64,000 nt of DNA from contig RAYY01000028.1 of the NCBI GenBank assembly GCA_003611875.1, forward strand, positions 1 through 64,000, in the 5' to 3' direction. Positions 1 to 64,000 of the stretch are shown in pieces; positions within the stretch are counted from its first letter, which is position 1, and each line of letters begins with the position of its first letter. The notes beneath the pieces were generated by a model that was not told where the DNA came from, made no database searches, and saw only the letters and a program-made list of their open reading frames with translations. Source of the DNA: a bacterium D16-56. Lineage in GTDB: Bacteria > Bacillota > Clostridia > Lachnospirales > Lachnospiraceae. Position numbers and translations under genes: made by a program.

Positions 1-50
1 AGTGGTTTGTATCTTTCATAAGTGTGAGAACTTAAAGATACCACAAATCC

Positions 51-365
51 ATGCGAAAGGGTTATTTTTTTATTAAAAACTTTCAACTCTCAAGAAATAT
101 GATTAGAGGGTACTTTTTGGATATTAATAATTTGTTCAAAGGGTTAAAAAGTAAAATGGCGTCAAACGGTATGATTTTTTTTAATGTTGCAAATTCGGCA
201 TACTATAATGTCGAAATCGAAGTTGATATGATAGTGTGCAAAATTGCAGAAAATAATGGGTTTAAGGTTGAAGAAATACGAGAAGCGAGAAGGGTAAAAA
301 CTAGTAGCCAACAAAAGGGAATTATTGACGGGCTGCGAGAAAGTGTAATAGTGATAAAGAAATAA
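51..365 (+). pseudogene. C-terminal remnant of a DNA methyltransferase
   Basis: The 104-residue frame reads like the tail of an N4/N6 site-specific DNA methyltransferase. It has a hydrophobic strand followed by NVANSAYY (about residues 44-51), an acidic helix, and an ending of the type ARRVKTSSQQ...LRESVIVIKK that closes many such enzymes. The SAM-binding and catalytic (D/N)PPY motifs are missing. A TAA lies in frame at 33-35, just upstream, so the intact gene is broken here. I infer a dead restriction-modification or orphan methylase fragment. The family call rests on resemblance of the tail only. Confidence 0.4.
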
Positions 366-431
366 AAAGTTTGATGATTTGATGCTTTTCTTGACAAATC
401 CTATCAAATTTTCAGGAGATGCATTCATTGG

Positions 432-663
432 TGGCAACTATCAAAAGACCTCTATAAACAGCTAATGGAAGTCATGGCTAGGGTTGACGGTCTGGAGTCC
501 GAACAAAAGCAGGATAAAAAAGAGATCAGATGCCTTACCGGTGAAGTCAAAAGCCTGCGAAAAGAAAATGCTGCCCTGCGTGAAGAAGTATTCTCCCTAA
601 AACAGGAAAATGCTGTTCTGACAAAAGATTCATGAAACAGGAGAATGAAAGTCTGCATCTCTG
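432..663 (+). pseudogene. IS66-type transposase N-terminal fragment
   Basis: Translating from 432 gives WQLSKDLYKQLMEVMARVDG and then a charged heptad-rich coiled coil (ESEQKQDKKE...LRKENAALREE...LKQENAVLTK) ending at TGA 633-635. A shifted frame continues the pattern as MKQENESLHL before another stop. This is the leader coiled coil seen in IS66-family transposases of Clostridia. No zinc-finger or DDE core follows, so only a frameshifted remnant is left. It lies immediately upstream of the wzt-like gene, where a Wzm permease would be expected. Confidence 0.5.
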
Positions 664-835
664 ACAGTGCTCAGAGCTATATGCAAGAACTGCCAGGCAG
701 CTTGGGATACGGCCCGGATATTTCAGAAAATTGCGGAGGTTTTATAAGGCAGGTTGAAAGCAGCGAAGGTTTGTGGTATTCTTTAAGGAAAACAGAGGAT
801 GCTCAGAGCATACAGGGAAGAATGAGAGGAAGATC

Positions 836-2242
836 ATGCCGTTAGAGGAGAATATGGAGTATGCCATCCGGGTGCAGGATGTGACGAAAGTGTACCGGCT
901 GTATGATAAGCCTATTGACCGTTTGAAGGAATCCTTAAGCTTGTCCCACAGGAATTATCACAAGGATTTTTTTGCATTGAACGGGATTTCTTTTAAGGTG
1001 AGAAAGGGGGAGACAGTCGGGATCATCGGCACCAATGGATCGGGAAAATCAACCATACTGAAGATTATTACCGGAGTGCTGTCGCCAACCTCCGGGAACG
1101 TGCAGGTGGACGGGGTGATTTCTGCCCTGCTGGAGTTAGGTGCAGGGTTTAATATGGATTATACCGGAATTGAGAATATCTATATGAATGGGACTATGAT
1201 GGGATTTTCCCGTCGGGATATGGAGGAAAAGCTCCGGGATATTCTTGATTTTGCTGATATTGGAGATTTTGTGTATCAGCCGGTGAAGACGTATTCCAGC
1301 GGTATGTTTGTACGGCTGGCATTTGCGCTTGCTATTAATGTGGAACCGGAGATTCTGATTGTGGATGAAGCTTTATCTGTGGGGGATGTATTTTTTCAAT
1401 CAAAATGCTACCGAAGAATGGAGGAGATCCGCCAGAATGGGACTACCATTCTCATGGTTACGCATGATATGGGCAGTGTGATAAAATATTGTGACAGGGT
1501 GGTTCTGCTGAATAAGGGGAATTATGTGGCAGAAGGTGCGCCAGGAAAAATGGTAGACTTGTATAAAAAGATTCTGGCTAATCAGATGGATGATCTGGAA
1601 GCAGAGCTGGGTGAGATGAACGACTTTTCCGGAGGCATGAACAGCAAAGGATGGCGGAAGGCTTCGGCAGGGAGCGGGGAAGCCATGGAAGACAAAAGGA
1701 CTGCAGGTGCTGAAAAGGCTTCGGAAGGGAGAGCTTCTTCTGGATTGATGAAGGATCATTTGACGATTAATCCCAATCGTACTGAGTATGGGGACGGCAG
1801 GGCGGAAATCTATGATTTGGGAATGTTTGATGAGCGGGGGAATCTGACGAATCTGCTGCTGAAGGGAGAGTATTTTACAATTCGGGAAAGGATTCGGTTT
1901 CGGGCAGAGATTCAGGCTCCGATTTTTACGTATACTATTAAGGATAAGAAGGGAGCGGAACTGTCTGGGACCAATACGATGTTTGAGGGGACAGAGATTC
2001 ATTCTGTGAAGGCAGGGGATGAGTATGAGGTGAATTTCCGGCAGAAAATGACCTTACAGGGAGGAGAGTATTTGCTTTCGATGAGCTGTACAGGATTTGA
2101 GCAGGGGGAGCACACCGTTTATCATCGACTTTATGATGTGGCAAATATTACAGTGATTTCTAATAAAAATACCGTGGGAGTGTACGATATGGAATCCCAG
2201 GTGGAGGTGCAGTATCATCCGTTGGCAGCTCAGGCTGAATGA
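836..2242 (+). CDS. ABC transporter ATP-binding protein, Wzt type with C-terminal glycan-binding domain
   Basis: The 468-residue protein is the ATPase of a polysaccharide or teichoic-acid exporter. Walker A is GTNGSGKST (about residues 65-73), the signature region is YSSGM, and Walker B is ILIVDEALSVGD followed by a switch histidine (VTHD). An acidic linker (about 260-290) leads to a beta-rich C-terminal domain of about 180 residues, as in Wzt proteins that recognise the finished glycan end. The ATG at 836 is chosen because GAGAGGA lies just upstream and residues further upstream are not family-like. The partner permease (Wzm/TagG) is not in the window. The next gene encodes a methyltransferase-containing glycosyltransferase, fitting terminal-modification-coupled export. 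Confidence 0.88.
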   Translation: MPLEENMEYAIRVQDVTKVYRLYDKPIDRLKESLSLSHRNYHKDFFALNGISFKVRKGETVGIIGTNGSGKSTILKIITGVLSPTSGNVQVDGVISALLELGAGFNMDYTGIENIYMNGTMMGFSRRDMEEKLRDILDFADIGDFVYQPVKTYSSGMFVRLAFALAINVEPEILIVDEALSVGDVFFQSKCYRRMEEIRQNGTTILMVTHDMGSVIKYCDRVVLLNKGNYVAEGAPGKMVDLYKKILANQMDDLEAELGEMNDFSGGMNSKGWRKASAGSGEAMEDKRTAGAEKASEGRASSGLMKDHLTINPNRTEYGDGRAEIYDLGMFDERGNLTNLLLKGEYFTIRERIRFRAEIQAPIFTYTIKDKKGAELSGTNTMFEGTEIHSVKAGDEYEVNFRQKMTLQGGEYLLSMSCTGFEQGEHTVYHRLYDVANITVISNKNTVGVYDMESQVEVQYHPLAAQAE

Positions 2243-2284
2243 ATGGCAGTGGATTGAGATTAAATACAGGTGGTGAGATCAGAA

Positions 2285-5200
2285 ATGAAGAAGATTGATG
2301 AGGAAATCCAGCTTTTGCTCAGGGAATATGACGGGGATTTAGGGCATGCCCTGGCGGAGAATACTCGTTTGGATTATTTATATGCCATTTCTAAGCAGCG
2401 GGAATTGCTGCTGGAATGGTATGATTTTGAGCCGGAGGAGGAGATTCTCCAGATAGGCGCGGACTATGGGGCAATGACCGGGCTTTATCAAAATGCTGTC
2501 AGGGCGGTGACAGTGCTGGACCGGGACGAGAAGGCGCTTAGGACAGTACAGCTTCGTTATCCGAATGCGGAGAATATTGTGTATGAGAAAGGCTCTCTGG
2601 AGGAATATGGGAAAAGGCTGGCTGGGGAAGGGAAAAAGTTTCAATATGTGATTTTGGCAGGAACCCCGGAAGGAGAATGGGGGGAGCAGCTTACAAGAGC
2701 CAAAGCGATGCTTAAAGAAGATGGGGTACTTATTGTGGCGGCGGCCAATGCTTTGGGAATGAAGTATTGGGCGGGGAGCAGGCGGGAGGAGGATGAGCTG
2801 TCCAAGAAGCGTCTGATTCGGCTGCTTTGCGGAGATTCTGCCGGGGGCGGTTATCTGCGTTTTTATTATCCTATGCCGGATTTCCGAACTCCGGTGACGA
2901 TTTATTCTGATGAGTATTTGCCCAGAAAAGGGGATCTGACCAGGGTGACGCCGGCTTATGATTATCCGCCTTACCATATGATGAATATGGGCGAAGGATT
3001 CGATGCAGTGTGTGAGGACGGATTGTTTGATTTGTATGCCAATTCTTATCTGGTGTTTTGGAGCAGGGATCCGGAACAATTGGAGAGAAATGAGAAGATT
3101 TTTATAAAATATAATAAGACCCGGAGAGAACCCTTTCAGATCAGGACGTGTATCTGCCAGAGAGGCAAGCTGGATCGGGGTGCGAAAGGGGTGTGCTCCA
3201 AAGCGGCCGAATTGGATGGGATGGATGGACGGAGGACGGCTGACAGAGAAAACGACGGGATAGGCTGGCAGGCGGCAGCCATCCGGCCCGGTGAGCGTTA
3301 TGTGGAGAAGGCGGCTCTTTGCCTGGAGGGAATGGGGCACATCTGGTCTTTTCAGGAAAAGTATCAGAGACTGTCAAAGCTTCACCAAACCATCAAAATG
3401 GTGGAGCCTGACTGTCAGAAGGATCGGAATGCAGTGCTGTTTCCCTATCTGAAGGGCGCTACCTGGGCAGAGCAGATCGGTCAGGAGATATCAAAGGGAA
3501 AGCTTCCGTTGGAGACTTTAAAGGAGGCCATGAAACGGCTGGATGATCGGGATAAAGACAGCAGAAGTGGATTTGTCAGAACCGGGGAGTTTATGGAAAT
3601 ATTCGGGGAAGGTCTGGAGGAACCGGATCTGGCTTTGCTGGAGAAGGATTTGGCCAGCCCGGTTTCCAACATTGATATTCTGCTGGAAAATATTCTGACT
3701 ACGGATTCCGGGGATTATTGTCTGGACTATGAGTGGGTATTTTTATTTCCGGTGCCGGAGCATTTTGTATGGTATCGGGTGCTTTATTATTTTTATGAGC
3801 AGTACGCAAGCCTTATGGGGCAGCTTGAGCTGGAGCAGATTTTGGGCGCTTTTGGAATTACGCCAGAGCAGTCGGATGTGTACAGGAAAATGGAAATCAG
3901 CTTTCAGAATTATGTCCATGGGGAGAATCAGAAGCTCTATTTGGGAAACTATATGGTTTATTCTCGCGGAATCATGGAAATCCGGCAGACAGAGAGCGAT
4001 CTGGCGCGGGCCAGGGAGCGGATCGAGCAGATGAAGATCCATGCCAGGGAAAAGGACGTGGCGATCCGAAAACTGACAGAGGTACAGCGTCTGACCAATA
4101 ATCATGTGACCAACCTGGAGATTATCATTCAGAATCTGCGCAGGGAGATTGAGGAAATGGGGAAGACCCTTTCGTATCTCAACCGCCATGAGGCCCTTCT
4201 TTTCAAGGCAAGGAGAAGGCTGGGGGAGCAGGTGAGCAAAAGGTATCCGCCTGGGTCCCTGGAGAGAAAGAGGTTAAAATACAAGAAGGAATATCTGCTG
4301 CATCCGATTCGGTCGGCAAGGCTGTATTCTACTGAGGAAGGAAGAAATCTGCGGGATGGGGATTTTCATATCGGGGATCTTTACCGGCAGCATGGCAGGC
4401 TGCATTTTGAGCAGCAAAAGCAGCCGAAGGTATCCATTGTAATTCCGGTATATAACCAGGTAAATTACACGTATGCCTGCCTGGTGTCGATTCTGGAGCA
4501 TACCCGGGATGTAAGCTACGAGGTATTGATTGCAGACGATGTGTCAACGGACGCGACGGCGCGTCTGGGGGATTTTGCCGAGGGGCTGGTGATCTGCCGG
4601 AACAAGGAGAATCAGGGCTTTTTAAGGAATTGTAATCAGGCTGCAGAGAAAGCACGGGGCCAGTATATCATGTTTCTTAATAATGACACCCAGGTGACAG
4701 AGGGATGGCTCAGTTCGCTGGTAAGGTTGATTGAGTCGGACGATTCCATCGGGATGGTTGGCTCTAAGCTGGTGTATCCGGACGGGCGGCTGCAGGAGGC
4801 AGGCGGCATTATCTGGAGTGATGGGTCCGGATGGAATTACGGACGGTTAGATGATCCGGACAAGCCGGAGTATAATTATGTGAAGGATGTAGATTACATT
4901 TCAGGGGCTGCGATTCTTTTGCCTGTGTGGCTGTGGAAGCAGATCGGAGGGTTTGACACCCGTTTTGCACCTGCATACTGCGAGGATTCTGATCTGGCCT
5001 TTGAGGTGAGGAAGGCAGGATACCGGGTGGTCTATCAGCCTCTTTCCAAGGTTATTCATTTTGAGGGTGTTTCCAATGGCACGGATGTACAGGGAACAGG
5101 GCTGAAGCGGTATCAGGCAGAGAACAGTGAAAAGCTGAAGGAAAAGTGGGCTTCGGAATTTGCCGCACAGTGTGAGAACAACGGGAATCCGGATCCGTTC

Positions 5201-6346
5201 CGGGCCAGGGAGCGAAGCATGGGGAAAAGGATTATCCTGGTAGTGGATCACTATGTGCCTACTTATGATCGGGATGCAGGCTCTAAGACCACCTTTCAGT
5301 ATCTGAAGATGTTTTTGAAAAAGGGTTATGTGGTGAAGTTTTTAGGGGATAATTTCCTTCATGAGGAGCCTTATTCTACGGTGCTTCAGCAGATGGGAAT
5401 TGAAATATTGTATGGGGCGGAGTACCAGGTAAAGATCTGGGACTGGCTGCGGGATCATGGGGATGATATCGCGGTGGCGTATTTAAACCGGCCTCATATT
5501 GCTTCTAAATATATTGATTATATTTTAGATAACACGGATATGAAGGTGATCTACTATGGCCATGACCTGCATTTTCTGCGGGAGGGGCGGGAGTATCAGC
5601 TTACGGGGGATTTGAAAAAAAGGGAGGAGGCAGAGTACTGGAAGTCGATTGAGCTGTCTTTGATGAGCAAGGCATCCGTGTCCTACTATCCGTCTTATGT
5701 GGAGCGGGATGCGATCCGGGCTATGGATCCTACCATTTGTGTGAAGGATATTACGGCTTATGTGTTTGATGCGTTTAAGGAGAATCTGCAGGAGGATTTT
5801 GCCAGAAGGCAGGGACTTTTATTCGTAGGAGGATTTGCCCATCCGCCGAATGCGGACGCCGTGCTTTGGTTTGCCGGGGAGATTTATCCGCGGATTCGTC
5901 AGAAGCTGGAGGAAGCCGGGCTGGAGGCGCCGGAATTTGTGGTGGTGGGGTCAAAGGTCACAGAGGAAATCCAGGCATTGGAGCAGCCGGGCAATGGCAT
6001 TATCATTAAGGGCTTTGTGTCTGAGGAGGAGCTGAGCCGCCTGTATGAGGAATGCCGGATCGTGGTGGTTCCCCTTCGGTACGGGGCTGGCGTCAAGGGG
6101 AAGGTGGTGGAAGCCATCTATAACGGCGCACCTATTGTGACCACAGCCATTGGAGCTGAGGGGATTCCTATGGTGGAGGATGTGCTGCTGGTGGAGGACG
6201 AGCCGGAGGGCTTTGCCGATGCGGTGGCGGGACTTTACCAGGATACGGATGCATGCAGGGAGCTTTGCCGCAGGACTCAGGAGTATATCCGAGGGCATTT
6301 CAGTGTGGATGCGGCTTGGAGGGTGATTGCAGAGGATTTTGCATAA
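2285..6346 (+). CDS. Multidomain methyltransferase, coiled coil, GT2 and GT4 glycosyltransferase
   Basis: This 1353-residue protein has four recognisable modules. The first is a SAM-methyltransferase-like Rossmann domain (about residues 45-160, EEEILQIGADYGAMTG). A charged coiled coil follows (about 570-650). Then comes a GT2 GT-A domain (about 713-950) with VSIVIPVYNQ, a NND metal site, and CEDSDLAFEVRKAGY. Last is a GT4 GT-B domain (about 981-1350) with FVGGFAHPPNADAV and PLRYGAGVKGKVVEA. It probably adds at least two sugars and may methylate a glycan. ATG 2285 follows AGGTGG; an in-frame GTG at 2270 is less well placed. The gene starts 42 bases after wzt, so the two are probably cotranscribed. 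The methyltransferase region is divergent and might be inactive. Confidence 0.82.
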   Translation: MKKIDEEIQLLLREYDGDLGHALAENTRLDYLYAISKQRELLLEWYDFEPEEEILQIGADYGAMTGLYQNAVRAVTVLDRDEKALRTVQLRYPNAENIVYEKGSLEEYGKRLAGEGKKFQYVILAGTPEGEWGEQLTRAKAMLKEDGVLIVAAANALGMKYWAGSRREEDELSKKRLIRLLCGDSAGGGYLRFYYPMPDFRTPVTIYSDEYLPRKGDLTRVTPAYDYPPYHMMNMGEGFDAVCEDGLFDLYANSYLVFWSRDPEQLERNEKIFIKYNKTRREPFQIRTCICQRGKLDRGAKGVCSKAAELDGMDGRRTADRENDGIGWQAAAIRPGERYVEKAALCLEGMGHIWSFQEKYQRLSKLHQTIKMVEPDCQKDRNAVLFPYLKGATWAEQIGQEISKGKLPLETLKEAMKRLDDRDKDSRSGFVRTGEFMEIFGEGLEEPDLALLEKDLASPVSNIDILLENILTTDSGDYCLDYEWVFLFPVPEHFVWYRVLYYFYEQYASLMGQLELEQILGAFGITPEQSDVYRKMEISFQNYVHGENQKLYLGNYMVYSRGIMEIRQTESDLARARERIEQMKIHAREKDVAIRKLTEVQRLTNNHVTNLEIIIQNLRREIEEMGKTLSYLNRHEALLFKARRRLGEQVSKRYPPGSLERKRLKYKKEYLLHPIRSARLYSTEEGRNLRDGDFHIGDLYRQHGRLHFEQQKQPKVSIVIPVYNQVNYTYACLVSILEHTRDVSYEVLIADDVSTDATARLGDFAEGLVICRNKENQGFLRNCNQAAEKARGQYIMFLNNDTQVTEGWLSSLVRLIESDDSIGMVGSKLVYPDGRLQEAGGIIWSDGSGWNYGRLDDPDKPEYNYVKDVDYISGAAILLPVWLWKQIGGFDTRFAPAYCEDSDLAFEVRKAGYRVVYQPLSKVIHFEGVSNGTDVQGTGLKRYQAENSEKLKEKWASEFAAQCENNGNPDPFRARERSMGKRIILVVDHYVPTYDRDAGSKTTFQYLKMFLKKGYVVKFLGDNFLHEEPYSTVLQQMGIEILYGAEYQVKIWDWLRDHGDDIAVAYLNRPHIASKYIDYILDNTDMKVIYYGHDLHFLREGREYQLTGDLKKREEAEYWKSIELSLMSKASVSYYPSYVERDAIRAMDPTICVKDITAYVFDAFKENLQEDFARRQGLLFVGGFAHPPNADAVLWFAGEIYPRIRQKLEEAGLEAPEFVVVGSKVTEEIQALEQPGNGIIIKGFVSEEELSRLYEECRIVVVPLRYGAGVKGKVVEAIYNGAPIVTTAIGAEGIPMVEDVLLVEDEPEGFADAVAGLYQDTDACRELCRRTQEYIRGHFSVDAAWRVIAEDFA

Positions 6347-6389
6347 ACATTACTATTTTATGAAAATAGTGGATTCTTTGGAAAGAAAA

Positions 6390-6398
6390 TGCTATAAT
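6390..6398 (+). promoter_or_regulatory. Putative extended -10 promoter before the heptose genes
   Basis: TGcTATAAT is a perfect -10 hexamer (6393-6398) with an extended TGn motif, 35 bases before the hddC start. The -35 region is poor, as is common for extended -10 promoters. It sits in the 86-base gap after the large glycosyltransferase gene and may give the heptose operon its own start. Confidence 0.45.
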
Positions 6399-6432
6399 CT
6401 CCGCAGAAAACCAAAGAAAACCAGGAGGATAT

Positions 6433-7158
6433 ATGCAGGCGATTTTACTGGCAGGCGGACTGGGGACGCGGCTTCGGAGTGTGGTCAGCGACCGCCCAAA
6501 GCCCATGGCGCTGATTGGGGACAAGCCTTTTATGGAATACGTGGTTCATGAGCTGTCCCGGCATGGGATAACAGATATTATAGTTGCAGTGGGATATAAG
6601 GGCACCATGGTGGAGGAGTATTTTGGAGACGGCAGCCGGATGACGTCCCCGGACGGGCAGAGGCTGAAAGTGCGGTATGCCTATGAGAAGGAGCTGTTAG
6701 GCACAGCCGGAGCGATCAAAAATGCCGGGCGGCTGGTGACAGAGGACAGCTTTTTTGTGCTGAATGCAGATACCTTTTACCAGATTGATTATGGGCGGCT
6801 GGTGCGGCTTCAGAGACAGCAGGGGCTGGATATGGCTCTGGTGCTGCGGCAGGTTCCGGATGTGTCCCGGTATGGAGAGGCTGTACTAAGGGGCGGGTAT
6901 CTGACAGCCTTTAACGAGAAGACTACAGAAGCCAGGCCGGGAACCATCAACGGAGGGGTATACCGGATGAGCCGGGAGCTTTTGGATGAGATTCCGGAGG
7001 GAAAGGTTTCCCTGGAGAATGAGATGATTCCCAGGTGGATGGCAAAGGGCAGACGTCTGGGAGGATTTGTCAATGACGGTTATTTTATTGATATCGGAGT
7101 ACCGGAGGATTATTTCCGGTTTGCAGAGGATGTAAGGAAGGGGATCGTAGCATGGTAA
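6433..7158 (+). CDS. hddC: D-glycero-alpha-D-manno-heptose 1-phosphate guanylyltransferase
   Basis: This 241-residue nucleotidyltransferase begins MQAILLAGGLGTRLRSVVSD, the classic GxGTRL pyrophosphorylase loop. It continues with RPKPMALIGDKPFMEY, LNADTFYQIDY (metal/sugar site) and an ending of the form GYFIDIGVPEDYFRF. These are features of the HddC/RmlA-like group that activates heptose 1-phosphate with GTP. The call as HddC rather than a mannose or glucose enzyme rests on the neighbours: hddA, gmhB and gmhA follow directly. ATG 6433 has AGGAGG ten bases upstream. Its last seven bases overlap hddA, implying translational coupling. Confidence 0.86.
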   Translation: MQAILLAGGLGTRLRSVVSDRPKPMALIGDKPFMEYVVHELSRHGITDIIVAVGYKGTMVEEYFGDGSRMTSPDGQRLKVRYAYEKELLGTAGAIKNAGRLVTEDSFFVLNADTFYQIDYGRLVRLQRQQGLDMALVLRQVPDVSRYGEAVLRGGYLTAFNEKTTEARPGTINGGVYRMSRELLDEIPEGKVSLENEMIPRWMAKGRRLGGFVNDGYFIDIGVPEDYFRFAEDVRKGIVAW

Positions 7159-8222
7159 TCAGAGGAAGGGCGCCGCTGCGCATCAGCTTTGGCGGCGGGG
7201 GAACGGATGTGGCTCCCTTTTGTGTGGAACAGGGAGGGGCCATTATTGGAAGCACCATCAATAAATATGCCTACTGTTCCATTGTTCCCAGGAGGGACGA
7301 CCAGATTATTGTTCACTCTCTGGATTTTGATATGACAGTCAAGTATAATGCACGAGAGAATTATGTCTATGACGGCAGGCTGGACCTGGTGACAGCAGCA
7401 TTAAAGGCCATGAAAATTGACCAGGGCTGTGAGGTGTATTTGCAGTGTGACGCGCCTCCCGGCTCAGGACTTGGGACATCTTCCACCGTGATGGTGGCGC
7501 TTTTGATCGCGATGGCACGGTGGAAAGGCGTGGAACTGGATGGTTATGGCCTGGCAGATCTTGCTTATCAGGTGGAGCGGGAGGATTTAAAAATTGACGG
7601 CGGATATCAGGATCAATATGCGTCTACCTTTGGCGGGTTTAATTTTATCGAGTTTCACGGCCGCAATAATGTGGTGGTGAATCCTTTGAGAATCAAAAAG
7701 GATATTATTCATGAGCTGCAGTACAACCTGCTTTTGTGCTATACAGGCAATATTCATGTGTCAGCCAACATTATCCGGGACCAGGTCAAAAACTATGAGA
7801 AAAAGGATGCCTTTGATGCCATGTGTGAGGTGAAGGCATTGGCCTATGCCATGAAGGATGAGCTTTTAAAGGGGAATCTTCACAGCTTTGGACGGCTTTT
7901 GGATTATGGATGGCAGAGCAAGAAGCGGATGAGCAGCAAGATCACCAATTCTCAGATCGATGAGCTGTATGAGGAGGCATTGAAGGCAGGAGCTTTTGGC
8001 GGCAAGCTGTTAGGGGCAGGGGGAGGCGGGTATCTTCTGGTATATTGTCCCTATAATGTGCGTCATAAGGTGGCGGAGCGGCTGGAGCTGGCAGGCGGAC
8101 AGCTTGCGGACTGGAATTTTGAGCTGCGGGGCGCCCAGGCATGGATTGCGGATGAGAACCGGTGGGACTATAATATGGTAAAGGTGAAGACTGCCAATGG
8201 GGAGTATCGGTTCCCTATATAG
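7152..8222 (+). CDS. hddA: D-glycero-alpha-D-manno-heptose 7-phosphate kinase (GHMP family)
   Basis: This 356-residue GHMP-superfamily kinase has the N-terminal PLRISFGGGGTDVAPF, the phosphate-binding PPGSGLGTSS near residue 105, and the C-terminal GAFGGKLLGAGGGGYLL. This arrangement is characteristic of HddA, which phosphorylates heptose 7-phosphate at C1 to give the alpha-1,7-bisphosphate. Overlap with hddC and the downstream gmhB and gmhA support the assignment. The length is normal for the family. Confidence 0.88.
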   Translation: MVIRGRAPLRISFGGGGTDVAPFCVEQGGAIIGSTINKYAYCSIVPRRDDQIIVHSLDFDMTVKYNARENYVYDGRLDLVTAALKAMKIDQGCEVYLQCDAPPGSGLGTSSTVMVALLIAMARWKGVELDGYGLADLAYQVEREDLKIDGGYQDQYASTFGGFNFIEFHGRNNVVVNPLRIKKDIIHELQYNLLLCYTGNIHVSANIIRDQVKNYEKKDAFDAMCEVKALAYAMKDELLKGNLHSFGRLLDYGWQSKKRMSSKITNSQIDELYEEALKAGAFGGKLLGAGGGGYLLVYCPYNVRHKVAERLELAGGQLADWNFELRGAQAWIADENRWDYNMVKVKTANGEYRFPI

Positions 8223-8270
8223 AGCACTTTCGGAAATCTGGAGACAAAGAGTTCGGAGGGAGCAGACAAA

Positions 8271-8921
8271 ATGGAACGGGTGATTTTTTTGGACCGGGAC
8301 GGGACACTGAATGAGGAGGTACATTATCTGCATAAAAAGGAAGACCTGCAACTGATTGACGGAGTGCCGGAGGCTCTTCGCAGATTTCGGGAAAACGGTT
8401 ATCGCCTTGTGGTGGTGACGAACCAGGCAGGAGTGGCCAGAGGATATTATCAGGAGGAGGATGTAAGGCTTCTTCATGACTATATGAATGAGATTTTGCG
8501 GCCCTTGGGAGCAGAGATCGACTGCTTTTTTTACTGTCCCCATCACCCGGAGCATGGTATTGGAAAATATAAGAAAAGCTGTCATTGCCGAAAGCCGGAT
8601 ACGGGAATGCTGGAACAGGCGGAACAGTATTTTCCGGTGGACAAGGCCCATTCCTGGATGATCGGAGATAAGCTGATTGATGTGGAGGCAGGAAGGAGAT
8701 TCGGCATCCGTACCGTGCTGGTGGGAACCGGATATGGGGCAAAAGCCCGGCAGGAATGGATGAACCGGGGACAGTGGATAGAAGGATATGGGGAAAGGGG
8801 GAAGCTTCCTTATGATATTTACGCCAAGACACTTGCTGACGCCGCCTGTGCGATACTTGAAGGTGAAGATGAAGACAGAGGAACAATGGGAGGACAGAGA
8901 GCATATGGCTGTTTTGAATGA
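8271..8921 (+). CDS. gmhB: D-glycero-D-manno-heptose 1,7-bisphosphate 7-phosphatase (HAD)
   Basis: This 216-residue HAD phosphatase carries motif I as FLDRDGTLNEE, the VVVTNQAGVARGY segment, and the zinc-binding loop CPHHPEHG...CHCRKPDTGM. Motif IV is MIGDKLIDVEAGRRFG. These are the hallmarks of GmhB, which removes the C7 phosphate of heptose 1,7-bisphosphate. It is the third gene of the heptose set. GGAGGGAGC lies upstream of the ATG at 8271. Its 3' end overlaps gmhA by 17 bases. Confidence 0.9.
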   Translation: MERVIFLDRDGTLNEEVHYLHKKEDLQLIDGVPEALRRFRENGYRLVVVTNQAGVARGYYQEEDVRLLHDYMNEILRPLGAEIDCFFYCPHHPEHGIGKYKKSCHCRKPDTGMLEQAEQYFPVDKAHSWMIGDKLIDVEAGRRFGIRTVLVGTGYGAKARQEWMNRGQWIEGYGERGKLPYDIYAKTLADAACAILEGEDEDRGTMGGQRAYGCFE

Positions 8922-9570
8922 GAGACAGGAAAAGATTTTTCAGGAGCTGACAGACCGGTATCCGGCGCTGGAGGCGGTTCGTGGAGATATTCTGGAAGCC
9001 TACCGTATTTTGGAGGAGTGCTATGAGCGGGGAGGCAGGCTTTTGATTGCCGGAAACGGGGGGAGCTGTGCAGACGCAGAGCATATCGTAGGGGAATTGA
9101 TGAAAGGCTTTGTAAAGCGCAGGGAGCTGAAAAAGGAGCTTCAGGCTCGGCTAATAGCCGAGGATGGGGAGAATGGCGCAAGGCTGGCTGAGTGTCTGCA
9201 GGAAGGTCTGCCTGCTATTGCCTTAAATGGCCATCCGGGGCTTTCCACGGCTTTTGCCAATGACGTGGATGCAGATATGGTGTATGCCCAGCAGATCTGT
9301 GGATATGGGGAGGAAGGGGATGTATTTCTGGGAATCTCCACTTCCGGCAATGCCAAGAATATAGATTATGCGGTGACGGTTGCAAAGGCGAAGGGGATGA
9401 AGGTCATCGGCCTTACGGGAAAGGATGGAGGAAGCCTGGCCAAACGGGCTCATGTGGCTGTGGTGGCGCCGGAGCAGGAGACCTTTAAGATTCAGGAGCT
9501 GCATCTGCCTATTTACCATGGGCTGTGTCTTCTTTTGGAGGAAAAGTTTTTCGGAGAGGAGCAGTCCTGA
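8905..9570 (+). CDS. gmhA: Sedoheptulose 7-phosphate isomerase (SIS domain)
   Basis: This 221-residue SIS-domain protein has LLIAGNGGSCADAEHIVGEL near residue 50 and the FLGISTSGNAKNI sugar-phosphate loop, with a terminal HLPIYHGLCLLLEE helix. GmhA turns sedoheptulose 7-phosphate into heptose 7-phosphate, the first step of the pathway whose other three genes precede it. The open frame extends upstream, but ATG 8905 is preferred because GGGAGG lies 11 bases before it. ATG 8869 is an alternative start. Slightly longer than classical GmhA, it carries an insert around KRRELKKEL...EGLPAIALNGH. Confidence 0.86.
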   Translation: MAVLNERQEKIFQELTDRYPALEAVRGDILEAYRILEECYERGGRLLIAGNGGSCADAEHIVGELMKGFVKRRELKKELQARLIAEDGENGARLAECLQEGLPAIALNGHPGLSTAFANDVDADMVYAQQICGYGEEGDVFLGISTSGNAKNIDYAVTVAKAKGMKVIGLTGKDGGSLAKRAHVAVVAPEQETFKIQELHLPIYHGLCLLLEEKFFGEEQS

Positions 9571-10352
9571 TGCTGACTCATACCTATGCAATCTGTGCTT
9601 ATAAGGATTCGCCTTACCTGGAAACCTGCATTCGTTCTTTGATAAGGCAGACGATTCCGGCATCCGTGATTTTATGTACCTCCACACCCAGCCCGTACCT
9701 TCAAAGGACAGCAAGGAAGTATGGGCTTCCGCTTTTTGTGCGGGATGGTGAGAGCGATATCCAGGATGACTGGAATTTTGCATATGAGAAGGCGGCATCC
9801 CGTCTGGTGACGATTGCCCACCAGGATGACATTTATCACAGGGATTATGGGAAATATGTGCAGCAGTGTTGGGGCAAGTATCCGGATACCTTGGTCTTTA
9901 CCACGGACTGTGCAGTGTGGAAGGAAGGAAGAATCAGCAGAAGGGGTCTTGTGCTGCAGACAAAGCGGCTGCTGCGGGTACCCTTGCGGCTTCGGGGCCT
10001 TGCCCATTTAAAGGCAGTGAAGCAGGCTGTGTTTCTGTGGGGGAATCCGGTGATCTGCCCGGCCTGTACCTATGATAAAAAGGCGCTGGGGGTGCCTCTT
10101 TATGATTCCTCCTTCAAGTTTGCATTGGATTGGGATACCATGTATCGTCTGGCGGCACAAAAGGGCAGATTTGTATGTGAGGAGAAACCATTGATTTGCT
10201 ACCGGGTTCATGACCAGGCTGCGACCAAGGCATGTATTCAGGACAGCAGGCGTCCTGAAGAAGAACTGGCCATGTACCGGAAAATATGGCCTGAGCCAAT
10301 GGCAGGGCTTTTGATGCATTTTTATAAAAAAGCCTATGCCTCTTATGATTAA
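9570..10352 (+). CDS. Family 2 glycosyltransferase
   Basis: This 260-residue GT-A enzyme has an N-terminal strand THTYAICAYKDSPYLE, a CIRSLIRQT helix and AHQDDIYH as a DxD-like metal site near residue 88. A later acceptor-side segment is FKFALDWDTMYRLAAQKGRF. The ATG at 9570 shares its A with the gmhA TGA (TGATG) and follows GAGAGGAG, so the two genes are translationally coupled. It is a plausible heptosyl or partner-sugar transferase, but the substrate cannot be read from sequence. Confidence 0.75.
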   Translation: MLTHTYAICAYKDSPYLETCIRSLIRQTIPASVILCTSTPSPYLQRTARKYGLPLFVRDGESDIQDDWNFAYEKAASRLVTIAHQDDIYHRDYGKYVQQCWGKYPDTLVFTTDCAVWKEGRISRRGLVLQTKRLLRVPLRLRGLAHLKAVKQAVFLWGNPVICPACTYDKKALGVPLYDSSFKFALDWDTMYRLAAQKGRFVCEEKPLICYRVHDQAATKACIQDSRRPEEELAMYRKIWPEPMAGLLMHFYKKAYASYD

Positions 10353-10396
10353 AACTGTGATTGAAATTGTCTAAACGAAAGGAATGGTGATGAGAT

Positions 10397-12742
10397 ATGG
10401 AGGAACGGGAAAGCAGCAATTTAAAGGGTTCAGTCATTCTCATTGCCATAGTGATCTTGTATTCGGTGGTGAATGTAATCGGGAGAGGGGTGCTGTCCTG
10501 GCATATTGCCCAAAAAGAGTACCATTTCATGATGGCAGAGGTATTTTGTCTGTGGCTGGCTCTGTGGCTGCTTTTGTGCAGAAAAATGACCAGGATCCAG
10601 CGCATAGGCGGCATCGCAGGGCTTGGGGCAGTGTTTGCCTGGCTTCATATGATCTTTCTGCCGATTCTGTTTACAGGCTGTTATGTGGTGTACCTGGTTA
10701 TCCTGGGAAGATGGCTGAAGGGGGCGCAGGAAAGACCTGCGGGACTTTGCTGGGACTTCTTTTTAGGGTCAACTGCAACCATTCTGGTATTTTGCCTTTT
10801 GTCTTTGGCAGGGCTTGGCAGGATTGGGATCCTGCGAATATGGGTATTGGCCAGCGGCGGGGCGCTTACGGTGCTTCAGATTAGAAAGCAGCGGTCAGCG
10901 GTTCGGAGACAGGAAGAAACAGGGGAAGGGAAAATATCAGCCCTTCCGGTGGGCGCCGCAAAAGGGAAAAAATCCGTTGCGGCGGCTTTTGACGGGAGGA
11001 CAGCCATGTCTCTGGCTCCTGCTGCCATGCTGGCAGGGATTCTGGCTTTGGTGATGCTTCAGGCAGGCAGGCTGAACCTGACTGTGGATTTTGATAGTCT
11101 GTGGTATGGTGTCCGTTCTCATGTAATGCTGGACAGCGGCAGGGGTATTTATGAAAACCTGGGAACCTTGGGAGTGGTTTATACCTATTCAAAGGGATGG
11201 GAGGTATTGACGCTGCCTTTGGCGGGATTGCCCTCTTACAGCTTTATCACGGCTATGAACCTGTGGACAGCAGGATTTACACTGATGGCATTTTATGAGA
11301 CGGCGGCAATCCTTCTGGATCGGAAAAAGGCTTTGTGGGCGCCTTTTCTGGCGGCGTCTGTGCCGGGAATCATGAATATGTCCGGGACAGCCAAGGCGGA
11401 TATGATAACCTTGTTTTGTCAGATTTTAATGATACAGACCGTATTCCGGTATGAGAGAGAGCATAACAGGAAATGGCTGGTTTTGGGCGCGGCGGCAGGG
11501 TGTGTGAGTCTGACAATGAAGCCGACAGCAGTGGTGTTTTCTACGGCTGCTGCAGGGATGGCGGCCTTTTGGCTGATTCTGGAACGGATTCTGGGCCGGG
11601 TACGGGAAAGCAGTTTTGTGCCGGAGGAAGAAAGCCTGTGCAAGGCAGGCCAGGAATATCGGCGATTTCCCCTGTTTCTGGCAATCTCTTTTGGCGCTTT
11701 GGCAGGAATATGGGGAAGGACCCTGTATCTGGTGGGAGTGCCTGTGACCTCTATTTTTTACCGGATTTTTCAAAGGCTGGGCTTTCAGGTCAAGTATCCG
11801 TTTTATGCGGCAGGCTTTCCGGCAGCAGGAAGCAAAGAGACGGCGGGAGATTCGTTGGCATTCATTGTGACACGCGTGTCCCATGTGCTTTTCAATCCTC
11901 AAGGGGATGATATGGCTCATGTAATCATTGCATGGGGAGGCGTTCTTCCTGCGGCATTGCTTATCCTTCTTTTGCTTTTGCTGGCAAAGAAGAGAAAAAG
12001 AGCACGTGTGGGAAAAGCAATGAGGTTTCTGCTGCTTTTGCTGGCAGCCCTATTGCTGATTGATCTGGTAAGCCTGTATTCCTTGTCCCAGATCGATGGC
12101 AATTACTATATGCTGACCTATGGGGTGCTGATTCTCACGGGTTGTATCGGGATGAGCGGCCAGAGCCGCCAGGGTTGGCGGGCAGCTACCATGGCTTTTC
12201 TGCCTGTATGGCTTTATGGCGCCATTCTGTGTGGTCTGACCAACTGGGCTTGGGCTTTGGGCAGCGGAGGGCTTCATCCGATCAATCAAGGATATTATCC
12301 CCATGTGCAGGAGGAGAGGGAGAAGCGGGCGGCGCAGGGAAGTGCCGCCATATGGGACATTTTTGCAGAAGATCCCAGAACCAGGGTGATTGCGTTAGGA
12401 GAGCATCCAGGGGTGCTTTCCTTTCCCTGTTGGGTTCAGTCCTATGTGGATATATCCGGATATTGGGGAAATCCTGAGGTGGTGGCAGATGCACCTGGGT
12501 TTTTAAGGTATTTACAGTATGCAAACGTGGATTATCTGTATATGGAAAGGGAGTATGTGGATACCAGCGTGAGAATCTACCAGATCATACGGTCTTTGAT
12601 TCAGGAGGGGTGGTTATGCGATGTGCGGGATGAAAACGGCAATTTGGTTTTAAGTGTCTGCAGGGATGACACAGGACATACAAAGGAGGAAACGGCCCGG
12701 AATTTATGGGTGTTTGACGAAAGGTATATTCAGCATCCTTAA
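10397..12742 (+). CDS. Polytopic membrane protein, GT-C-like glycosyltransferase candidate
   Basis: This 781-residue protein has many hydrophobic segments (several in the first 170 residues, more between about 200 and 660) and a soluble tail of about 120 residues. Near residue 230 an extracytoplasmic-type loop reads LTVDFDSLWYGVRSHVMLDS. It is an acidic-motif loop like those of GT-C enzymes that use polyprenyl-phosphate sugars. There is no close named family that I recognise. Flanked by glycosyltransferases, it probably acts on the outer face of the membrane. It follows the GT2 gene by 44 bases. The GT-C call is structural inference. Confidence 0.5.
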   Translation: MEERESSNLKGSVILIAIVILYSVVNVIGRGVLSWHIAQKEYHFMMAEVFCLWLALWLLLCRKMTRIQRIGGIAGLGAVFAWLHMIFLPILFTGCYVVYLVILGRWLKGAQERPAGLCWDFFLGSTATILVFCLLSLAGLGRIGILRIWVLASGGALTVLQIRKQRSAVRRQEETGEGKISALPVGAAKGKKSVAAAFDGRTAMSLAPAAMLAGILALVMLQAGRLNLTVDFDSLWYGVRSHVMLDSGRGIYENLGTLGVVYTYSKGWEVLTLPLAGLPSYSFITAMNLWTAGFTLMAFYETAAILLDRKKALWAPFLAASVPGIMNMSGTAKADMITLFCQILMIQTVFRYEREHNRKWLVLGAAAGCVSLTMKPTAVVFSTAAAGMAAFWLILERILGRVRESSFVPEEESLCKAGQEYRRFPLFLAISFGALAGIWGRTLYLVGVPVTSIFYRIFQRLGFQVKYPFYAAGFPAAGSKETAGDSLAFIVTRVSHVLFNPQGDDMAHVIIAWGGVLPAALLILLLLLLAKKRKRARVGKAMRFLLLLLAALLLIDLVSLYSLSQIDGNYYMLTYGVLILTGCIGMSGQSRQGWRAATMAFLPVWLYGAILCGLTNWAWALGSGGLHPINQGYYPHVQEEREKRAAQGSAAIWDIFAEDPRTRVIALGEHPGVLSFPCWVQSYVDISGYWGNPEVVADAPGFLRYLQYANVDYLYMEREYVDTSVRIYQIIRSLIQEGWLCDVRDENGNLVLSVCRDDTGHTKEETARNLWVFDERYIQHP

Positions 12743-12820
12743 ATGAAGGTGTCAGTACAAGAGCCGATGTGCCGGATTCCGGTTTCACACAGTCTGGTGC
12801 CGGAACGCCGGGTTTTTACA

Positions 12821-12926
12821 GGAAGCCTCCATGCGCCCGTCTGCGGACGCACCGCCAACCATGAAGGTCTGGCGGACGCATTTGGCATCCCCGATTTTAA
12901 ATCGCCTCCGGCGATGGGACTTTTAC
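12821..12926 (-). repeat. Copy A of the ~105-bp palindromic 3'-end element
   Basis: This is a minus-oriented copy sharing most bases with the copies at 22096, 33433 and 33541. Its right half holds TCGCC-TCC-GGCGA as a short hairpin (12903-12915 region), and GGGACTTTTAC marks the end. It lies 78 bases after the stop of the preceding plus-strand gene. Read from that gene, it has the same orientation as every other copy has relative to its own upstream gene. Confidence 0.75.
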
Positions 12927-12949
12927 AGGAACAACAAGGAGTGAAAGAG

Positions 12950-14779
12950 ATGGAGAAACAGACGAAAACCATGTTAAGATGGAAGACCGATCTGATTGTG
13001 CTGTTTGTGCTGATAAGCCTTGCCTTTTGGATTAATCAGGGGATGGAGATAAAAGGACTTTATATGGATGACCTGTATTTGTGGTCCTGCTATGGAGAAC
13101 AATCCTTTTTCCAATTTGTATTCCCTATGGGCAGCACCCGGTTCCGTTTTCTGTATTATCTTTTTGCCTGGCTGGAGCTGGCTTTGATCGGGAACCGGGT
13201 CTGGCTGATTGTTCCTGTTAATATTGTGCTGAATGTGGGGATTGCCTTTACTTTGTATCAGATGGCTCATCGGTTCAGTCATTCAGCCAGTGTCGGGGTT
13301 TTGGCCGGGATTGCATTTCTCTTTTCCCGAATGGCCTACTACCAGATCGGACAGCTTTATGGACTGATGGAGACAATGGCCACATGGATGGCTCTGGGGA
13401 TTTTATATCAGCTCTGCGAATATCTTAATGGAGAGGGAAGGGCAAAGGATCGATGTTTTGTGGCAGCATGTCTGTTGTATGTGGGAATCTGTTTTGTCCA
13501 TGAGCGCTACATGGTGTTGATTCCGCTGTTTTTTCTGGTGCTTTTGTTTCATCGGTCACGGGAAATCAAGATGTGGCTGTGGCCTGCTGTCAGCTTTGCA
13601 TTGGTTCAGGCTGTGCGGCTGATAACGATCGGCGGGCTGATGCCGGCAGGAACCGGGGGAACCAATGTGGCGGATACCTGGTCTGTGGGGTCGGCAATTC
13701 GCTTTGCTGCCAGCCAGGTTGCTTATCTGTTTGGGATCAATGCAGGGCCAGAGCATTTAAACGGACAAAATTTCAGACAGTCGCCCATATGGATTTTAGT
13801 ACTTGTGGGGATTGCAGATATTCTGCTGCTGGCTCTGGTAGCAGCTTTTGTGGTAAGCCTTGTGCGGCATCGGATAACGCGGCCCCGGATTTTCCAGACC
13901 TGTGTGCTGTTTGTAGGCTTTATCGGAGGCTGTATTGCCTGCTCCAGTGTGACCATACGTGTTGAGATGCGGTGGGTCTATGTGTCTTATGGAGCAGCTT
14001 TGCTTTTTTTATCCTGGATATATGGGGTAATGACAGAGCTTCTGCTGAAAAAGGGAATGCTGCTTCACGCAGTGCCTTATCTGGCCGTGATTGCAGCCTA
14101 TGTGATGGTGATGGCGCCGGTGGAGCTTTACTACCGGCAAATGTATCCTAACCTTTATTATTGGCCGAATCAGCAGAGGTATAATTCTTTGGCAGAGGAG
14201 ACTTATGGGACTTATGGCCAAAGTATTTTCGGAAAGACCATTTATATAGTAGGAAATCAGTACGAAATGAGTGATTTTACCGCAGATACATTTTTTAAGG
14301 TGTTTGATAAGGAACGGAAGGCGGAAAATACGCAGGTCGTTCATATTGAGGATATCTGGGAGGCAGGGGTCGTCACGGAGGATATGCTGATTCTTCAGGA
14401 GGAGCCGGAGTTTGACCGGTTTCGGGATATTACGGAGACAGTACGGAATATTCGATGCAGAAGTGTCTATGGATATTATCGGGACGGGTGGATGGATGAG
14501 CGGGCTGAGATTCGGCTGATGGCCGGAGAGACGGGGCAGATTGAGCTGGATTTTCTGTATCCCAGAGAATTAAAGCCAGATCAGTGGCTGACGGTTTATG
14601 TAAATGGAGAGCCTGTTCAGTATCTGGAGCTGGATGAGAATCAGAAGGCGGTGCAGGTGCAGGTGCTTCCTTTTGAGCGGGTAAAGCTGGAGATTGAGAC
14701 GAATTTTTATGTGGAGGATGCTCAGGAGCAGAGGGGGGAGGACAGGCTGGCAGTGCTGCTGGCTCTGAAGGCGGACTAA
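12950..14779 (+). CDS. Polytopic membrane protein, GT-C-like, with soluble C-terminal domain
   Basis: The 609-residue protein has a first membrane segment at about residues 14-30 and then the loop KGLYMDDLYLWS, an acidic pair (D40, D41) in the position used by GT-C glycosyltransferases. About ten more membrane segments follow to residue 450. The C-terminal 150 residues are soluble and beta-rich. ATG 12950 is chosen for the upstream AAGGAG; the longer open frame to 12743 runs through repeat copy A and is unlikely to be translated. It is probably a glycosyltransferase or glycan-modifying protein at the outer membrane face. No precise family is recognised. Confidence 0.55.
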   Translation: MEKQTKTMLRWKTDLIVLFVLISLAFWINQGMEIKGLYMDDLYLWSCYGEQSFFQFVFPMGSTRFRFLYYLFAWLELALIGNRVWLIVPVNIVLNVGIAFTLYQMAHRFSHSASVGVLAGIAFLFSRMAYYQIGQLYGLMETMATWMALGILYQLCEYLNGEGRAKDRCFVAACLLYVGICFVHERYMVLIPLFFLVLLFHRSREIKMWLWPAVSFALVQAVRLITIGGLMPAGTGGTNVADTWSVGSAIRFAASQVAYLFGINAGPEHLNGQNFRQSPIWILVLVGIADILLLALVAAFVVSLVRHRITRPRIFQTCVLFVGFIGGCIACSSVTIRVEMRWVYVSYGAALLFLSWIYGVMTELLLKKGMLLHAVPYLAVIAAYVMVMAPVELYYRQMYPNLYYWPNQQRYNSLAEETYGTYGQSIFGKTIYIVGNQYEMSDFTADTFFKVFDKERKAENTQVVHIEDIWEAGVVTEDMLILQEEPEFDRFRDITETVRNIRCRSVYGYYRDGWMDERAEIRLMAGETGQIELDFLYPRELKPDQWLTVYVNGEPVQYLELDENQKAVQVQVLPFERVKLEIETNFYVEDAQEQRGEDRLAVLLALKAD

Positions 14780-14804
14780 GATTGTCAGATGAAAATAGAA
14801 ACTG

Positions 14805-14833
14805 TTGAAGAAAGAGAAAATCTGTGTTATACT
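14805..14833 (+). promoter_or_regulatory. Sigma-70-type promoter
   Basis: TTGAAG (14805-14810) and TATACT (14828-14833) are separated by 17 bases, in the 200-base gap before the gene at 14986. The leader downstream has short inverted repeats, including GGTAAC (14943 onward) pairing with GTTACC near 14965. I see no recognisable riboswitch. Confidence 0.5.
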
Positions 14834-14985
14834 CACGAGCATACTTATTTGCCCAATAATCGGGAATCGTACTGAAATAATGAAGCTATGGTGGTAAATC
14901 CTTTGGTTTACAGATATATTATCACGAAAATAGGACAGAAAAGGTAACTGTAAGGATACGGAACCGTTACCAGAAAAGGAAGATG

Positions 14986-16401
14986 ATGGATAAGGTTGAT
15001 GGTCAGGGCGGGAAAAGGCTGGTATATTATGGCGTACCTCTTTTGGGGGTGTTTTTGTGTCTTTGGTATGTAAAGGAAGCGACCTGTGATATTGTATATA
15101 CGGATTATATTCGTCTGGTAAATACCTATTTGCCGGATGTATGGAATCCGGAGAAATTTTTTGTGCCGGATGTGCTGACGCGGATTCCGATTAATTATTT
15201 CAGCAGGATTATCAATGTGACTTTTTTTGGATACAGCACAACCTTTGATATGGTTTTGGGGATTCTGGGGCTGGGTCTTTCCGGATTGGTTCTTGGAATG
15301 TACTGTCGGGAGCAGAAGGTGGGAGCCGGCTGGTTTGTGTTTTTGATGTTTCTTTTGTTTGGTCTGAATAAATGGGAGATGATGACCAACGGGACAGGGT
15401 GGGCGCATTTTCTGGCATTTGCCGGCTTTTACGGATATTACAGAATGTTTGACCGGGTACTCTACGGGCAGGGAAGAAGGTATGATCAAAGGCTGCTTTT
15501 GGTGATGCCTGCGGTGATTACGCTGGGGGTGGCAGGGCCTTACTGTGCCGTGTACTCTGTGGTGGTGTTTTTGTCCTGCGGCGTGGCATGGCTGATGGGC
15601 AGGCAGCAAAAAAGGAAGGACGGAAGGCTGTGGCTATTGGTTTTTGCCTGTACCATGATTCCTTTGCTGCTTTATATGTGGAGTAATTCTTATGCGGTGG
15701 AAGATCATGCGGGAGCAGTGGATGTGGGGCTGACAGAGCTTTTGATCACAGCGCCGGGATTTTTTGTCCGGTTTGTTTTAAAGTCCCTGGCTTCCATGCT
15801 GGTGGGGGGAGAGACCATTACAGGATGGATCGAAAGCGGGAGGATTCAGGACAGTGCCGTGTATGCCATGGGGCTGATTGTGGCGGCTGGGTATCTGGCG
15901 GCATTTTGGCTGAATATCCGGTTTGAACTGTATAAAAGGACCTTGTTTCCTTTGATGCTGCTTTTTTCAGGGGCAGGAAATCATGGGATCGTGCTGATTT
16001 CCCGATTTATTTTTGTCAATGAGAATTATGGGATGAGCTCCCGCTATGCGCTTCAGTATCAGGCGGGAATCCTGGGGATTGTTTTGACCCTTGCCATGAC
16101 CTGGAAGGCATTGAGGGGAAAGGACCGCCAAAAGGCTTTTAGCCGGGCTGCCGCCATTGTGTTTTGCGGGCTGCTGCTTATAGGGCATGGTTATACGGAT
16201 TATGCAGAGGCGAAAAAAGCTCCGGACAGGGAAGCATATGGAAGACGGATCGAGGCGATTGCAGTTCAGTTTGAGGATGTGGAGGACGACGTGCTGCGGG
16301 AGAATTTTGATTACAGGAAGGGGAGGCCGGACAGCGGAGCCAAGGTGCGCAGTGCTCTGACGATTTTAAAGGAACATGGATGGAATGTGTTTGGCAAATG
16401 A
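14986..16401 (+). CDS. Polytopic membrane protein, GT-C-like
   Basis: This 471-residue protein has about ten hydrophobic segments. The loop after the first contains DIVYTDYIRLVNTYLPDVW, a possible acidic GT-C motif. A C-terminal soluble stretch of about 60 residues is charged. The start could be ATG 14983 or 14986; the AAGGAAG before it favours 14986. It is the third GT-C-like protein in this locus and probably assembles or decorates the exported glycan. No named family is recognised. Confidence 0.5.
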   Translation: MDKVDGQGGKRLVYYGVPLLGVFLCLWYVKEATCDIVYTDYIRLVNTYLPDVWNPEKFFVPDVLTRIPINYFSRIINVTFFGYSTTFDMVLGILGLGLSGLVLGMYCREQKVGAGWFVFLMFLLFGLNKWEMMTNGTGWAHFLAFAGFYGYYRMFDRVLYGQGRRYDQRLLLVMPAVITLGVAGPYCAVYSVVVFLSCGVAWLMGRQQKRKDGRLWLLVFACTMIPLLLYMWSNSYAVEDHAGAVDVGLTELLITAPGFFVRFVLKSLASMLVGGETITGWIESGRIQDSAVYAMGLIVAAGYLAAFWLNIRFELYKRTLFPLMLLFSGAGNHGIVLISRFIFVNENYGMSSRYALQYQAGILGIVLTLAMTWKALRGKDRQKAFSRAAAIVFCGLLLIGHGYTDYAEAKKAPDREAYGRRIEAIAVQFEDVEDDVLRENFDYRKGRPDSGAKVRSALTILKEHGWNVFGK

Positions 16402-16533
16402 TTGGGAGCTGTGCTGAAATGATGAGAGTATATTGGCGAATCATTTAGCTCACAGGGGTAAAATGAGAAGATAAGGTCCTGCTGTCTGCAGAAAATCAGC
16501 AGACGGCAGTGAGAGAATAAAGGAGAGTTTGTG

Positions 16534-17310
16534 ATGAAGGTTGTGATTCTGGCAGGGGGATTGGGCACAAGGATCAGCGAGGAGAGCCATTTAAAGCCAA
16601 AGCCCATGATTGAGATCGGGGGGCGGCCTATCTTGTGGCATATTATGAAGTACTATGCGGAATTTGGATTTCACGATTTTATTATTTGTCTGGGATATAA
16701 GCAGTATGTGGTGAAGGAGTTTTTTGCGGATTATTTTCTTCATATGTCAGATGTGACCTTTGATCTGGCCAATAACAGTATGGAGGTACACAATAATTAT
16801 TCCGAACCCTGGCGCGTGACGCTGGTGGATACCGGGCTTCATACCATGACCGGGGGACGCGTGAAGCGGATTCAGCCATATATCGGGGAGGAGACATTTA
16901 TGCTGACCTATGGGGATGCGGTGTGTACGGTGGATCTGGAGGCGCTGGTCAGGTTCCACAGGCAGCATGGGAAAATTGCTACCCTGACCACTGTGAATAT
17001 CGGCCAGCAGAAAGGTGTGCTGGATATTGGCCCGGATCATGTAATTCGGTCCTTCCGGGAAAAGTCTTCCACGGACGGGGCGGTGATCAACGGTGGCTTT
17101 ATGATGATGAATCCGGAGATTTTCGGTTATCTTAGGGATGACGCCACAGTATTTGAGAAGGAGCCTATGGAGCGGCTGGTGTCAGAGGGTCAGCTGATGT
17201 CCTTTTTCCATGACGGATTCTGGCAGTGTATGGATACCCAGAGGGAAATGCTGCTGTTGGAAAAAATGTGGCAGTCAGGGAAAGCGCCGTGGAAGGTGTG
17301 GACAACGTAA
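16534..17310 (+). CDS. rfbF: Glucose-1-phosphate cytidylyltransferase
   Basis: This 258-residue nucleotidyltransferase starts MKVVILAGGLGTRISEESHL and has KPKPMIEIGGRPILWHIMKYY. Its middle reads LTYGDAVCTVDL, followed by DGAVINGGFMMMNPEIF and GFWQCMDTQREM. This is the RfbF/Ep pattern: CTP plus glucose 1-phosphate gives CDP-glucose. ATG 16534 lies eight bases after AGGAG. It opens the rfbF-rfbG-rfbH series for CDP-3,6-dideoxyhexose synthesis. Confidence 0.93.
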   Translation: MKVVILAGGLGTRISEESHLKPKPMIEIGGRPILWHIMKYYAEFGFHDFIICLGYKQYVVKEFFADYFLHMSDVTFDLANNSMEVHNNYSEPWRVTLVDTGLHTMTGGRVKRIQPYIGEETFMLTYGDAVCTVDLEALVRFHRQHGKIATLTTVNIGQQKGVLDIGPDHVIRSFREKSSTDGAVINGGFMMMNPEIFGYLRDDATVFEKEPMERLVSEGQLMSFFHDGFWQCMDTQREMLLLEKMWQSGKAPWKVWTT

Positions 17311-17332
17311 GGCTGTAAAGGAATAGAAAGAC

Positions 17333-17364
17333 AATAAATCTCCATGCGCCGGGATGCGGACGCA
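17333..17364 (-). repeat. Truncated copy E of the palindromic 3'-end element
   Basis: About 30 bases, AAATCTCCATGCGCC then GATGCGGACGCA, match the right-end third of the family (compare 12821-12852). It begins about 23 bases after the rfbF stop codon and has the same orientation relative to its upstream gene as the full copies. The rest of the element is missing. Confidence 0.45.
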
Positions 17365-17386
17365 AGGAAAGATAAGGAGTGCATAT

Positions 17387-18442
17387 ATGTATAATCTGGA
17401 AGCATGCAGGCAATTTTATCAGGGGAAGCGGGTATTGGTGACAGGGCATACAGGGTTTAAGGGGAGCTGGCTGTGCCGGATTCTGACTTTGGCTGGGGCA
17501 GAGGTAACAGGATATTCTCTGGAGCCGCCTACCGAACCGGCACTTTTTCGGATAGCCGGACTGGAGGATGGGATTGATTCTGTGATCGGTGATATCCGGG
17601 ATCTGAAACATCTGCGGCAGGTGTTTGACCGGGTACAGCCGGAGCTGGTGATTCATCTGGCAGCACAGCCCATTGTGCGGGATTCCTATGAGGATCCGGT
17701 GTATACCTATGAAACCAATGTTATGGGTACGGTGAACCTGCTGGAATGTGTGCGGCTTTCCTCCTCTGTACGTTCTGTGCTCAATGTGACCACGGACAAG
17801 GTGTATGAAAACCGGGAGTGGGAGTATGGATATCGGGAGTGCGATCCTTTGGACGGGTATGATCCCTACTCTAACAGCAAGTCCTGTTCCGAGCTGGTAA
17901 CACACAGCTATCAGAAATCCTTTTTCGGCAAGAAGGGCTGCCCGGTGTCCACGGCACGGGCAGGAAATGTGATCGGAGGCGGCGATTTTGCCAATGACCG
18001 GATTATTCCGGATTGTGTCCGGGCAGCGGCAGCGGGAAAGGAGATTGTGGTCAGGAATCCTTATGCTACCCGTCCGTTCCAGCATGTGCTGGAGCCGCTG
18101 TTTGTGTATTTGGAGATTATGCAGAGACAGTATGAGGATGCAGCGTACCAGGGATATTATAATGTAGGGCCTGACGACGGGGATTGTGTGACGACCGGGG
18201 AGTTGACTACCATGTTTTGTGAGATTTGGGGAGACGGTATCCGGTGGGTCAGCCGTCACGACGGAGGTCCCCATGAGGCAAACTTTCTAAAGCTGGATTG
18301 TTCTAAGGTAAAGAAGGTGTTTGGATGGCATCCCCGGTGGAGGATCCGGGAGGCTTTGGAGCTGACTGCCGAGTGGTCAAAGGCATATCTTTTAGGGCAG
18401 GACATGGCACAAGTGATGGATAGGCAGATCGGCAGTTATTAG
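17387..18442 (+). CDS. rfbG: CDP-glucose 4,6-dehydratase
   Basis: This 351-residue extended SDR protein has RVLVTGHTGFKGSWLCRIL at the NAD-binding end, HLAAQPIVRDSYEDPVYTYE, and the catalytic segment VTTDKVYEN...DGYDPYSNSKSC (YxxxK as YSNSK). The GxxGFKGSWL start and DPYSxSK motif are specific to the CDP-glucose branch (RfbG). ATG 17387 has AAGGAG upstream. It is placed directly between rfbF and rfbH. Confidence 0.93.
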   Translation: MYNLEACRQFYQGKRVLVTGHTGFKGSWLCRILTLAGAEVTGYSLEPPTEPALFRIAGLEDGIDSVIGDIRDLKHLRQVFDRVQPELVIHLAAQPIVRDSYEDPVYTYETNVMGTVNLLECVRLSSSVRSVLNVTTDKVYENREWEYGYRECDPLDGYDPYSNSKSCSELVTHSYQKSFFGKKGCPVSTARAGNVIGGGDFANDRIIPDCVRAAAAGKEIVVRNPYATRPFQHVLEPLFVYLEIMQRQYEDAAYQGYYNVGPDDGDCVTTGELTTMFCEIWGDGIRWVSRHDGGPHEANFLKLDCSKVKKVFGWHPRWRIREALELTAEWSKAYLLGQDMAQVMDRQIGSY

Positions 18443-18500
18443 AAGCGGCAGAAAGATAACCTGCGCAATCGGAGGATTCGGATATAGAAAGGAGACAGGG

Positions 18501-19841
18501 ATGAAGGAAAAGACACAGCAGCAGGCCAGGGAGGAAATCCTGGGGCTGGTGGCAGAATATTGTGAAAAATACCATTTGGAAAATAAGAAAAAGTATGAAC
18601 CCGGCGACAGGATTCCCTATGCATCCCGGGTGTATGATGCAAAGGAAATGGTGAACCTGGTTGACAGTGCGCTGGAGTTCTGGCTGACCTCGGGGCGGTA
18701 TACAGAGGCATTTGAGGAAGAATTTTCCCGGTATTTAGGCGTGCGGTATTGTTCCTTGGTAAATTCCGGGTCCTCGGCTAACCTTCTGGCTTTTATGGCA
18801 TTGACCTCCCCTCTTTTGGGAGAACGGCAGGTAAAGAGGGGAGATGAGATTATCACTGTGGCAGCAGGCTTTCCCACCACGGTAACTCCCATGATTCAGT
18901 ATGGCGCTGTCCCGGTGTTTGTGGATGTGACAATCCCTCAGTATAATATAGATGTGACTCAATTAGAGGAGGCTTATTCAGAACGCACGAAGGCAGTGAT
19001 GATTGCTCATACACTGGGAAATCCTTTTGATCTGAAGGCTGTAAAGGAATTTTGCGGCCGCTATGGCCTTTGGCTGGTTGAGGATAATTGCGATGCACTG
19101 GGAAGCAGGTATACGCTGGATGGGGAGGACAGGCTTACCGGTACTATAGGAGATATCGGCACCTCCAGCTTTTATCCGCCTCATCATATGACCATGGGAG
19201 AGGGGGGAGCCGTGTATACAAATAATCCTTTTTTGAATAAGATTATCCGTTCCTTCCGGGACTGGGGGCGGGATTGCTCTTGCCCTGCCGGAAAGGACGA
19301 CACCTGCGGCCATCGTTTTGACCGTCAGTATGGAGAGCTGCCCTTGGGATATGATCATAAATATGTATATTCTCACTTTGGCTATAATCTTAAGGCAACC
19401 GATATGCAGGCGGCAGTGGGCTGCGCCCAACTGGAGAAGTTTCCCGGTTTTGTTAAACGCCGCCGCCATAATTTTGAGCGTCTTCATAAAGCATTGGAGG
19501 ATCTTTCCGGCAAGCTGATTTTGCCGGAGCCATGCCCTGGCTCCATGCCAAGCTGGTTTGGATTTTTGCTCACCTGCCGGGAAGGGGTGGACAGAAACAA
19601 GGTGGTACAATATCTGGAGGAACAAGGGATTCAGACCAGGATGCTGTTTGCGGGCAATCTGACGCGACATCCCTGCTTTGATCCGATGCGTATGACAGGA
19701 GACGGATATCGGGTTGTGGGAAATTTAAGTGTTACGGACCGGATTATGAAGGATACCTTCTGGGTGGGGGTGTATCCTGGTATGACAGATGTTATGATTG
19801 ACACAATGGCGCAGGCGATCCATGAGGCGGTGAGGAAATGA
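18501..19841 (+). CDS. rfbH: CDP-6-deoxy-D-xylo-4-hexulose 3-dehydrase (E1), PLP and [2Fe-2S]
   Basis: This 446-residue aminotransferase-fold enzyme belongs to the DegT/DnrJ group. At the PLP-lysine position it has histidine (SFYPPHHMTMGEGG, H228/H229), the signature of the RfbH/E1/DdhC dehydrases, which use PMP. The cysteine-rich loop RDCSCPAG...TCGHRF near residue 260 matches the iron-sulfur site. It makes the 3,4-glucoseen intermediate on the way to CDP-3,6-dideoxy sugars. The E3 reductase and the final ketoreductase or epimerase that normally follow are absent here. The stop overlaps the next gene (ATGA). Confidence 0.93.
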   Translation: MKEKTQQQAREEILGLVAEYCEKYHLENKKKYEPGDRIPYASRVYDAKEMVNLVDSALEFWLTSGRYTEAFEEEFSRYLGVRYCSLVNSGSSANLLAFMALTSPLLGERQVKRGDEIITVAAGFPTTVTPMIQYGAVPVFVDVTIPQYNIDVTQLEEAYSERTKAVMIAHTLGNPFDLKAVKEFCGRYGLWLVEDNCDALGSRYTLDGEDRLTGTIGDIGTSSFYPPHHMTMGEGGAVYTNNPFLNKIIRSFRDWGRDCSCPAGKDDTCGHRFDRQYGELPLGYDHKYVYSHFGYNLKATDMQAAVGCAQLEKFPGFVKRRRHNFERLHKALEDLSGKLILPEPCPGSMPSWFGFLLTCREGVDRNKVVQYLEEQGIQTRMLFAGNLTRHPCFDPMRMTGDGYRVVGNLSVTDRIMKDTFWVGVYPGMTDVMIDTMAQAIHEAVRK

Positions 19842-20707
19842 TGAAGTATGATCTGACAAAAGCACATCAGGTCAATTTGAAAATATTAAAGGAGATTGAC
19901 AGAATCTGCCGTAAATACAAGATTCAATATATGCTGGATGCAGGCACACTGTTGGGGGCAATACGCCACCAGGGCTTTATCCCCTGGGACGACGACGCGG
20001 ATATAGTATTTACAAGAAAAAATTATGAGGCGTTTATGAAGGTGGTGCGGCGAGAGCTGCCGGATACCATGGAGCTTTTGATGCCCTGGGATTTTCAGAA
20101 GGGACGGGCCTTTTTTGATTTTACTGCCAGGATTATTTATAAAAACAGCCGGATTCATGAGGAATCTCCTGAGACCCGGTATTATGAGGGGAAGATGAAT
20201 CATTTGTGGGTGGATTTGTTTACCCTTGATGTGCTGCCTAAAAATAAGCTTTCATCTTCGATGACGCTGCTGCTTCACAAGATCATTTATGGTATGGCCA
20301 TGGGACACCGGTATCAGTTGGATTTCGGAAAATACAGCGTGTTCCATAAGCTGGCAGTGGGCGGTCTGTCTGCGGCGGGCCGTCTGGTTCCGCTGAAGGT
20401 TTTGTTTTGGATGCAGCGAATCGTGGCGTTAAAGGATCGGAAATGCCGGAGCAATCTGCGGTATTACAGCAATTATCAGCCGGATTATCTTTATGTGACC
20501 CTGCAGAAAGAATGGTGTGAGCAGGTGGAGGATGTAGCATTTTGTGATACAAAGCTGATGGCTCCCAGGCATTGGGACGAAGTACTGACCTGGATTTATG
20601 GGGATTACAAAAAGCTTCCTCCTAAAAATAAGCGGGTTCCCGGCCATTCCACGGCGCAGATTCAGGTATTTGATGAGGAAGAAACCTGCACAGAATTGAG
20701 GAAATAA
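19838..20707 (+). CDS. LicD-family phosphotransferase
   Basis: The 289-residue protein carries the LicD core YMLDAGTLLGAIRHQGFIPWDDDADIVF near residues 29-57, then LWVDLFTLDVLP. It is a nucleotidyltransferase-fold enzyme that transfers phosphocholine or a related phospho-group onto glycans. The start overlaps rfbH (ATGA); ATG 19841 is an equally likely alternative. The transferred group is unknown, because no choline uptake or CCT gene is visible in the window. Confidence 0.85.
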   Translation: MMKYDLTKAHQVNLKILKEIDRICRKYKIQYMLDAGTLLGAIRHQGFIPWDDDADIVFTRKNYEAFMKVVRRELPDTMELLMPWDFQKGRAFFDFTARIIYKNSRIHEESPETRYYEGKMNHLWVDLFTLDVLPKNKLSSSMTLLLHKIIYGMAMGHRYQLDFGKYSVFHKLAVGGLSAAGRLVPLKVLFWMQRIVALKDRKCRSNLRYYSNYQPDYLYVTLQKEWCEQVEDVAFCDTKLMAPRHWDEVLTWIYGDYKKLPPKNKRVPGHSTAQIQVFDEEETCTELRK

Positions 20708-21657
20708 TGGAGAAAATGTTGTCAGTCGTAGTGTCTGTGTATAATGAGGAGCAGGCATTACCTATCTTTTACCAGACGGCAAAGCCGATTTTGGACAGAC
20801 TTTCCTGGAATTATGAATTGTGGTTTATGAATGACGGCAGTCAGGATGACAGTCTCAAAGTTCTTTTGGAGCTTGCGGCGCAGGATGATCATGTGAAGGT
20901 GGTAAGCTTTTCCAGGAATTTTGGTCATGAGGCGGCTATGATTGCGGGGATTGACTATGCCAGAGGAGATGGCATTGTGTGTATGGATGCAGATCTGCAG
21001 CATCCTCCGTCATGTCTGCCGGAGATTGTGGAAAAGCTTGAGGAAGGCTGCGGGGTCGTTACTATGGTGCGTACCCGTAACGAGTCTGCCGGGGTAGTCA
21101 AAAATATTACCTCGGCTGGATTTTATTGGGTAATCAATACCTTGTCCGACGTGAAATTTGAGGCCAATGCTTCGGATTTTTTTGCGGTTTCCAGGCAGGC
21201 GGCAGATGTGCTGCGGGGAAGTTACCGGGAAAAGGTTCGTTTCCTTCGAGGGTATGTACAGAATATTGGTTTTAAGCGGGCGACGATCCGGTATGAGGCT
21301 CAAGAGCGGGCAGCAGGAGAGAGCAAATACAGTATCCGCAAGCTGTTGGATTTTTCTGTGAACACGATCCTGTGTTTTTCTAATCTTCCGCTAAAGCTGG
21401 GAATTTATGCTGGAGGAACGGCGGCTTTTTTGGGTGTGGCAGTGATGATTTATACCTTGTGTACCCGTCAGGGTGCGCCCAGTGGATATGCTACCATTGT
21501 TATTCTCAATTGTTTTATGTTTGCGGTGCTTTTTCTGATTGTGGGGATTATTGGGGAGTATATTGGGATTCTGTTCAGTGAACTGAAGGACAGACCTATT
21601 TATATTGTGGGGGAGACGCGGAATGTGGAGAGAGGAGATGGAGAATCAAGGCGCTGA
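20707..21657 (+). CDS. GtrB/DPM1-like polyprenyl-phosphate glycosyltransferase
   Basis: This 316-residue GT2 begins LSVVVSVYNEEQALPIFYQT and has VSFSRNFGHEAAMIAGIDYARGD, MDADLQHPP (DxD) and YEAQERAAGESKYSIRKLLDFS. Two membrane helices follow (about 230-255 and 265-292). This is the layout of enzymes that load a sugar onto undecaprenyl phosphate, which could feed the three GT-C-like proteins upstream. ATG shares a base with the licD stop (TAATG). The terminator lies in and after its stop codon. Confidence 0.87.
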   Translation: MEKMLSVVVSVYNEEQALPIFYQTAKPILDRLSWNYELWFMNDGSQDDSLKVLLELAAQDDHVKVVSFSRNFGHEAAMIAGIDYARGDGIVCMDADLQHPPSCLPEIVEKLEEGCGVVTMVRTRNESAGVVKNITSAGFYWVINTLSDVKFEANASDFFAVSRQAADVLRGSYREKVRFLRGYVQNIGFKRATIRYEAQERAAGESKYSIRKLLDFSVNTILCFSNLPLKLGIYAGGTAAFLGVAVMIYTLCTRQGAPSGYATIVILNCFMFAVLFLIVGIIGEYIGILFSELKDRPIYIVGETRNVERGDGESRR

Positions 21658-21674
21658 GTGTCAGCGCCTTTTTA
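21650..21674 (+). terminator. Rho-independent terminator of the first glycan locus
   Basis: GGCGCTGA (21650-21657), loop GTG, TCAGCGCC (21661-21668) and then TTTTT. The perfect 8-bp stem overlaps the end of the last gene, so it closes the 0.8-21.7 kb transcription unit. Confidence 0.92.
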
Positions 21675-22095
21675 TTTGGCAGAGTATGGAATATATTGCA
21701 GTATTGCCGCTGTGTCGGCGTAGCGTATTGATTGTACCAAAAACCTAGAAAAACAGACGGCGGCCTGCTGGCCATTGACTGCTGATGTTCTTCGGAAACG
21801 GCTTGGCAGGAATTTACCGTATCCAAACAGATCTACACTGCTACCGCCGGACGAAGCCGTACCTTGGACTCTTCCCGCAAGTTCAATAACATCAAAAACA
21901 GCTCTATTTCAGGTATAGTATACATTATTTTTGATGGCGGATAAAGAATGTTGCGAAAACATTCCTTCGAGAAGAAGCTTTGGTAAACAAGCCAACGAAC
22001 CATCAGGAGCAAAAACCGTCGGCAGCTGTAATAAGGGATTATATCGGCATTTCAACACAAACCGGCCGGTCACGTCCGGAGATTATGAAATTACT
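21675..22095. other. Gene-free stretch between two loci
   Basis: About 420 bases between the terminator and repeat copy B. Short frames exist on both strands, but none has a credible ribosome site or a recognisable protein motif. The composition resembles decayed coding DNA, and I could not assign a parent. Confidence 0.5.
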
Positions 22096-22200
22096 ATAAA
22101 AGTCCCGTCGCCGGAGGCGATTTAAATCAGGGATGCCTCATGCGCCCGCCAGACTTTCATGTGTGGTGGCGCGTCCGCAGTCGGGCACATGCAGGTTTAC
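22096..22200 (+). repeat. Copy B of the ~105-bp palindromic 3'-end element
   Basis: It runs from ATAAAAGTCCC to CAGGTTTAC, with TCGCC-GGA-GGCGA near the left end and GCGCCCGCC opposite GGTGGCGC in the right half. The right end lies five bases from the stop codon of the minus-strand radical SAM/HAD gene. Confidence 0.82.
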
Positions 22201-22205
22201 TCTGA

Positions 22206-23744
22206 TTACCGCCCCAAAGGATGGCAATAACACCATCTCATCATTTCCTCATCCTCCCCTGAATCTCCGACTGCCGCCGCATCCTTTTGCTCAATATCTG
22301 CCCATTGGCACAGCATCCGGACTCCCTCTGCCTTTGTAGCTTTAGCGGAAACGATCTGCAGGCAGTTTTCCTCCAAAAACCATCGTATATTTTCTCGAAG
22401 CTCTGACGTCAGTGAATCCATCAGCCTTTCAGCTTCATTTTTTATCCAGGGTCTTTTTGACGGACGGAGCAAGGTCAGTTTATACAGACGTTCTTTCTCT
22501 CTGTATTTTACAATCCGAAAGCCCCGTCCCGTGCAGGTTGTCTCTAACTGACAAAGAATCTTTTCATCTAATTCATAAAAAAATTCCTGCTCTTTTTCAT
22601 CATACCTTAGGTATACATGGGCGCCTCCTGCGAATACTCCGCCCTGAAACCAATGCCTGATTTCTTCACAGTGCTGCATCGCCTCTCTGTAAGGGAGCGT
22701 AGTGGCAAAAAACAAAAGGGTTCCTTCCCCTGCCAGGGTTTCCAGTCCTTTTTTGACAGAATCAGAAACATTCTGCTTTTCGGCAGTAATTCCCTTTACA
22801 AGTTCTTTTTCTTCCGGCCTCTCTTTTGGAATCAATGTGCCTTCAATATCCCAAAATACTGCCTTTGCCCTGCGAGGGATCCGGAATATGGGGTAAGGAC
22901 CAAATAATACCTGGTTCATAAAGTCGTTTCTTCCCCCATAGGCCAGATAACATGAACAGATTCTTTGGCCGCATTCGGTTTCTTTCAAGATCCTTTCATA
23001 AGAATCATAGGAATCATAAGAATCATACCAGTTCATCCGGGTTTTTCGGCTGATATTGCAGATGCGCATACTTCCGTCCGCCTCCACAAACAATCTTCCT
23101 TCACATTGTTTTCTATCTGCAGGCACTACTTCTAATTCCCGCCAAAAATACGGATCAATCGCCAAAAATTTTTCCTGTTCCTTATGTGTATATTCCCGTT
23201 TCAGGCCATTCATCTTATTGATCCAAAGGTAAATGTCATCCGGAAGAAGGTTTCTGAGCGCCAAAAGCTGCTCTGCCATTTCAGGAATCCCCACAGCCCC
23301 CACACAGAGAGAAACGCCCCGACTTTTCAGCCGCTTGCATTTTTCTGCAAATTCCTTCGTGGAAATCATCTCAGGATGAAAGGTAGCCCAAAAATGTAGT
23401 TTTTCCAGTTTTCCTTTTTCGTGCAGAAATATACCCAAATCTCTTTGTTCCGAAAAACTGAGATTGGTCTGCGCACCTACGGCATCTATTCTTTCCGATG
23501 CACTCAGTCTTGCTAGCCCCTCCCAGTACCAGGAATGAATCAGCGCTTCTCCATAAGGAGCTACCATCACCCCGCCCTGAAAATCGTCCGCAATACTTTC
23601 CACAAAGCGCAGCCACTGCCTTTTGTCTTTTTCCAGCTCTCGTTCAGATATTCTGTGTTTGGAAAAGGGACAGTAGCTACACTTGTAATTACAGCTTTTC
23701 AGGCTCCCCCGATACAAGATTACCGAACGATTCATGAATCTCAT
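22206..23744 (-). CDS. STM4011-like radical SAM protein fused to a HAD hydrolase domain
   Basis: The 512-residue protein has an N-terminal radical SAM domain (about 1-290) with the cluster motif CNYKCSYC at residues 18-25 and SPASM-like cysteines late in that domain (CEGRLF, CNIS, CGQRICSCY). From about 300 there is a HAD/Cof-type domain: motif I FWDIEGTLIPKE (the second Asp is Glu), FFATTLPYREA as motif II, a KAEGVRML lysine, and VGDSGEDEEMM as motif IV. It ends about 10 residues after motif IV, shorter than Cof-type enzymes, right beside repeat copy B. It overlaps the STM4012-like gene by 56 bases. The reaction is unknown. A DSY tripeptide tandem repeat lies around residue 240. Confidence 0.75.
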   Translation of the reverse strand: MRFMNRSVILYRGSLKSCNYKCSYCPFSKHRISERELEKDKRQWLRFVESIADDFQGGVMVAPYGEALIHSWYWEGLARLSASERIDAVGAQTNLSFSEQRDLGIFLHEKGKLEKLHFWATFHPEMISTKEFAEKCKRLKSRGVSLCVGAVGIPEMAEQLLALRNLLPDDIYLWINKMNGLKREYTHKEQEKFLAIDPYFWRELEVVPADRKQCEGRLFVEADGSMRICNISRKTRMNWYDSYDSYDSYERILKETECGQRICSCYLAYGGRNDFMNQVLFGPYPIFRIPRRAKAVFWDIEGTLIPKERPEEKELVKGITAEKQNVSDSVKKGLETLAGEGTLLFFATTLPYREAMQHCEEIRHWFQGGVFAGGAHVYLRYDEKEQEFFYELDEKILCQLETTCTGRGFRIVKYREKERLYKLTLLRPSKRPWIKNEAERLMDSLTSELRENIRWFLEENCLQIVSAKATKAEGVRMLCQWADIEQKDAAAVGDSGEDEEMMRWCYCHPLGR

Positions 23745-25062
23745 CCCATTCCTTCATCCTTTCACGTACATTATCAGAGATCAGCACAGGCCCCAGATAA
23801 TCCGAAAAGCCTGTTCCTAATTCTGTCAATGTGAGAAAATCCTCTGAATCCCTAATTCCGTCAGACTGTTGAATCTGAACAAATCCCTGCTGTATCCATT
23901 CCTTTAATACCGGAAAATCCTCCAGCGCCCAGGAGCCAAAATGCTTTTTATACTGATTTAAGGGAAGTCCAGGACGAATCAATAAATGACGGATCACATA
24001 CCTTCGCCTCATCTCCTCCTTGGAGAGCACGATCCCATGGGAGATAACCGAAAAATCCTTTGTATGTTCAAATTCCTCCAGCTGCTTTAGACAGGTCTCC
24101 CGGGTAATGGCATAGGGAGTACAGAAATGAAGATTACCCAGATAGCTTCTCCCTCCGCAGCCCAAAGCCAGGGAAGTGCCAAAGCCGCATTCAGAAAAAT
24201 TTCGCGGTCTCTTTTTCTTCACAAATCGTCTCATTGAGTCCTGTCGAAAACCTGCTGCGTGAAGAAATCTTGCTGCATTCTGATACTGTTCATAGGCACA
24301 CTGCCAGTCAGGAGCTGTTTTGCTGTGTACCAGCCCTGCACCATGTTTAATATATAAGGGATACAAGAAAATCTCATCTGGTTCAAAGCAAAGGGCCTTT
24401 TGTAAGGATTCCAGAAGAGAATCTACGGTCTGGCCCGGGATTCCATAGATAAAATCCACATTAATACAAGGGAAATCCATACATTTCAACAGCTCCAAGG
24501 CTTCCATGGCCCGCTTGGCTCTGTGCTTCCGTCCCAAAGCCTCCAGTTCCTCATCCGAAAAGCTTTGGATTCCCATGCTGACCCTGGTGACTCCTGCCTG
24601 TTTTAAAATTCCCAGCTTTTCAAACGTTGTCTGGTTCGGCGCTGTTTCCACACCGATCTCCCTGTCCTTCTCCATCACAAAGGAAGCTTCAATCAGTCCA
24701 AATATCCGGTCAAGCTGATCTTCTGACAGCAGCAGCGGCGTACCTCCTCCTATAGTTAACTCCGAAAACTCGGTTTCATAGGGGGTTAAAATCTCTTTGT
24801 ACTGCCCGCATTGCCGTTCTACCCCGTCCAGATATTGGTCAAAAGCTTCTGTTCCCTGGCCGGTAACGGAAAATAAATTACAGTACCCACATTTACCCTG
24901 GCAAAAGGGAACGTGCAGATACAGTCCATGCCCCTTTCCTGCCATTACCCTGGCATAATCCCTTAAAGAAATTCCCGCAAGAGCGCGATAGGCTGTCTTG
25001 TGGGGATAGCTGTACATATACTGTACATAAGGATTGATGTTATTGTGAAAGACTTTCTTCAT
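23689..25062 (-). CDS. STM4012-like radical SAM protein (HemN-related)
   Basis: This 457-residue protein has GLYLHVPFCQGKCGYCNLF, the CxxxCxxC cluster motif in a HemN/HemW-like context. It also has ELTIGGGTPLLLSEDQL, RVSMGIQSFSDEELEALGR and INVDFIYGIPGQT. The whole resembles coproporphyrinogen-dehydrogenase-like enzymes, but the gene neighbours identify it as the STM4012 family. ATG 25062 follows GAGGG; the frame extends upstream into the STM4013-like gene. It overlaps both neighbours, so it is translated as part of the operon. The substrate is unknown. Confidence 0.78.
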   Translation of the reverse strand: MKKVFHNNINPYVQYMYSYPHKTAYRALAGISLRDYARVMAGKGHGLYLHVPFCQGKCGYCNLFSVTGQGTEAFDQYLDGVERQCGQYKEILTPYETEFSELTIGGGTPLLLSEDQLDRIFGLIEASFVMEKDREIGVETAPNQTTFEKLGILKQAGVTRVSMGIQSFSDEELEALGRKHRAKRAMEALELLKCMDFPCINVDFIYGIPGQTVDSLLESLQKALCFEPDEIFLYPLYIKHGAGLVHSKTAPDWQCAYEQYQNAARFLHAAGFRQDSMRRFVKKKRPRNFSECGFGTSLALGCGGRSYLGNLHFCTPYAITRETCLKQLEEFEHTKDFSVISHGIVLSKEEMRRRYVIRHLLIRPGLPLNQYKKHFGSWALEDFPVLKEWIQQGFVQIQQSDGIRDSEDFLTLTELGTGFSDYLGPVLISDNVRERMKEWDEIHESFGNLVSGEPEKL

Positions 25063-25960
25063 GAATCCCTCTTTTCCGGATAAAGAAATGCTTATAAGGA
25101 ACCACATTTACCACAGGATGGTTGATTCCATGAAACAGGCATCCATCCTCCCCATAGCAGGTTCCATGATCCGAGCAGCAGATAACAAACCCGCCGCCCC
25201 GCCGCTTTATCCATCCTTCAAACAACCTGCCAAGCTCCCCGTCCACATAGCGCAGTGCAGCTCGATGTGTTTTTAGACTGTCCTGTGTGGCTTCATCCAG
25301 ATAAAAATAATTGGGGTAATGAATGGCATCCACATTTAAATAAAGAAAAATTCTTTTTGTGTCCTCTGCCTTTTCAAGCCTTCTTAAAATAAAATCCACC
25401 TGATTTTTAGCGCTTTCCTTTACCGTACAGGCAAACGAAGGATTCCAGTAGCTTTTTTCGAAGTAACCAGGAAATACCTTTCCTAAATCGGATCTTTTAT
25501 CAAAAAAGGAGACCCCGCCTACGCACCAGGTATCATATCCAACCTTACTCAGCCCTTCCATAATGGTGCTTCCTTCATAGACAAAGGCTCCCTTTGGCGC
25601 CTGGCTTCCCATGCCGATGGATTTTGGGAAAAAGAGCATTTCCCGGTCTGCCAGGCTCTTTGCGTCAAATCGGCATGGCAGAAAGCCTGCAAACATGGCA
25701 TGATGAGACGGATAGGTAAAATTTCCCGGCGCCTGACGCTTTTCCCAAGAACCGAATTGGTTCAGCACCGGCGTACCCTGAGCCTTCTCCTCTGCTTCTG
25801 CTGCATCATACCGCAGGGTATCCAGACATAGGAATAAAATATCCTGCTTTCCGACAACCTGGTTCATATCCACAGAAGGGGTTTTCTGTTTCTGCATTCT
25901 CTGAAACAGCCTGAAAGGAACTTCCCCTGCCGTTTCCGGAACGTTACTTTTGTTTTTCAT
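25040..25960 (-). CDS. STM4013-like hydrolase of the sulfatase/alkaline phosphatase fold
   Basis: This 306-residue protein contains DILFLCLDTLRYDAA at the metal-binding N-terminus, FTYPSHHAMFAGFLP as the likely nucleophile segment, and CSDHGTCYGEDGCLFHG with the metal ligands. This is the alkaline-phosphatase superfamily pattern, in the STM4013/SEN3800 family by context. ATG 25960 lies after GGAGGAAAAA, which belongs to the repeated leader. An N-terminal MHSVEEKM extension from 25981 is possible but is shared as DNA with unrelated genes. Confidence 0.76.
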   Translation of the reverse strand: MKNKSNVPETAGEVPFRLFQRMQKQKTPSVDMNQVVGKQDILFLCLDTLRYDAAEAEEKAQGTPVLNQFGSWEKRQAPGNFTYPSHHAMFAGFLPCRFDAKSLADREMLFFPKSIGMGSQAPKGAFVYEGSTIMEGLSKVGYDTWCVGGVSFFDKRSDLGKVFPGYFEKSYWNPSFACTVKESAKNQVDFILRRLEKAEDTKRIFLYLNVDAIHYPNYFYLDEATQDSLKTHRAALRYVDGELGRLFEGWIKRRGGGFVICCSDHGTCYGEDGCLFHGINHPVVNVVPYKHFFIRKRGIHEESLSQ

Positions 25961-26023
25961 TTTTTCCTCCACGCTGTGCATGCTTCACAGAACATCGTAC
26001 TCTGTGAGTATTGCATGTCCCGC
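25961..26023 (-). promoter_or_regulatory. Repeated leader, copy 1
   Basis: Read on the minus strand: GCGGGACATGCAATACTC, then ACAGAGTACGATGTTCTGTG, then AAGCATGCACAGCGTGGAGG and AAAAA before the ATG of the STM4013-like gene. TACTC/GAGTA forms one hairpin, and TGTTCT-GTGA-AGCATG can form a second with a GNRA-type loop. The copy also encodes the 12-codon frame MFCEACTAWRKK, ending in a TGA that overlaps the ATG. Confidence 0.6.
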
Positions 26024-26053
26024 TTTAGCGGTGTTTTTCTTTCACCCTTTCCT

Positions 26054-27088
26054 CTAACTGGGCTCCTCCCTGCAGGCAGCCTTTATCATGTCTGCCTGTC
26101 TTCGATAAATCCGATTTGCTCCGTAAATATCCTGATAGATCAGATCACCCTGTGCATTCATCTCAATGATCCGAGGCTTCAAGCTCCCTTTTTCCAGCAA
26201 AATATCAATGCCTGCACTTCGAAGGCCGGGAAATAATTCCATACTGCGCCGGCACAGATCCTGAATTTCCTCAATCACAGTGCCGGAAAGACCCAAAGTC
26301 TCTAATTCCAAGGGATGATTGTTCAGATGCAGATTGGTGATGGGCCCCTTGGAAAGCCTGGCAAGACAAAAATCTGTCCTTCCATCCTGTACCACTGCCC
26401 GCAGGTCATAAGAATATCCCTGATGGCTTGCCTTCGCGTACCACCTTTCCACAATACATCCCAGCTTTAAAAGCTTTTCCAGCATGAGAAGTACCTGTCC
26501 GGCGTCGGAGAGCCGCCGCAGTTGTTTGGTATTCACAAGATCCTTCCCTCCGTCCCCGGGCATTTCCCCCACACAGGTATATAAGATCATTTTCCCTGTT
26601 TGTGGCTGCCATCGAAAAGCAGCCGCTCCGGCAGCTCCCGAACCGCAAACCGGTTTGATGAAAACCTGATAGATCCGTTTTCTATCCATCATGGTTAAAA
26701 GCTGTTCCGGGGTTTGGATGATATCCTGTTCCAGTTCCTCTGTTACTGCCAGTCCGGCTTTTCGCAGCTGCTCCTTGCATCCTTTCTTATCCAGCAGTGC
26801 TTTAATAGCATTCGGATGATTGAAAAACCGCACATCCTGACATTCCTCCAGCCTTTTCAGTTCCTCTAAGCGCCGCATATAATCCTCCACCAGCCATGGA
26901 AGCTGTTCCAGCAGGCAGCAATCCCACTCTGGCGGATCGATTTTTAAAAAAATCTTTCCTTTTGGAAAATCCTTTCTCCATCTGTCCCAATCTAAAAACA
27001 GAACGTGCAGCCCGGCCTCCCGCGCTGCACGTCCCAGATAATGAGTACGTTTGGTATCCGGCTTTCCCAGAAGCGCCGCCTGCCTCAT
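26054..27088 (-). CDS. STM4014-like ATP-grasp protein
   Basis: This 344-residue protein has an N-terminal Rossmann-like segment (AREAGLHVLFLDWDRW). An ATP-grasp fold follows with QVFIKPVCGSGAAGAAAFRW near residue 145 and PRIIEMNAQGDLIYQD near the end (the E and N of the metal site). It would form an acyl-phosphate-dependent bond, probably an amide or ester, on an unknown acceptor. ATG 27088 overlaps the upstream stop codon by four bases (ATGA), showing tight coupling to the LRR gene. Confidence 0.76.
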   Translation of the reverse strand: MRQAALLGKPDTKRTHYLGRAAREAGLHVLFLDWDRWRKDFPKGKIFLKIDPPEWDCCLLEQLPWLVEDYMRRLEELKRLEECQDVRFFNHPNAIKALLDKKGCKEQLRKAGLAVTEELEQDIIQTPEQLLTMMDRKRIYQVFIKPVCGSGAAGAAAFRWQPQTGKMILYTCVGEMPGDGGKDLVNTKQLRRLSDAGQVLLMLEKLLKLGCIVERWYAKASHQGYSYDLRAVVQDGRTDFCLARLSKGPITNLHLNNHPLELETLGLSGTVIEEIQDLCRRSMELFPGLRSAGIDILLEKGSLKPRIIEMNAQGDLIYQDIYGANRIYRRQADMIKAACREEPS

Positions 27089-27945
27089 TCTGTCAGCATG
27101 GCATACATATAGCTTTCGCCACGATAATGGTGCATTTCGTTCCTGTCAGAAGCGTCCACGGATATAGGAAGCTCCTCCAGCCTTTTAATCAGCTTTTCGG
27201 ACATGAAATTGTAGTGGACATCCAGACGCTTAATGTTATCATATTGGGGAAGCTTTTGTAAAAGCAGTTCCCCGCCCTTATCCGATAAGGTTCCGCAGGA
27301 CAAATCCAAAGTTTGAATCTGTCCAATAAACTTACTCTCCAACACAGCCTCTGTAATCTCATCCTGAATCTCGCTGTCCACGATTCCAAGATATTCCAGT
27401 TCAGGAAGCTGAACCTTTTCCAGAAATTCCCGAATGGTATCCGGATTCCCATCAAAACCATAATTATCGCTGCCGATATAGAGCAGTAGTTTTTTCAGCT
27501 TAGGAAGCGTGGCTCTCTGAATCTCCTCGATCACACGCACCGGAAGTCCGCCGCAGATTATGGTCAAAGACTCCAGCTCCTCATGGCAGATTTCTCCCAA
27601 AACCAAACCCGTGCTTCCCTTAATGGTCAGCTCCTTCAAGTGCGGCAGGGCTGCCCACAGATCCTTGTAGTTTCCCTGCATAATCCAGGAAACCTCGCAC
27701 TCGTCATACTCCATATCACCGATGAACAGCTTTTCCACATGGGAAAATCGCTGGGCATTTGCAATGATCCCTTCAATAATCGGCTGGCACTCCTCCTCCC
27801 AGGAGTTGCCCCAATCACCGATAATCAGTTCTGTGACCTGGGGAAATTCCGGATCTGCCAGAATATCCTCCACCAATGTGTCAGAGCCCTTTCCCTCCTC
27901 CTCATATTGGTCAAAATCATAAGAATATTTCTTCGTAGCCGCCAT
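27085..27945 (-). CDS. STM4015-like leucine-rich-repeat protein
   Basis: This 286-residue protein contains irregular leucine-rich repeats, for example VEKLFIGDM, LKELTIKGS, LESLTIICGG, LKKLLLYIGS, LEYLGIVDSE, IQTLDLSCGTL and IKRLDVHYNF, spaced about 25-40 residues apart. There is no signal peptide or membrane segment, so it is cytoplasmic and probably a binding scaffold. ATG 27945 lies eight bases after GGGGAGG. It is the first gene of the minus-strand operon, 42 bases after the PRTase-like gene. Confidence 0.76.
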   Translation of the reverse strand: MAATKKYSYDFDQYEEEGKGSDTLVEDILADPEFPQVTELIIGDWGNSWEEECQPIIEGIIANAQRFSHVEKLFIGDMEYDECEVSWIMQGNYKDLWAALPHLKELTIKGSTGLVLGEICHEELESLTIICGGLPVRVIEEIQRATLPKLKKLLLYIGSDNYGFDGNPDTIREFLEKVQLPELEYLGIVDSEIQDEITEAVLESKFIGQIQTLDLSCGTLSDKGGELLLQKLPQYDNIKRLDVHYNFMSEKLIKRLEELPISVDASDRNEMHHYRGESYMYAMLTE

Positions 27946-27987
27946 GCGCAGCACCTCCCCTTTTATTCTGTATACGAAACAAAGCTT

Positions 27988-28626
27988 CTACAGCTTGGAA
28001 TAGCCGTATGCATTTACCAGTGCATCCAGCTTCTGGCCGCTTTTACAAAGCGGACAATCCCGATGATCATAATCTACGTAATCCGGCAGATCCTTCTTTC
28101 CAAATACCGAATGAACCGGAATACCGTTTACAAACTGAACCGCACTGAATATGGCAGATACTCCCTGGAGCTTTCCTCCATAATACTGCACACTTTCAAT
28201 CGCCTTCTCCACCGAAAAGCCTGTCGTCACCGTAGCCATTAAAATGATCACATGCTTGTCCCGGATCATAGGTACAATGTTATCCCGGAATATAATCTGG
28301 CTGTTATTGTTAAACTCGGGGCGAACAATATAAATGGTCTTATGCATATTCCGGGAAAGGACGCCGCTTCTGGTCAGATCCTCTGACAAGTATGCGCCGA
28401 TTACCTCAGTCCCTTCCATACAGACAACGGTATCTACCGGCATTCCATACAAATAGGTTCCCAGCAGCCCCTTCGCTATATCCTGCGCCTCGTTGGTTCT
28501 GGTCGTTAAAGTAGTCATATCCAGATAATAATTGATATGAGAGTGATTCGTGGCAAAATGTCCCGGCGTTACCTTCAGCGCCGCATTGGTTCCGGCTGTG
28601 TGTATTTTTATGTATCTTGTCTCCAT
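27988..28626 (-). CDS. Orotate phosphoribosyltransferase-like protein
   Basis: This 212-residue protein has the PRTase-fold strand-loop HVIILMATVTTGFSVEKAIE near residues 125-145 and VDTVVCMEGTEVIGAYL earlier. The usual acidic pair of the PRPP loop (DDvxTTG) is replaced by MA, so catalysis may be altered or lost. A C-terminal CPLCKSGQKL segment carries a CxxC. It has its own strong promoter and lies directly upstream of the STM401x-like operon on the same strand. Confidence 0.6.
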   Translation of the reverse strand: METRYIKIHTAGTNAALKVTPGHFATNHSHINYYLDMTTLTTRTNEAQDIAKGLLGTYLYGMPVDTVVCMEGTEVIGAYLSEDLTRSGVLSRNMHKTIYIVRPEFNNNSQIIFRDNIVPMIRDKHVIILMATVTTGFSVEKAIESVQYYGGKLQGVSAIFSAVQFVNGIPVHSVFGKKDLPDYVDYDHRDCPLCKSGQKLDALVNAYGYSKL

Positions 28627-28656
28627 AGTAATTCCCCCTTTGGCGTGTTTTTTTCT

Positions 28657-28685
28657 ATTATACTGGAAAAAAACAAGATGTACAA
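28657..28685 (-). promoter_or_regulatory. Sigma-70 promoter of the PRTase-like gene and perhaps the STM401x-like operon
   Basis: On the minus strand TTGTAC (28680-28685) is followed after 17 bases by a perfect TATAAT (28657-28662), about 30 bases before the start codon at 28626. Confidence 0.72.
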
Positions 28686-28766
28686 GAAGGAAATTGGCAA
28701 TCGGCTATTACATTTCCGCATGGTCAGCGCAGTGAATGCGCAGGCATGTTTCAACGATTAGGAGCT

Positions 28767-28820
28767 GTCCTGAAATAGCTTACCGATAGTCCGCAGGAAT
28801 ATGGCAAGCTATTTTGGGAC
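28767..28820 (-). terminator. Long inverted repeat after asnB
   Basis: GTCCTGAAATAGCTTACC (from 28767) pairs with GGCAAGCTATTTTGGGAC (ending near 28820) at 15 of 18 positions. It lies 12 bases past the asnB stop on the minus strand. A T-tract is weak, so it may act as a terminator or as an mRNA 3' stabiliser. Confidence 0.5.
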
Positions 28821-28831
28821 ACCTTCTTACA

Positions 28832-30685
28832 TTAAATCACCTGAATATCGTACTTTTTCATCCAATAATGAATTTGCCATAGATATGCCATCATCTGAGG
28901 TCCGGCCATAAGCTGTCCGTACCATGGTTTCCCATAGTCAGAAGGAGCTGTCAGAAAATCCTCCACCTTTTTCCGGTCTAAAAACTGGAGAACCGGAGAA
29001 GATGCATCGGCAAGAATTTCTTCCCGGATTCGATTTGTAAGCAAAGCTTCATACTGGCTGTCATAGGTTTTAGGATAAGGAGATTTGCGGCGGTGGCGGA
29101 TTTCGTTGGGAAGATAATCCCGTCCGCATTCCCGCAGCAGAGCCTTTGCAACACCGTTTTTGGCTTTCATCTCCCAGGGAACGTTCCAGACATATTCCAA
29201 AATCCGATGATCGGCAAAGGGTACTCGGGCTTCCAAGCCAGAAAACATGCTGGTCCGGTCCATGCGGTTTAACAGCGTCTGCATAAACCATCGCTGATTG
29301 AGCCAGGAGATCTCCCGGCGGCGCCTTTCCTGGGGAGAGTCAGACTCCAGGCGGGGAGTCTGAGCCACGGATTCCTCGTAGCGGGACGCAACATATTCTT
29401 CCATATTCAGATATTTCAGAAAATCATCCCTAAGAAGCGCCTGCCGAGGCTTTAAATCCATAGTCCAGGGAAAGGTATTGGCCTGGAAGCATTCCTCCTT
29501 GTGGAACCAGGGGTAGCCGCCAAAGATTTCATCGGCACACTCCCCGGTAAGCGCGACCTTGTGGGTAAGACGTACCTGGGAGCAAAAATACAGCAATGAC
29601 GAATCTACATCTGCCATGGCAGGAAGGTCATGGGCGTCCACGGACTGTTTTAGAAAATCTGTCTGATCAGCAGTGGAGCATTCCAGATATTGATGGTCTG
29701 AGCCTAAAAAGGCTGCCATCTGATCCACATAGGGGCGGTCCTGGGAGGGCTGGAAGGAATTAGCCTGAAAATTTTCGGCATTCCCTGCAAAATCAAAAGA
29801 AAAGGTACGCAGCCGCTGGCCTTTTTTCTTTAGCTCTGCCGCACACACAGCCGATACCAGGCTGGAATCAATGCCTCCGGACAAGAAGGTACAGACCGGC
29901 ACATCGGATACCATCTGTCTGCGGATAGAATCCAAAACCAGAGCCGTTGTTTTTTCTACGGTTGTCTCATAGCTGTCCTCATGAGAATGGCTGGTCAGCT
30001 TCCAGTAGCAGCTCTGACGAAATCCGCTGGGATCATAGATGGCAAAATGCCCGGGCAGTATTTCCTGAATGTTTTGGAATACACCGCAGCCGCTGGTTCT
30101 GGCAGGGCCGATACTGAAAATTTCGTTAAGCCCCTGCCGGTCAACACATGCTTTCACACCGGGACAGGCCAGAATCGCCTTGAGTTCAGAGGCAAATACA
30201 AGCTCATCCTCCTGAACCGTATAAAACAGGGGCTTAATACCGCTGCGGTCCCGGTATAAAACAAGACGTTCCATCTTGGGATCCCAGATGGCAAAGGCAA
30301 AAATCCCGTTCAGACGGTTAACAAAATCCGGCCCGTATTCCATATAGCTCCTAAGAATGACTTCCGTATCACTGGTAGTTTCAAAAGAAATGCCCATGGC
30401 TTTTAATTCCCGGCGCAGCTCCTCAGTATTGTAAAGCTCTCCGTTATACACAATAGTGCAGGGATATTCCCGGGAGATACAGGTCATGGGCTGATGTCCG
30501 CCTTTTAAGTCAATAATGGACAGACGGGCATGGGACAGCCCGGCATGAGGCGCCAGAAGGATTCCGTGGTCATCCGGTCCCCGATGGGCCTGAAGCTCAT
30601 GCATATGGTTTAAAATGCGAGAATAGGTTTCCGGGGAGCCGGTGTAATCTTTCGCAAAGCTGCAAAAACCGCCGATACCACACAT
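28832..30685 (-). CDS. asnB: Asparagine synthase (glutamine-hydrolysing)
   Basis: This 617-residue protein begins MCGIGGFCSF, with Cys2 as the amidotransferase nucleophile, followed by HRGPDDHG and YNGELYN. The synthetase half has CTFLSGGIDSSLVSAV (the SGGxDS PP-loop) and LTGECADEIFGGYPWF. The length and motif order match AsnB. It is preceded by GAGAGGA and separated by 23 bases from the upstream permease gene, so the two are probably cotranscribed. Confidence 0.93.
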   Translation of the reverse strand: MCGIGGFCSFAKDYTGSPETYSRILNHMHELQAHRGPDDHGILLAPHAGLSHARLSIIDLKGGHQPMTCISREYPCTIVYNGELYNTEELRRELKAMGISFETTSDTEVILRSYMEYGPDFVNRLNGIFAFAIWDPKMERLVLYRDRSGIKPLFYTVQEDELVFASELKAILACPGVKACVDRQGLNEIFSIGPARTSGCGVFQNIQEILPGHFAIYDPSGFRQSCYWKLTSHSHEDSYETTVEKTTALVLDSIRRQMVSDVPVCTFLSGGIDSSLVSAVCAAELKKKGQRLRTFSFDFAGNAENFQANSFQPSQDRPYVDQMAAFLGSDHQYLECSTADQTDFLKQSVDAHDLPAMADVDSSLLYFCSQVRLTHKVALTGECADEIFGGYPWFHKEECFQANTFPWTMDLKPRQALLRDDFLKYLNMEEYVASRYEESVAQTPRLESDSPQERRRREISWLNQRWFMQTLLNRMDRTSMFSGLEARVPFADHRILEYVWNVPWEMKAKNGVAKALLRECGRDYLPNEIRHRRKSPYPKTYDSQYEALLTNRIREEILADASSPVLQFLDRKKVEDFLTAPSDYGKPWYGQLMAGPQMMAYLWQIHYWMKKYDIQVI

Positions 30686-30708
30686 AAGAGTCCTCTCTTT
30701 CTATATTT

Positions 30709-32109
30709 TCAGAGCAGAAAACATGCCACAAGAAACGTACAGGCAAATCCAATCAAAACAGGCGTCAGATTTTTACGGGCCAGATCCATGGGACTTACAT
30801 TGCAGATGGCAGCTACCGGCACAATGCCCCATGGAACGATGGTGCCGCCCCCTACAAAGATGGCGCTGATCTGTCCTAGGGCGGCAAAGATCGGAACCGA
30901 ACCTCCGGTAATCAGGGAGAAGGTTTGAGACAGGGCGCCGGTCAGGGGAAGACCGGAGAATCCGGAACCGTCCAGTCCGGTCAGGGCTCCGATGACCATT
31001 TGAAGAAACGCAGCCGCGTACTGATTCAAAGGAGTTTTTCCGGCCAGCCAGATAGCCCAGTCATTCATAATGCCGCTTTGATATTGATCGCCCAGAATCG
31101 CCGTGATTCCTTCTCCGCCCATAAAGAAAAAGGCACCGATCAGGATTACGGGCGCAAAGATCCGGATGGCAAACAGAAAGCCCTCTGTCAGATAATCTGT
31201 TATTTTTTCCGGCGCGTGAAAGCCAAAGCCTAACACTGCACCCAGAACCATCAGCAGGGTGGCAGTGCCGGAGACCAGGCTGGTGGCGTCGCCTCCCTTA
31301 AGCCCGAAAGCCGCCATCATTACAATATCAGCAAGGAAGGCAAGCGGGGTAAAAAAAGCGATGAAAATATTTGCCTTGTTCTTTGGCTTCTGGCCTTGCA
31401 AAAGATCTGAGGAGGATCCATGAGCAGCATCAGAGAAAGCCTGCAGGCTTACCTTGTGACCCTTGAATGCTTTCCGGTTCAGCAAAAAGGCAGAAACCAC
31501 CGTGACTGCGCCCATGGTAATAAAAAGAGGAGAGCCTGCAGTAAGGATATCCGTTGTGCTGATTCCGGCGGAAGCTGCCGAGATGGCAGGAGCCCCCTGG
31601 ATGATAAAGTCATAGCTCAGGGCAATTCCGTGTCCAAACAGGTTCATAGCCATGGCGGCTGCCAGCGGATTCAGTCCTTTGCCGATAACAAGAGGAAGCA
31701 TGATCGCACCTACCAGCGCCACGGAAGGCGAAGGCCAGAGAAACAGGGAGAATAAAAGCATGACAATGCCCAGAATCCACCAGGCTACGGACGGACTGCG
31801 CATAACCCGCGAAAATGGCTTCATCATCAGATAATCGCTTCCTAAATCAGAGAGGCATTTGGAAAGTGCAGTAATGAATGCAATGGTGGCAATAATCTCC
31901 ATAAATTCCTTTGCCGCATAGAGAGATGCATTAAAGACCGTCTGGATACCGCCTGACAGGCTTTTTGTGGCAGTAAGACCCAGAAGAAATAAAAAAAGAA
32001 TACAGATAATGGGAGTATCTCTTCTCATTATCATGACTGCCAATATTACAATGACACCGATCAGATAGATCACATGAAGGGTAGTCAGGGTTGTGGTTAA
32101 TTCCAGCAT
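30709..32109 (-). CDS. Ion-transporter-superfamily permease of unknown substrate
   Basis: This 466-residue protein has about 12 hydrophobic segments, with inward re-entrant-like stretches such as LWPSPSVALVGAIMLPLVIG and GLDGSGFSGLPLTGALS, and a late GGGTIVPWGIVPVAAIC. This suggests the ion-transporter superfamily (CitMHS/GntP-like secondary carriers), probably for a carboxylate or amino acid. ATG 32109 lies six bases after AAAGGA. It pairs with asnB downstream, so an amino-acid-related substrate is possible but unproven. Confidence 0.6.
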   Translation of the reverse strand: MLELTTTLTTLHVIYLIGVIVILAVMIMRRDTPIICILFLFLLGLTATKSLSGGIQTVFNASLYAAKEFMEIIATIAFITALSKCLSDLGSDYLMMKPFSRVMRSPSVAWWILGIVMLLFSLFLWPSPSVALVGAIMLPLVIGKGLNPLAAAMAMNLFGHGIALSYDFIIQGAPAISAASAGISTTDILTAGSPLFITMGAVTVVSAFLLNRKAFKGHKVSLQAFSDAAHGSSSDLLQGQKPKNKANIFIAFFTPLAFLADIVMMAAFGLKGGDATSLVSGTATLLMVLGAVLGFGFHAPEKITDYLTEGFLFAIRIFAPVILIGAFFFMGGEGITAILGDQYQSGIMNDWAIWLAGKTPLNQYAAAFLQMVIGALTGLDGSGFSGLPLTGALSQTFSLITGGSVPIFAALGQISAIFVGGGTIVPWGIVPVAAICNVSPMDLARKNLTPVLIGFACTFLVACFLL

Positions 32110-32175
32110 GTTAAGTCCTTTCTGAATTTCAGTATATAGAACTATATGCAAAAAAAGGAGCAGGTGCTTCTTGCA

Positions 32176-32204
32176 TTTACAATCCTTTTTTCCCGTGGTA
32201 AAAT
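32176..32204 (+). promoter_or_regulatory. Sigma-70 promoter of the acyltransferase gene
   Basis: TTTACA (32176-32181) and TAAAAT (32199-32204), spacing 17, about 39 bases before the start at 32243, in the divergent region with the permease. Confidence 0.6.
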
Positions 32205-32242
32205 AAAAGTGCAGGGTTCATTGATGAGAAAAGGGGGACGGA

Positions 32243-33307
32243 ATGAGGGACAAATGGTTTTACAATAAAATCACATGGTTTTCCTTTGTTTTCAGCCTTC
32301 TGGTTATCTGGATCCATTCTTACAATGCAGAGCTGTATCTGGGAAAGTCTTTGGAGATGGAGGCCGTATACCGTTTGGAGCATAGAATCGGAGACGGGCT
32401 TGGACAGATTGCAGTGCCGGGTTTTTTTATGATATCAGGTTATCTGTTTTATCGGAATTTTGCATGGAGCAGGCTGGGAGAAAAGTGGAATCGGCGGATA
32501 CGCAGTGTGCTGATTCCCTATATCTTGTGGAATTTTTTGTATTACATGGGCTATGTGATCGGCAGCCGCCTTCCATGGATGACCGATATAGTGGGAAAAG
32601 GGGTAGTTCCTTTTGATCTTTTTACAGCCGTGGACGCTGTCATAAATTATACGTATAATTATGTGTTTTGGTATTTATATCAGCTGCTTTTGCTGATTTT
32701 GCTGGCTCCGGTCCTGTATTTGATTTTAAAATGCTTTTGGAGCCGGTTACTGTTTTTGATTGCTTTGTGGTGGATGGTGGCGGCAAAAAAACAGCTGCCT
32801 TTTGTAAATGCAGATGCCTTGATTTATTATTCCTCGGCAGCGTCTTTGGCTCTTTCCAAGAGGCAATGGGTGGAGCCGGCAGAAAATGGAAATGGATATA
32901 AGACAGACACAAAAAAGGAAAAATGCAGACAGATGTTTTGGGGAGCCGGTATGATTGCAGGGGCGTATGCAGCATATCAGATCGGGATGCGGGCTGCTTT
33001 TGTACCTTGCTTTGTACTTTGCCGCCTGCTGGCAGCCGCAGGCTTGTGGATGGCTGTGTCGGCAGAAGGACTGCCAGAGGCAAAGGATTTTATGCGGCAT
33101 AATTTCTTTTTGTATGGTGTGCATTTTGCCCTTGTAAGGTTTATCAATAAAGCAGGCGCACAGGTATTTCCTGCTGTTTGGGCAGTACCCTTGATATTAT
33201 ATCTCCTTATGCCGTTACTGGTTCTGGGAATTGCAAGCTTTCTGGGCCGGGGGCTTAGGCGAAGAATGCCCCTTGTATGGAGTTTGATGAATGGGGGGCG
33301 GATATGA
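32243..33307 (+). CDS. Acyltransferase-3 family membrane protein
   Basis: This 354-residue protein has about ten membrane segments. It starts with TWFSFVFSLLVIWIHSYNAE, whose WIHS histidine is the signature catalytic position. The next segments read QIAVPGFFMISGYLFYRNF and RRIRSVLIPYILWNFLYY. Such proteins O-acylate cell-surface glycans or lipids from acyl-CoA. The start has AAAGGGGGACGG upstream. It is not part of a glycan operon, so its acceptor cannot be inferred. Confidence 0.85.
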   Translation: MRDKWFYNKITWFSFVFSLLVIWIHSYNAELYLGKSLEMEAVYRLEHRIGDGLGQIAVPGFFMISGYLFYRNFAWSRLGEKWNRRIRSVLIPYILWNFLYYMGYVIGSRLPWMTDIVGKGVVPFDLFTAVDAVINYTYNYVFWYLYQLLLLILLAPVLYLILKCFWSRLLFLIALWWMVAAKKQLPFVNADALIYYSSAASLALSKRQWVEPAENGNGYKTDTKKEKCRQMFWGAGMIAGAYAAYQIGMRAAFVPCFVLCRLLAAAGLWMAVSAEGLPEAKDFMRHNFFLYGVHFALVRFINKAGAQVFPAVWAVPLILYLLMPLLVLGIASFLGRGLRRRMPLVWSLMNGGRI

Positions 33308-33336
33308 AAGGCTCAGAGTGTGGAGCCGGCAAAGAT

Positions 33337-33377
33337 TTATCCCGCCAAATACGCAGGACGCGCAGCTGGCGGGATAA
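33337..33377. terminator. Perfect 11-bp inverted repeat after the acyltransferase gene
   Basis: TTATCCCGCCA (33337-33347) pairs perfectly with TGGCGGGATAA (33367-33377) across a 19-base loop, starting 30 bases after the stop codon. There is no T-tract. It could be a transcription end or a protein-binding site. Confidence 0.45.
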
Positions 33378-33432
33378 GCAGTTCATGATATGGGAACTGT
33401 TATGACGGGATAAAACAGGATGGCTCTTTACT

Positions 33433-33539
33433 GTAAAAGTCCCATCGCCGGAGGCGATTTAAAATCAGGTATTCCAAGTGCGCCCGCCGGACTTTCATGG
33501 GACGGTGGCGCATCCGCTGCCGGGCGCATGGAGGTTTAC
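33433..33539 (+). repeat. Copy C of the palindromic 3'-end element
   Basis: A full-length copy from GTAAAAGTCCC to GGAGGTTTAC, with TCGCC-GGA-GGCGA and the GCGCCCGCC/GGTGGCGC arms. It is joined head to tail with copy D, with one base between. Confidence 0.85.
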
Positions 33540-33540
33540 T

Positions 33541-33648
33541 ATGAAAGTCCCGCCGCCGATTAGGCGGCATTAATTCAGGGATGCCCCATGTGCCCGCCAG
33601 ACTTTTATGTGCGGTGGTGTGCCGGCAGCCGGGCACATGCAGGTTTAC
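33541..33648 (+). repeat. Copy D of the palindromic 3'-end element
   Basis: A tandem partner of copy C. Its small hairpin differs (GCCGCC-GATTA-GGCGGC) but still pairs, a compensatory change. The right end, GGTTTAC, contains the stop codon of the TasA-like gene (TAA on the minus strand, 33645-33647). Confidence 0.85.
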
Positions 33649-34376
33649 TCCGGATTCTGGTTTTCATAGGCGCGCCATGCTTCCTCCGGACTGTCAAAGC
33701 CTCCGGATTGGATTGCCTTAAAGTCTACGTCAATAAACTCTACGCTGTCCTCTAGCTGTCCGCCTACAATGTTGGCAAAGGTGACGGAGTCAAAGAGCGG
33801 CGGAATATCGTGTCCGGCAGGCACAGGAATCTCGCCCCATCCGCCTCCTGTGTACATATACTCGTAAACGTTGTAACCATCCTTTACGGTAGGCTGGCCG
33901 GGAAGAAGCCTCATGCCGGAGTCCTCATTAAGCTGATAGGAGAATAGCTCGGTCTCCAAAAGCTCTCCGTCATTTTCCAAAAAGCCGTCGTCGTCCGCAA
34001 TGATTACAGAATCTACGGGGATCTTTACGGTCATTCTCAAGTAGGCGTCATTTTTACTGTTGTTTTTGATGGCCGGGTTTTTGGGAATCTCCATCCCTGC
34101 ATACATGTTCTCGGCCTGTTTGATGCCCAGGGCATTGGACGGAGAAGCGTCGGACGGGGTGGCATCGGAGGGAGTGGCGTAGCTGCCGTCTGGGAGCTCG
34201 CCGTCCCATTTGCTTTCGTATAAGTTGAAATCTACCTTGCCTACGGTAAATTTGTTTTTCGCTGCCTCGTAGTCGGTCATATAGGCCATGGTGCCGCCCA
34301 GGCTTAAGATAGCGATGAGGGCGATGGCAGTGAAAAGCTTGATTTTGTTTTTGGTTTTTTTCTGTTTCATTTCCAT
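33645..34376 (-). CDS. TasA-like SipW-dependent secreted protein
   Basis: This 243-residue protein has a basic N-terminus, a hydrophobic core (LFTAIALIAILSLGGT) and a cleavage region TMAYMTDYEAAKNKFTVG typical of SipW-type substrates. The secreted part is beta-rich with VDFNLYESKW, a low-complexity TPSDATPSDASPSN linker, and NNSKNDAYLRMTVKIP, as in TasA/camelysin-type surface fibre proteins. AGGAGG precedes ATG 34376 by nine bases. It follows sipW by 66 bases on the same strand. Its stop codon lies inside the end of repeat copy D. Confidence 0.8.
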   Translation of the reverse strand: MEMKQKKTKNKIKLFTAIALIAILSLGGTMAYMTDYEAAKNKFTVGKVDFNLYESKWDGELPDGSYATPSDATPSDASPSNALGIKQAENMYAGMEIPKNPAIKNNSKNDAYLRMTVKIPVDSVIIADDDGFLENDGELLETELFSYQLNEDSGMRLLPGQPTVKDGYNVYEYMYTGGGWGEIPVPAGHDIPPLFDSVTFANIVGGQLEDSVEFIDVDFKAIQSGGFDSPEEAWRAYENQNPE

Positions 34377-34442
34377 ACATAGATTCCTCCTGATCTTTTT
34401 GTTGCTGGATATTTCCCCATTGTCCCGGATATGGGGAGTGGG

Positions 34443-34832
34443 CTACCGAAGAAGCAGATAACCGATGCCTGGGATGTGGAACCGGACCTTTCCCAGAATG
34501 TCGTCAAAGGGTACAGGAGCCGGGTCATGTACCTGATTGGCGTCTCCTTTGGTGACGGCTGTGCCATTGGCCTGGTCCACGGACAGAACTCTGTGAGTGA
34601 CCAGGGTCTCTCCGGTTCGGAAACTGATAATGTCTCCCTGACGAATGGGCTCCTCTTTCCCATAGGGACTTACATAGATAACGCTTCCTGCTTTAATGGC
34701 AGGCTCCATGCTGCTGCTCTTTACTACATAGGCTTCCATGTGAAAAGCTTTGGGAAGCCATGCCGCCGCGGCCAGAAGAAGGGCGGCAGCCAGGAACAGG
34801 TTAATAAGCCATCGTAAAAGTTTTTCTCTCAA
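34443..34832 (-). CDS. sipW: SipW-type signal peptidase I
   Basis: This 129-residue protein has one N-terminal membrane segment (LFLAAALLLAAAAWLP), the catalytic serine in VVKSSSMEPAIKAG, and LVTHRVLSVD with histidine where bacterial enzymes have lysine. That Ser-His pattern marks the ER/archaeal-like SipW class. IVTKGDANQVHDP-type residues follow as TKGDANQVHDPAPV. It stops right after IPGIGYLLL, without the second membrane segment that many SipW proteins have. It should process the adjacent TasA-like protein. Confidence 0.85.
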   Translation of the reverse strand: MREKLLRWLINLFLAAALLLAAAAWLPKAFHMEAYVVKSSSMEPAIKAGSVIYVSPYGKEEPIRQGDIISFRTGETLVTHRVLSVDQANGTAVTKGDANQVHDPAPVPFDDILGKVRFHIPGIGYLLLR

Positions 34833-34866
34833 TGTTATCTCCTCCTTTACTATTTATCCGCCGAAT

Positions 34867-34880
34867 CGAACGTATGTACG
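34867..34880 (-). promoter_or_regulatory. LexA-like operator before sipW
   Basis: CGAACGTATGTACG differs at one position from the Gram-positive SOS consensus CGAACN4GTTCG. It sits about 35 bases upstream of the sipW start. A near-identical site lies at 35679-35692. Confidence 0.35.
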
Positions 34881-34881
34881 A

Positions 34882-35289
34882 TTATTTTTCTAATTTTTTT
34901 CTGAGTTTTTTTAAAAGCTTCTGATGACGGGCCTGAAGAGTAGTTACCGGCATTTTTTTAGCTCTGGCATAGGATCGGAGGGATTCTCCGTATACGTAAA
35001 GCCTGCAGATCAGCTCCCGCTCATTTTCGGATAATTCCTGGGTGGCTTTTTTCAGGGATTCTAAGAGAAGATGTCTTTCGGCAGTTTCCTCCACCGATTC
35101 GGCAGAGGCGTCCCAGATCAGATCGCTTCCGTTTAAATCCTCTGTGTCCAGGGCGTCGTAGAAAAAGGTTTTGTTTTTTATGTCGCTTTCCCGGAAATAT
35201 CGCTCCTTTCGCTCGCCCTTACAGTAGGCCTTGTAGATTTCCTCTGAGACGGGGATCTGTTTGTCGTGGATTTTGATGTAGTAGTTCAT
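34882..35289 (-). CDS. Small sigma-70-family factor
   Basis: This 135-residue protein begins MNYYIKIHDKQIPVSEEIYKAYCKGERKERYFRE and ends with a region-4-like helix-turn-helix. That region includes LSENERELICRLYVYGESLRSYARAKKMPVTTLQ...KLLKKLRKKLEK; a recognisable sigma region 2 is lacking. Such short proteins are common regulators near SipW/TasA or conjugative genes in Clostridia. ATG 35289 follows AAAGGAG; the upstream part of the open frame is unlikely to be coding. It is the first gene before sipW, with 49 bases between. Confidence 0.65.
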   Translation of the reverse strand: MNYYIKIHDKQIPVSEEIYKAYCKGERKERYFRESDIKNKTFFYDALDTEDLNGSDLIWDASAESVEETAERHLLLESLKKATQELSENERELICRLYVYGESLRSYARAKKMPVTTLQARHQKLLKKLRKKLEK

Positions 35290-35402
35290 GGCTGATTCTC
35301 CTTTCGTGGCAGCGGATATCTGCTCTGCATCCAAGCAGCCGTAATGGGCAAGGGGCAGATACTGCAGCGGTTCAAGTCTGATGAAATGGCTGTGTTTACA
35401 AA

Positions 35403-35445
35403 GCAAAAGGAGAGACACACTGCCTTGGGGGCAATGCGTCTCTCC
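35403..35445 (-). terminator. Rho-independent terminator after the zinc-ribbon gene
   Basis: On the minus strand GGAGAGAC (from 35445) pairs with GTCTCTCC (to 35409), with inner TGCC/GGCA pairing, and is followed by TTTTGCTTTG. It lies 30 bases after the stop of the small gene at 35475. Confidence 0.75.
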
Positions 35446-35474
35446 TGCTATTCGGTAATTGGATCATTCCGCTG

Positions 35475-35648
35475 CTAGGTAGTCTTTATGGAGGCAGCAG
35501 GGGCGGGGGCGCTGCTGCTTTTTAAAAGGGTGACTCTTATGATCTTCCGGCATCGGGAACACTTGATCAGGATACTGCCCTTTGTCCCGGGGGTAATGTC
35601 GAACAGTCTTTGCCGGCAGTATTTGCAGTATATGGTGGTGGCAGTCAT
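35475..35648 (-). CDS. Small Com-like double CxxC zinc-ribbon protein
   Basis: This 57-residue frame reads MTATTIYCKYCRQRLFDITP then GTKGSILIKCSRCRKIIRVTL and an S/A/P-rich tail. The two CxxC knuckles (C8-C11 and C30-C33) resemble the phage Mu Com-type zinc ribbon and related nucleic-acid-binding proteins. AAGGGA lies about seven bases before the ATG, a terminator follows the stop, and a LexA-like box lies 30 bases upstream. All of these support a real gene. It may regulate the sigma/SipW/TasA module, or be a prophage relic. Confidence 0.7.
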   Translation of the reverse strand: MTATTIYCKYCRQRLFDITPGTKGSILIKCSRCRKIIRVTLLKSSSAPAPAASIKTT

Positions 35649-35678
35649 TGGTAAATCCCTTCTTTCCTCACATGAAAA

Positions 35679-35692
35679 TCAAACGTATGTTC
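35679..35692 (-). promoter_or_regulatory. LexA-like operator before the zinc-ribbon gene
   Basis: CAAACGTATGTTCG, a near-palindrome one base from the SOS-type consensus, about 31 bases upstream of the start at 35648. It shares the core AACGTATGT with the site at 34867. Confidence 0.38.
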
Positions 35693-35774
35693 GAAAGTAA
35701 GTGTAACAAATAATGAAAGGTTTGTCAATAACCTGTTTTAGAAATTTATTTCGGGCGAGAAAAAAGGCAAATGA

Positions 35775-35803
35775 TTGAATTTTGCTGTTTACTATGATAT
35801 ATT
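35775..35803 (+). promoter_or_regulatory. Sigma-70 promoter of the esterase gene cluster
   Basis: TTGAAT (35775-35780) and TATATT (35798-35803) with a 17-base spacer, 84 bases before the start at 35888. Confidence 0.6.
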
Positions 35804-35887
35804 AATGTGGAAAAGTAAAGCGCCACAAACACAGGAAGGGAGGAGTAGCTGCTGCAGTGCGGGGCAGTTACAGGAAGGATTGTATCA

Positions 35888-36703
35888 ATGGTAGATAAAT
35901 GGAACATAACGATTCCGGAGCTGACAGGGAAGGAGGAGAGACGTGCCTATGTCTATCTGCCGGAGTCTTACTTTAAAAGCACGAGAAAGCGGTATCCGGT
36001 GCTGTATATGTTTGACGGACATAATGTTTTTTTTGATGAGGATGCAACCTATGGCAAATGCTGGGGAATGAAGGAGTATATGGATTCTTCCGAAACCCAG
36101 ATGATCATTGCGGCAGTGGAGTGCAATCACAGCCCGGATCATGGACGTCTTCGGGAATATTCGCCTTTTGATTTCAAGGAGAAAGGCATCGGAGAGATCC
36201 AGGGACACGGGAAAGTCACAATGGAATGGTTGGTCAGCAGCTTCAAAAAGGAAATTGACCGAAGGTTTCGGACCCTGCCGGACCGAGAGCATACGTTTAT
36301 CGGCGGCAGCTCCATGGGCGGGCTGATGAGCCTGTATGCGGTGCTGGAGTATAACCAGGTGTTTTCCCGGGCAGCAGCGCTGTCGCCGTCTGTCTGGGTA
36401 GCACGCCAGAGGCTTGAGCAGATGATCAGCCAGACAGAGGTTTTGCCGGATACGGTGATCTATATGGATTATGGTTCAGAGGAATTTGGGAATCATATGA
36501 ATATGAGAAAACAATATGTGAAGGTGACTTCCCTGCTGATGAATAAGCAGATCATGGTAGAAAGCCGGATTGTGCCGGGCGGTCAGCACTGTGAAGCAAG
36601 CTGGGAGCGGCAGATCCCGTTTTTTATGAATACATTGATGTATGGACGGAACGAGGAGGATAAAAGGCCGAAGTCCGGTCATGCAGCCAGGAAGACAAAG
36701 TAA
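35888..36703 (+). CDS. Alpha/beta-hydrolase esterase (enterochelin-esterase-like)
   Basis: This 271-residue protein has YPVLYMFDGHNVFFDEDATYG at the oxyanion side, FIGGSSMGGLMSLYAVLEY as the nucleophile elbow (GSSMGG), and GGQHCEASWERQ near the end as the likely catalytic histidine. This is the putative-esterase (Fes/antigen-85-like) family. There is no signal peptide, so it is probably cytoplasmic. It leads a plus-strand group with a second esterase and an ATP-grasp ligase. The ligand is unknown. Confidence 0.82.
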   Translation: MVDKWNITIPELTGKEERRAYVYLPESYFKSTRKRYPVLYMFDGHNVFFDEDATYGKCWGMKEYMDSSETQMIIAAVECNHSPDHGRLREYSPFDFKEKGIGEIQGHGKVTMEWLVSSFKKEIDRRFRTLPDREHTFIGGSSMGGLMSLYAVLEYNQVFSRAAALSPSVWVARQRLEQMISQTEVLPDTVIYMDYGSEEFGNHMNMRKQYVKVTSLLMNKQIMVESRIVPGGQHCEASWERQIPFFMNTLMYGRNEEDKRPKSGHAARKTK

Positions 36704-36716
36704 GCCTGTAGTGCAG

Positions 36717-36781
36717 CAGCGGGGTATGAAATACTCACAGAGTACGATGTGCTGTGAAGCATGCACAGAATGGAGGAAAAG
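36717..36781 (+). promoter_or_regulatory. Repeated leader, copy 2
   Basis: AGCGGGGTATGAAATACTC, ACAGAGTACGATGTGCTGTG, AAGCATGCACAGAATGGAGG, AAAAG, then ATG 36782. It can form a TACTC/GAGTA hairpin and a TGTGCT-GTGA-AGCATG hairpin. The internal frame starts MCCEACTEWRKR but does not stop at the gene start in this copy. Confidence 0.65.
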
Positions 36782-37534
36782 ATGGAGGTTCAATATTTTA
36801 GAGAATATAGCCCAGCCCTCAGCAGGGATATGGAATGCAAGGTGTATGGACATGCAGGGCGTCCTGTTCTATTTATACCCTGCCAGGACGGACGATTTTT
36901 TGACTTTGAAAATTACAAGATGACCGATGTGTGGGCTCCCTGGATTGACTCCGGACAGGTGATGGTGTTTGCCATTGACACCATGGACAAGGAGACCTGG
37001 TCCAATTCGGGCGGAGACCCAGGCTGGCGGAGCTGGCGTCATGAGCAGTGGATCCAATACATTGTAGACGAGGTGGTTCCCTTTATGCGCTGGATGGTCA
37101 ATGAGCGGAACGGATGGAGCGGCAATCCTGGAGTGATGGCATTTGGCTGCAGCCTGGGGGCGACTCATGGAGCTAATCTTTACTTCCGTTTTCCGGGGAT
37201 CTTTGACCGTTTGCTGGCTCTCAGCGGGATTTATACGGCGGATTATGGATTTCATGGGTACATGGATGAACGAGTATATTTAAATTCCCCCCTTCATTAT
37301 CTGCCCAATATGCCGGCGGGGCATTCTTATATAGGGCAGTATAACCAGAACAAAGCAGTAATCTGCGTAGGACAGGGACCCTGGGAGCTGCCGGACTCTA
37401 CGCGGCAGCTTGAGAGGATTTTAAATGACAAGGGGATTCATGCTTGGGTGGATTTTTGGGGCTATGACTGTTCCCACGACTGGCCCTGGTGGTACAAGCA
37501 AGTGGTGTATTTCCTGCCATATTTATTGGGATAG
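36782..37534 (+). CDS. Second esterase-like alpha/beta hydrolase
   Basis: This 250-residue protein has VLFIPCQDGRFFDFENYKM, GVMAFGCSLGATHGANLYFRF (GxSxG as GCSLG, near residue 123) and WGYDCSHDWPWWYKQ with the probable catalytic histidine. It is related to the neighbouring esterase only at fold level. ATG 36782 lies after GGAGG in the repeated leader; an upstream in-frame ATG at 36761 would add MHRMEEK. No signal peptide is seen. Confidence 0.75.
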   Translation: MEVQYFREYSPALSRDMECKVYGHAGRPVLFIPCQDGRFFDFENYKMTDVWAPWIDSGQVMVFAIDTMDKETWSNSGGDPGWRSWRHEQWIQYIVDEVVPFMRWMVNERNGWSGNPGVMAFGCSLGATHGANLYFRFPGIFDRLLALSGIYTADYGFHGYMDERVYLNSPLHYLPNMPAGHSYIGQYNQNKAVICVGQGPWELPDSTRQLERILNDKGIHAWVDFWGYDCSHDWPWWYKQVVYFLPYLLG

Positions 37535-37692
37535 AGACGGATCTGCTGTTTCCGATTTTTGGTTTTTGGTGTTAATGGTGCGGATAGCGGATACTATTTG
37601 CTCAAGGATGGCTGCAATGATACACTGGCGGGAACGCAAGCTATGCCTTGAAATCCGTACAAAACGAAGGAATGGGTGAAAGAAAAGCATTT

Positions 37693-37740
37693 CACCTATG
37701 TTTGTATGTGCTGCAAAGCATACACAGAATGGAGAAAATT
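37693..37740 (+). promoter_or_regulatory. Repeated leader, copy 3 (diverged)
   Basis: Only the 3' half is conserved: TGTATGTGCTGCAAAGCATA then CACAGAATGGAGAAAATT before ATG 37741. The hairpin loop is GCAA where the other copies have GTGA, both GNRA-type. The internal frame MCCKAYTEWRKL ends with a TGA overlapping the ATG. Confidence 0.55.
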
Positions 37741-38949
37741 ATGAAAAATATAATATTTATCTCACCTAATTTCCCTACAAATTACTGGCAGTTTTGTCGG
37801 GAGCTGAAAAATAACGGCATGAATGTGCTGGGAATCGGCGATCAGCCCTATGACGAGATGGCCCAGGAGGTGAAGGACAGCCTTCATGAATACTACAAGG
37901 TTTACAGCCTGGAAAATGAGGATGAGGTTTATCGGGCAGTGGCATTTTTTGCATTTAAGTATGGCAGAATTGACTGGCTGGAGTCCAACAATGAATACTG
38001 GCTGGAGAAGGATGCCCGTCTACGGACAGATTTCAACATTAAAAGTGGATTTCAGGAGCCGGATATTCCCAGAATCAAGTATAAATCCCGGATGAAAGAA
38101 TATTATACAAAGGCAGGGATTCCTGTGGCCCGTTTTCATATGGTGAAGGACATGGAGGGCTGTCTGGCATTTATCAAGAAGGTAGGATATCCGGTAGTGG
38201 CAAAGCCGGACAACGGAGTAGGCGCCTCCGATACCTGGAAAATCGAGAACGAGGAGCAGCTTCAGACCTTTATGGACAGCCGGATGGAGTGGGTTTCCTA
38301 TATTATGGAGGAGTTTGTCTATGCGGAGGTCAATTCCTATGATGCGATTATTGACGCCAACGGAAAACCCATGTTTGAGACCGGAAATGTAACCCCTATG
38401 TCCATTATGGATATTGTAAACAATGAGGACAATTCTATTTATTATATTTTGAAAAAGCTGCCAGAGGATACCCGAAGAGCAGGCCGTGCGGCTGTGAAAA
38501 GCTTTGGGGTAAAAAGCCGCTTTGTACATTTTGAATTTTTCCGTCTTACAAGGGACCAGGAGGGGCTGGGCAAGAAAGGGGATATCGTGGCTCTGGAGGT
38601 GAACATGCGTCCCTGCGGAGGCTTTACGCCGGACATGATCAATTTTGCCCACAGTACCAATGTATATAAGATCTGGGCAGATATGATTGCTTTTGGAAAT
38701 TCGACAATTCCGGTAGGCAAACACGCTTTCTGCGCATTTGCAGGGCGCAGGGACGGCAAGGATTTTATCATGGACGACGGAGATATTATGGAAAAATACG
38801 GCAGCAAAATAAAGATGGCGCAGCGCCTTCCGGATGTGCTGGCCAGTGCCATGGGGAATCAAATGTATGTGGCGGTGTTTGACACAAAAAAAGAGATGGA
38901 GGAATTTTATCGGAGCATACTGGCCTGCAGGGAGGAGGGCAATTATTGA
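37741..38949 (+). CDS. ATP-grasp ligase
   Basis: This 402-residue protein has a short N-terminal Rossmann-like domain (MKNIIFISPNFPTNYWQFCR). A classic ATP-grasp core follows: YPVVAKPDNGVGASDTWKI, WVSYIMEEFVYAEVNSYDAI, and VALEVNMRPCGGFTPDMIN for metal and ATP binding. It would activate a carboxylate and join it to an amine or similar group. ATG 37741 follows the third leader copy. With two esterases upstream it may belong to a small-molecule synthesis or turnover cluster. The product is unknown. Confidence 0.82.
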   Translation: MKNIIFISPNFPTNYWQFCRELKNNGMNVLGIGDQPYDEMAQEVKDSLHEYYKVYSLENEDEVYRAVAFFAFKYGRIDWLESNNEYWLEKDARLRTDFNIKSGFQEPDIPRIKYKSRMKEYYTKAGIPVARFHMVKDMEGCLAFIKKVGYPVVAKPDNGVGASDTWKIENEEQLQTFMDSRMEWVSYIMEEFVYAEVNSYDAIIDANGKPMFETGNVTPMSIMDIVNNEDNSIYYILKKLPEDTRRAGRAAVKSFGVKSRFVHFEFFRLTRDQEGLGKKGDIVALEVNMRPCGGFTPDMINFAHSTNVYKIWADMIAFGNSTIPVGKHAFCAFAGRRDGKDFIMDDGDIMEKYGSKIKMAQRLPDVLASAMGNQMYVAVFDTKKEMEEFYRSILACREEGNY

Positions 38950-38995
38950 CAGAGGCTTTTTAGGCAGAAGGATAGGACGGCGGGGAGCCACTAGA

Positions 38996-39062
38996 TAAAG
39001 CGAGACATGCAATACCCACAGAATACGATGTGCTGTGAAACATGCACAGAATGGAGGAAAAA
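38996..39062 (+). promoter_or_regulatory. Repeated leader, copy 4
   Basis: TAAAGCGAGACATGCAATAC, CCACAGAATACGATGTGCTG, TGAAACATGCACAGAATGG, AGGAAAAA, then ATG 39063. It is most similar to copies 1 and 2. The internal frame MCCETCTEWRKK stops at a TGA overlapping the start codon. Confidence 0.65.
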
Positions 39063-39581
39063 ATGAAAAACCCGTTAGTGACGATTACAATGGAGGATGG
39101 AGGCGTGATCTGTGCAGAGCTGTATCCTGACATAGCGCCCAATACCGTGAGAAATTTTATCAGTTTAGTGAAAAAAGGCTATTATGACGGACTGATTTTT
39201 CACCGTGTTATTGAGGATTTTATGATACAGGGAGGCTGTCCCCAGGGAAGCGGAACGGGCGGTCCCGGTTATTGCATAAAAGGGGAGTTTCAGCAAAATG
39301 GGTTTGCCAATGATTTAAAGCATGAGAGGGGCGTGATTTCCATGGCCCGTACCATGGCGCCGGATTCTGCAGGCTCCCAGTTTTTTATCATGCATCGGGA
39401 TGTGCCGGATCTGGACGGCGGATATGCTGCTTTTGGAAAAGTAACAAGAGGCATGGAGGTTGTGGACCAGATCGCACAGGTGCGGGTGGATTTTAATGAC
39501 AGGCCCTTAAAGCCCCAGAAAATGAAATCCGTAGTGGTAGACACCTTTGAAGAGGAATATGAGGAGCCGGATAAAATATAA
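39063..39581 (+). CDS. Peptidyl-prolyl cis-trans isomerase, cyclophilin type
   Basis: This 172-residue cyclophilin has ELYPDIAPNTVRNFISLVKKGYY, GLIFHRVIEDFMIQGGCPQG with the catalytic arginine, GSQFFIMHRDVPDLDGGYAAFG, and a normal C-terminus. It lacks a signal peptide and is cytoplasmic. ATG 39063 follows GGAGG in the fourth leader copy. It is unrelated in function to the other genes that carry this leader. Confidence 0.94.
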   Translation: MKNPLVTITMEDGGVICAELYPDIAPNTVRNFISLVKKGYYDGLIFHRVIEDFMIQGGCPQGSGTGGPGYCIKGEFQQNGFANDLKHERGVISMARTMAPDSAGSQFFIMHRDVPDLDGGYAAFGKVTRGMEVVDQIAQVRVDFNDRPLKPQKMKSVVVDTFEEEYEEPDKI

Positions 39582-39702
39582 TGTCAAAGGGGAGCGCATG
39601 CTTCGAATGTGCCTAAAGCAGGTCTGGTATTTTGAGAATAAATTTTTGCAAAAGACAAAACCTTGAAGACATAAACTGGAGAAGTAAACAGGTGTAAGAT
39701 TT

Positions 39703-40395
39703 ATGGTACAGGAAAAAGACATAACGGTAGAAAATATGATTATCCGTGTCGTTATATCAGATGATGAGAAGACCCTTCTTGCGGCCAAAGCGGCAGGAAG
39801 GGTTATTGTCGGTGTGGCAGGAGAAAATGGGGAAAGGGCGCTTCCCATGGCACGATATTTGGTGGCGGCAGAAGCAGCAGCAACAGAACAATATCTGGAG
39901 CAGGTGGTGCGCCGGGAAAAAGGGCTGCCCTGGATGATTAAGGAGACAGACCGTCTGCTGATTCGGGAATTTACGGCAAAGGATGCAGGACAGGTGCCTC
40001 AGGAACCGGAGGATCAGGAGGATGACCGAATCTTTCAGGACAGGGAAAAGCTGACGGCATATATTGAGGGCCAGTATGGCTTTTTCGGATACGGGCTGTG
40101 GGCAGTAGAAAGAAAAACAGATAGAAGGATTGTGGGAAAAGCAGGGATAACAGGATGTGACGAGGAAGGGAGGATGGAGCTGGGATATCATATTTTTACA
40201 CCATACCGGCGGCAGGGATACGGTGAGGAAGCCTGCCGGGCAATATTGGAATATGTGAAGGAAGAATATGATTGTCCTGTTTATGCTGCTGTGGAGGCGT
40301 CTAATGACGCCTCCACAGGACTGCTGAAAAAACTTGGGCTGCACACAAAGCCTTATCCTGCATCATATGCAAAGCCAATTCTCAGCAGCTCCTAA
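39703..40395 (+). CDS. GNAT acetyltransferase with N-terminal extension
   Basis: This 230-residue protein has a C-terminal GNAT domain: TDRLLIREFTAKDAGQV, ELGYHIFTPYRRQGYGEEAC (acetyl-CoA loop RRQGYGEE) and VEASNDASTGLLKKLGL. The first 85 residues form a small alpha/beta segment (VVISDDEKTLLAAKAAGRVIVGVAG) that I do not recognise. The substrate is unknown. It is convergent with the minus-strand gene at 40448. Confidence 0.8.
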   Translation: MVQEKDITVENMIIRVVISDDEKTLLAAKAAGRVIVGVAGENGERALPMARYLVAAEAAATEQYLEQVVRREKGLPWMIKETDRLLIREFTAKDAGQVPQEPEDQEDDRIFQDREKLTAYIEGQYGFFGYGLWAVERKTDRRIVGKAGITGCDEEGRMELGYHIFTPYRRQGYGEEACRAILEYVKEEYDCPVYAAVEASNDASTGLLKKLGLHTKPYPASYAKPILSSS

Positions 40396-40447
40396 AGCTG
40401 GGATTGTGAAGCTTACGGTTGTGAGGACAGAGCCGGCAAGGTGTTTT

Positions 40448-41173
40448 TTACGGAGAAAAAATGTAGCGGATCAGGGCATCGGCATTTTCCCGGCGGGTGG
40501 AATTGATAATAATTCCCAAAAGAGGAGGATTCTGGCCCAGATGAATCTCAGCGGCAAAAGGGGTATTGCTGATATCAACGGCACAGGCATACTCAGAGCC
40601 GTCTTCTCTGGCTGCATAAAATAAGCGGTCCTGCACCAGGGAGAGAAGCTCAGGAGACAGATCCTTTTCCAAATCAATATATCCGTCCAGGGAGGCAAAG
40701 TGCCGGACGGTGGCAGTGTCTCCGATGATGATGTCTAAATCCTTGGAAAAAACAAGGGCAGAAACCTTTGCCATGGTGGCATAGCTGAGCTCGCTTGCAT
40801 TGTCTCCATAGGTGATAAAGTTGGACTCTGCGTTGATCAGATCCTTTTTTCCTAAGTTTAAATATTGGGCAAAGTCTTCCTGGATCGGAGCAAGATTGAT
40901 CTCCTCCTGGGACTGGCTGTTGATGATAATGCAGTACAGGGCTGTGTGGAAGGTACTGTGATACAGGGAGGTGGCGGCTGCCTGGAGAATCAGGAGCGCG
41001 GCAATTATCAGTCCGATGTGGACCTTGTAGTATGCCCAGATATACCAGGCCCGGTCTTTCCAAGTCATGGCTTTTAATTTTTCCAGCTCACTGCGCTTGG
41101 GTTCTGATTCCGGCTTGGGGGCTGGATCCTGGGGGGAATTTTGCTGGTTCATAGATTCTTCGGTTATTTTCAT
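40448..41173 (-). CDS. Single-pass membrane protein of unknown function
   Basis: This 241-residue protein has a proline-rich cytoplasmic N-terminus, then TWKDRAWYIWAYYKVH, one membrane helix (IGLIIAALLILQAAATSLY, about 53-71) and an extracytoplasmic alpha/beta domain (DLDIIIGDTATVRHFASLDGYIDLE) that loosely recalls solute-binding proteins. AAAGGAG lies nine bases before the ATG, and TATAAT is present around 41207-41212 on the minus strand. No family is recognised. Confidence 0.65.
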   Translation of the reverse strand: MKITEESMNQQNSPQDPAPKPESEPKRSELEKLKAMTWKDRAWYIWAYYKVHIGLIIAALLILQAAATSLYHSTFHTALYCIIINSQSQEEINLAPIQEDFAQYLNLGKKDLINAESNFITYGDNASELSYATMAKVSALVFSKDLDIIIGDTATVRHFASLDGYIDLEKDLSPELLSLVQDRLFYAAREDGSEYACAVDISNTPFAAEIHLGQNPPLLGIIINSTRRENADALIRYIFSP

Positions 41174-41539
41174 AAAAGGGTACTCCTTTTGCTGTAGTTG
41201 ATGGAAAGATTATATCATAGATTAAGAGAGATGGGGAATTTTTTTGTAAGGTCTGCCTGAGCCTGCTGTTTTTGTTAGGGATGATTCACAAGTGATTTGT
41301 GAACAGTCCCTTAGCTGCTCGGGGGTATGAGAGAATGGAAGGATGACAGAAGGACAGCGCTGTTTTTGGGATGATACAGGAGAGGTGAAATAAAAAAGCG
41401 GGAAAAAATAGAAAGATAATTGAGGGGGAATCTGGGTTGGCAAGGATGAATGAAAGGAATCCGTGGGTTATAGGGGGGAATAGTCTGAAAACTTGTTGTG
41501 TTTATGAGATTTAAAATGTAATTTTTTTGCTTGAAAAAT

Positions 41540-41563
41540 TCTCAAAATGTGTACATTTTGGAA
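41540..41563. promoter_or_regulatory. Palindromic site 1
   Basis: The core CAAAATGTGTACATTTTG is flanked by TCT and GAA. It is the exact reverse complement of the core of site 2. It is a candidate regulator-binding site or transposon-end structure. Confidence 0.5.
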
Positions 41564-41688
41564 TAGATTTGACAATGGAAGTTAATGGGTAAAAACCCAT
41601 AGAAAAAGTGATTAAGATTATTGATTTTTTGACGATAATATATTAAGATATAGTTTGATTCAGATAAATTTCGCACTGAAAAAATTTG

Positions 41689-41712
41689 TCTCAAAATGTA
41701 CACATTTTGGAA
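41689..41712. promoter_or_regulatory. Palindromic site 2
   Basis: The core CAAAATGTACACATTTTG has the same TCT and GAA flanks as site 1, 149 bases away and 40 bases before the TnpB-like start codon. Confidence 0.5.
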
Positions 41713-41751
41713 ATGAAAAAAGTCTGAAAATACAGCATAAAGAGAGAGAGA

Positions 41752-43065
41752 ATGCCGCCAGATAAGATATGCAAAACAGTTCGCCAACATAATAAAGAGC
41801 CCATTTCCAGGGAAGATATGGAGAAGCTGCAGGAGATTGCAGCGGATTACGGAAAGGTAAAGAATTATGTCTATGATCATTTTGGCGGAATCGGAAGTCT
41901 TTCGAAAATCTATCCGGGCTATACAGTTCAGAATGAGATGACAGCCACAGAGCTAAGAGGGAACTTAGGTCTCCCCAGCGTTTATTTCTATTTGGCTATT
42001 TTTGATGCTTTAGCTGATATTAAGAGCCAGTGGATTCGGACAAAGGCAAAGGTGCTGCAGCTTATCGGGGCCAACAATAATCTGACACCAGAGGAAAAAC
42101 ACTATCTCCGCTTTGTATTAAAAGTCAATAATGTATTTATGGCAATATTGAATCAGGAAGCCATAAAGCTGCCCCAGGATATCCGAAAAAAATATGAGGA
42201 AGTGTCTGAAGGGGTTCAAGTAGAACATTTACACCGTTATCTGTGCAGGCAGGTGAGAAAACACCATGTAAGGCAGCACACAGATGCAACAACAGGCTTT
42301 TCTCTTACGGAACGGGCGTATCGATACAAAGATCATGGGATCTATATTTCCACAAAGCAGAGCCGAAAGCGTATTTTCATTCCTCTGACAGATAACAATC
42401 AATATAAAAGCCAGATTTATTTGAAGCTGTATCCAGACAAAAGCAGGATAGAGATCATGGCTCCGGTTTACAGAACCATTCGGTCTTATGAAGAATATGT
42501 CAATCAGATCGGTATTTCCATGGGTATGTTTACCATGATCACCGTCAGCAATGGCAACGGTTACGGAGAAGAATTTGGAGATTATCAGACCAAATATGCA
42601 GAGTGGATTCGAAGTCAGACTTCTATTTACAGCATCAATCGGCAAGCGAATCCGGGAAGAAAGAAATACAGCGCAAAAAAGAGACGGCTGGAAGAACAGC
42701 TGCATGCCTATATTAATCATGAGCTGAATCGGCTTCTTCAGTGCGAAAAGCCAAATACCATCTATATGATAAAGCTTCCAAAGCCTCAGAAGGGCGGAAA
42801 AAGCCACAAAACCAACAACCAGGCTGCCATGTGGCAGCGAGGATATATCCGCAGCCGCCTGATACAAAAATGTAGAGAGCAGTCTATAGAGCTTGTTGAG
42901 GTTTTAGGTAAAGACATTAGCAGAGAGTGCAGTCAATGTGGGCAAACAGGAAGTCAGCAGAATGGTTTTTTTGTCTGCGAAGGCTGTGGCTATAGGGCAG
43001 ATAAAAAGCTGAATGCTGCCCAAAATGCCCTCAAGCGGGGAATAGAAGGAAAAATTATCCGATGA
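41752..43065 (+). CDS. TnpB-family protein, apparently nuclease-inactive
   Basis: This 437-residue protein has the TnpB/Cas12-like layout: a long helical N-terminal half, a beta segment (IYISTKQSRKRIFIPL), a RuvC-like half and a zinc ribbon C393-x2-C396 / C409-x2-C412 (CSQCGQ...CEGCGY). The RuvC-I position reads QIGISMGMF (S256 where Asp is expected). The RuvC-II strand reads NTIYMIKLPK, with no Glu. RuvC-III reads ADKKLNAAQNA, with Lys at the catalytic Asp position. All three acidic residues thus seem lost while the fold is kept, so RNA-guided DNA binding without cleavage is possible. No TnpA is adjacent. About 330 bases of structured non-coding DNA follow. Confidence 0.78.
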   Translation: MPPDKICKTVRQHNKEPISREDMEKLQEIAADYGKVKNYVYDHFGGIGSLSKIYPGYTVQNEMTATELRGNLGLPSVYFYLAIFDALADIKSQWIRTKAKVLQLIGANNNLTPEEKHYLRFVLKVNNVFMAILNQEAIKLPQDIRKKYEEVSEGVQVEHLHRYLCRQVRKHHVRQHTDATTGFSLTERAYRYKDHGIYISTKQSRKRIFIPLTDNNQYKSQIYLKLYPDKSRIEIMAPVYRTIRSYEEYVNQIGISMGMFTMITVSNGNGYGEEFGDYQTKYAEWIRSQTSIYSINRQANPGRKKYSAKKRRLEEQLHAYINHELNRLLQCEKPNTIYMIKLPKPQKGGKSHKTNNQAAMWQRGYIRSRLIQKCREQSIELVEVLGKDISRECSQCGQTGSQQNGFFVCEGCGYRADKKLNAAQNALKRGIEGKIIR

Positions 43066-43392
43066 ATAGGATCATAAGAACGACTGTATGGATAAATTTT
43101 GGCTTTGAGCCGGAATTTTACCGTAAGGACCACACAGAAAGTTCATGATATAAAAAGGATACGGCATTAGAAGGCAGGGAGAGCCTGCGTATTGGGTATG
43201 CCAAGACCCTGTGAACATGGATATCCCAAAAGGAGTCGTGATGTAGCAGGGAGCGAAGTGGAAAGTTTCCACATCATCCATAGGGATGACCAATATGCCT
43301 TATTTTCTAACCTGATGAGACAGACTAGATGAGAAAGATCAGAATCCGGTTTTGTCGTCAGAAGAAATGTTAAGGCAGGGCTGTACTAGGTG
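43066..43392 (+). ncRNA. Candidate guide/omega-like RNA downstream of the TnpB-like gene
   Basis: No plus-strand gene fits here, and the DNA is rich in paired segments. These include GGC-TTTGA-GCC near 43102, GGCAT...ATGCC (about 43163-43206) enclosing GCAGG/CCTGC, and GTGGAAA-G-TTTCCAC near 43258 nested in TGATGT/ACATCA. ATCC-ATAG-GGAT lies near 43277. In TnpB systems the guide RNA lies in just this place, overlapping or following the gene's 3' end. The boundary is a guess, set at CTGTACTAGG, where the sequence matches the end of the MITE-like element at 58907. Confidence 0.45.
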
Positions 43393-43429
43393 AACGGCTG
43401 GATGATTGAAAAAAGGAATGGAAAATGCC

Positions 43430-45982
43430 ATGAGAAAGACGCATAAAAAGCAGGCAGAAGATTTTATCAGGCTGCTGGAGCAGGCGCATCTGGAAATAAA
43501 AAGGTTTATGGAGAAGCAGCAGAATGCCGTGGCAGCGGATCTGCTTGGACAATGCCAGGAGGGAGCCATTGGACTGGGGAATCTGATTGAAAAAGAAGAA
43601 GGAGAAGACTTTCCAACCATCTCTCTTTTACAATCTTATTGCGAACAGACCTTTCATATTTATGAGGAATTGTGTCAGGAGCCTCAGGCCATAAATCCGG
43701 ACAGGACCTATAAAAGTCTGAAAAAGTCCCTGATTCAGATAGAAAACAGTGTAAAAAATGATATAAAAGTACGTTTGGAAGTAGTTTTTATGCCATATAA
43801 GGCAGCGATGTGGGACAGCATGGAAAGTGTATGGGATGCTGCCTTTAGGGATCCGGACTGCGATGTGTATGTTGTACCCATTCCCTATTATGAGCGAAGA
43901 AAAGACGGAACCTTTGGAGAACCTTGCTATGACGGAAACGTCATGCCGGATTATGTGCCGATAACCTCTTATAATACCTATCGTCTTCAGGACAGAATGC
44001 CAGACGTGGTATATATTCACAATCCATATGACCAGGGAAATTATGTGACCAGCATTGATCCCAGGTTTTATTCCTGTGAGTTGAGAAAGTACACCAATTG
44101 CTTAGTATATATACCCTATTACGTAACGGCAGGCGGAATGAGTGAAGGTCAGGCTTTGTGTCCGGCTTATTTTCATGTGGACTATATTGTAGTCCAGTCC
44201 AAAAGATTTATTAAGTTCTTTGATCCGGTGATTCCGGAAAATAAGTTTCTTCCATTAGGTTCGCCTAAATTTGACAAAGTGATCCAGATGTGCAGCAATC
44301 CACCCCAACCGCCGACAGAATGGGAGGAAAGAATAAAAGGACGGAAGGTTTATTTTTACAATACAAGCATTAATGGCATGCTGGATGATACGGAAAGGTT
44401 CCTGAAAAAGATGGAATATGTATTTCAATGCTTTCAGGGCAGGGAGGACGCCTGTCTGCTTTGGCGCCCCCATCCTCTTTTAGAATCCACATTTGAGTCT
44501 ATGAGAAAAGAATATAAGGCCCGGTATATGGAACTGAAAAAGCAGTTCATAGAAGAAAAAAGAGGGATTTATGACAATACTCCGGATATTACCAGCACAA
44601 TTGCTTTATCAGATGTGTATATAGGAGACGCAGGGACAAGCGTTACGTCCCTTTTTGGAATTGTGGGAAAGCCGCTTTTTATTTTTAATAACTATATTAA
44701 TACCCTTCCGGATTCCGACGACTGGCGCGGTGAAAAGATCAGTCCTGTTTTGGATGCATGGGGAAATGACTGGTATTATGTTTCGAGAAATAACCAGCTT
44801 TGGTATTCTGAAAAAAATGATTATCACTACAAATTTTACATGGACTTGGGAACCGGATACTCGGGGGGCAGATACTACATAAAAGCCCTGGCAATAAAAG
44901 ACAAGATCTATGTTCTTCCAGGCAGCGCCCAGAATCTTTTGATCATTAAAAACAAAAAGATCCGGAAGATTGAGTTTAAAACACAGATTTCGCGTCCTGG
45001 GGCATTCTGCAGTTATTGGTACAATGAAAAATACATATTCCTGTTTCCCAATCAATATCCTTTGCTTCTTCGATTCAATATAGAGACAGAGGAGCTGCAG
45101 GGCATAGACGGCATCCGTCAGTTTAATGTGAGAAACGTATCAGGAGAATGGCGCATCGGCGGCATCGGCGTATATGGAAATGAGCTGGTTTTTGCCTCTC
45201 CTGTGGATCATGAGTTTATCTTTGTGGATATGGATACTTTAAAGGCCAGAGGTCTGTGCAGCCATTCCAAGTGTAATCTGGGAACGCAAAGCATTGTAAC
45301 TGATGGGGACGAGCTGTGGCTTCTGCCTATGGACGGGAAGATCATTACCTGTTGGAATCCGGGTACAGGGGAAGTGAGGGAATATGGCGACATTCCTCAG
45401 GATTTTCGATGTATGAAATGGCCGGATGGCCGGGAATGTGAGGAGCGGCCGTTTGGAAATATTGTGTTTTCAAAGGAAGGGCCTAAGGAGAATATTGTAA
45501 TATCTCCTAACTGGGGAAATATGTACCTGACCCTTGACAGACAAAGCGGCAGGATGGAAAGGTGGGAGCCGCCGGTTGCATTTACAAATCGCGGAAAGAA
45601 CGGATACTTTACAGTGGGAACAATGGGCGGATTCTGTGTTTTTTATCGGAAGAAAGGAAAATCAGACCAAAGAATCTGGTATGCACCGGAAAGAAAGCTT
45701 TATGACGTAAATATTGATACAAAAGAATATAAAGAGGTGGAAATAGAATTTGACTATGAGGAGCTGAAAAAGCAGGAACCTGGTTTTATGGAGGAATCCC
45801 AGTGGCTGCAATATTGCTTAAATGAAAATGCATTTAACTCTTTAAAGGATCTGCTGGATGGAAATATAACCGGACATTCCTTTGACAAAGAGAGGCAGAT
45901 TAAGGCTTTTTCTAAAATCAATGCAGCTATAGACGGAAGATGCGGAGAAAAAATCCATCGGTTTGTTAAAGGAAAGGTGTGA
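43430..45982 (+). CDS. CDP-glycerol glycerophosphotransferase-like protein with C-terminal propeller-like domain
   Basis: This 850-residue protein starts with a helical segment. A GT-B-like region (about 110-440) has LEVVFMPYKAAMWDSMESVW, VYIHNPYDQGNYVTS and the TagF/TagB-type donor segment TIALSDVYIGDAGTSVTSLFG. Residues about 460-780 form repeating beta modules (YYIKALAIKDKIYVLPG, IGGIGVYGNELVFASP, GTQSIVTDGDELWLLP) like a kelch/propeller. It probably transfers a polyol phosphate to a glycan. The start is uncertain: ATG 43430 has AAGGA 12 bases upstream; ATG 43418 and TTG 43406 are alternatives. The next gene encodes a TagD-like domain, which supports the call. Confidence 0.7.
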   Translation: MRKTHKKQAEDFIRLLEQAHLEIKRFMEKQQNAVAADLLGQCQEGAIGLGNLIEKEEGEDFPTISLLQSYCEQTFHIYEELCQEPQAINPDRTYKSLKKSLIQIENSVKNDIKVRLEVVFMPYKAAMWDSMESVWDAAFRDPDCDVYVVPIPYYERRKDGTFGEPCYDGNVMPDYVPITSYNTYRLQDRMPDVVYIHNPYDQGNYVTSIDPRFYSCELRKYTNCLVYIPYYVTAGGMSEGQALCPAYFHVDYIVVQSKRFIKFFDPVIPENKFLPLGSPKFDKVIQMCSNPPQPPTEWEERIKGRKVYFYNTSINGMLDDTERFLKKMEYVFQCFQGREDACLLWRPHPLLESTFESMRKEYKARYMELKKQFIEEKRGIYDNTPDITSTIALSDVYIGDAGTSVTSLFGIVGKPLFIFNNYINTLPDSDDWRGEKISPVLDAWGNDWYYVSRNNQLWYSEKNDYHYKFYMDLGTGYSGGRYYIKALAIKDKIYVLPGSAQNLLIIKNKKIRKIEFKTQISRPGAFCSYWYNEKYIFLFPNQYPLLLRFNIETEELQGIDGIRQFNVRNVSGEWRIGGIGVYGNELVFASPVDHEFIFVDMDTLKARGLCSHSKCNLGTQSIVTDGDELWLLPMDGKIITCWNPGTGEVREYGDIPQDFRCMKWPDGRECEERPFGNIVFSKEGPKENIVISPNWGNMYLTLDRQSGRMERWEPPVAFTNRGKNGYFTVGTMGGFCVFYRKKGKSDQRIWYAPERKLYDVNIDTKEYKEVEIEFDYEELKKQEPGFMEESQWLQYCLNENAFNSLKDLLDGNITGHSFDKERQIKAFSKINAAIDGRCGEKIHRFVKGKV

Positions 45983-46080
45983 CAGGGAAATGTAAAAAGA
46001 GCCGCATAGGGAGCCGTTCATGGGATGAGATTAAAATGTATGGTTTGCAAATACAGGGAGAGGAGCAATCAGGAAGTGTT

Positions 46081-47454
46081 ATGATAAAAGTAATTACATA
46101 TGGGACATTTGACCTCTTCCATGAAGGTCATTACCGGCTGCTTCAGAGAGCCAAAGCGCTGGGGGATTATTTGATCGTAGGTGTAACTACGGAAGCATAT
46201 GACAAAACAAGAGGAAAGCTGAATGTTATAGATTCTCTGGTAACTCGGATTGAAAATGTGAAGAAGACAGGTTTTGCAGACGAAGTGATCATAGAAGAAG
46301 AACCTGGACAGAAATTTAATGATATTAAAAAATTTAACATCGATATCTTTACAGTTGGTTCCGATTGGGTGGGAAGCTTTGATTATCTGAAGGATTTCTG
46401 TAAAGTTGTATATCTGGAGCGGACAAAAAATATTTCCAGCACGATGCTTCGGGAAAGAAACAGCAGTATTCAGAGAATCGGAATCATAGGAACAGGACGG
46501 ATTGCGGAACGATTCATTCCAGAGGCAAGGCTGGTGAGCGGGGTCAGCACCCAGGGGGTGTATAATCCTCACGAAGAAAGTGCAAGGCGGTTTGCGGACA
46601 AATGGGAGATCAATGCCTATAAGGATTCGGAAGAATTTTACAAGGCAGTTGATGTGGTGTACATAGCATCCCCTCATGAGACTCATTATGAATATATAAA
46701 ATCTGCATTGGAGCATGGCAAGCATGTGCTGTGCGAAAAGCCAATGGTTTTGAAAAAGGCACAGGCAGAGGAATTATTTGACTATGCAAAAGAACGAAAC
46801 CGGATTTTATTTGAAGGGATCAAGACAGCCTATTGTCCGGGATTTCACAAGCTTTTAGGAATTGCCAGCAGTGGTACTGTGGGAAACATACGCAATGTAG
46901 AAGCTTGTTTTACAAAGCTTGAAAAGCCAAAGAGCAGAGAACTGACCAATCTGGTATACGGAGGAAGCTTTCTTGAACTGGGAAGCTATGTAATGCTGCC
47001 AATTTTAAAGCTTTTTGGACAGGAGTTTGAAGATGTCCGTTTTGATACGATTAAAGGAGGAAATGGGCTGGATCTTTTTACAAAGGCATCCTTTCGATTC
47101 CCGGCAGGAATTGCCACAGCGACCTGCGGTCTTGGCGTAAAGTCTGAGGGAAGACTGTTGATTGCAGGTACAAAAGGCTATATCGTGGCGGAGGCACCTT
47201 GGTGGAAGACTACATATTTTGAAGTGCATTATGAAAATGCAGGAGAGATTGAGAAATATTCCGAACGGTTTTTAGGAGACGGGCTTCGGTATGAGATCAG
47301 TGATTTTTTGTCCATGATAACCGGGAACGGCAGTAATGAATTTAAATTGACAAGGGGGGAATCTGCGGCATTGGCCGGGATTATGGAGGAGTTTATAAAG
47401 GCGGAAGGAAGGTGTGTCCGCAGCCGGAAACAGGAAGACTTTGATAGGATATAA
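46081..47454 (+). CDS. TagD-like cytidylyltransferase fused to a Gfo/Idh/MocA oxidoreductase
   Basis: The 457-residue protein has residues 1-130 as a glycerol-3-phosphate cytidylyltransferase: VITYGTFDLFHEGHYRLLQR (the HxGH motif) and RTKNISSTMLRER. From about 138 it is a dinucleotide-dependent oxidoreductase: RIGIIGTGRIAERF, VVYIASPHETHYEYIKSALEHG, and HVLCEKPMVLKKAQAEE with the EKP lysine. The two halves together suggest synthesis of a CDP-polyol after reduction of a keto-sugar or aldose phosphate, as TarI plus TarJ do with different folds. ATG 46081 follows AGGAAG. Its product should feed the preceding TagF-like enzyme. Confidence 0.82.
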   Translation: MIKVITYGTFDLFHEGHYRLLQRAKALGDYLIVGVTTEAYDKTRGKLNVIDSLVTRIENVKKTGFADEVIIEEEPGQKFNDIKKFNIDIFTVGSDWVGSFDYLKDFCKVVYLERTKNISSTMLRERNSSIQRIGIIGTGRIAERFIPEARLVSGVSTQGVYNPHEESARRFADKWEINAYKDSEEFYKAVDVVYIASPHETHYEYIKSALEHGKHVLCEKPMVLKKAQAEELFDYAKERNRILFEGIKTAYCPGFHKLLGIASSGTVGNIRNVEACFTKLEKPKSRELTNLVYGGSFLELGSYVMLPILKLFGQEFEDVRFDTIKGGNGLDLFTKASFRFPAGIATATCGLGVKSEGRLLIAGTKGYIVAEAPWWKTTYFEVHYENAGEIEKYSERFLGDGLRYEISDFLSMITGNGSNEFKLTRGESAALAGIMEEFIKAEGRCVRSRKQEDFDRI

Positions 47455-47464
47455 GGTGAAAACG

Positions 47465-48274
47465 ATGATTCAGCTGGATGAAAAGATGCTTCGTCAGCTT
47501 CAGATGATACAAATGGAAATGCTGGTTGAGGTAGATAGGATCTGCAGGAAATGCAAAATAAAATATAATATTATTGCAGGCACCTTGCTGGGGGCGGTTC
47601 GGCATGGCGGATATATTCCATGGGACGATGATGCAGATGTAGCCTTGCTCCGTCCAGAATATGAAAAGTTTCGCAGAGCCTGTAAAACAGAACTGGATAA
47701 GTCGCGATTTGTTTTTCAGGATCATAGAAATACAAAAGGCTATCGGTGGGGCTATGGGAAGCTTCGTAGAAAAAATACACTTTTTCTAAGAGAGCACCAG
47801 GAACATATGCCTTATATGCAGGGAGTTTTTATTGACGTTTTTCCTTTAGATGGGGTACCCAATAATTATTTCCTGCGAAGCTTGAAGAATTTTGAGTGCT
47901 TTTGTGTGAGAAAGATTTTGTGGTCTAAGGTTGGAAAAATCGGTGACAAGAACTTTTGGAAACGTCAGGTTTATAAGCTGTTGGATAAAATTCCAGAAAA
48001 AGCTGTATTTTACTATTACCATATTATGGTTCATAAGGCGAATGAGAAAAGGTCACGGATGGTACGTATTCTTATGTTTCCAACACCCAACAGTGAGTAT
48101 GGATATTATCGTAATTGGTATGAAAATAGTGAGGATATTGTATTTGAAGGAAAGGTGTTCCAGGGAATTAAGGATTATGACAGCTATCTAAGCTTTAAGT
48201 TTGGAAATTATATGGAGCTGCCGCCGACAGAGAAGAGAAAGGTGCATCCAGTCAGTAAAATCAAGCTGATTTAG
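47465..48274 (+). CDS. LicD-family phosphotransferase
   Basis: This 269-residue protein has the LicD core YNIIAGTLLGAVRHGGYIPWDDDADVALL and GVFIDVFPLDGVPNN. ATG 47465 has AAGGTG eight bases upstream and lies ten bases after the preceding stop. It is similar in layout to the LicD at 19838 but clearly diverged. It should attach a phospho-group such as phosphocholine or polyol phosphate to the glycan. Confidence 0.85.
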   Translation: MIQLDEKMLRQLQMIQMEMLVEVDRICRKCKIKYNIIAGTLLGAVRHGGYIPWDDDADVALLRPEYEKFRRACKTELDKSRFVFQDHRNTKGYRWGYGKLRRKNTLFLREHQEHMPYMQGVFIDVFPLDGVPNNYFLRSLKNFECFCVRKILWSKVGKIGDKNFWKRQVYKLLDKIPEKAVFYYYHIMVHKANEKRSRMVRILMFPTPNSEYGYYRNWYENSEDIVFEGKVFQGIKDYDSYLSFKFGNYMELPPTEKRKVHPVSKIKLI

Positions 48275-48286
48275 AGTGTTAGAGAC

Positions 48287-49048
48287 ATGATAGAGGAAAA
48301 GAGAAGCAATGAATTGCGGATAACAAGTATTCAGCATTTTTGTGTGGGAGATGGGCCTGGAATACGCACTACCGTTTTTCTGGCAGGCTGTAATATGCGA
48401 TGCTTATGGTGTCATAATCCGGAAGCTGTTATAGAAGACATATTTAAGTACTCTGTTTTAAATGTTTCAGAAAGTGAATTGTTTGAAGAAATATGTGAAG
48501 ATAAGATGTTTTTTGAAAATTCCGGCGGCGGAGTGACTTTTTCTGGCGGAGAGCCCGTTATGCAAGCAATCCAGTTAAAGAGGATATTGAAAAAATGTAA
48601 GACGGAAAGTATTTCTACAGCAATTGAAACAGCGGGAAATTACGCTCTTAAAATACTGGATTCTATATTGGACTATATTGATTTGATTATTTGGGATTGT
48701 AAAGCCGTATCCAGAGAAGTTCATATAAAATGTACAGGGGTTTCTAATGAGCAGATTTTAGAGAACCTTAAGGTAATAAGCAGTAAAAATAAGACCTTAT
48801 GGGTACGGATTCCTGTTGTTTGGAATGTAAATATTACGGAAGAAGAAATGAACCATATGGGAAAATATCTTACGAGGATAATGCCTGAACGGGTGGAGTT
48901 AATGCCATATCATAAGATGGGGATATCCAAATATGATCAATATAATCTGGAATATAGGTTAAGAGATATAGAACCACCTACAAACGAACAATTAAAGTTG
49001 TGTTGTAATATATTAAAACAATATGATATTAATGCAACCTATGAATAA
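48287..49048 (+). CDS. Glycyl-radical enzyme activating enzyme (radical SAM)
   Basis: This 253-residue protein has RITSIQHFCVGDGPGIRTTVFLAGCN then MRCLWCHNPE; the cluster cysteines are C35, C39 and C42. GGGVTFSGGEPVMQ follows near residue 83, and DCKAVSREVHIKCTGVSNE in the middle. This is the PflA-type activase pattern, without the eight-cysteine ferredoxin insert of many glycyl-radical-dehydratase activases. Its likely client is the glycyl-radical enzyme at 51199. It starts 12 bases after licD, in the same operon. Confidence 0.9.
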   Translation: MIEEKRSNELRITSIQHFCVGDGPGIRTTVFLAGCNMRCLWCHNPEAVIEDIFKYSVLNVSESELFEEICEDKMFFENSGGGVTFSGGEPVMQAIQLKRILKKCKTESISTAIETAGNYALKILDSILDYIDLIIWDCKAVSREVHIKCTGVSNEQILENLKVISSKNKTLWVRIPVVWNVNITEEEMNHMGKYLTRIMPERVELMPYHKMGISKYDQYNLEYRLRDIEPPTNEQLKLCCNILKQYDINATYE

Positions 49049-49068
49049 AAGAAAGTATATGGAGTGAT

Positions 49069-50016
49069 ATGAAAAAGATATCTGTTATAATTCCGGTCTA
49101 TAATACAGAAAAAGAATTAAGCAAATGTTTATATAGTGTTCAAAATCAGAGTTACTCAAACTTAGAGATTATCTGCGTTGATGATGGTTCAGATGACGGT
49201 TCAGACAAAATTATAGATAAATTTGGAAAGAAAGATTCACGATTTAAGGTCCTTCATCAACAAAATGCAGGGGAGAGTAATGCTAGAAATAAGGGATTAC
49301 AAATGGCAACTGGGGATGTGATTGCATTTTGTGATTGTGATGATTGGATAGAATACAATATGTATGAAGAAATGATAGATGAGATGAATAAATACGATTT
49401 GGATATGATAGCGGCGGGATGGTGTAAGGAAACCTATGAGGATACAGAGATAATTAGGAACCTTTTACCTGTTGCCGAGAACGTATTTGGCCGTGATCAG
49501 CTTCTAAAATATATTTATATGAGAGACAGCTATCGCGGATTTGCATATATGTGGAATAAGCTTTATAAAAGGGACATATTAAAAGATCTTGATGGAAAAC
49601 CGTTGTTTTTTGAAGAAAGTCTTTCATTAGGAGGGGATGTTGTATATTTAGGGAAAGCAGCATTAAATGTGGCAAGGGCGAAATATATAGCATCCCCTTT
49701 TTACCATTATAATCAAAGAATAAATTCGGGATGCCATACAGAAGATGTTGTGAAATTACGTGATTGGTTAAGAGCGTATGAAATGATAATAGAGGTTTTT
49801 ACAGATAAAAAGATCGATACAGAAACGATCAATTATGCAAAGCGTTTTTTGGCTTATCACAGCAGTAATGCAGCGGAAATTGCAATTGCTAAAAATTTGG
49901 AAAAACCCAAAAAGGTTTTCCAGAATTTTATGAAAGCATATGAAAGAGAATATATAGAATTGAATTGTTGTCATCCTGAAAGAATAGAAAGATATTACCG
50001 CTTGCTAGATGCTTAG
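49069..50016 (+). CDS. Family 2 glycosyltransferase
   Basis: The 315-residue GT-A enzyme begins KKISVIIPVYNTEKELSKCL and has IICVDDGSDDGSDKIID, AFCDCDDWIEYNMYE (DxD) and FEESLSLGGDVVYLGKAAL. It sits between the glycyl-radical activase and a radical SAM gene and is evidently part of the same glycan operon. The sugar is unknown. Confidence 0.88.
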   Translation: MKKISVIIPVYNTEKELSKCLYSVQNQSYSNLEIICVDDGSDDGSDKIIDKFGKKDSRFKVLHQQNAGESNARNKGLQMATGDVIAFCDCDDWIEYNMYEEMIDEMNKYDLDMIAAGWCKETYEDTEIIRNLLPVAENVFGRDQLLKYIYMRDSYRGFAYMWNKLYKRDILKDLDGKPLFFEESLSLGGDVVYLGKAALNVARAKYIASPFYHYNQRINSGCHTEDVVKLRDWLRAYEMIIEVFTDKKIDTETINYAKRFLAYHSSNAAEIAIAKNLEKPKKVFQNFMKAYEREYIELNCCHPERIERYYRLLDA

Positions 50017-50031
50017 GAAGGAGTATGTTGT

Positions 50032-51183
50032 ATGAAATGGAAAACAGAAGGGCATGAATTTGATAAAATGTATCATGAAATTGAAAGGAAGCATGCTTTT
50101 TTTCTTTTTGGTGCAGGTGATTATGGACATCAGTTTTTAAATGTTTTTAGGGATAGGATAAAAATAAAAGGATATATTGACAATGATAAAGAAAAACAAG
50201 GAGAACCGATAGAGGGATATCCCTGTTACGATTTAGAAAAAGTAAAACTCTTAGATTCTGAGGGGATTATTGTTACGATGTCCCAGATTGCCAGGGTTCA
50301 GCCGCTTAAGCAATTAAGAGAAAAAGGATACAGAAAAAATAAAGATTTTTTTATTATAGAGGAATTTTTATCAGTATATTTTGTTTACAAATATAATAAG
50401 GTATATTTTTCCAGTATCTCCTTTTTGCCAAGTACAGTTTGTAATTTAAAATGTAGATATTGCTTAAACTTTAATCCTTTTGCTAAGGAGTATTATATTC
50501 GTAAATGGGATGATTTGAAGGCAGATGTTGATCTGTTTTTTTCTTGTGTAGATTATATTATGTTGTTCCATGTAAGTGGCGGTGAACCATTGCTGTATAA
50601 ACACACAGTCAAATTGATAGAATATCTGGATGAATATTATGGAAACAGAATTACTACTCTTCGATTAGTTACAAATGGAACAATTGTTCCGACGGAAGAT
50701 GTTTTGGAAAGACTGAGCCGTTGTAATGTGCAAATAACTGTGGACGATTACCGAAAAGCAGTCCCTCAATATGACGATCAATTTGATATTTTGATTAAGA
50801 ATTTAAATAAATATAAGATTGATTATTATGTTAATAAAGTGGATTCTTGGATTGATTTGGCTCCAGAAAAGACAGATTATTCTAATTTAACAGAGAATGA
50901 ATTAATACTACATAGATCCCGGTGCAATCAGTCATGGCAGGAGTTACGAGATGGAAAACTATATAATTGTAACTATGCTGCCTATGCTGCAGTAGCTGGG
51001 ATTGCCGGCGAACAAGACAGCGAGGAAGTATTTAAACTGACGGATTTTTCTAAAGAAAAAAAGAAAGAATTGGTTGAATTTAGATTGGGGTACAGCAAGA
51101 AGGGATATACAAATTTTTGTAAAAAATGCAGAGGGTTTACTTCAGAAAATAATGAAAAAGTTGAGCCTGCTTTGCAGATCTAG
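50032..51183 (+). CDS. Radical SAM protein with N-terminal GAG-motif Rossmann domain
   Basis: The 383-residue protein has residues about 18-115 as a small Rossmann domain, HAFFLFGAGDYGHQFLNVF...GYIDNDKEKQGEPIEGYP, shared with neighbours. Residues about 130-370 are radical SAM: STVCNLKCRYCLNF (CxxxCxxC), LFHVSGGEPLLYKH, LRLVTNGTIVP. C-terminal cysteines (RCNQSW, LYNCNYA, NFCKKCRGF) suggest a SPASM-type auxiliary cluster. AAGGAG precedes the ATG. It probably modifies a sugar or an activated precursor, but the reaction is unknown. Confidence 0.8.
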   Translation: MKWKTEGHEFDKMYHEIERKHAFFLFGAGDYGHQFLNVFRDRIKIKGYIDNDKEKQGEPIEGYPCYDLEKVKLLDSEGIIVTMSQIARVQPLKQLREKGYRKNKDFFIIEEFLSVYFVYKYNKVYFSSISFLPSTVCNLKCRYCLNFNPFAKEYYIRKWDDLKADVDLFFSCVDYIMLFHVSGGEPLLYKHTVKLIEYLDEYYGNRITTLRLVTNGTIVPTEDVLERLSRCNVQITVDDYRKAVPQYDDQFDILIKNLNKYKIDYYVNKVDSWIDLAPEKTDYSNLTENELILHRSRCNQSWQELRDGKLYNCNYAAYAAVAGIAGEQDSEEVFKLTDFSKEKKKELVEFRLGYSKKGYTNFCKKCRGFTSENNEKVEPALQI

Positions 51184-51198
51184 AAAAAGGAGTATCAG

Positions 51199-53781
51199 AT
51201 GTTCATTTCTTATAAAGAACAGGTGTGTCAAGTATTGCAAAATCATGTCATGGATTCATTTGAGATTGCTATTTATCCTTTTGGATATAGGGGACAACAG
51301 GTAAAACAAATATTAAATACCGAGTTTCAGATCAAGGAAACCTATCTTGTAGATAATTATTATACAGGAGAAATACCTGTGCTAAAGGTCAAAGAATTTC
51401 TGAAAGTTTTGTCAGAGGGCATGCTTATATTATTGTGTTGTGAAAATGACGAGATAAAAAAACAAATCCGAGACACCCTATCCGAAATTCCAGAATCGCA
51501 GATTATAGATGTTTTTCCTAAACATAATATTTATGTTTCTTCCTGGAAGGATAAATCGATTGAAGGTTCTACGTTGGAAGATATGGAAAAACTTTATCAT
51601 GGTTTGAAAAAACTGGTTTTTGAGGAGGATGTTACCGTTTATTCTTTAATTAAACCGTATGAAAAGAACTTCTTGATGAATCAATTTGAAATATATTGTG
51701 TACAACAAATTAAAAATAGATCTTTGCAACGGGCATATAGTCTATTGTTGGCAGTGCTTTTAAAAGAACTTCAAGTTGAAGATGGAGAGTATTTGGTAGG
51801 CAAAGCAGCTTATCGCCAAATCAATAATACATATCCCACTGATGTATATGAAGAAATTTACTATTTAGAAAAGAATTCTCAGATAAATAGTAAAGAAGCT
51901 TTTTTAATAAAAGAAGCGTATGAAATGCGTTTGTTTACCAGATTTCCTGGAGGGCATACTGTTCCTGGGTATGAAATGATTTTAAAAAGTGGGATTAATA
52001 GGAAGTTGTCAGAGATAAAAAATAAATATATAGAAGAAAGAGAGGAGAAGGAAAAGAAATTATTTTATGAATCACAATTAATTGTCATTCGAGCATTGCA
52101 AGAGTTGATCAAAAGATATGCTGATGCATCCTATAGGAGTTCCAGTGCAAACAAAAAATTATTGAGAGTAGCCCGAAATTGTGAACATATTGCATATAAA
52201 GCGCCACGTAGTTTTGAACAAGCCCTCCAATTGTTGTGGTTATCACATGAGTTGATGATACTGGAAGGAAATATTAAGGGGATTTCTCTGGGCAGAATGG
52301 ATCAGTATTTATATCCATTTTATAAACATGATTTTGACCAAAATGTATTAAATAAAGAATTTGCAAGAAAGTTGATTTATGTATTTTGGAAAAAACTGTC
52401 CTTTGACAGAAGGGCATTATCCTTCCAAAATGTGACAATTGGGGGAGAGAAAAATGAAAAAAGCAAAGATGGAAACCCGTTGACAATCCTCTTTTTGGAA
52501 GCACAGATGGAAACGCGGGCGAATCAACCCATGTTATCGCTCAGAACGAACAAGTTTACTTCAAAAAAAATATGGGATAAAGCGCTGGAAGTGATTTCAA
52601 CAGGGATGGGAATGCCGGCTTTATTTAATGATGAAATGATCATACAGGCCAAAATGAGATGTGGAATTAGTCAAGAAGATGCAGAAAATTATTCCATTGT
52701 AGGGTGTGTGGAACCGGCGATTGGCGGAAAGGAATATTCCCATACAGAAGGACTAAGATTGAATGTGGCGAAATTATTGGAATTAATGTTCTTTGAAGGA
52801 CAATGTCCTGTAACGGGAAAAAAATATGCACTGGAAAAAGTATGTAAATTGAAAGAATATTCAGATTTTGATAGTTTTTATCATCAGTTCAAACGGGAAT
52901 TATTTTCTTTAATTCAAAAGGCATGCCATTTTTTAAATCAGGCAGATCTTTCCTATGGTGAAAATTGGCCGGCACCGTACATGTCATTATTCATGGAGGA
53001 AACTTTGAAAAAAGGAAGGGATGTTGCGAGAAAGGGAACAAAGTATAGTAATTTATCAATCAATTTTGCCGGAATGGCAAATGTGGTCAATTCTTTGATT
53101 GCAGTAAAAATAATTGTTTATGAAAAAAAGTTAATTTCTCTTTCAGAAGTTCCTATGATTCTGAGTGAAAATTTTGAAGGATATAAAGAGATTGAAAAAG
53201 AGATTTGTGATATTCCAAAGTATGGAAATAACAAAAAAATCGTGGATGAATTGATGCAGGAATTGACAGAACTGATTATTTCGGCGGCTGACCAAGGTAC
53301 GATTAATGAGGGCAGACTGTTTCAAACAGGATTTTATACGGTAGTGCTTCACGCGGAGATGGGAAAATACATGTTGGCGTCTTTTGATGGAAGAAAAGAG
53401 AGAACTGCCTTAGCAAGTTCTCTATCACCGACACAGGGAACTGACATTAGAGGACCTTTAGCGGTTTTTCAGTCTGTTTGTAAAACTCCTATGAATAAAA
53501 TGTCAAATGGTATGGTACTAGATTTAAGGTTTAGTCCGGATTTTTTTACAGATGAGAAAAAAGAAAGGTTGAAAGAGTCTATTTTAACTTATTTTTCTAT
53601 GGGTGGCATGGAAGTGCAATTAAATGTTGTAGATCAGGAAACTTTGAATCAGGCACAGTTATATCCAGATAAATATAGAAATTTATTGGTGAGGGTTTCT
53701 GGATTTAGTACTTATTTTGTAGAGCTGGAAAAGGAAGTACAGGACGAAATTATTTTACGTTATATGAATACTGAGCTATGA
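51199..53781 (+). CDS. Glycyl-radical enzyme with N-terminal Rossmann domain
   Basis: In this 860-residue protein, residues 1-130 form the cluster's Rossmann domain (IAIYPFGYRGQQVKQIL...TYLVDNYYTG). The rest is a PFL-fold glycyl-radical enzyme. The thiyl site is SIVGCVEPAIGGKEY (Cys503, Glu505); GCVEP is the form seen in choline lyase and hydroxyproline dehydratase. The radical site is LLVRVSGFSTYFVELEKE (Gly835). It should act as a lyase or dehydratase after activation by the enzyme at 48287. I know of no characterised glycyl-radical enzyme working in surface-glycan synthesis. AAAAAGGAG lies upstream of ATG 51199. Confidence 0.9.
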   Translation: MFISYKEQVCQVLQNHVMDSFEIAIYPFGYRGQQVKQILNTEFQIKETYLVDNYYTGEIPVLKVKEFLKVLSEGMLILLCCENDEIKKQIRDTLSEIPESQIIDVFPKHNIYVSSWKDKSIEGSTLEDMEKLYHGLKKLVFEEDVTVYSLIKPYEKNFLMNQFEIYCVQQIKNRSLQRAYSLLLAVLLKELQVEDGEYLVGKAAYRQINNTYPTDVYEEIYYLEKNSQINSKEAFLIKEAYEMRLFTRFPGGHTVPGYEMILKSGINRKLSEIKNKYIEEREEKEKKLFYESQLIVIRALQELIKRYADASYRSSSANKKLLRVARNCEHIAYKAPRSFEQALQLLWLSHELMILEGNIKGISLGRMDQYLYPFYKHDFDQNVLNKEFARKLIYVFWKKLSFDRRALSFQNVTIGGEKNEKSKDGNPLTILFLEAQMETRANQPMLSLRTNKFTSKKIWDKALEVISTGMGMPALFNDEMIIQAKMRCGISQEDAENYSIVGCVEPAIGGKEYSHTEGLRLNVAKLLELMFFEGQCPVTGKKYALEKVCKLKEYSDFDSFYHQFKRELFSLIQKACHFLNQADLSYGENWPAPYMSLFMEETLKKGRDVARKGTKYSNLSINFAGMANVVNSLIAVKIIVYEKKLISLSEVPMILSENFEGYKEIEKEICDIPKYGNNKKIVDELMQELTELIISAADQGTINEGRLFQTGFYTVVLHAEMGKYMLASFDGRKERTALASSLSPTQGTDIRGPLAVFQSVCKTPMNKMSNGMVLDLRFSPDFFTDEKKERLKESILTYFSMGGMEVQLNVVDQETLNQAQLYPDKYRNLLVRVSGFSTYFVELEKEVQDEIILRYMNTEL

Positions 53782-53790
53782 GGGAAAAAG

Positions 53791-55056
53791 ATGGGGAACG
53801 AAAAATTTGTGATATGGGGTATAGGCGAGAGAGGAAAAATTATAACAGAGTTTTTGGAAGACTCACAGATTCTTGCCTATATTGATACAGATATAAGCAA
53901 ACAAGGAATGGATTATTTAAATCATCCGATTATCAGTTTTGAAGAATATTTGGAGAAATTCCAGAATTATTTTATAATTGTCACGCCAGTAGAGGAGGAA
54001 CCGATTTTAAATCTATTATATTCCTATGGTATAGATAAATATTTTCAGATGTCTCACCTTCCATCTGAGATGCAGGGATATGGAGACAGAAAATTTTTAG
54101 ATCAGATACAAATACCGTTAACGGAAAGCGGAAATAACATTATTGTAGGAACTACATTATATTCTTGCATTTTATATAGAAAAATAGAAGCTATGGGATA
54201 TAAAAACGTATTTTTATTAAAAAAAGCTGGAGATAAAATGGCGAATCTAATCCAGAAAAATTATCAATATAATACGATAACTCAGATAGATAAAAAAAAC
54301 GATAGGATTATTGTTACGACTGCTATAAAGGAAAACAATGAAGGAGAAACCGTATTTGACTTCTTTGATATTTCCGAATATCTTCCTCAATATTACAATA
54401 AAGATATAGAAAAATTTCATAATATTCACAATGGAAAACGATGCTTCATAGTTGCTACAGGACCAAGTTTGAGACAAGATGATTTAAGAATATTATCAGA
54501 GAATAAAGAAATATGTTTTGGCGTCAACCGTGTGTTTTATGTTGATGAAAAGCTATGGAAACCGCAATATTATCTTTTTTTAGACAGAGCAGGGATGAAA
54601 CAGTATTGGGATCTTATCGCCGCATATAACGTTAAGGAGAAATTTGTAGGAGATTCTTATTGGAGAAGTATTGATTATAAAGGAAACATGCATGTAATAC
54701 ATGCTTTGACAGGACATAGTTTTGATATTTCTCCGAAATTTTCTGAGCGGATTGAGAGGAAAGTATATGCATACGCCACGGTAACCTATGCAGCGATACA
54801 AATGGCTGTTTATATGGGATTTTCAACTATCTATTTATTGGGGGTGGATTGCAGTTATAATAAAAACAATAAAGAAAATTACTTTTTTCAGGAACAAAAA
54901 AAAGATGTTCATAACCACTATGAGGATCGCATGTTAGTAGCATATAGGACTGCAAAAGAATATGCGGATACTCATGATATAAGAATTTTAAATGCATCAA
55001 GAGGGGGAAGTCTGGAAGTATTTGACCGTATTGATTTTGATAAGATTTTTATATAG
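53791..55056 (+). CDS. DUF115/MptE-like protein with N-terminal Rossmann domain, possible glycosyltransferase
   Basis: The 421-residue protein has residues 1-100 as the shared Rossmann domain (KFVIWGIGERGKIITEFLED...YIDTDISKQGMDYL). From about 205: GKRCFIVATGPSLRQDDLRIL, FGVNRVFYVDE, TYAAIQMAVYMGFSTIYLLGVDCSY and HYEDRMLVAYRTAKEYADTH. This pattern belongs to the DUF115/MptE superfamily, which is fold-related to GT42 sialyltransferases that use CMP-sugars. With kdsA, kdsB and kdsD nearby, a CMP-Kdo transferase is an attractive but unproven role. It starts 10 bases after the glycyl-radical enzyme. Confidence 0.6.
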   Translation: MGNEKFVIWGIGERGKIITEFLEDSQILAYIDTDISKQGMDYLNHPIISFEEYLEKFQNYFIIVTPVEEEPILNLLYSYGIDKYFQMSHLPSEMQGYGDRKFLDQIQIPLTESGNNIIVGTTLYSCILYRKIEAMGYKNVFLLKKAGDKMANLIQKNYQYNTITQIDKKNDRIIVTTAIKENNEGETVFDFFDISEYLPQYYNKDIEKFHNIHNGKRCFIVATGPSLRQDDLRILSENKEICFGVNRVFYVDEKLWKPQYYLFLDRAGMKQYWDLIAAYNVKEKFVGDSYWRSIDYKGNMHVIHALTGHSFDISPKFSERIERKVYAYATVTYAAIQMAVYMGFSTIYLLGVDCSYNKNNKENYFFQEQKKDVHNHYEDRMLVAYRTAKEYADTHDIRILNASRGGSLEVFDRIDFDKIFI

Positions 55057-55069
55057 GAGATGGAATACA

Positions 55070-56260
55070 ATGGTAAATTCCAAAAAGGAGTATTTACATA
55101 AAATAATAGACTATGCGAATAGGAATAAGAAATTGGCGATTTATGGAGCCGGCAATGTGGGAGTAGCATTATATCGAGATTTAAAGGATTTAGGGATAAA
55201 GGTACAATGTTTTCTTGTGACTTCACTTATTGGTCAAAGGACTGAAATTGACGGGATTTCAGTACTGCAAATCGAACAATTATCAGATGTAGATGAATTG
55301 GGAATCATAATAGGAGTTTCGCTGGGAAAGATATCAGGAATCAGAAAGAAACTGGTTCAATGTGGAATGACCAACTATATCACATTAAATCAAGAATATA
55401 TAGACACAATACTAAATGAGTTTAATGCACCTAAAATGGAGATTACGACAGTCATAGGATGTTCTGTTAATTGTAAATACTGTCCTCAAAAGCTGTTAAC
55501 AGCACAGTATTGGAGACAAGATAAGAACAGAGTGAGAGAAATGTCGTTGCAAGCGTTTCAGGGTTGTCTGAACAAATTACCTTCTGATACGCAAATTTAT
55601 TTTGCCGGTATGAGTGAGGCATTTTTAAATAAAGCATGTATTGATATGATAAGATATGCTATAAAAAAAGGCTATCGTGTAGGGGTATATACAACATGTG
55701 TAGGGTTAAGTCTTTCAGACTGCAAACAATTAATAAACATGCCATTGGAATCACTGATCCTTCATGTTCCAGACGAACATGACTATGCACACATTCCTAT
55801 GTCAGACGAATATTGGAGTGTTGTTGAAATGTTATTAAATGCAACAAAAGAAGATGGAACATATTTTGTGGACTCATGTTCTTGTCAGGGAATTCCACTG
55901 AAGAAATTTATGGAATTAAATCGTGGAAGGATCAGGGTTGAATCCTATTTACATGATAGGGCAGGAAATTTAGAATCTCAAGACGAGAATTTGGAATCAT
56001 GCGATTATGTAAATGGGCCTATTTATTGTTATCATAGTGGGGATAGATTGGATCATAATATACTCTTGCCAGATGGTACTGTTTTATTATGTTGTATGGA
56101 TTATGGAATGAGGCACCCTATTGGAAACTTGATCGAAAATACATATGAAGAAATAATGGAAGGGAAAGTATTAAATGATATACGAAAGGCTTTGAAGGAT
56201 GAAACAAAAGAACTTTTATGTAGAAAGTGTACATATGCCATAAAATGTAGAAGGGATTAG
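55070..56260 (+). CDS. Radical SAM/SPASM protein with N-terminal Rossmann domain
   Basis: The 396-residue protein has residues 20-110 as the shared Rossmann domain (KKLAIYGAGNVGVALYRDLKDLG). The radical SAM core begins EITTVIGCSVNCKYCPQKLL (CxxxCxxC) and includes IYFAGMSEAFLNKACIDM. The C-terminus, CYHSGDRLDHNILLPDGTVL then CCMDYGM...CRKCTYAIKC, is a SPASM domain. ATG 55070 follows GGAGATGG. It is the third radical SAM protein of this operon and probably modifies the glycan or its precursor. Confidence 0.82.
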   Translation: MVNSKKEYLHKIIDYANRNKKLAIYGAGNVGVALYRDLKDLGIKVQCFLVTSLIGQRTEIDGISVLQIEQLSDVDELGIIIGVSLGKISGIRKKLVQCGMTNYITLNQEYIDTILNEFNAPKMEITTVIGCSVNCKYCPQKLLTAQYWRQDKNRVREMSLQAFQGCLNKLPSDTQIYFAGMSEAFLNKACIDMIRYAIKKGYRVGVYTTCVGLSLSDCKQLINMPLESLILHVPDEHDYAHIPMSDEYWSVVEMLLNATKEDGTYFVDSCSCQGIPLKKFMELNRGRIRVESYLHDRAGNLESQDENLESCDYVNGPIYCYHSGDRLDHNILLPDGTVLLCCMDYGMRHPIGNLIENTYEEIMEGKVLNDIRKALKDETKELLCRKCTYAIKCRRD

Positions 56261-56265
56261 ATGAT

Positions 56266-57351
56266 TTGGAGAATATGGACAGGGAGAAATATATTGAAAA
56301 ATTTCGGAGTATTTTTACTGAATATATTTTTAAAAAGGATGACTTTGATAAATTGATCTTTTGGGGTATTGGAGCAACGACAGAAACCTGGTGGGATGAT
56401 ATGATAAAAGCCAATCTTATCCCAAAATATATAATCGATTCTAAAAAAGCACACACAAACTATAAAGATTTTGAACTTACTGATCCGAAAGATTTGGGAG
56501 ATATTCATGAATATATTATTGTAATTATGACAACGAATCCTTATACATATCAGGAAATTTTGTCACAGATTGAACAAGAGGATATTAAAGCTAAGATGGT
56601 ATGCTCATGTTCTGCAATTTATTATTGGAATTATCGTGGGCGAATCATAAATATGCTGAAGGAATTAGAAGATGAGGTTTCTTTGATTTCATTAGTAGCT
56701 ATGTTAGAGGCACGTATAGAAGGCAGGTTAATAGAAGAAAATTTAGTAGATCATAGACAATATTTCTCTTTACATCGTTTTTCCTGTTTAAACCCTAAGG
56801 AGGTTTATATTGATGCAGGTGCATTTGTTGGAGATACTTTAGAACGCTTTTTGTTTGAAAAGTTTGCTACATTTGATTCTTACTATGCATTTGAGCCATT
56901 AAGAAAAAATTATAAAGCTTTAGAGTATCGGGTGAAAAGGTTAGAAAGGGAATGGGGGATTGAAAGTAAAATTATATGCGTTAATTGTGGCTTGGATAAA
57001 ATCTCTGGAGAACAGAAAATTCTGTCAGTACTTCCAGTAAGTGCTCAAATCGAAACTGATATAGATAAAAACAAATTGGAGGTTATAAAAACAACGTCAA
57101 TAGATGAATATTTTTCAAACAGAAGAATCTCCACAATTAAATCTGATATTGAAGGTAAAGAAATGGATATGCTAAAAGGAGCAGAAAATTCCATTAAGAA
57201 GTGGAAACCACTTTTGGCAATCAGTATATACCACAAACCATCAGATTTGTTTCGGATATTTGAATTAATCAAATCATATCAAGCAGAATACAAAATTTCA
57301 ATTCGTTGTCACACTGCAAATGGCGGAGACACGATTTTATATGCATATTGA
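56266..57351 (+). CDS. FkbM-family methyltransferase with N-terminal Rossmann domain
   Basis: The 361-residue protein has residues about 25-115 as the shared Rossmann domain in a diverged form (DKLIFWGIGATTETWWDDMI...YIIDSKKAHTN). From about 175 it is FkbM: VYIDAGAFVGDTLERFL (SAM loop), YYAFEPLRKNYKAL, and STIKSDIEGKEMDMLKGAEN. It is likely a SAM-dependent O-methyltransferase for a sugar. The start is TTG 56266, with AAGGGA nine bases before; ATG 56275 is the alternative. It comes directly after the radical SAM gene. Confidence 0.83.
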   Translation: MENMDREKYIEKFRSIFTEYIFKKDDFDKLIFWGIGATTETWWDDMIKANLIPKYIIDSKKAHTNYKDFELTDPKDLGDIHEYIIVIMTTNPYTYQEILSQIEQEDIKAKMVCSCSAIYYWNYRGRIINMLKELEDEVSLISLVAMLEARIEGRLIEENLVDHRQYFSLHRFSCLNPKEVYIDAGAFVGDTLERFLFEKFATFDSYYAFEPLRKNYKALEYRVKRLEREWGIESKIICVNCGLDKISGEQKILSVLPVSAQIETDIDKNKLEVIKTTSIDEYFSNRRISTIKSDIEGKEMDMLKGAENSIKKWKPLLAISIYHKPSDLFRIFELIKSYQAEYKISIRCHTANGGDTILYAY

Positions 57352-57379
57352 AAGGGCTACAAAAACTAAAGGGGATATT

Positions 57380-58129
57380 ATGGAAAAAGAGAAGATCATA
57401 GCAATCATACCAGCCAGATACCAATCAAGCCGTTTTCCAGGAAAACCATTAGCTTTATTAAACGGAAAACCCATGATTCAATGGGTATATGAAAATGTAA
57501 ATCGTGTAGAAGATATTATGGATACATATGTAGCCACAGATGACGTCAGGATTTTGAATTCTGTTAAAGATTTTGGCGGTAAAGCAATTATGACATCGTC
57601 AGAACATAGAAGTGGAACTGACCGGATAGCAGAGTGTGTGGATATTTTGAAATTAGATGAAAATGATATTATTTTAAATGTTCAGGGCGATGAACCATTG
57701 ATTCAAAAAGAAATGATGCAGGATTTAATTTCTACAATAAAGGATAGTGAAAGTTATATGGGAACCTTAAAAGAAAAAATAAGGAATACGGATGATTTAG
57801 AAAATCCTAATATTGTTAAGGTGATTACAAATATACATAATAATGCAATTTACTTTTCAAGATTTCCAATTCCTTACTGTAGAGAAAAGACAGAAAAGAT
57901 AGATTTATATCGCCATGTAGGCGTATATGCATATCGGGTCTTTTTTTTGAAAAAATACATAAAATTACCTGAATCAATGTTGGAAAAGGCGGAGTCATTA
58001 GAACAATTACGAGTTATTGAAAATGGGTATACAATGAAAGTAAAAGAGACGAAATCTATATCTATGGGAGTGGATACAAAGGAACAATTAAAAATAGTAG
58101 AAGAAATAATGAAAAGAGAAATGAAATGA
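57380..58129 (+). CDS. kdsB: 3-deoxy-manno-octulosonate cytidylyltransferase
   Basis: This 249-residue protein has [47 protein letters not shown] and [11 protein letters not shown]-type segments ([12 protein letters not shown]), all hallmarks of KdsB, which makes CMP-Kdo from Kdo and CTP. ATG 57380 is six bases after AAAGGGG; the frame extends upstream into the FkbM gene. It overlaps kdsA by four bases. Kdo genes are unusual outside Gram-negative bacteria. Confidence 0.93.
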
Positions 58130-58911
58130 AAAAAAAATTTGTTTTGCTGGCAGGTCCTTGTGTAATTGAATCAGAGGAAATGATTTTAAAGCTTGCTGAA
58201 AAATTAAAAAGAATTGTAGAAGAATTACCGTTGGATTTTTATTTTAAGGCTTCTTTTGATAAGGCAAACAGGACAAGTATGGAATCTTATAGAGGTCCTG
58301 GTTTGACAGAAGGGCTTCGCATTTTAGAGAAAGCCAAAAAAGATTGTGGAGTGAGAATTGTAACAGATATTCATGAGCCATACCAGGCTGATATAGTAAA
58401 GGATGTGTGTGATATTATTCAAATCCCTGCATTTTTGTGCAGACAGACAGATTTACTAGTAGCTGCTGCTAAAACAGGGAAAGCAATCAATGTAAAGAAG
58501 GCACAATTTTTGGCGCCTTGGGATATGCAGAATGTTGTCCATAAAATAGAAAAAATGGATAATAAGAATATTATACTTTGTGAACGTGGAACGAGTTTTG
58601 GATATAATACCTTGGTTGTGGATATGACATCGATAGTAGAAATGAAAAAATTCGGGTATCCGGTCATATTTGACGGAACACACAGTGTACAGAAGCCAGG
58701 GGGAAATGGAACTTCAACTTCTGGGAACAGAGAGTATATTCCAAATTTGACAAGGGCTGCGGTTGCTGCAGGTGCAGATGGATTATTTATGGAAACTCAT
58801 GAAAATCCGCAGACTGCTTTGTCTGATGGGGCGAATATGATAAATATAAGGGATTTAAAAGAATTGTTGTTACAGTGTTTGGAATTGCATGAAATGATAA
58901 CTAGGGACTAG
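58126..58911 (+). CDS. kdsA: 3-deoxy-8-phosphooctulonate synthase
   Basis: This 261-residue TIM-barrel enzyme has [73 protein letters not shown] and [12 protein letters not shown], all KdsA signatures. It condenses arabinose 5-phosphate with PEP. The presence of asparagine or cysteine at the metal position was not checked. The ATG overlaps the kdsB stop, and its own stop lies in the left end of the MITE-like element. Confidence 0.95.
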
Positions 58912-59076
58912 TACAGCCTTGCCTAAATTCCGGTGAATAAATAACTCGCTATCAGCACCCTGAAGCATGCCTGCGAAGCGAGTCGTAGATTCCACTACGC
59001 CGTCGCTTCACAGACGCACAGATGACACCGATATCAAGCAATTTATTCACCGAAATTTAAGCAATGCAGTACTAGT
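58907..59076. mobile_element. MITE-like element with ~36-bp terminal inverted repeats
   Basis: The left end (58907-58942, ACTAGTACAGCCTTGCCTAA onward) and the right end (59041-59076) are inverted copies differing at about five of 36 positions. Both include CGGTGAATAAAT toward the interior. The 98-base centre has its own hairpin (GAAGCGAGTCGTAG pairing with CTACGCCGTCGCTTC). It has no coding capacity. It separates kdsA from kdsD and overlaps the kdsA stop codon. Confidence 0.72.
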
Positions 59077-59085
59077 ACTGCATTG
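59062..59085. repeat. Perfect 24-bp palindrome at the element's right end
   Basis: CAATGCAGTACT is followed by its exact reverse complement. The outer half continues beyond the element end at 59076, as if a second terminal repeat began there. It is strong enough to form a hairpin in RNA, but no T-tract follows. Confidence 0.75.
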
Positions 59086-59125
59086 AATTTGGAATGATAC
59101 AAAATAATAAACAGGCGGAAACGAA

Positions 59126-60100
59126 ATGGATTTAGAAAGAAAGCTAGAAATAGCGAAAGAGGTATTTAGAAAAGAAATAAATACTCTGGAACATATACAA
59201 AATAATTTAGATTATACTTTTATACAAATAGAAGAAGCGGTTGCATCTTGTAAGGGAAAGGTTATTTTATGTGGGATTGGAAAATCAGGTCATATTGCCC
59301 GAAAGATTTCAGCAACTTTGGCAAGTCTTGGCACATCTTCTTTTTTTCTGCACCCTGCGGAAGCTTTACATGGAGATCTGGGAATGGTTTCTGAGGAGGA
59401 TACCATTATTTTAATTAGTAATAGTGGAGAAACAAAGGAAATAATACATCTTATGCCTTCATTAAAGGTCATTGGAGCTAAACTTATATGTATAACAGGA
59501 AAAAAAGAGTCAACTTTGGCAAAGGAATGTGAATTAGTACAGATTCTTGAAGTTAACAGGGAAGCTTGTCATTTGAATCTGGCACCTACATCAAGCACAA
59601 CAGCTTCTTTGGTATATGGAGATGCATTGGCAATTGTTATATCGGAGGATATAGGATTTAGTGCCTCTGATTTTGGTTTATATCACCCTGCAGGAACTCT
59701 TGGAAAAAAGGTTTTAATCAAAGCAAAGGATGTTATGGCCCAGGGAAGCGATTTGCCAGTAGTGAAAAGTGGATGTAAAATAACGGATGCCATTGTGGAA
59801 ATGAGCAAAAAAGGACTTGGTGTAATTGCAATTATCAATAATGAAGACAAGCTTTGCGGAATATTAACAGATGGAGATTTGAGACGGGCAATAGAGAAAA
59901 AGGCTGATTTGTATGGTGACATTATAGATTCTGTTATGACCCAGAATCCGCAATCTATTTATGAAGAAATTTTGTTGGTAGATGTGCTGCAAAAACTGAA
60001 GGAGAGTCGCCTTAATAATTATCCCGTAATAAATAGAGAAAAAAATGTGATAGGTATGATTACTTGGCAAATGATTATTAGAGAAGGGATTATTTTGTAA
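59126..60100 (+). CDS. kdsD: Arabinose-5-phosphate isomerase
   Basis: This 324-residue protein has an SIS domain with KVILCGIGKSGHIARKISATLAS, HPAEALHGDLGMV, ILISNSGETKEI and APTSSTTASLVYGDALA. Two CBS domains follow from about 205 (VMAQGSDLPVVK..., VMTQNPQSIYEE...). This is the KpsF/GutQ/KdsD pattern: ribulose 5-phosphate to arabinose 5-phosphate, the first step to Kdo. It lies after the MITE-like element but in the same direction as kdsB and kdsA. A Kdo-8-phosphate phosphatase (kdsC) is not seen. Confidence 0.93.
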   Translation: MDLERKLEIAKEVFRKEINTLEHIQNNLDYTFIQIEEAVASCKGKVILCGIGKSGHIARKISATLASLGTSSFFLHPAEALHGDLGMVSEEDTIILISNSGETKEIIHLMPSLKVIGAKLICITGKKESTLAKECELVQILEVNREACHLNLAPTSSTTASLVYGDALAIVISEDIGFSASDFGLYHPAGTLGKKVLIKAKDVMAQGSDLPVVKSGCKITDAIVEMSKKGLGVIAIINNEDKLCGILTDGDLRRAIEKKADLYGDIIDSVMTQNPQSIYEEILLVDVLQKLKESRLNNYPVINREKNVIGMITWQMIIREGIIL

Positions 60101-60128
60101 TATTTGGATATGATAAGGGGCAGAGAAT

Positions 60129-61235
60129 GTGAAATTTTATAATTGTGATATATACAAATTTAAAAAGCTGATATTAGATAAAAAATTAGTCTGTTTTGGA
60201 GCAGGCCAGGGGTTAAGAAATTTTATAGATTGTTATTTTGATGAACATATCGAGAACCATATTGATTGTATTGCAGACAATAATTATGAAAATATGGGAA
60301 AAGAAATTTCAATCGCTAATATAAAAATACCAATTATTGGTGTGAGTCAGCTTTTGAAAATGAAGGATATAATGTTGTTGATTTCCTGCAAGGATATATG
60401 TGGGGTATATGAACAATTAAATGGATATTCTGAGCTTGAAGATGTTTGGTGTTTTGCAACAAGATTTTTAAGAAGTGAAACAAATTATAAAGAAGAAAAA
60501 CAAAGATACTATCCAGATAATTACCGTATTGAAACAGAGCAAAGAATACCTAAAAAAATTCATTATTGTTGGTTTGGGGGGAAAGAGATTCCAAGACAAA
60601 ATAAAATCTGGATGGAGAGCTGGAAAAAATATTGCCCGGACTATGAGATAATCAGATGGGATGAGCATAATTATGACATAAAGAAAAATCAATATATGTA
60701 TGAAGCGTACCAAGCCGAAAAATGGGGTTTTGTACCAGACTATGCCAGGTTAGATATTGTTTATCATGAGGGGGGAATCTATCTGGATACGGACGTTGAG
60801 TTATTAAAGGGCTTAGATGATTTGCTTTATCAGCAGTCTTTTGCAGGCGTGGACGGTTCTCGAAATATAAGCCTTGGTTTAGGGTTCGGAGCTCAAAAGG
60901 GGACAAGTATGATAAAGGAGTTAAGGGATTTATACATATATAAGAGCTTTAAAAAGAAAAATGGTAGCTACAATTTAGTAGCAGCGCCAACATTGCAAAA
61001 AGAATATTTTCTTGGTAAGGGATATGTCAATAATGGAGAATATCAAATAATTGATGGGATGACCGTTTATCCGGAAAAGGTATTATCGGCAAAATGCAGT
61101 TTAACCGGAAGAATTTTACCAAACGAACATTCCGTTGCAGTACATCACTATGATGGTTCTTGGAGTCAACAGTCAGAGCGAATGCAGAATAAAAAAAATA
61201 ACGAATTCTTGCAAAATGTGGTAGTGAATATTTGA
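60129..61235 (+). CDS. GT32-type capsular glycosyltransferase with N-terminal Rossmann domain
   Basis: The 368-residue protein has residues about 10-105 as the shared Rossmann domain (KLVCFGAGQGLRNFIDCYF...CIADNNYENMGKE). From about 138: PKKIHYCWFGGKEIPRQNK, WDEHNYDIKKNQYMYEAY, FVPDYARLDIVYHEGGIYLD and then TDVELLKGL, carrying the DxD of the OCH1/GT32 family. It starts at GTG 60129, after AGGGG. The sugar is unknown. Confidence 0.82.
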   Translation: MKFYNCDIYKFKKLILDKKLVCFGAGQGLRNFIDCYFDEHIENHIDCIADNNYENMGKEISIANIKIPIIGVSQLLKMKDIMLLISCKDICGVYEQLNGYSELEDVWCFATRFLRSETNYKEEKQRYYPDNYRIETEQRIPKKIHYCWFGGKEIPRQNKIWMESWKKYCPDYEIIRWDEHNYDIKKNQYMYEAYQAEKWGFVPDYARLDIVYHEGGIYLDTDVELLKGLDDLLYQQSFAGVDGSRNISLGLGFGAQKGTSMIKELRDLYIYKSFKKKNGSYNLVAAPTLQKEYFLGKGYVNNGEYQIIDGMTVYPEKVLSAKCSLTGRILPNEHSVAVHHYDGSWSQQSERMQNKKNNEFLQNVVVNI

Positions 61236-61277
61236 AAATAATTGGTTAGAGATATTGCTGATTGTTGATAACAAAGA

Positions 61278-62483
61278 ATGTTTTTAAAAATTAAAGGGAG
61301 AAGAAAGAGATTGATAGAGGGGCAGATTTTGATCAGTGTAATTGTGCCAATATATAATGTTGAACAATATGTCGAAAAATGTATTCAAAGCATTGTGAAT
61401 CAGACCTATAAAAATATTCAGATTCTATTAATTGATGATGGTTCGACAGATCATTCAGGAAAAATATGTGATGAGTATGCAAAGAAAGATTCAAGAATTG
61501 AAGTCGTTCATAAAAGAAATGAGGGACTGGTCCGTGCGAGAAAGGAAGGATTGAATAGAGCAAACGGACAGTATATAGGCTTTGTTGATGGTGATGATTA
61601 TATTGATGAAAATATGTATGCCGAAATGCTGAGGGATATTCTATCTTTTCAAGCGGATTTTGTTCATGCTGGCTATCAGGAAGAAAGGAGCAAGATCATA
61701 AGAGGCAGGTTCAGTAATAAAAATGAAAAATGTGATATTAGAAGTATAAAAGAACAATTTATACGCGATCATGTGATGAACCAAAATAGCACTATGTCTT
61801 ATAGTATATGGTCAAAGCTATTTAAACAAGAGTTGATTAAGAAATGCTATCGGAAAGTTCCGGATGAACAATCTTATGGTGAAGATATGTTGACCTTGTG
61901 TGCATGTATCATAGAAAGCGATTATGTTTATATGACAAAGAATACCTACTACCATTATGTATATAGAGATAATTCTATAATTCATGAGAACTGGACAGCA
62001 GTGGTGATCCGTTTGGGGAAATTATACGAGTGTCTTGGAAATTTACTGAAAGAATATCATTTGTATAACGAATTAAGAGCATCCTTAGACAGATGGTTTC
62101 AAATATGTATGATAAACAATATTTCATCAGCTAAGATGGCTCGGTTTTTTGTCCATCGATATTTTTATCCTCACATTTTTTCTTTAGAGAAAAAAGAAGT
62201 TGTCTTATATGGTGCGGGAACAATTGGACAAGATTATTATGCTCAATTAAGTCAATATCAAAAATGCAGAGTTGTTGCTTGGGTGGATAAAAATGCTCTA
62301 AAGTATAAAAATGAGTATGTTGATATAATAGAACCCAAAGAACTAAAATATGTCCGATATGACATAGTCATTCTTGCAGTAAAAGAGTATCAAATGGCAG
62401 AAGAAATAAAAGCAGAGCTGATAGAAGGCGGTATTTCTAAAAATAAGATAACTTGGTCAACACCAAAATATATGTCCTATTAA
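61278..62483 (+). CDS. Family 2 glycosyltransferase with C-terminal Rossmann domain
   Basis: In this 401-residue protein, residues about 18-240 are GT2: ILISVIVPIYNVEQYVEKCI, LLIDDGSTDHSGKICDEYA, GFVDGDDYIDENMYAEML (DxD). The last 100 residues are the shared Rossmann domain (EVVLYGAGTIGQDYYAQL...WVDKNALKYKNEYV). The start is uncertain: ATG 61278 has no ribosome site, while TTG 61311 follows GGGAGAAG and would remove 11 residues. The accessory domain lies at the C-terminus here, not the N-terminus. Confidence 0.85.
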   Translation: MFLKIKGRRKRLIEGQILISVIVPIYNVEQYVEKCIQSIVNQTYKNIQILLIDDGSTDHSGKICDEYAKKDSRIEVVHKRNEGLVRARKEGLNRANGQYIGFVDGDDYIDENMYAEMLRDILSFQADFVHAGYQEERSKIIRGRFSNKNEKCDIRSIKEQFIRDHVMNQNSTMSYSIWSKLFKQELIKKCYRKVPDEQSYGEDMLTLCACIIESDYVYMTKNTYYHYVYRDNSIIHENWTAVVIRLGKLYECLGNLLKEYHLYNELRASLDRWFQICMINNISSAKMARFFVHRYFYPHIFSLEKKEVVLYGAGTIGQDYYAQLSQYQKCRVVAWVDKNALKYKNEYVDIIEPKELKYVRYDIVILAVKEYQMAEEIKAELIEGGISKNKITWSTPKYMSY

Positions 62484-62531
62484 ATTTTATAGAAAAAGAA
62501 TGGTTATTTGTGATGATAAGAGGAGGGTTAG

Positions 62532-63827
62532 ATGGAGGTAACAATTATAGTACCGATACATAATTCTGAGAAATATTTAAAAGAATGTATAAAAAGTGCT
62601 TTGGACCAGACATTTTATGATATTGAAATTTTATGTATAGATGGTGGGAGTACAGATTTGTCTTTTGAAATAATAAAGGAACTGCGGGAAGAAGATAGCA
62701 GGATACAATATATACGGGATTCCAATACGAGCTATGGGCATAAAATCAATCTGGGAATTAATATAGCCAGAGGAAAATATATTGCAATTTTAGAGTCGGA
62801 TGACAGAATGTGTTCAGAGTTTATAAAAAGATCTTATGACATTGCAAGAGCTTCTGGTGCAGATATTGTTGATGTTGATTTTTACGAATTGTTTAACTAT
62901 AAGGGGAAAGAGTTTAATTGTTCTGTGAGAAAATATTATCCAAATACTTATGGACACTTGATTAAAAAATTTGACAGTTTTAATCGTGACAGTGTAATCA
63001 GAGGGATTTGGACAGCTTTATACAGAAAGGAATTTTTAATAAAAAACAAGATACAATTGAATGAATCAAAAGGGGCATCCTATCAGGATTTTTCATTTCT
63101 TTTCTTGGTCAGTTTGTTATCGGAATCAACATATCACTTAATGGTTCCATTGTATCAATATCGTAAGGATAATGTAGCAAGCTCTGTTAAAGACGATCAT
63201 AAGATTTTTGAAATTGCGGAAGAATGTGATTTTTTGAAATGCGATTTAGAAAAAAGGAAGGTATGCGACAGGAATATCTGGAGGCTCTATTATATGAAAA
63301 AATATGAGGCTTATTATTGGAATTATTTCCGATTATCGTCACAAGCCAGGAAAGTATTCATGGAAAAATACATGGAAGAACTTATGGATGATGTGGAGCA
63401 GGGAAATCTCAGAAGGGAAATGGTAAATGCTGATGAATATCAAACTACGTTTTTGCTTCTTGATGATAAAAATGAATTTATCAATAGAGTGACAGAAAGA
63501 GATCAATATTTATCCTTAACAAAACTATGTTATATTTTAGATGAGAGTAAAGATCGTGATCTTGTTATATTTGGCGCTGGGAGTTGGGGCAGTAAAATCG
63601 TGGATGTATTGCAGCAAAATAATGCCAAAGTATTGGGAATTTGTGATAATTCAAAGGAACTGCAGAACACTGTAAAGTATGGCTTTGAGATTAGTCCTGT
63701 GGAAATTGCGGTAAAAAAATTTTCTAATGCATCTTTTTTGATTGCAAATCGTAAAAACAGTGATATAATGAGGCGACAACTGTTAGAGAACGGTATTAAG
63801 GCGGAAAATATTCTTGTTTTTATCTAA
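62532..63827 (+). CDS. Family 2 glycosyltransferase with C-terminal Rossmann domain
   Basis: This 431-residue protein begins VTIIVPIHNSEKYLKECIKS and has LCIDGGSTDLSFEII, AILESDDRMCSEFIKR and SKGASYQDFSFLFLVSLLS. After a helical middle, the last 95 residues are the shared Rossmann domain (DLVIFGAGSWGSKIVDVLQQ...GICDNSKELQNTV). GGAGGG lies before ATG 62532. It belongs to the same operon. Confidence 0.87.
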   Translation: MEVTIIVPIHNSEKYLKECIKSALDQTFYDIEILCIDGGSTDLSFEIIKELREEDSRIQYIRDSNTSYGHKINLGINIARGKYIAILESDDRMCSEFIKRSYDIARASGADIVDVDFYELFNYKGKEFNCSVRKYYPNTYGHLIKKFDSFNRDSVIRGIWTALYRKEFLIKNKIQLNESKGASYQDFSFLFLVSLLSESTYHLMVPLYQYRKDNVASSVKDDHKIFEIAEECDFLKCDLEKRKVCDRNIWRLYYMKKYEAYYWNYFRLSSQARKVFMEKYMEELMDDVEQGNLRREMVNADEYQTTFLLLDDKNEFINRVTERDQYLSLTKLCYILDESKDRDLVIFGAGSWGSKIVDVLQQNNAKVLGICDNSKELQNTVKYGFEISPVEIAVKKFSNASFLIANRKNSDIMRRQLLENGIKAENILVFI

Positions 63828-63872
63828 GGGCAGCTTGGCTTAATATTAATTTATGATATGAGGATGGGTGAG

Positions 63873-64000
63873 ATGATAGACATATCTGTGATTCTTCCGA
63901 TTTATAATGCAGAACCTTATCTGAGACAGTGTTTAGACAGCCTGTGCGGTCAGACATTAAGGAGTATTGAGATTATTTGCGTGGACGATGGTTCTACTGA
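63873..64000 (+). CDS. Family 2 glycosyltransferase, cut by the window end
   Basis: The first 42 residues are visible: MIDISVILPIYNAEPYLRQC, LDSLCGQTLRSIEIICVDDG and ST. This is the donor-binding start of a GT2 enzyme. AGGATGGGTGAG precedes the ATG. The rest lies outside the window. Confidence 0.8.
   Translation, partial: MIDISVILPIYNAEPYLRQCLDSLCGQTLRSIEIICVDDGST

Follow-up and report, generated by a model that had tools for sequence, protein, structure and literature searches.

What would a glycyl-radical enzyme (GRE) do inside an operon for a surface glycan? To our knowledge, known GREs serve small-molecule metabolism and one acting in glycan biosynthesis would be the first, while work on YbiW/PflD is said to include a report of a sugar-phosphate GRE. 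Among open-licence PMC papers on capsular polysaccharide, exopolysaccharide, teichoic acid and nucleotide sugars, judged by title and opening of the abstract, none concerned a GRE in these pathways. The question about this oxygen-sensitive enzyme class arises from a 64,000-nucleotide stretch of the anaerobic, gut-type Lachnospiraceae bacterium D16-56 (GCA_003611875.1, contig RAYY01000028.1, positions 1 to 64,000), hereafter the window. We consider it reasonably probable that a surface-glycan locus took up a GRE and its activase in a variable cassette, and that the enzyme there would act as a dehydratase on a diol-bearing building block.

The operon, its GRE and its activase

From 43406 to 63827, all assigned genes lie on the plus strand with short gaps or overlaps, the sole longer intergenic gap being 214 bases (58912-59125); minus-strand ORFs overlapping these genes were not counted as genes.

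43406..45982, plus strand: 858-residue protein with no Pfam match, belonging to the locus core
45979..47454, plus strand: TagD-like cytidylyltransferase fused to a Gfo/Idh oxidoreductase (TagD-Gfo)
47414..48274, plus strand: LicD family protein (Pfam)
48287..49048, plus strand: predicted GRE activase (radical SAM), 253 residues, ferredoxin-like insert absent
49069..50016, plus strand: GT2 glycosyltransferase
50032..51183, plus strand: Rossmann-like domain and radical SAM protein; homologues adjoin the GRE in 3/3 loci
51199..53781, plus strand: GRE, 860 residues (Pfam, tree)
51199..51576, plus strand: GRE residues 1-126, an N-terminal Rossmann-like domain akin to those in other glycan enzymes
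51955..51957, plus strand: H253, in the column of HypD His160
52276..52278, plus strand: K360, in the column of HypD Asp278
52705..52713, plus strand: C503-V504-E505, the CXE motif of GRE eliminases (in GCVEP)
52747..52749, plus strand: E517
53701..53703, plus strand: G835, glycyl radical site in RVSGFS
53791..55056, plus strand: Rossmann-like domain and MptE-like domain
55070..56260, plus strand: Rossmann-like domain and radical SAM/SPASM protein (the ORF opens at 54992; start chosen by eye)
56266..57351, plus strand: Rossmann-like domain and FkbM methyltransferase domain
57320..60100, plus strand: KdsB, KdsA and KdsD homologues (Kdo activation and synthesis; NCBIfam)
60129..63827, plus strand: three glycosyltransferase genes with the neighbours' Rossmann-like domain

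The contiguous glycosyltransferase, LicD, cytidylyltransferase and Kdo genes mark a surface-glycan locus with a predicted glycan product, and the plus-strand glycan run that the sequence-only reading had described around the GRE and activase genes was borne out. No Rfam family matched at gathering scores in 38000-64000. A TnpB-like gene without its catalytic acids lies upstream of the LicD/TagD-Gfo locus type.

The 51199-53781 product matched the GRE domains PF02901 (residues 227-722, E = 1.2e-117, 394.6 bits, cut-off 24.3) and PF01228 (residues 739-841, E = 6.1e-25, 88.2 bits, cut-off 22.2), and these matches are not due to chance. Its translation holds the thiyl cysteine and glutamate (GCVEP) and the glycyl loop (RVSGFS) pointed out earlier, and from its sequence the protein is identified as a GRE with all three elements intact. 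According to PMC7077986, CXE is the motif of GRE eliminases, including ones with unlike leaving groups, and His160 and Glu436 are essential in HypD; by its CXE motif, the window GRE falls into the eliminase class and is predicted to catalyze an elimination. It scored under every NCBIfam cut-off, including those of TIGR01774 (PFL2/glycerol dehydratase; 445, 446 and 468 bits in the three members of its clade, cut-off 678.2) and of the sulfopropanediol dehydratase models NF048009 and NF048011 (382 and 331.6 bits, cut-offs 1000). A whole-enzyme AlphaFold2 model (two sequences) had a mean pLDDT of 41 and was set aside.

The 48287-49048 product is likewise assigned as the activase of a GRE, passing NCBIfam TIGR02494 (239.2 bits, cut-off 174.35) and failing the PFLA model TIGR02493 (208.5 bits, cut-off 231.75). 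A ferredoxin-like insert with two clusters is the defining feature of TIGR02494 activases; it is carried by the activases of the sister GREs described below and is absent from the window activase, the insert being missing in the window and L042 and present in L050, L055 and L056. In a tree that left out rows under 230 residues (except L118), L035 and L039, the window activase grouped with the sister activases, and this tree mirrored that of the GREs. The protein has the right size for the PflA-type activase proposed earlier, but family and tree place it among the GRE activases, as one that lacks the ferredoxin-like insert.

Clade, relatives and comparable loci

In a tree of 54 of the 55 collected GREs (the fragment L037 was dropped), the window GRE fell outside the CutC, HypD, YbiW, PflD and PFL rows and formed one clade with two relatives, L042 and L063 (support 100/99). 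Its predicted separateness from known clades therefore held against those tested, and a placement within a known small-molecule clade, which was looked for, did not appear. All three members lie in LicD/TagD-Gfo glycan loci, and L042 has 14 genes in the same order as the window operon (58-59% identity for the GRE, 48-79% for adjoining genes). The expectation of an N-terminally extended clade always beside glycan genes held in 3/3 loci as to context, but in L063 the N-terminal domain is an ORF of its own rather than a GRE extension. The next clade out comprised four sister GREs (G317, G403, G695 and G676; support 100/100), which share the Glu in the E517 column and the Ser preceding the radical Gly but differ in having 34% identity over the alignment, no N-terminal domain and loci without homologues of the window operon. 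The possibility that homologues occur mainly outside glycan loci thus applies to these four and not to the clade itself.

Lys in the K360 column was confined to the window GRE and L042 (2/55 GREs), and Glu in the E517 column to the glycan and sister clades (7/55). Three observations from relatives count against dehydration by a captured pair: the L063 GRE has Gly in the K360 column, no activase was found near it, and the only activase of G751 is PflA-like. So does the small base of the argument, which draws on three loci. The genome contigs were scanned with six peptide patterns taken from a single protein, an approach that finds none but close relatives and makes the rarity of the clade uncertain. 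A class-level search at E 1e-105 returned the window GRE alone (1/351); 138 plasmid records matched the GRE, the best at about 31% identity over 74% of the query and none covering more than 80% of it; and the scan of viral contigs gave one fragment, L121, which was set aside. A second family sample, taken via G737, returned G1090, whose coordinates are those of G317, and added no relative.

Two assignments by association were weakened. The TagD-Gfo fusion occurred in 55/397 genomes, commonly without a GRE, and none of the 20 loci fetched around it (five of them short, 6.9-14 kb, at contig ends) held the GRE core, which speaks against TagD-Gfo as the dedicated partner of the GRE. L103 has KdsA and KdsD homologues, a weak KdsB match and no GRE, which speaks against a Kdo-pathway enzyme.

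The N-terminal Rossmann-like domain

Pfam gave no match to GRE residues 1-130, and AlphaFold2 predicted an alternating beta-alpha fold for the domain (mean pLDDT 84). Compared with the neighbours' domains, its profile scored E = 4.5e-4 with a probability of only 33 (at most 0.99 in 100 column shuffles), and intermediate sequences connect the two. The Rossmann domain said to be common to the neighbours is thus supported by fold and intermediates, while the direct score is weak and falls short of proof; this, too, counts against a captured dehydratase. Relatives of the domain were found at 10 places in 21 genomes picked for holding a TagD-Gfo locus, all in glycan loci and most of them fused to proteins resembling acyltransferases, glycosyltransferases or methyltransferases; none turned up among the 129 ORFs of a further 10 GRE or PFL loci. 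The fusions in L101 and L094 (own genome) carry the same domain type within LicD/TagD-Gfo loci, but their partner is a hexapeptide acyltransferase-like protein (Hexapep 27.2 bits in L101, cut-off 27; 25.5 bits, below it, in L094) instead of a GRE. Since it occurs in fusions with a range of dissimilar enzymes, the domain marks the glycan machinery as a whole and not a single substrate, and its earlier interpretation as a pointer to a cluster-specific substrate was not upheld. Foldseek returned no match at E 0.001, and because its top rows were generic alpha/beta folds, we infer no ligand.

Candidate chemistry and competing explanations

We favour the capture of a GRE eliminase and its own activase by a LicD/TagD-Gfo surface-glycan locus of Lachnospiraceae, within the variable cassette of that locus; the pair is related to one found outside glycan loci. 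With S-adenosylmethionine, the activase would generate a radical at G835, which would move to C503; C503 would abstract a hydrogen from a carbon that bears a hydroxyl in a diol-containing substrate, probably a polyol or activated polyol, while E505 and H253 would manage protons and the neighbouring hydroxyl would depart as water. The aldehyde-level, deoxygenated product could then undergo reduction or cyclisation or be passed on to the glycan, and the N-terminal domain may tie the GRE to other glycan enzymes or supply a ligand in common. The intact catalytic residues of all three clade members, their shared setting in glycan loci, the L042 synteny, the distribution of the N-terminal domain, the parallel GRE and activase trees, the best solved match of the clade profile and the TagD-like cytidylyltransferase of the locus count for this proposal; the failure to find a reductase or aldehyde enzyme dedicated to the GRE cassette counts against it.

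Against solved structures, the clade profile matched B12-independent glycerol dehydratase best (438.8 bits; next 414.6), whereas the window sequence alone ranked the formate C-acetyltransferase entry 8id1 (315.4 bits) above it (309 bits). His, Cys, CXE and Gly are in place as in glycerol dehydratase (1r8w), H253 occupying the column of its His164, but the N-terminal region cannot be aligned, and K360, G361 and E517 stand in the columns of its substrate residues H281, S282 and D447. HypD and CutC are CXE-bearing eliminases as well, but form separate clades: the window GRE reached 358.1 bits against the HypD model NF043068 (cut-off 1100), with Lys for Asp278, and 335.8 bits against the CutC model TIGR04394 (cut-off 1050), with His for the CutC Asp in the H253 column. 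The choline substrate suggested earlier is disfavoured because of this replacement and the position outside the CutC rows. As for supply, the accessible text on the C. jejuni HS:5 capsule describes CDP-6-D-glucitol, a cytidylyltransferase and a reductase providing the CDP-polyol for a surface polymer much as might occur here, but with PF01128 and PF01370 families instead of a TagD-Gfo fusion and with no radical enzyme (PMC10918830). In a more specific version, which seems to us possible but doubtful, the substrate of the GRE would itself be a nucleotide-activated (e.g. CDP-linked) or lipid-linked glycan intermediate, and radical deoxygenation would become part of polysaccharide assembly; if true, loss of water from the terminal diol of a polyol would yield a 2-deoxy aldose-like or 3-oxopropyl unit with no need for the customary nucleotide-sugar dehydratases.

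The ability of LicD proteins to transfer phosphocholine counts for a GRE that serves the glycan pathway without dehydration, cleaving another bond (for instance C-N or C-C, or in an elimination of the ethanolamine or choline type) in a precursor or decoration. The GDPD-family gene of the L042 operon, the departures from glycerol dehydratase at K360 and E517, and the unlike leaving groups of CXE enzymes (PMC7077986) point the same way. We nevertheless regard this as unlikely, given the CutC comparison above and the closest solved relative by profile. Somewhat less likely still is a fermentative or catabolic GRE that came to lie in the operon by chance and plays no part in the glycan: the cassette is variable and of low G+C in the window, the four sister loci hold no homologues of this operon, and three of them have transporter genes nearby, but three glycan loci (one with whole-operon synteny), the kinship of the N-terminal domain to glycan enzymes, and the lack of a transporter or aldehyde dehydrogenase among the operon's family matches all argue otherwise. 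A dead GRE retained as a scaffold would suit L063, which lacks a local activase, but is very improbable, since 3/3 members retain Gly, Cys, CXE and His and a matching activase is kept in two of the three loci. A second pyruvate formate-lyase or formate supply, despite the PFL-like fold family, is scarcely credible, with CVE in place of the Cys-Cys pair of PFL, 80.7 bits against TIGR01255 (cut-off 994) and an own PFL in the genome.

Collectively, a GRE, its activator and a domain of the sugar machinery within one glycan operon point to an unrecognised radical step in the making of unusual surface sugars, and the GRE and activase are a defined enzyme pair open to testing. If the GRE is built into the glycan machinery, it could be the origin of unusual deoxygenated residues borne by gut commensals, and anaerobes would make wider use of radical chemistry.

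Operon layout and distribution

The window comprises bases 1–64000 of the 69,720-base contig 122 of a 5.54-Mb draft genome, and from 43406 onward all assigned genes lie on the plus strand. In order, they encode an 858-aa protein, a TagD-like cytidylyltransferase fused to a Gfo/Idh oxidoreductase (TagD-Gfo), LicD, the activase, a GT2 glycosyltransferase, a radical-SAM protein and the glycyl-radical enzyme (GRE), followed by MptE-like, radical SAM/SPASM, FkbM, KdsB, KdsA and KdsD proteins and three glycosyltransferases; by eye, further glycosyltransferases follow on the remaining contig. Features with coordinates are as follows.

41752–43065 (+), TnpB/Cas12f-like protein
43070–43310, conserved non-coding stretch
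48287–49048 (+), activase, 253 aa
50032–51183 (+), radical-SAM protein
51199–53781 (+), GRE, 860 aa
55070–56260 (+), radical-SAM protein
57320–60100 (+), KdsA, KdsB and KdsD homologues

Within the genomes searched, a GRE of this type is rare beyond the loci described here: at E 1e-105, matches were found in 5 of 392 genomes of the order (the window and four at 35–39%) and in 1 of 351 of the class (the window). The TagD-Gfo fusion was present in 55 of 397 family genomes (E 1e-60), and the 20 loci fetched around such fusions contained homologues of the 858-aa protein (17/20, two partial), LicD (15/20) and GDPD (12/20), with a GRE core in none; the single GRE label among them, in L101, was a match to the GRE N-terminal domain. 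G+C falls in the window from 0.42 in the core to 0.32–0.35 from the activase onward, and in L042, the locus of the closest relative, from 0.51–0.55 to 0.36–0.49 from LicD onward; no clear step was found in L063, the locus of a second relative (genome G751). Because the TagD-Gfo core occurs without the GRE and G+C drops, we regard the GRE as part of a variable cassette.

Several other components were observed. KdsA, KdsB and KdsD homologues also lie in glycan loci L042 (16234–19988) and L103 (13425–15900); the host family is not known to make lipopolysaccharide. These loci repeatedly encode radical-SAM proteins (also L063:13318–15383), part of which carry a Rossmann-like domain; they may provide a second radical step and are likewise present in glycan loci without a GRE (L098, L099). 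The window's own genome carries a second TagD-Gfo/LicD glycan locus on contig 157 (L094). Encoded there are ABC transporter components, a HAD hydrolase and, bearing the N-domain type of the GRE, an acyltransferase-like protein. The LicD locus L101 encodes an unusual nucleotidyltransferase fusion, a 768-aa protein (13101–15404) in which an NTP-transferase domain is combined with an SHMT-like PLP domain.

Upstream of the 858-aa/TagD-Gfo core, five genomes encode the TnpB/Cas12f-like protein (PF07282, E 6e-10; other copies L042:39–1274, L095:1534–2907, L100:6051–7394 and L110:2618–3970). At what we take to be the three RuvC acid positions, all five aligned full-length copies carry Ser or Ala, Lys and Lys. 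The protein resembles TldRs, described as TnpB-derived RNA-guided repressors (PMC13418256), and may act as a regulator of this glycan locus. The non-coding stretch between this gene and the core, with counterparts in the same four loci, contains blocks such as GGGGAGCGAAG, then a hairpin whose sides covary (TTACTC/GAGTAA, TCATCC/GGATGA, CTGCTC/GAGCAG), then ACCAATATGCCTTATT. It had no Rfam match and may encode a guide RNA used by the TnpB-like protein; a 16-mer from it, with one mismatch allowed, occurred once in its own genome, and no target of the putative guide was found by this search.

Placement among glycyl-radical enzymes

In a 54-row tree, the GREs of the window, L042 and L063 formed one clade (support 100/99), with four uncharacterized enzymes (G317, G403, G695, G676) as its sister (all seven together, 100/100), and CutC, HypD, YbiW, PflD and PFL were placed elsewhere. 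None of the three members reached an NCBIfam cut-off, and the shortfall was wide: TIGR01774 scores were 445–468 bits against 678.2, and the best equivalog score was 383 bits against cut-offs of at least 1000. The D16-56 genome holds two PFL-like genes, of which one encodes a canonical PFL, and G737 likewise has two.

The L042 GRE shares 59% identity over window residues 1–860, and its locus keeps 14 genes in window order, the TnpB-like gene counted, with an extra GDPD and a glycosyltransferase-like gene. The L063 GRE (40% identity) is accompanied by an 858-aa homologue, TagD-Gfo, a broken GDPD, LicD, a GT2 homologue and two radical-SAM proteins; its N-domain is a separate 139-aa ORF overlapping the GRE ORF by eight bases, which may reflect either a natural split or a frameshift. 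One sister locus holds a ribose/allose-type ABC system (under model cut-offs) and a ribokinase-like gene, another a sodium symporter (under cut-offs) and a third a TRAP permease (over cut-off), and the fourth is uninformative. No report of a GRE with this glycan-operon placement and N-domain make-up was found among the listed titles and abstract openings of open-licence papers, and we know of no precedent.

Active site, activase and predicted chemistry

C503, V504, E505, G835 and H253 are retained in all three members. The CXE motif is conserved in GRE eliminases, and HypD variants H160Q, D278N and E436Q are described as inactive (PMC7077986). The HypD Asp278 column is K360 in the window, with Lys in 2 of 55 GREs (window, L042) and Gly in L063; the E517 column is Glu in 7 of 55, namely this clade and its sister. 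The top solved relative of the clade profile was B12-independent glycerol dehydratase (438.8 bits; runner-up 414.6), which came second with the window sequence as sole query (309 bits; 8id1, 315.4). The enzyme probably uses the same chemistry as GRE eliminases already known. The motif set predicts a radical dehydration in which a radical set on G835 would yield a thiyl on C503, hydrogen would be abstracted next to the leaving hydroxyl, and E505 and H253 would handle protons.

The activase clusters with three sister activases (98/99), parallel to the GRE grouping; none was found at the G317 locus. The sister activases (297–333 aa) carry two CxxCxxCxxxC motifs, which are absent from the 253-aa window enzyme and the 244-aa one of L042, where the alignment shows that the entire insert is lacking; motif-less activases also occur elsewhere in the compared set (e.g., L025, L028). 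In G751 a single activase was matched, with 45% identity to E. coli PflA; either it acts on both enzymes or the draft lacks the cognate gene.

The TagD domain of the window fusion resembles glycerol-3-phosphate cytidylyltransferase (114 bits). In other systems, a cytidylyltransferase acts with a reductase to supply CDP-polyols for capsules, both enzymes belonging to families other than those of the fusion (PMC10918830). A polyol-type substrate is plausible.

The N-terminal domain and its occurrence

PF02901 aligned to residues 227–722 of the window GRE at profile positions 128–647 only, which leaves the N-terminus typical of GREs unrecognizable. Ahead of the conserved His, L063 has 100 residues (its N-domain being a separate ORF), the four sister GREs 145–149, and nine other compared GREs 153–216. 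AlphaFold2 models of the window and L042 N-domains showed alternating strands and helices (mean pLDDT 84.1, pTM 0.76). Compared with the Rossmann-like domains of neighbouring operon proteins by hhalign, the N-domain gave E 4.5e-4 and probability 33; in controls, 100 column shuffles reached at most 0.99 and the reversed profile 0.07.

When 761 ORFs were searched with a profile built from the N-domains of the three GREs, it matched acyltransferase-like fusions in L101 (4e-16) and L094 (5e-11), the C-terminus of an L103 GT2 (1e-5) and, in L102, a 106-aa ORF (3e-4). The latter two also scored with the neighbours' profile (1.2e-14 and 1.1e-11), thereby joining the two domain sets. Neither profile was found in 129 ORFs of 10 other GRE/PFL loci, including the four sister loci, where the sole matches to the window operon were GREs, activases and one Gfo/Idh-like protein (L046).

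Across 21 genomes, every one known to hold a TagD-Gfo locus, the N-domain occurred at 10 places in seven genomes, comprising the three GRE domains and seven others. The seven are partnered with two hexapeptide acyltransferase-like proteins (one under the Pfam cut-off), two glycosyltransferases, two methyltransferase-like proteins (named by eye) and one protein of no known type; because these partners are unlike one another, the domain does not name the GRE substrate. All 10 places lie within loci holding glycosyltransferase or LicD homologues, and this distribution is the strongest evidence for a role in glycan assembly.
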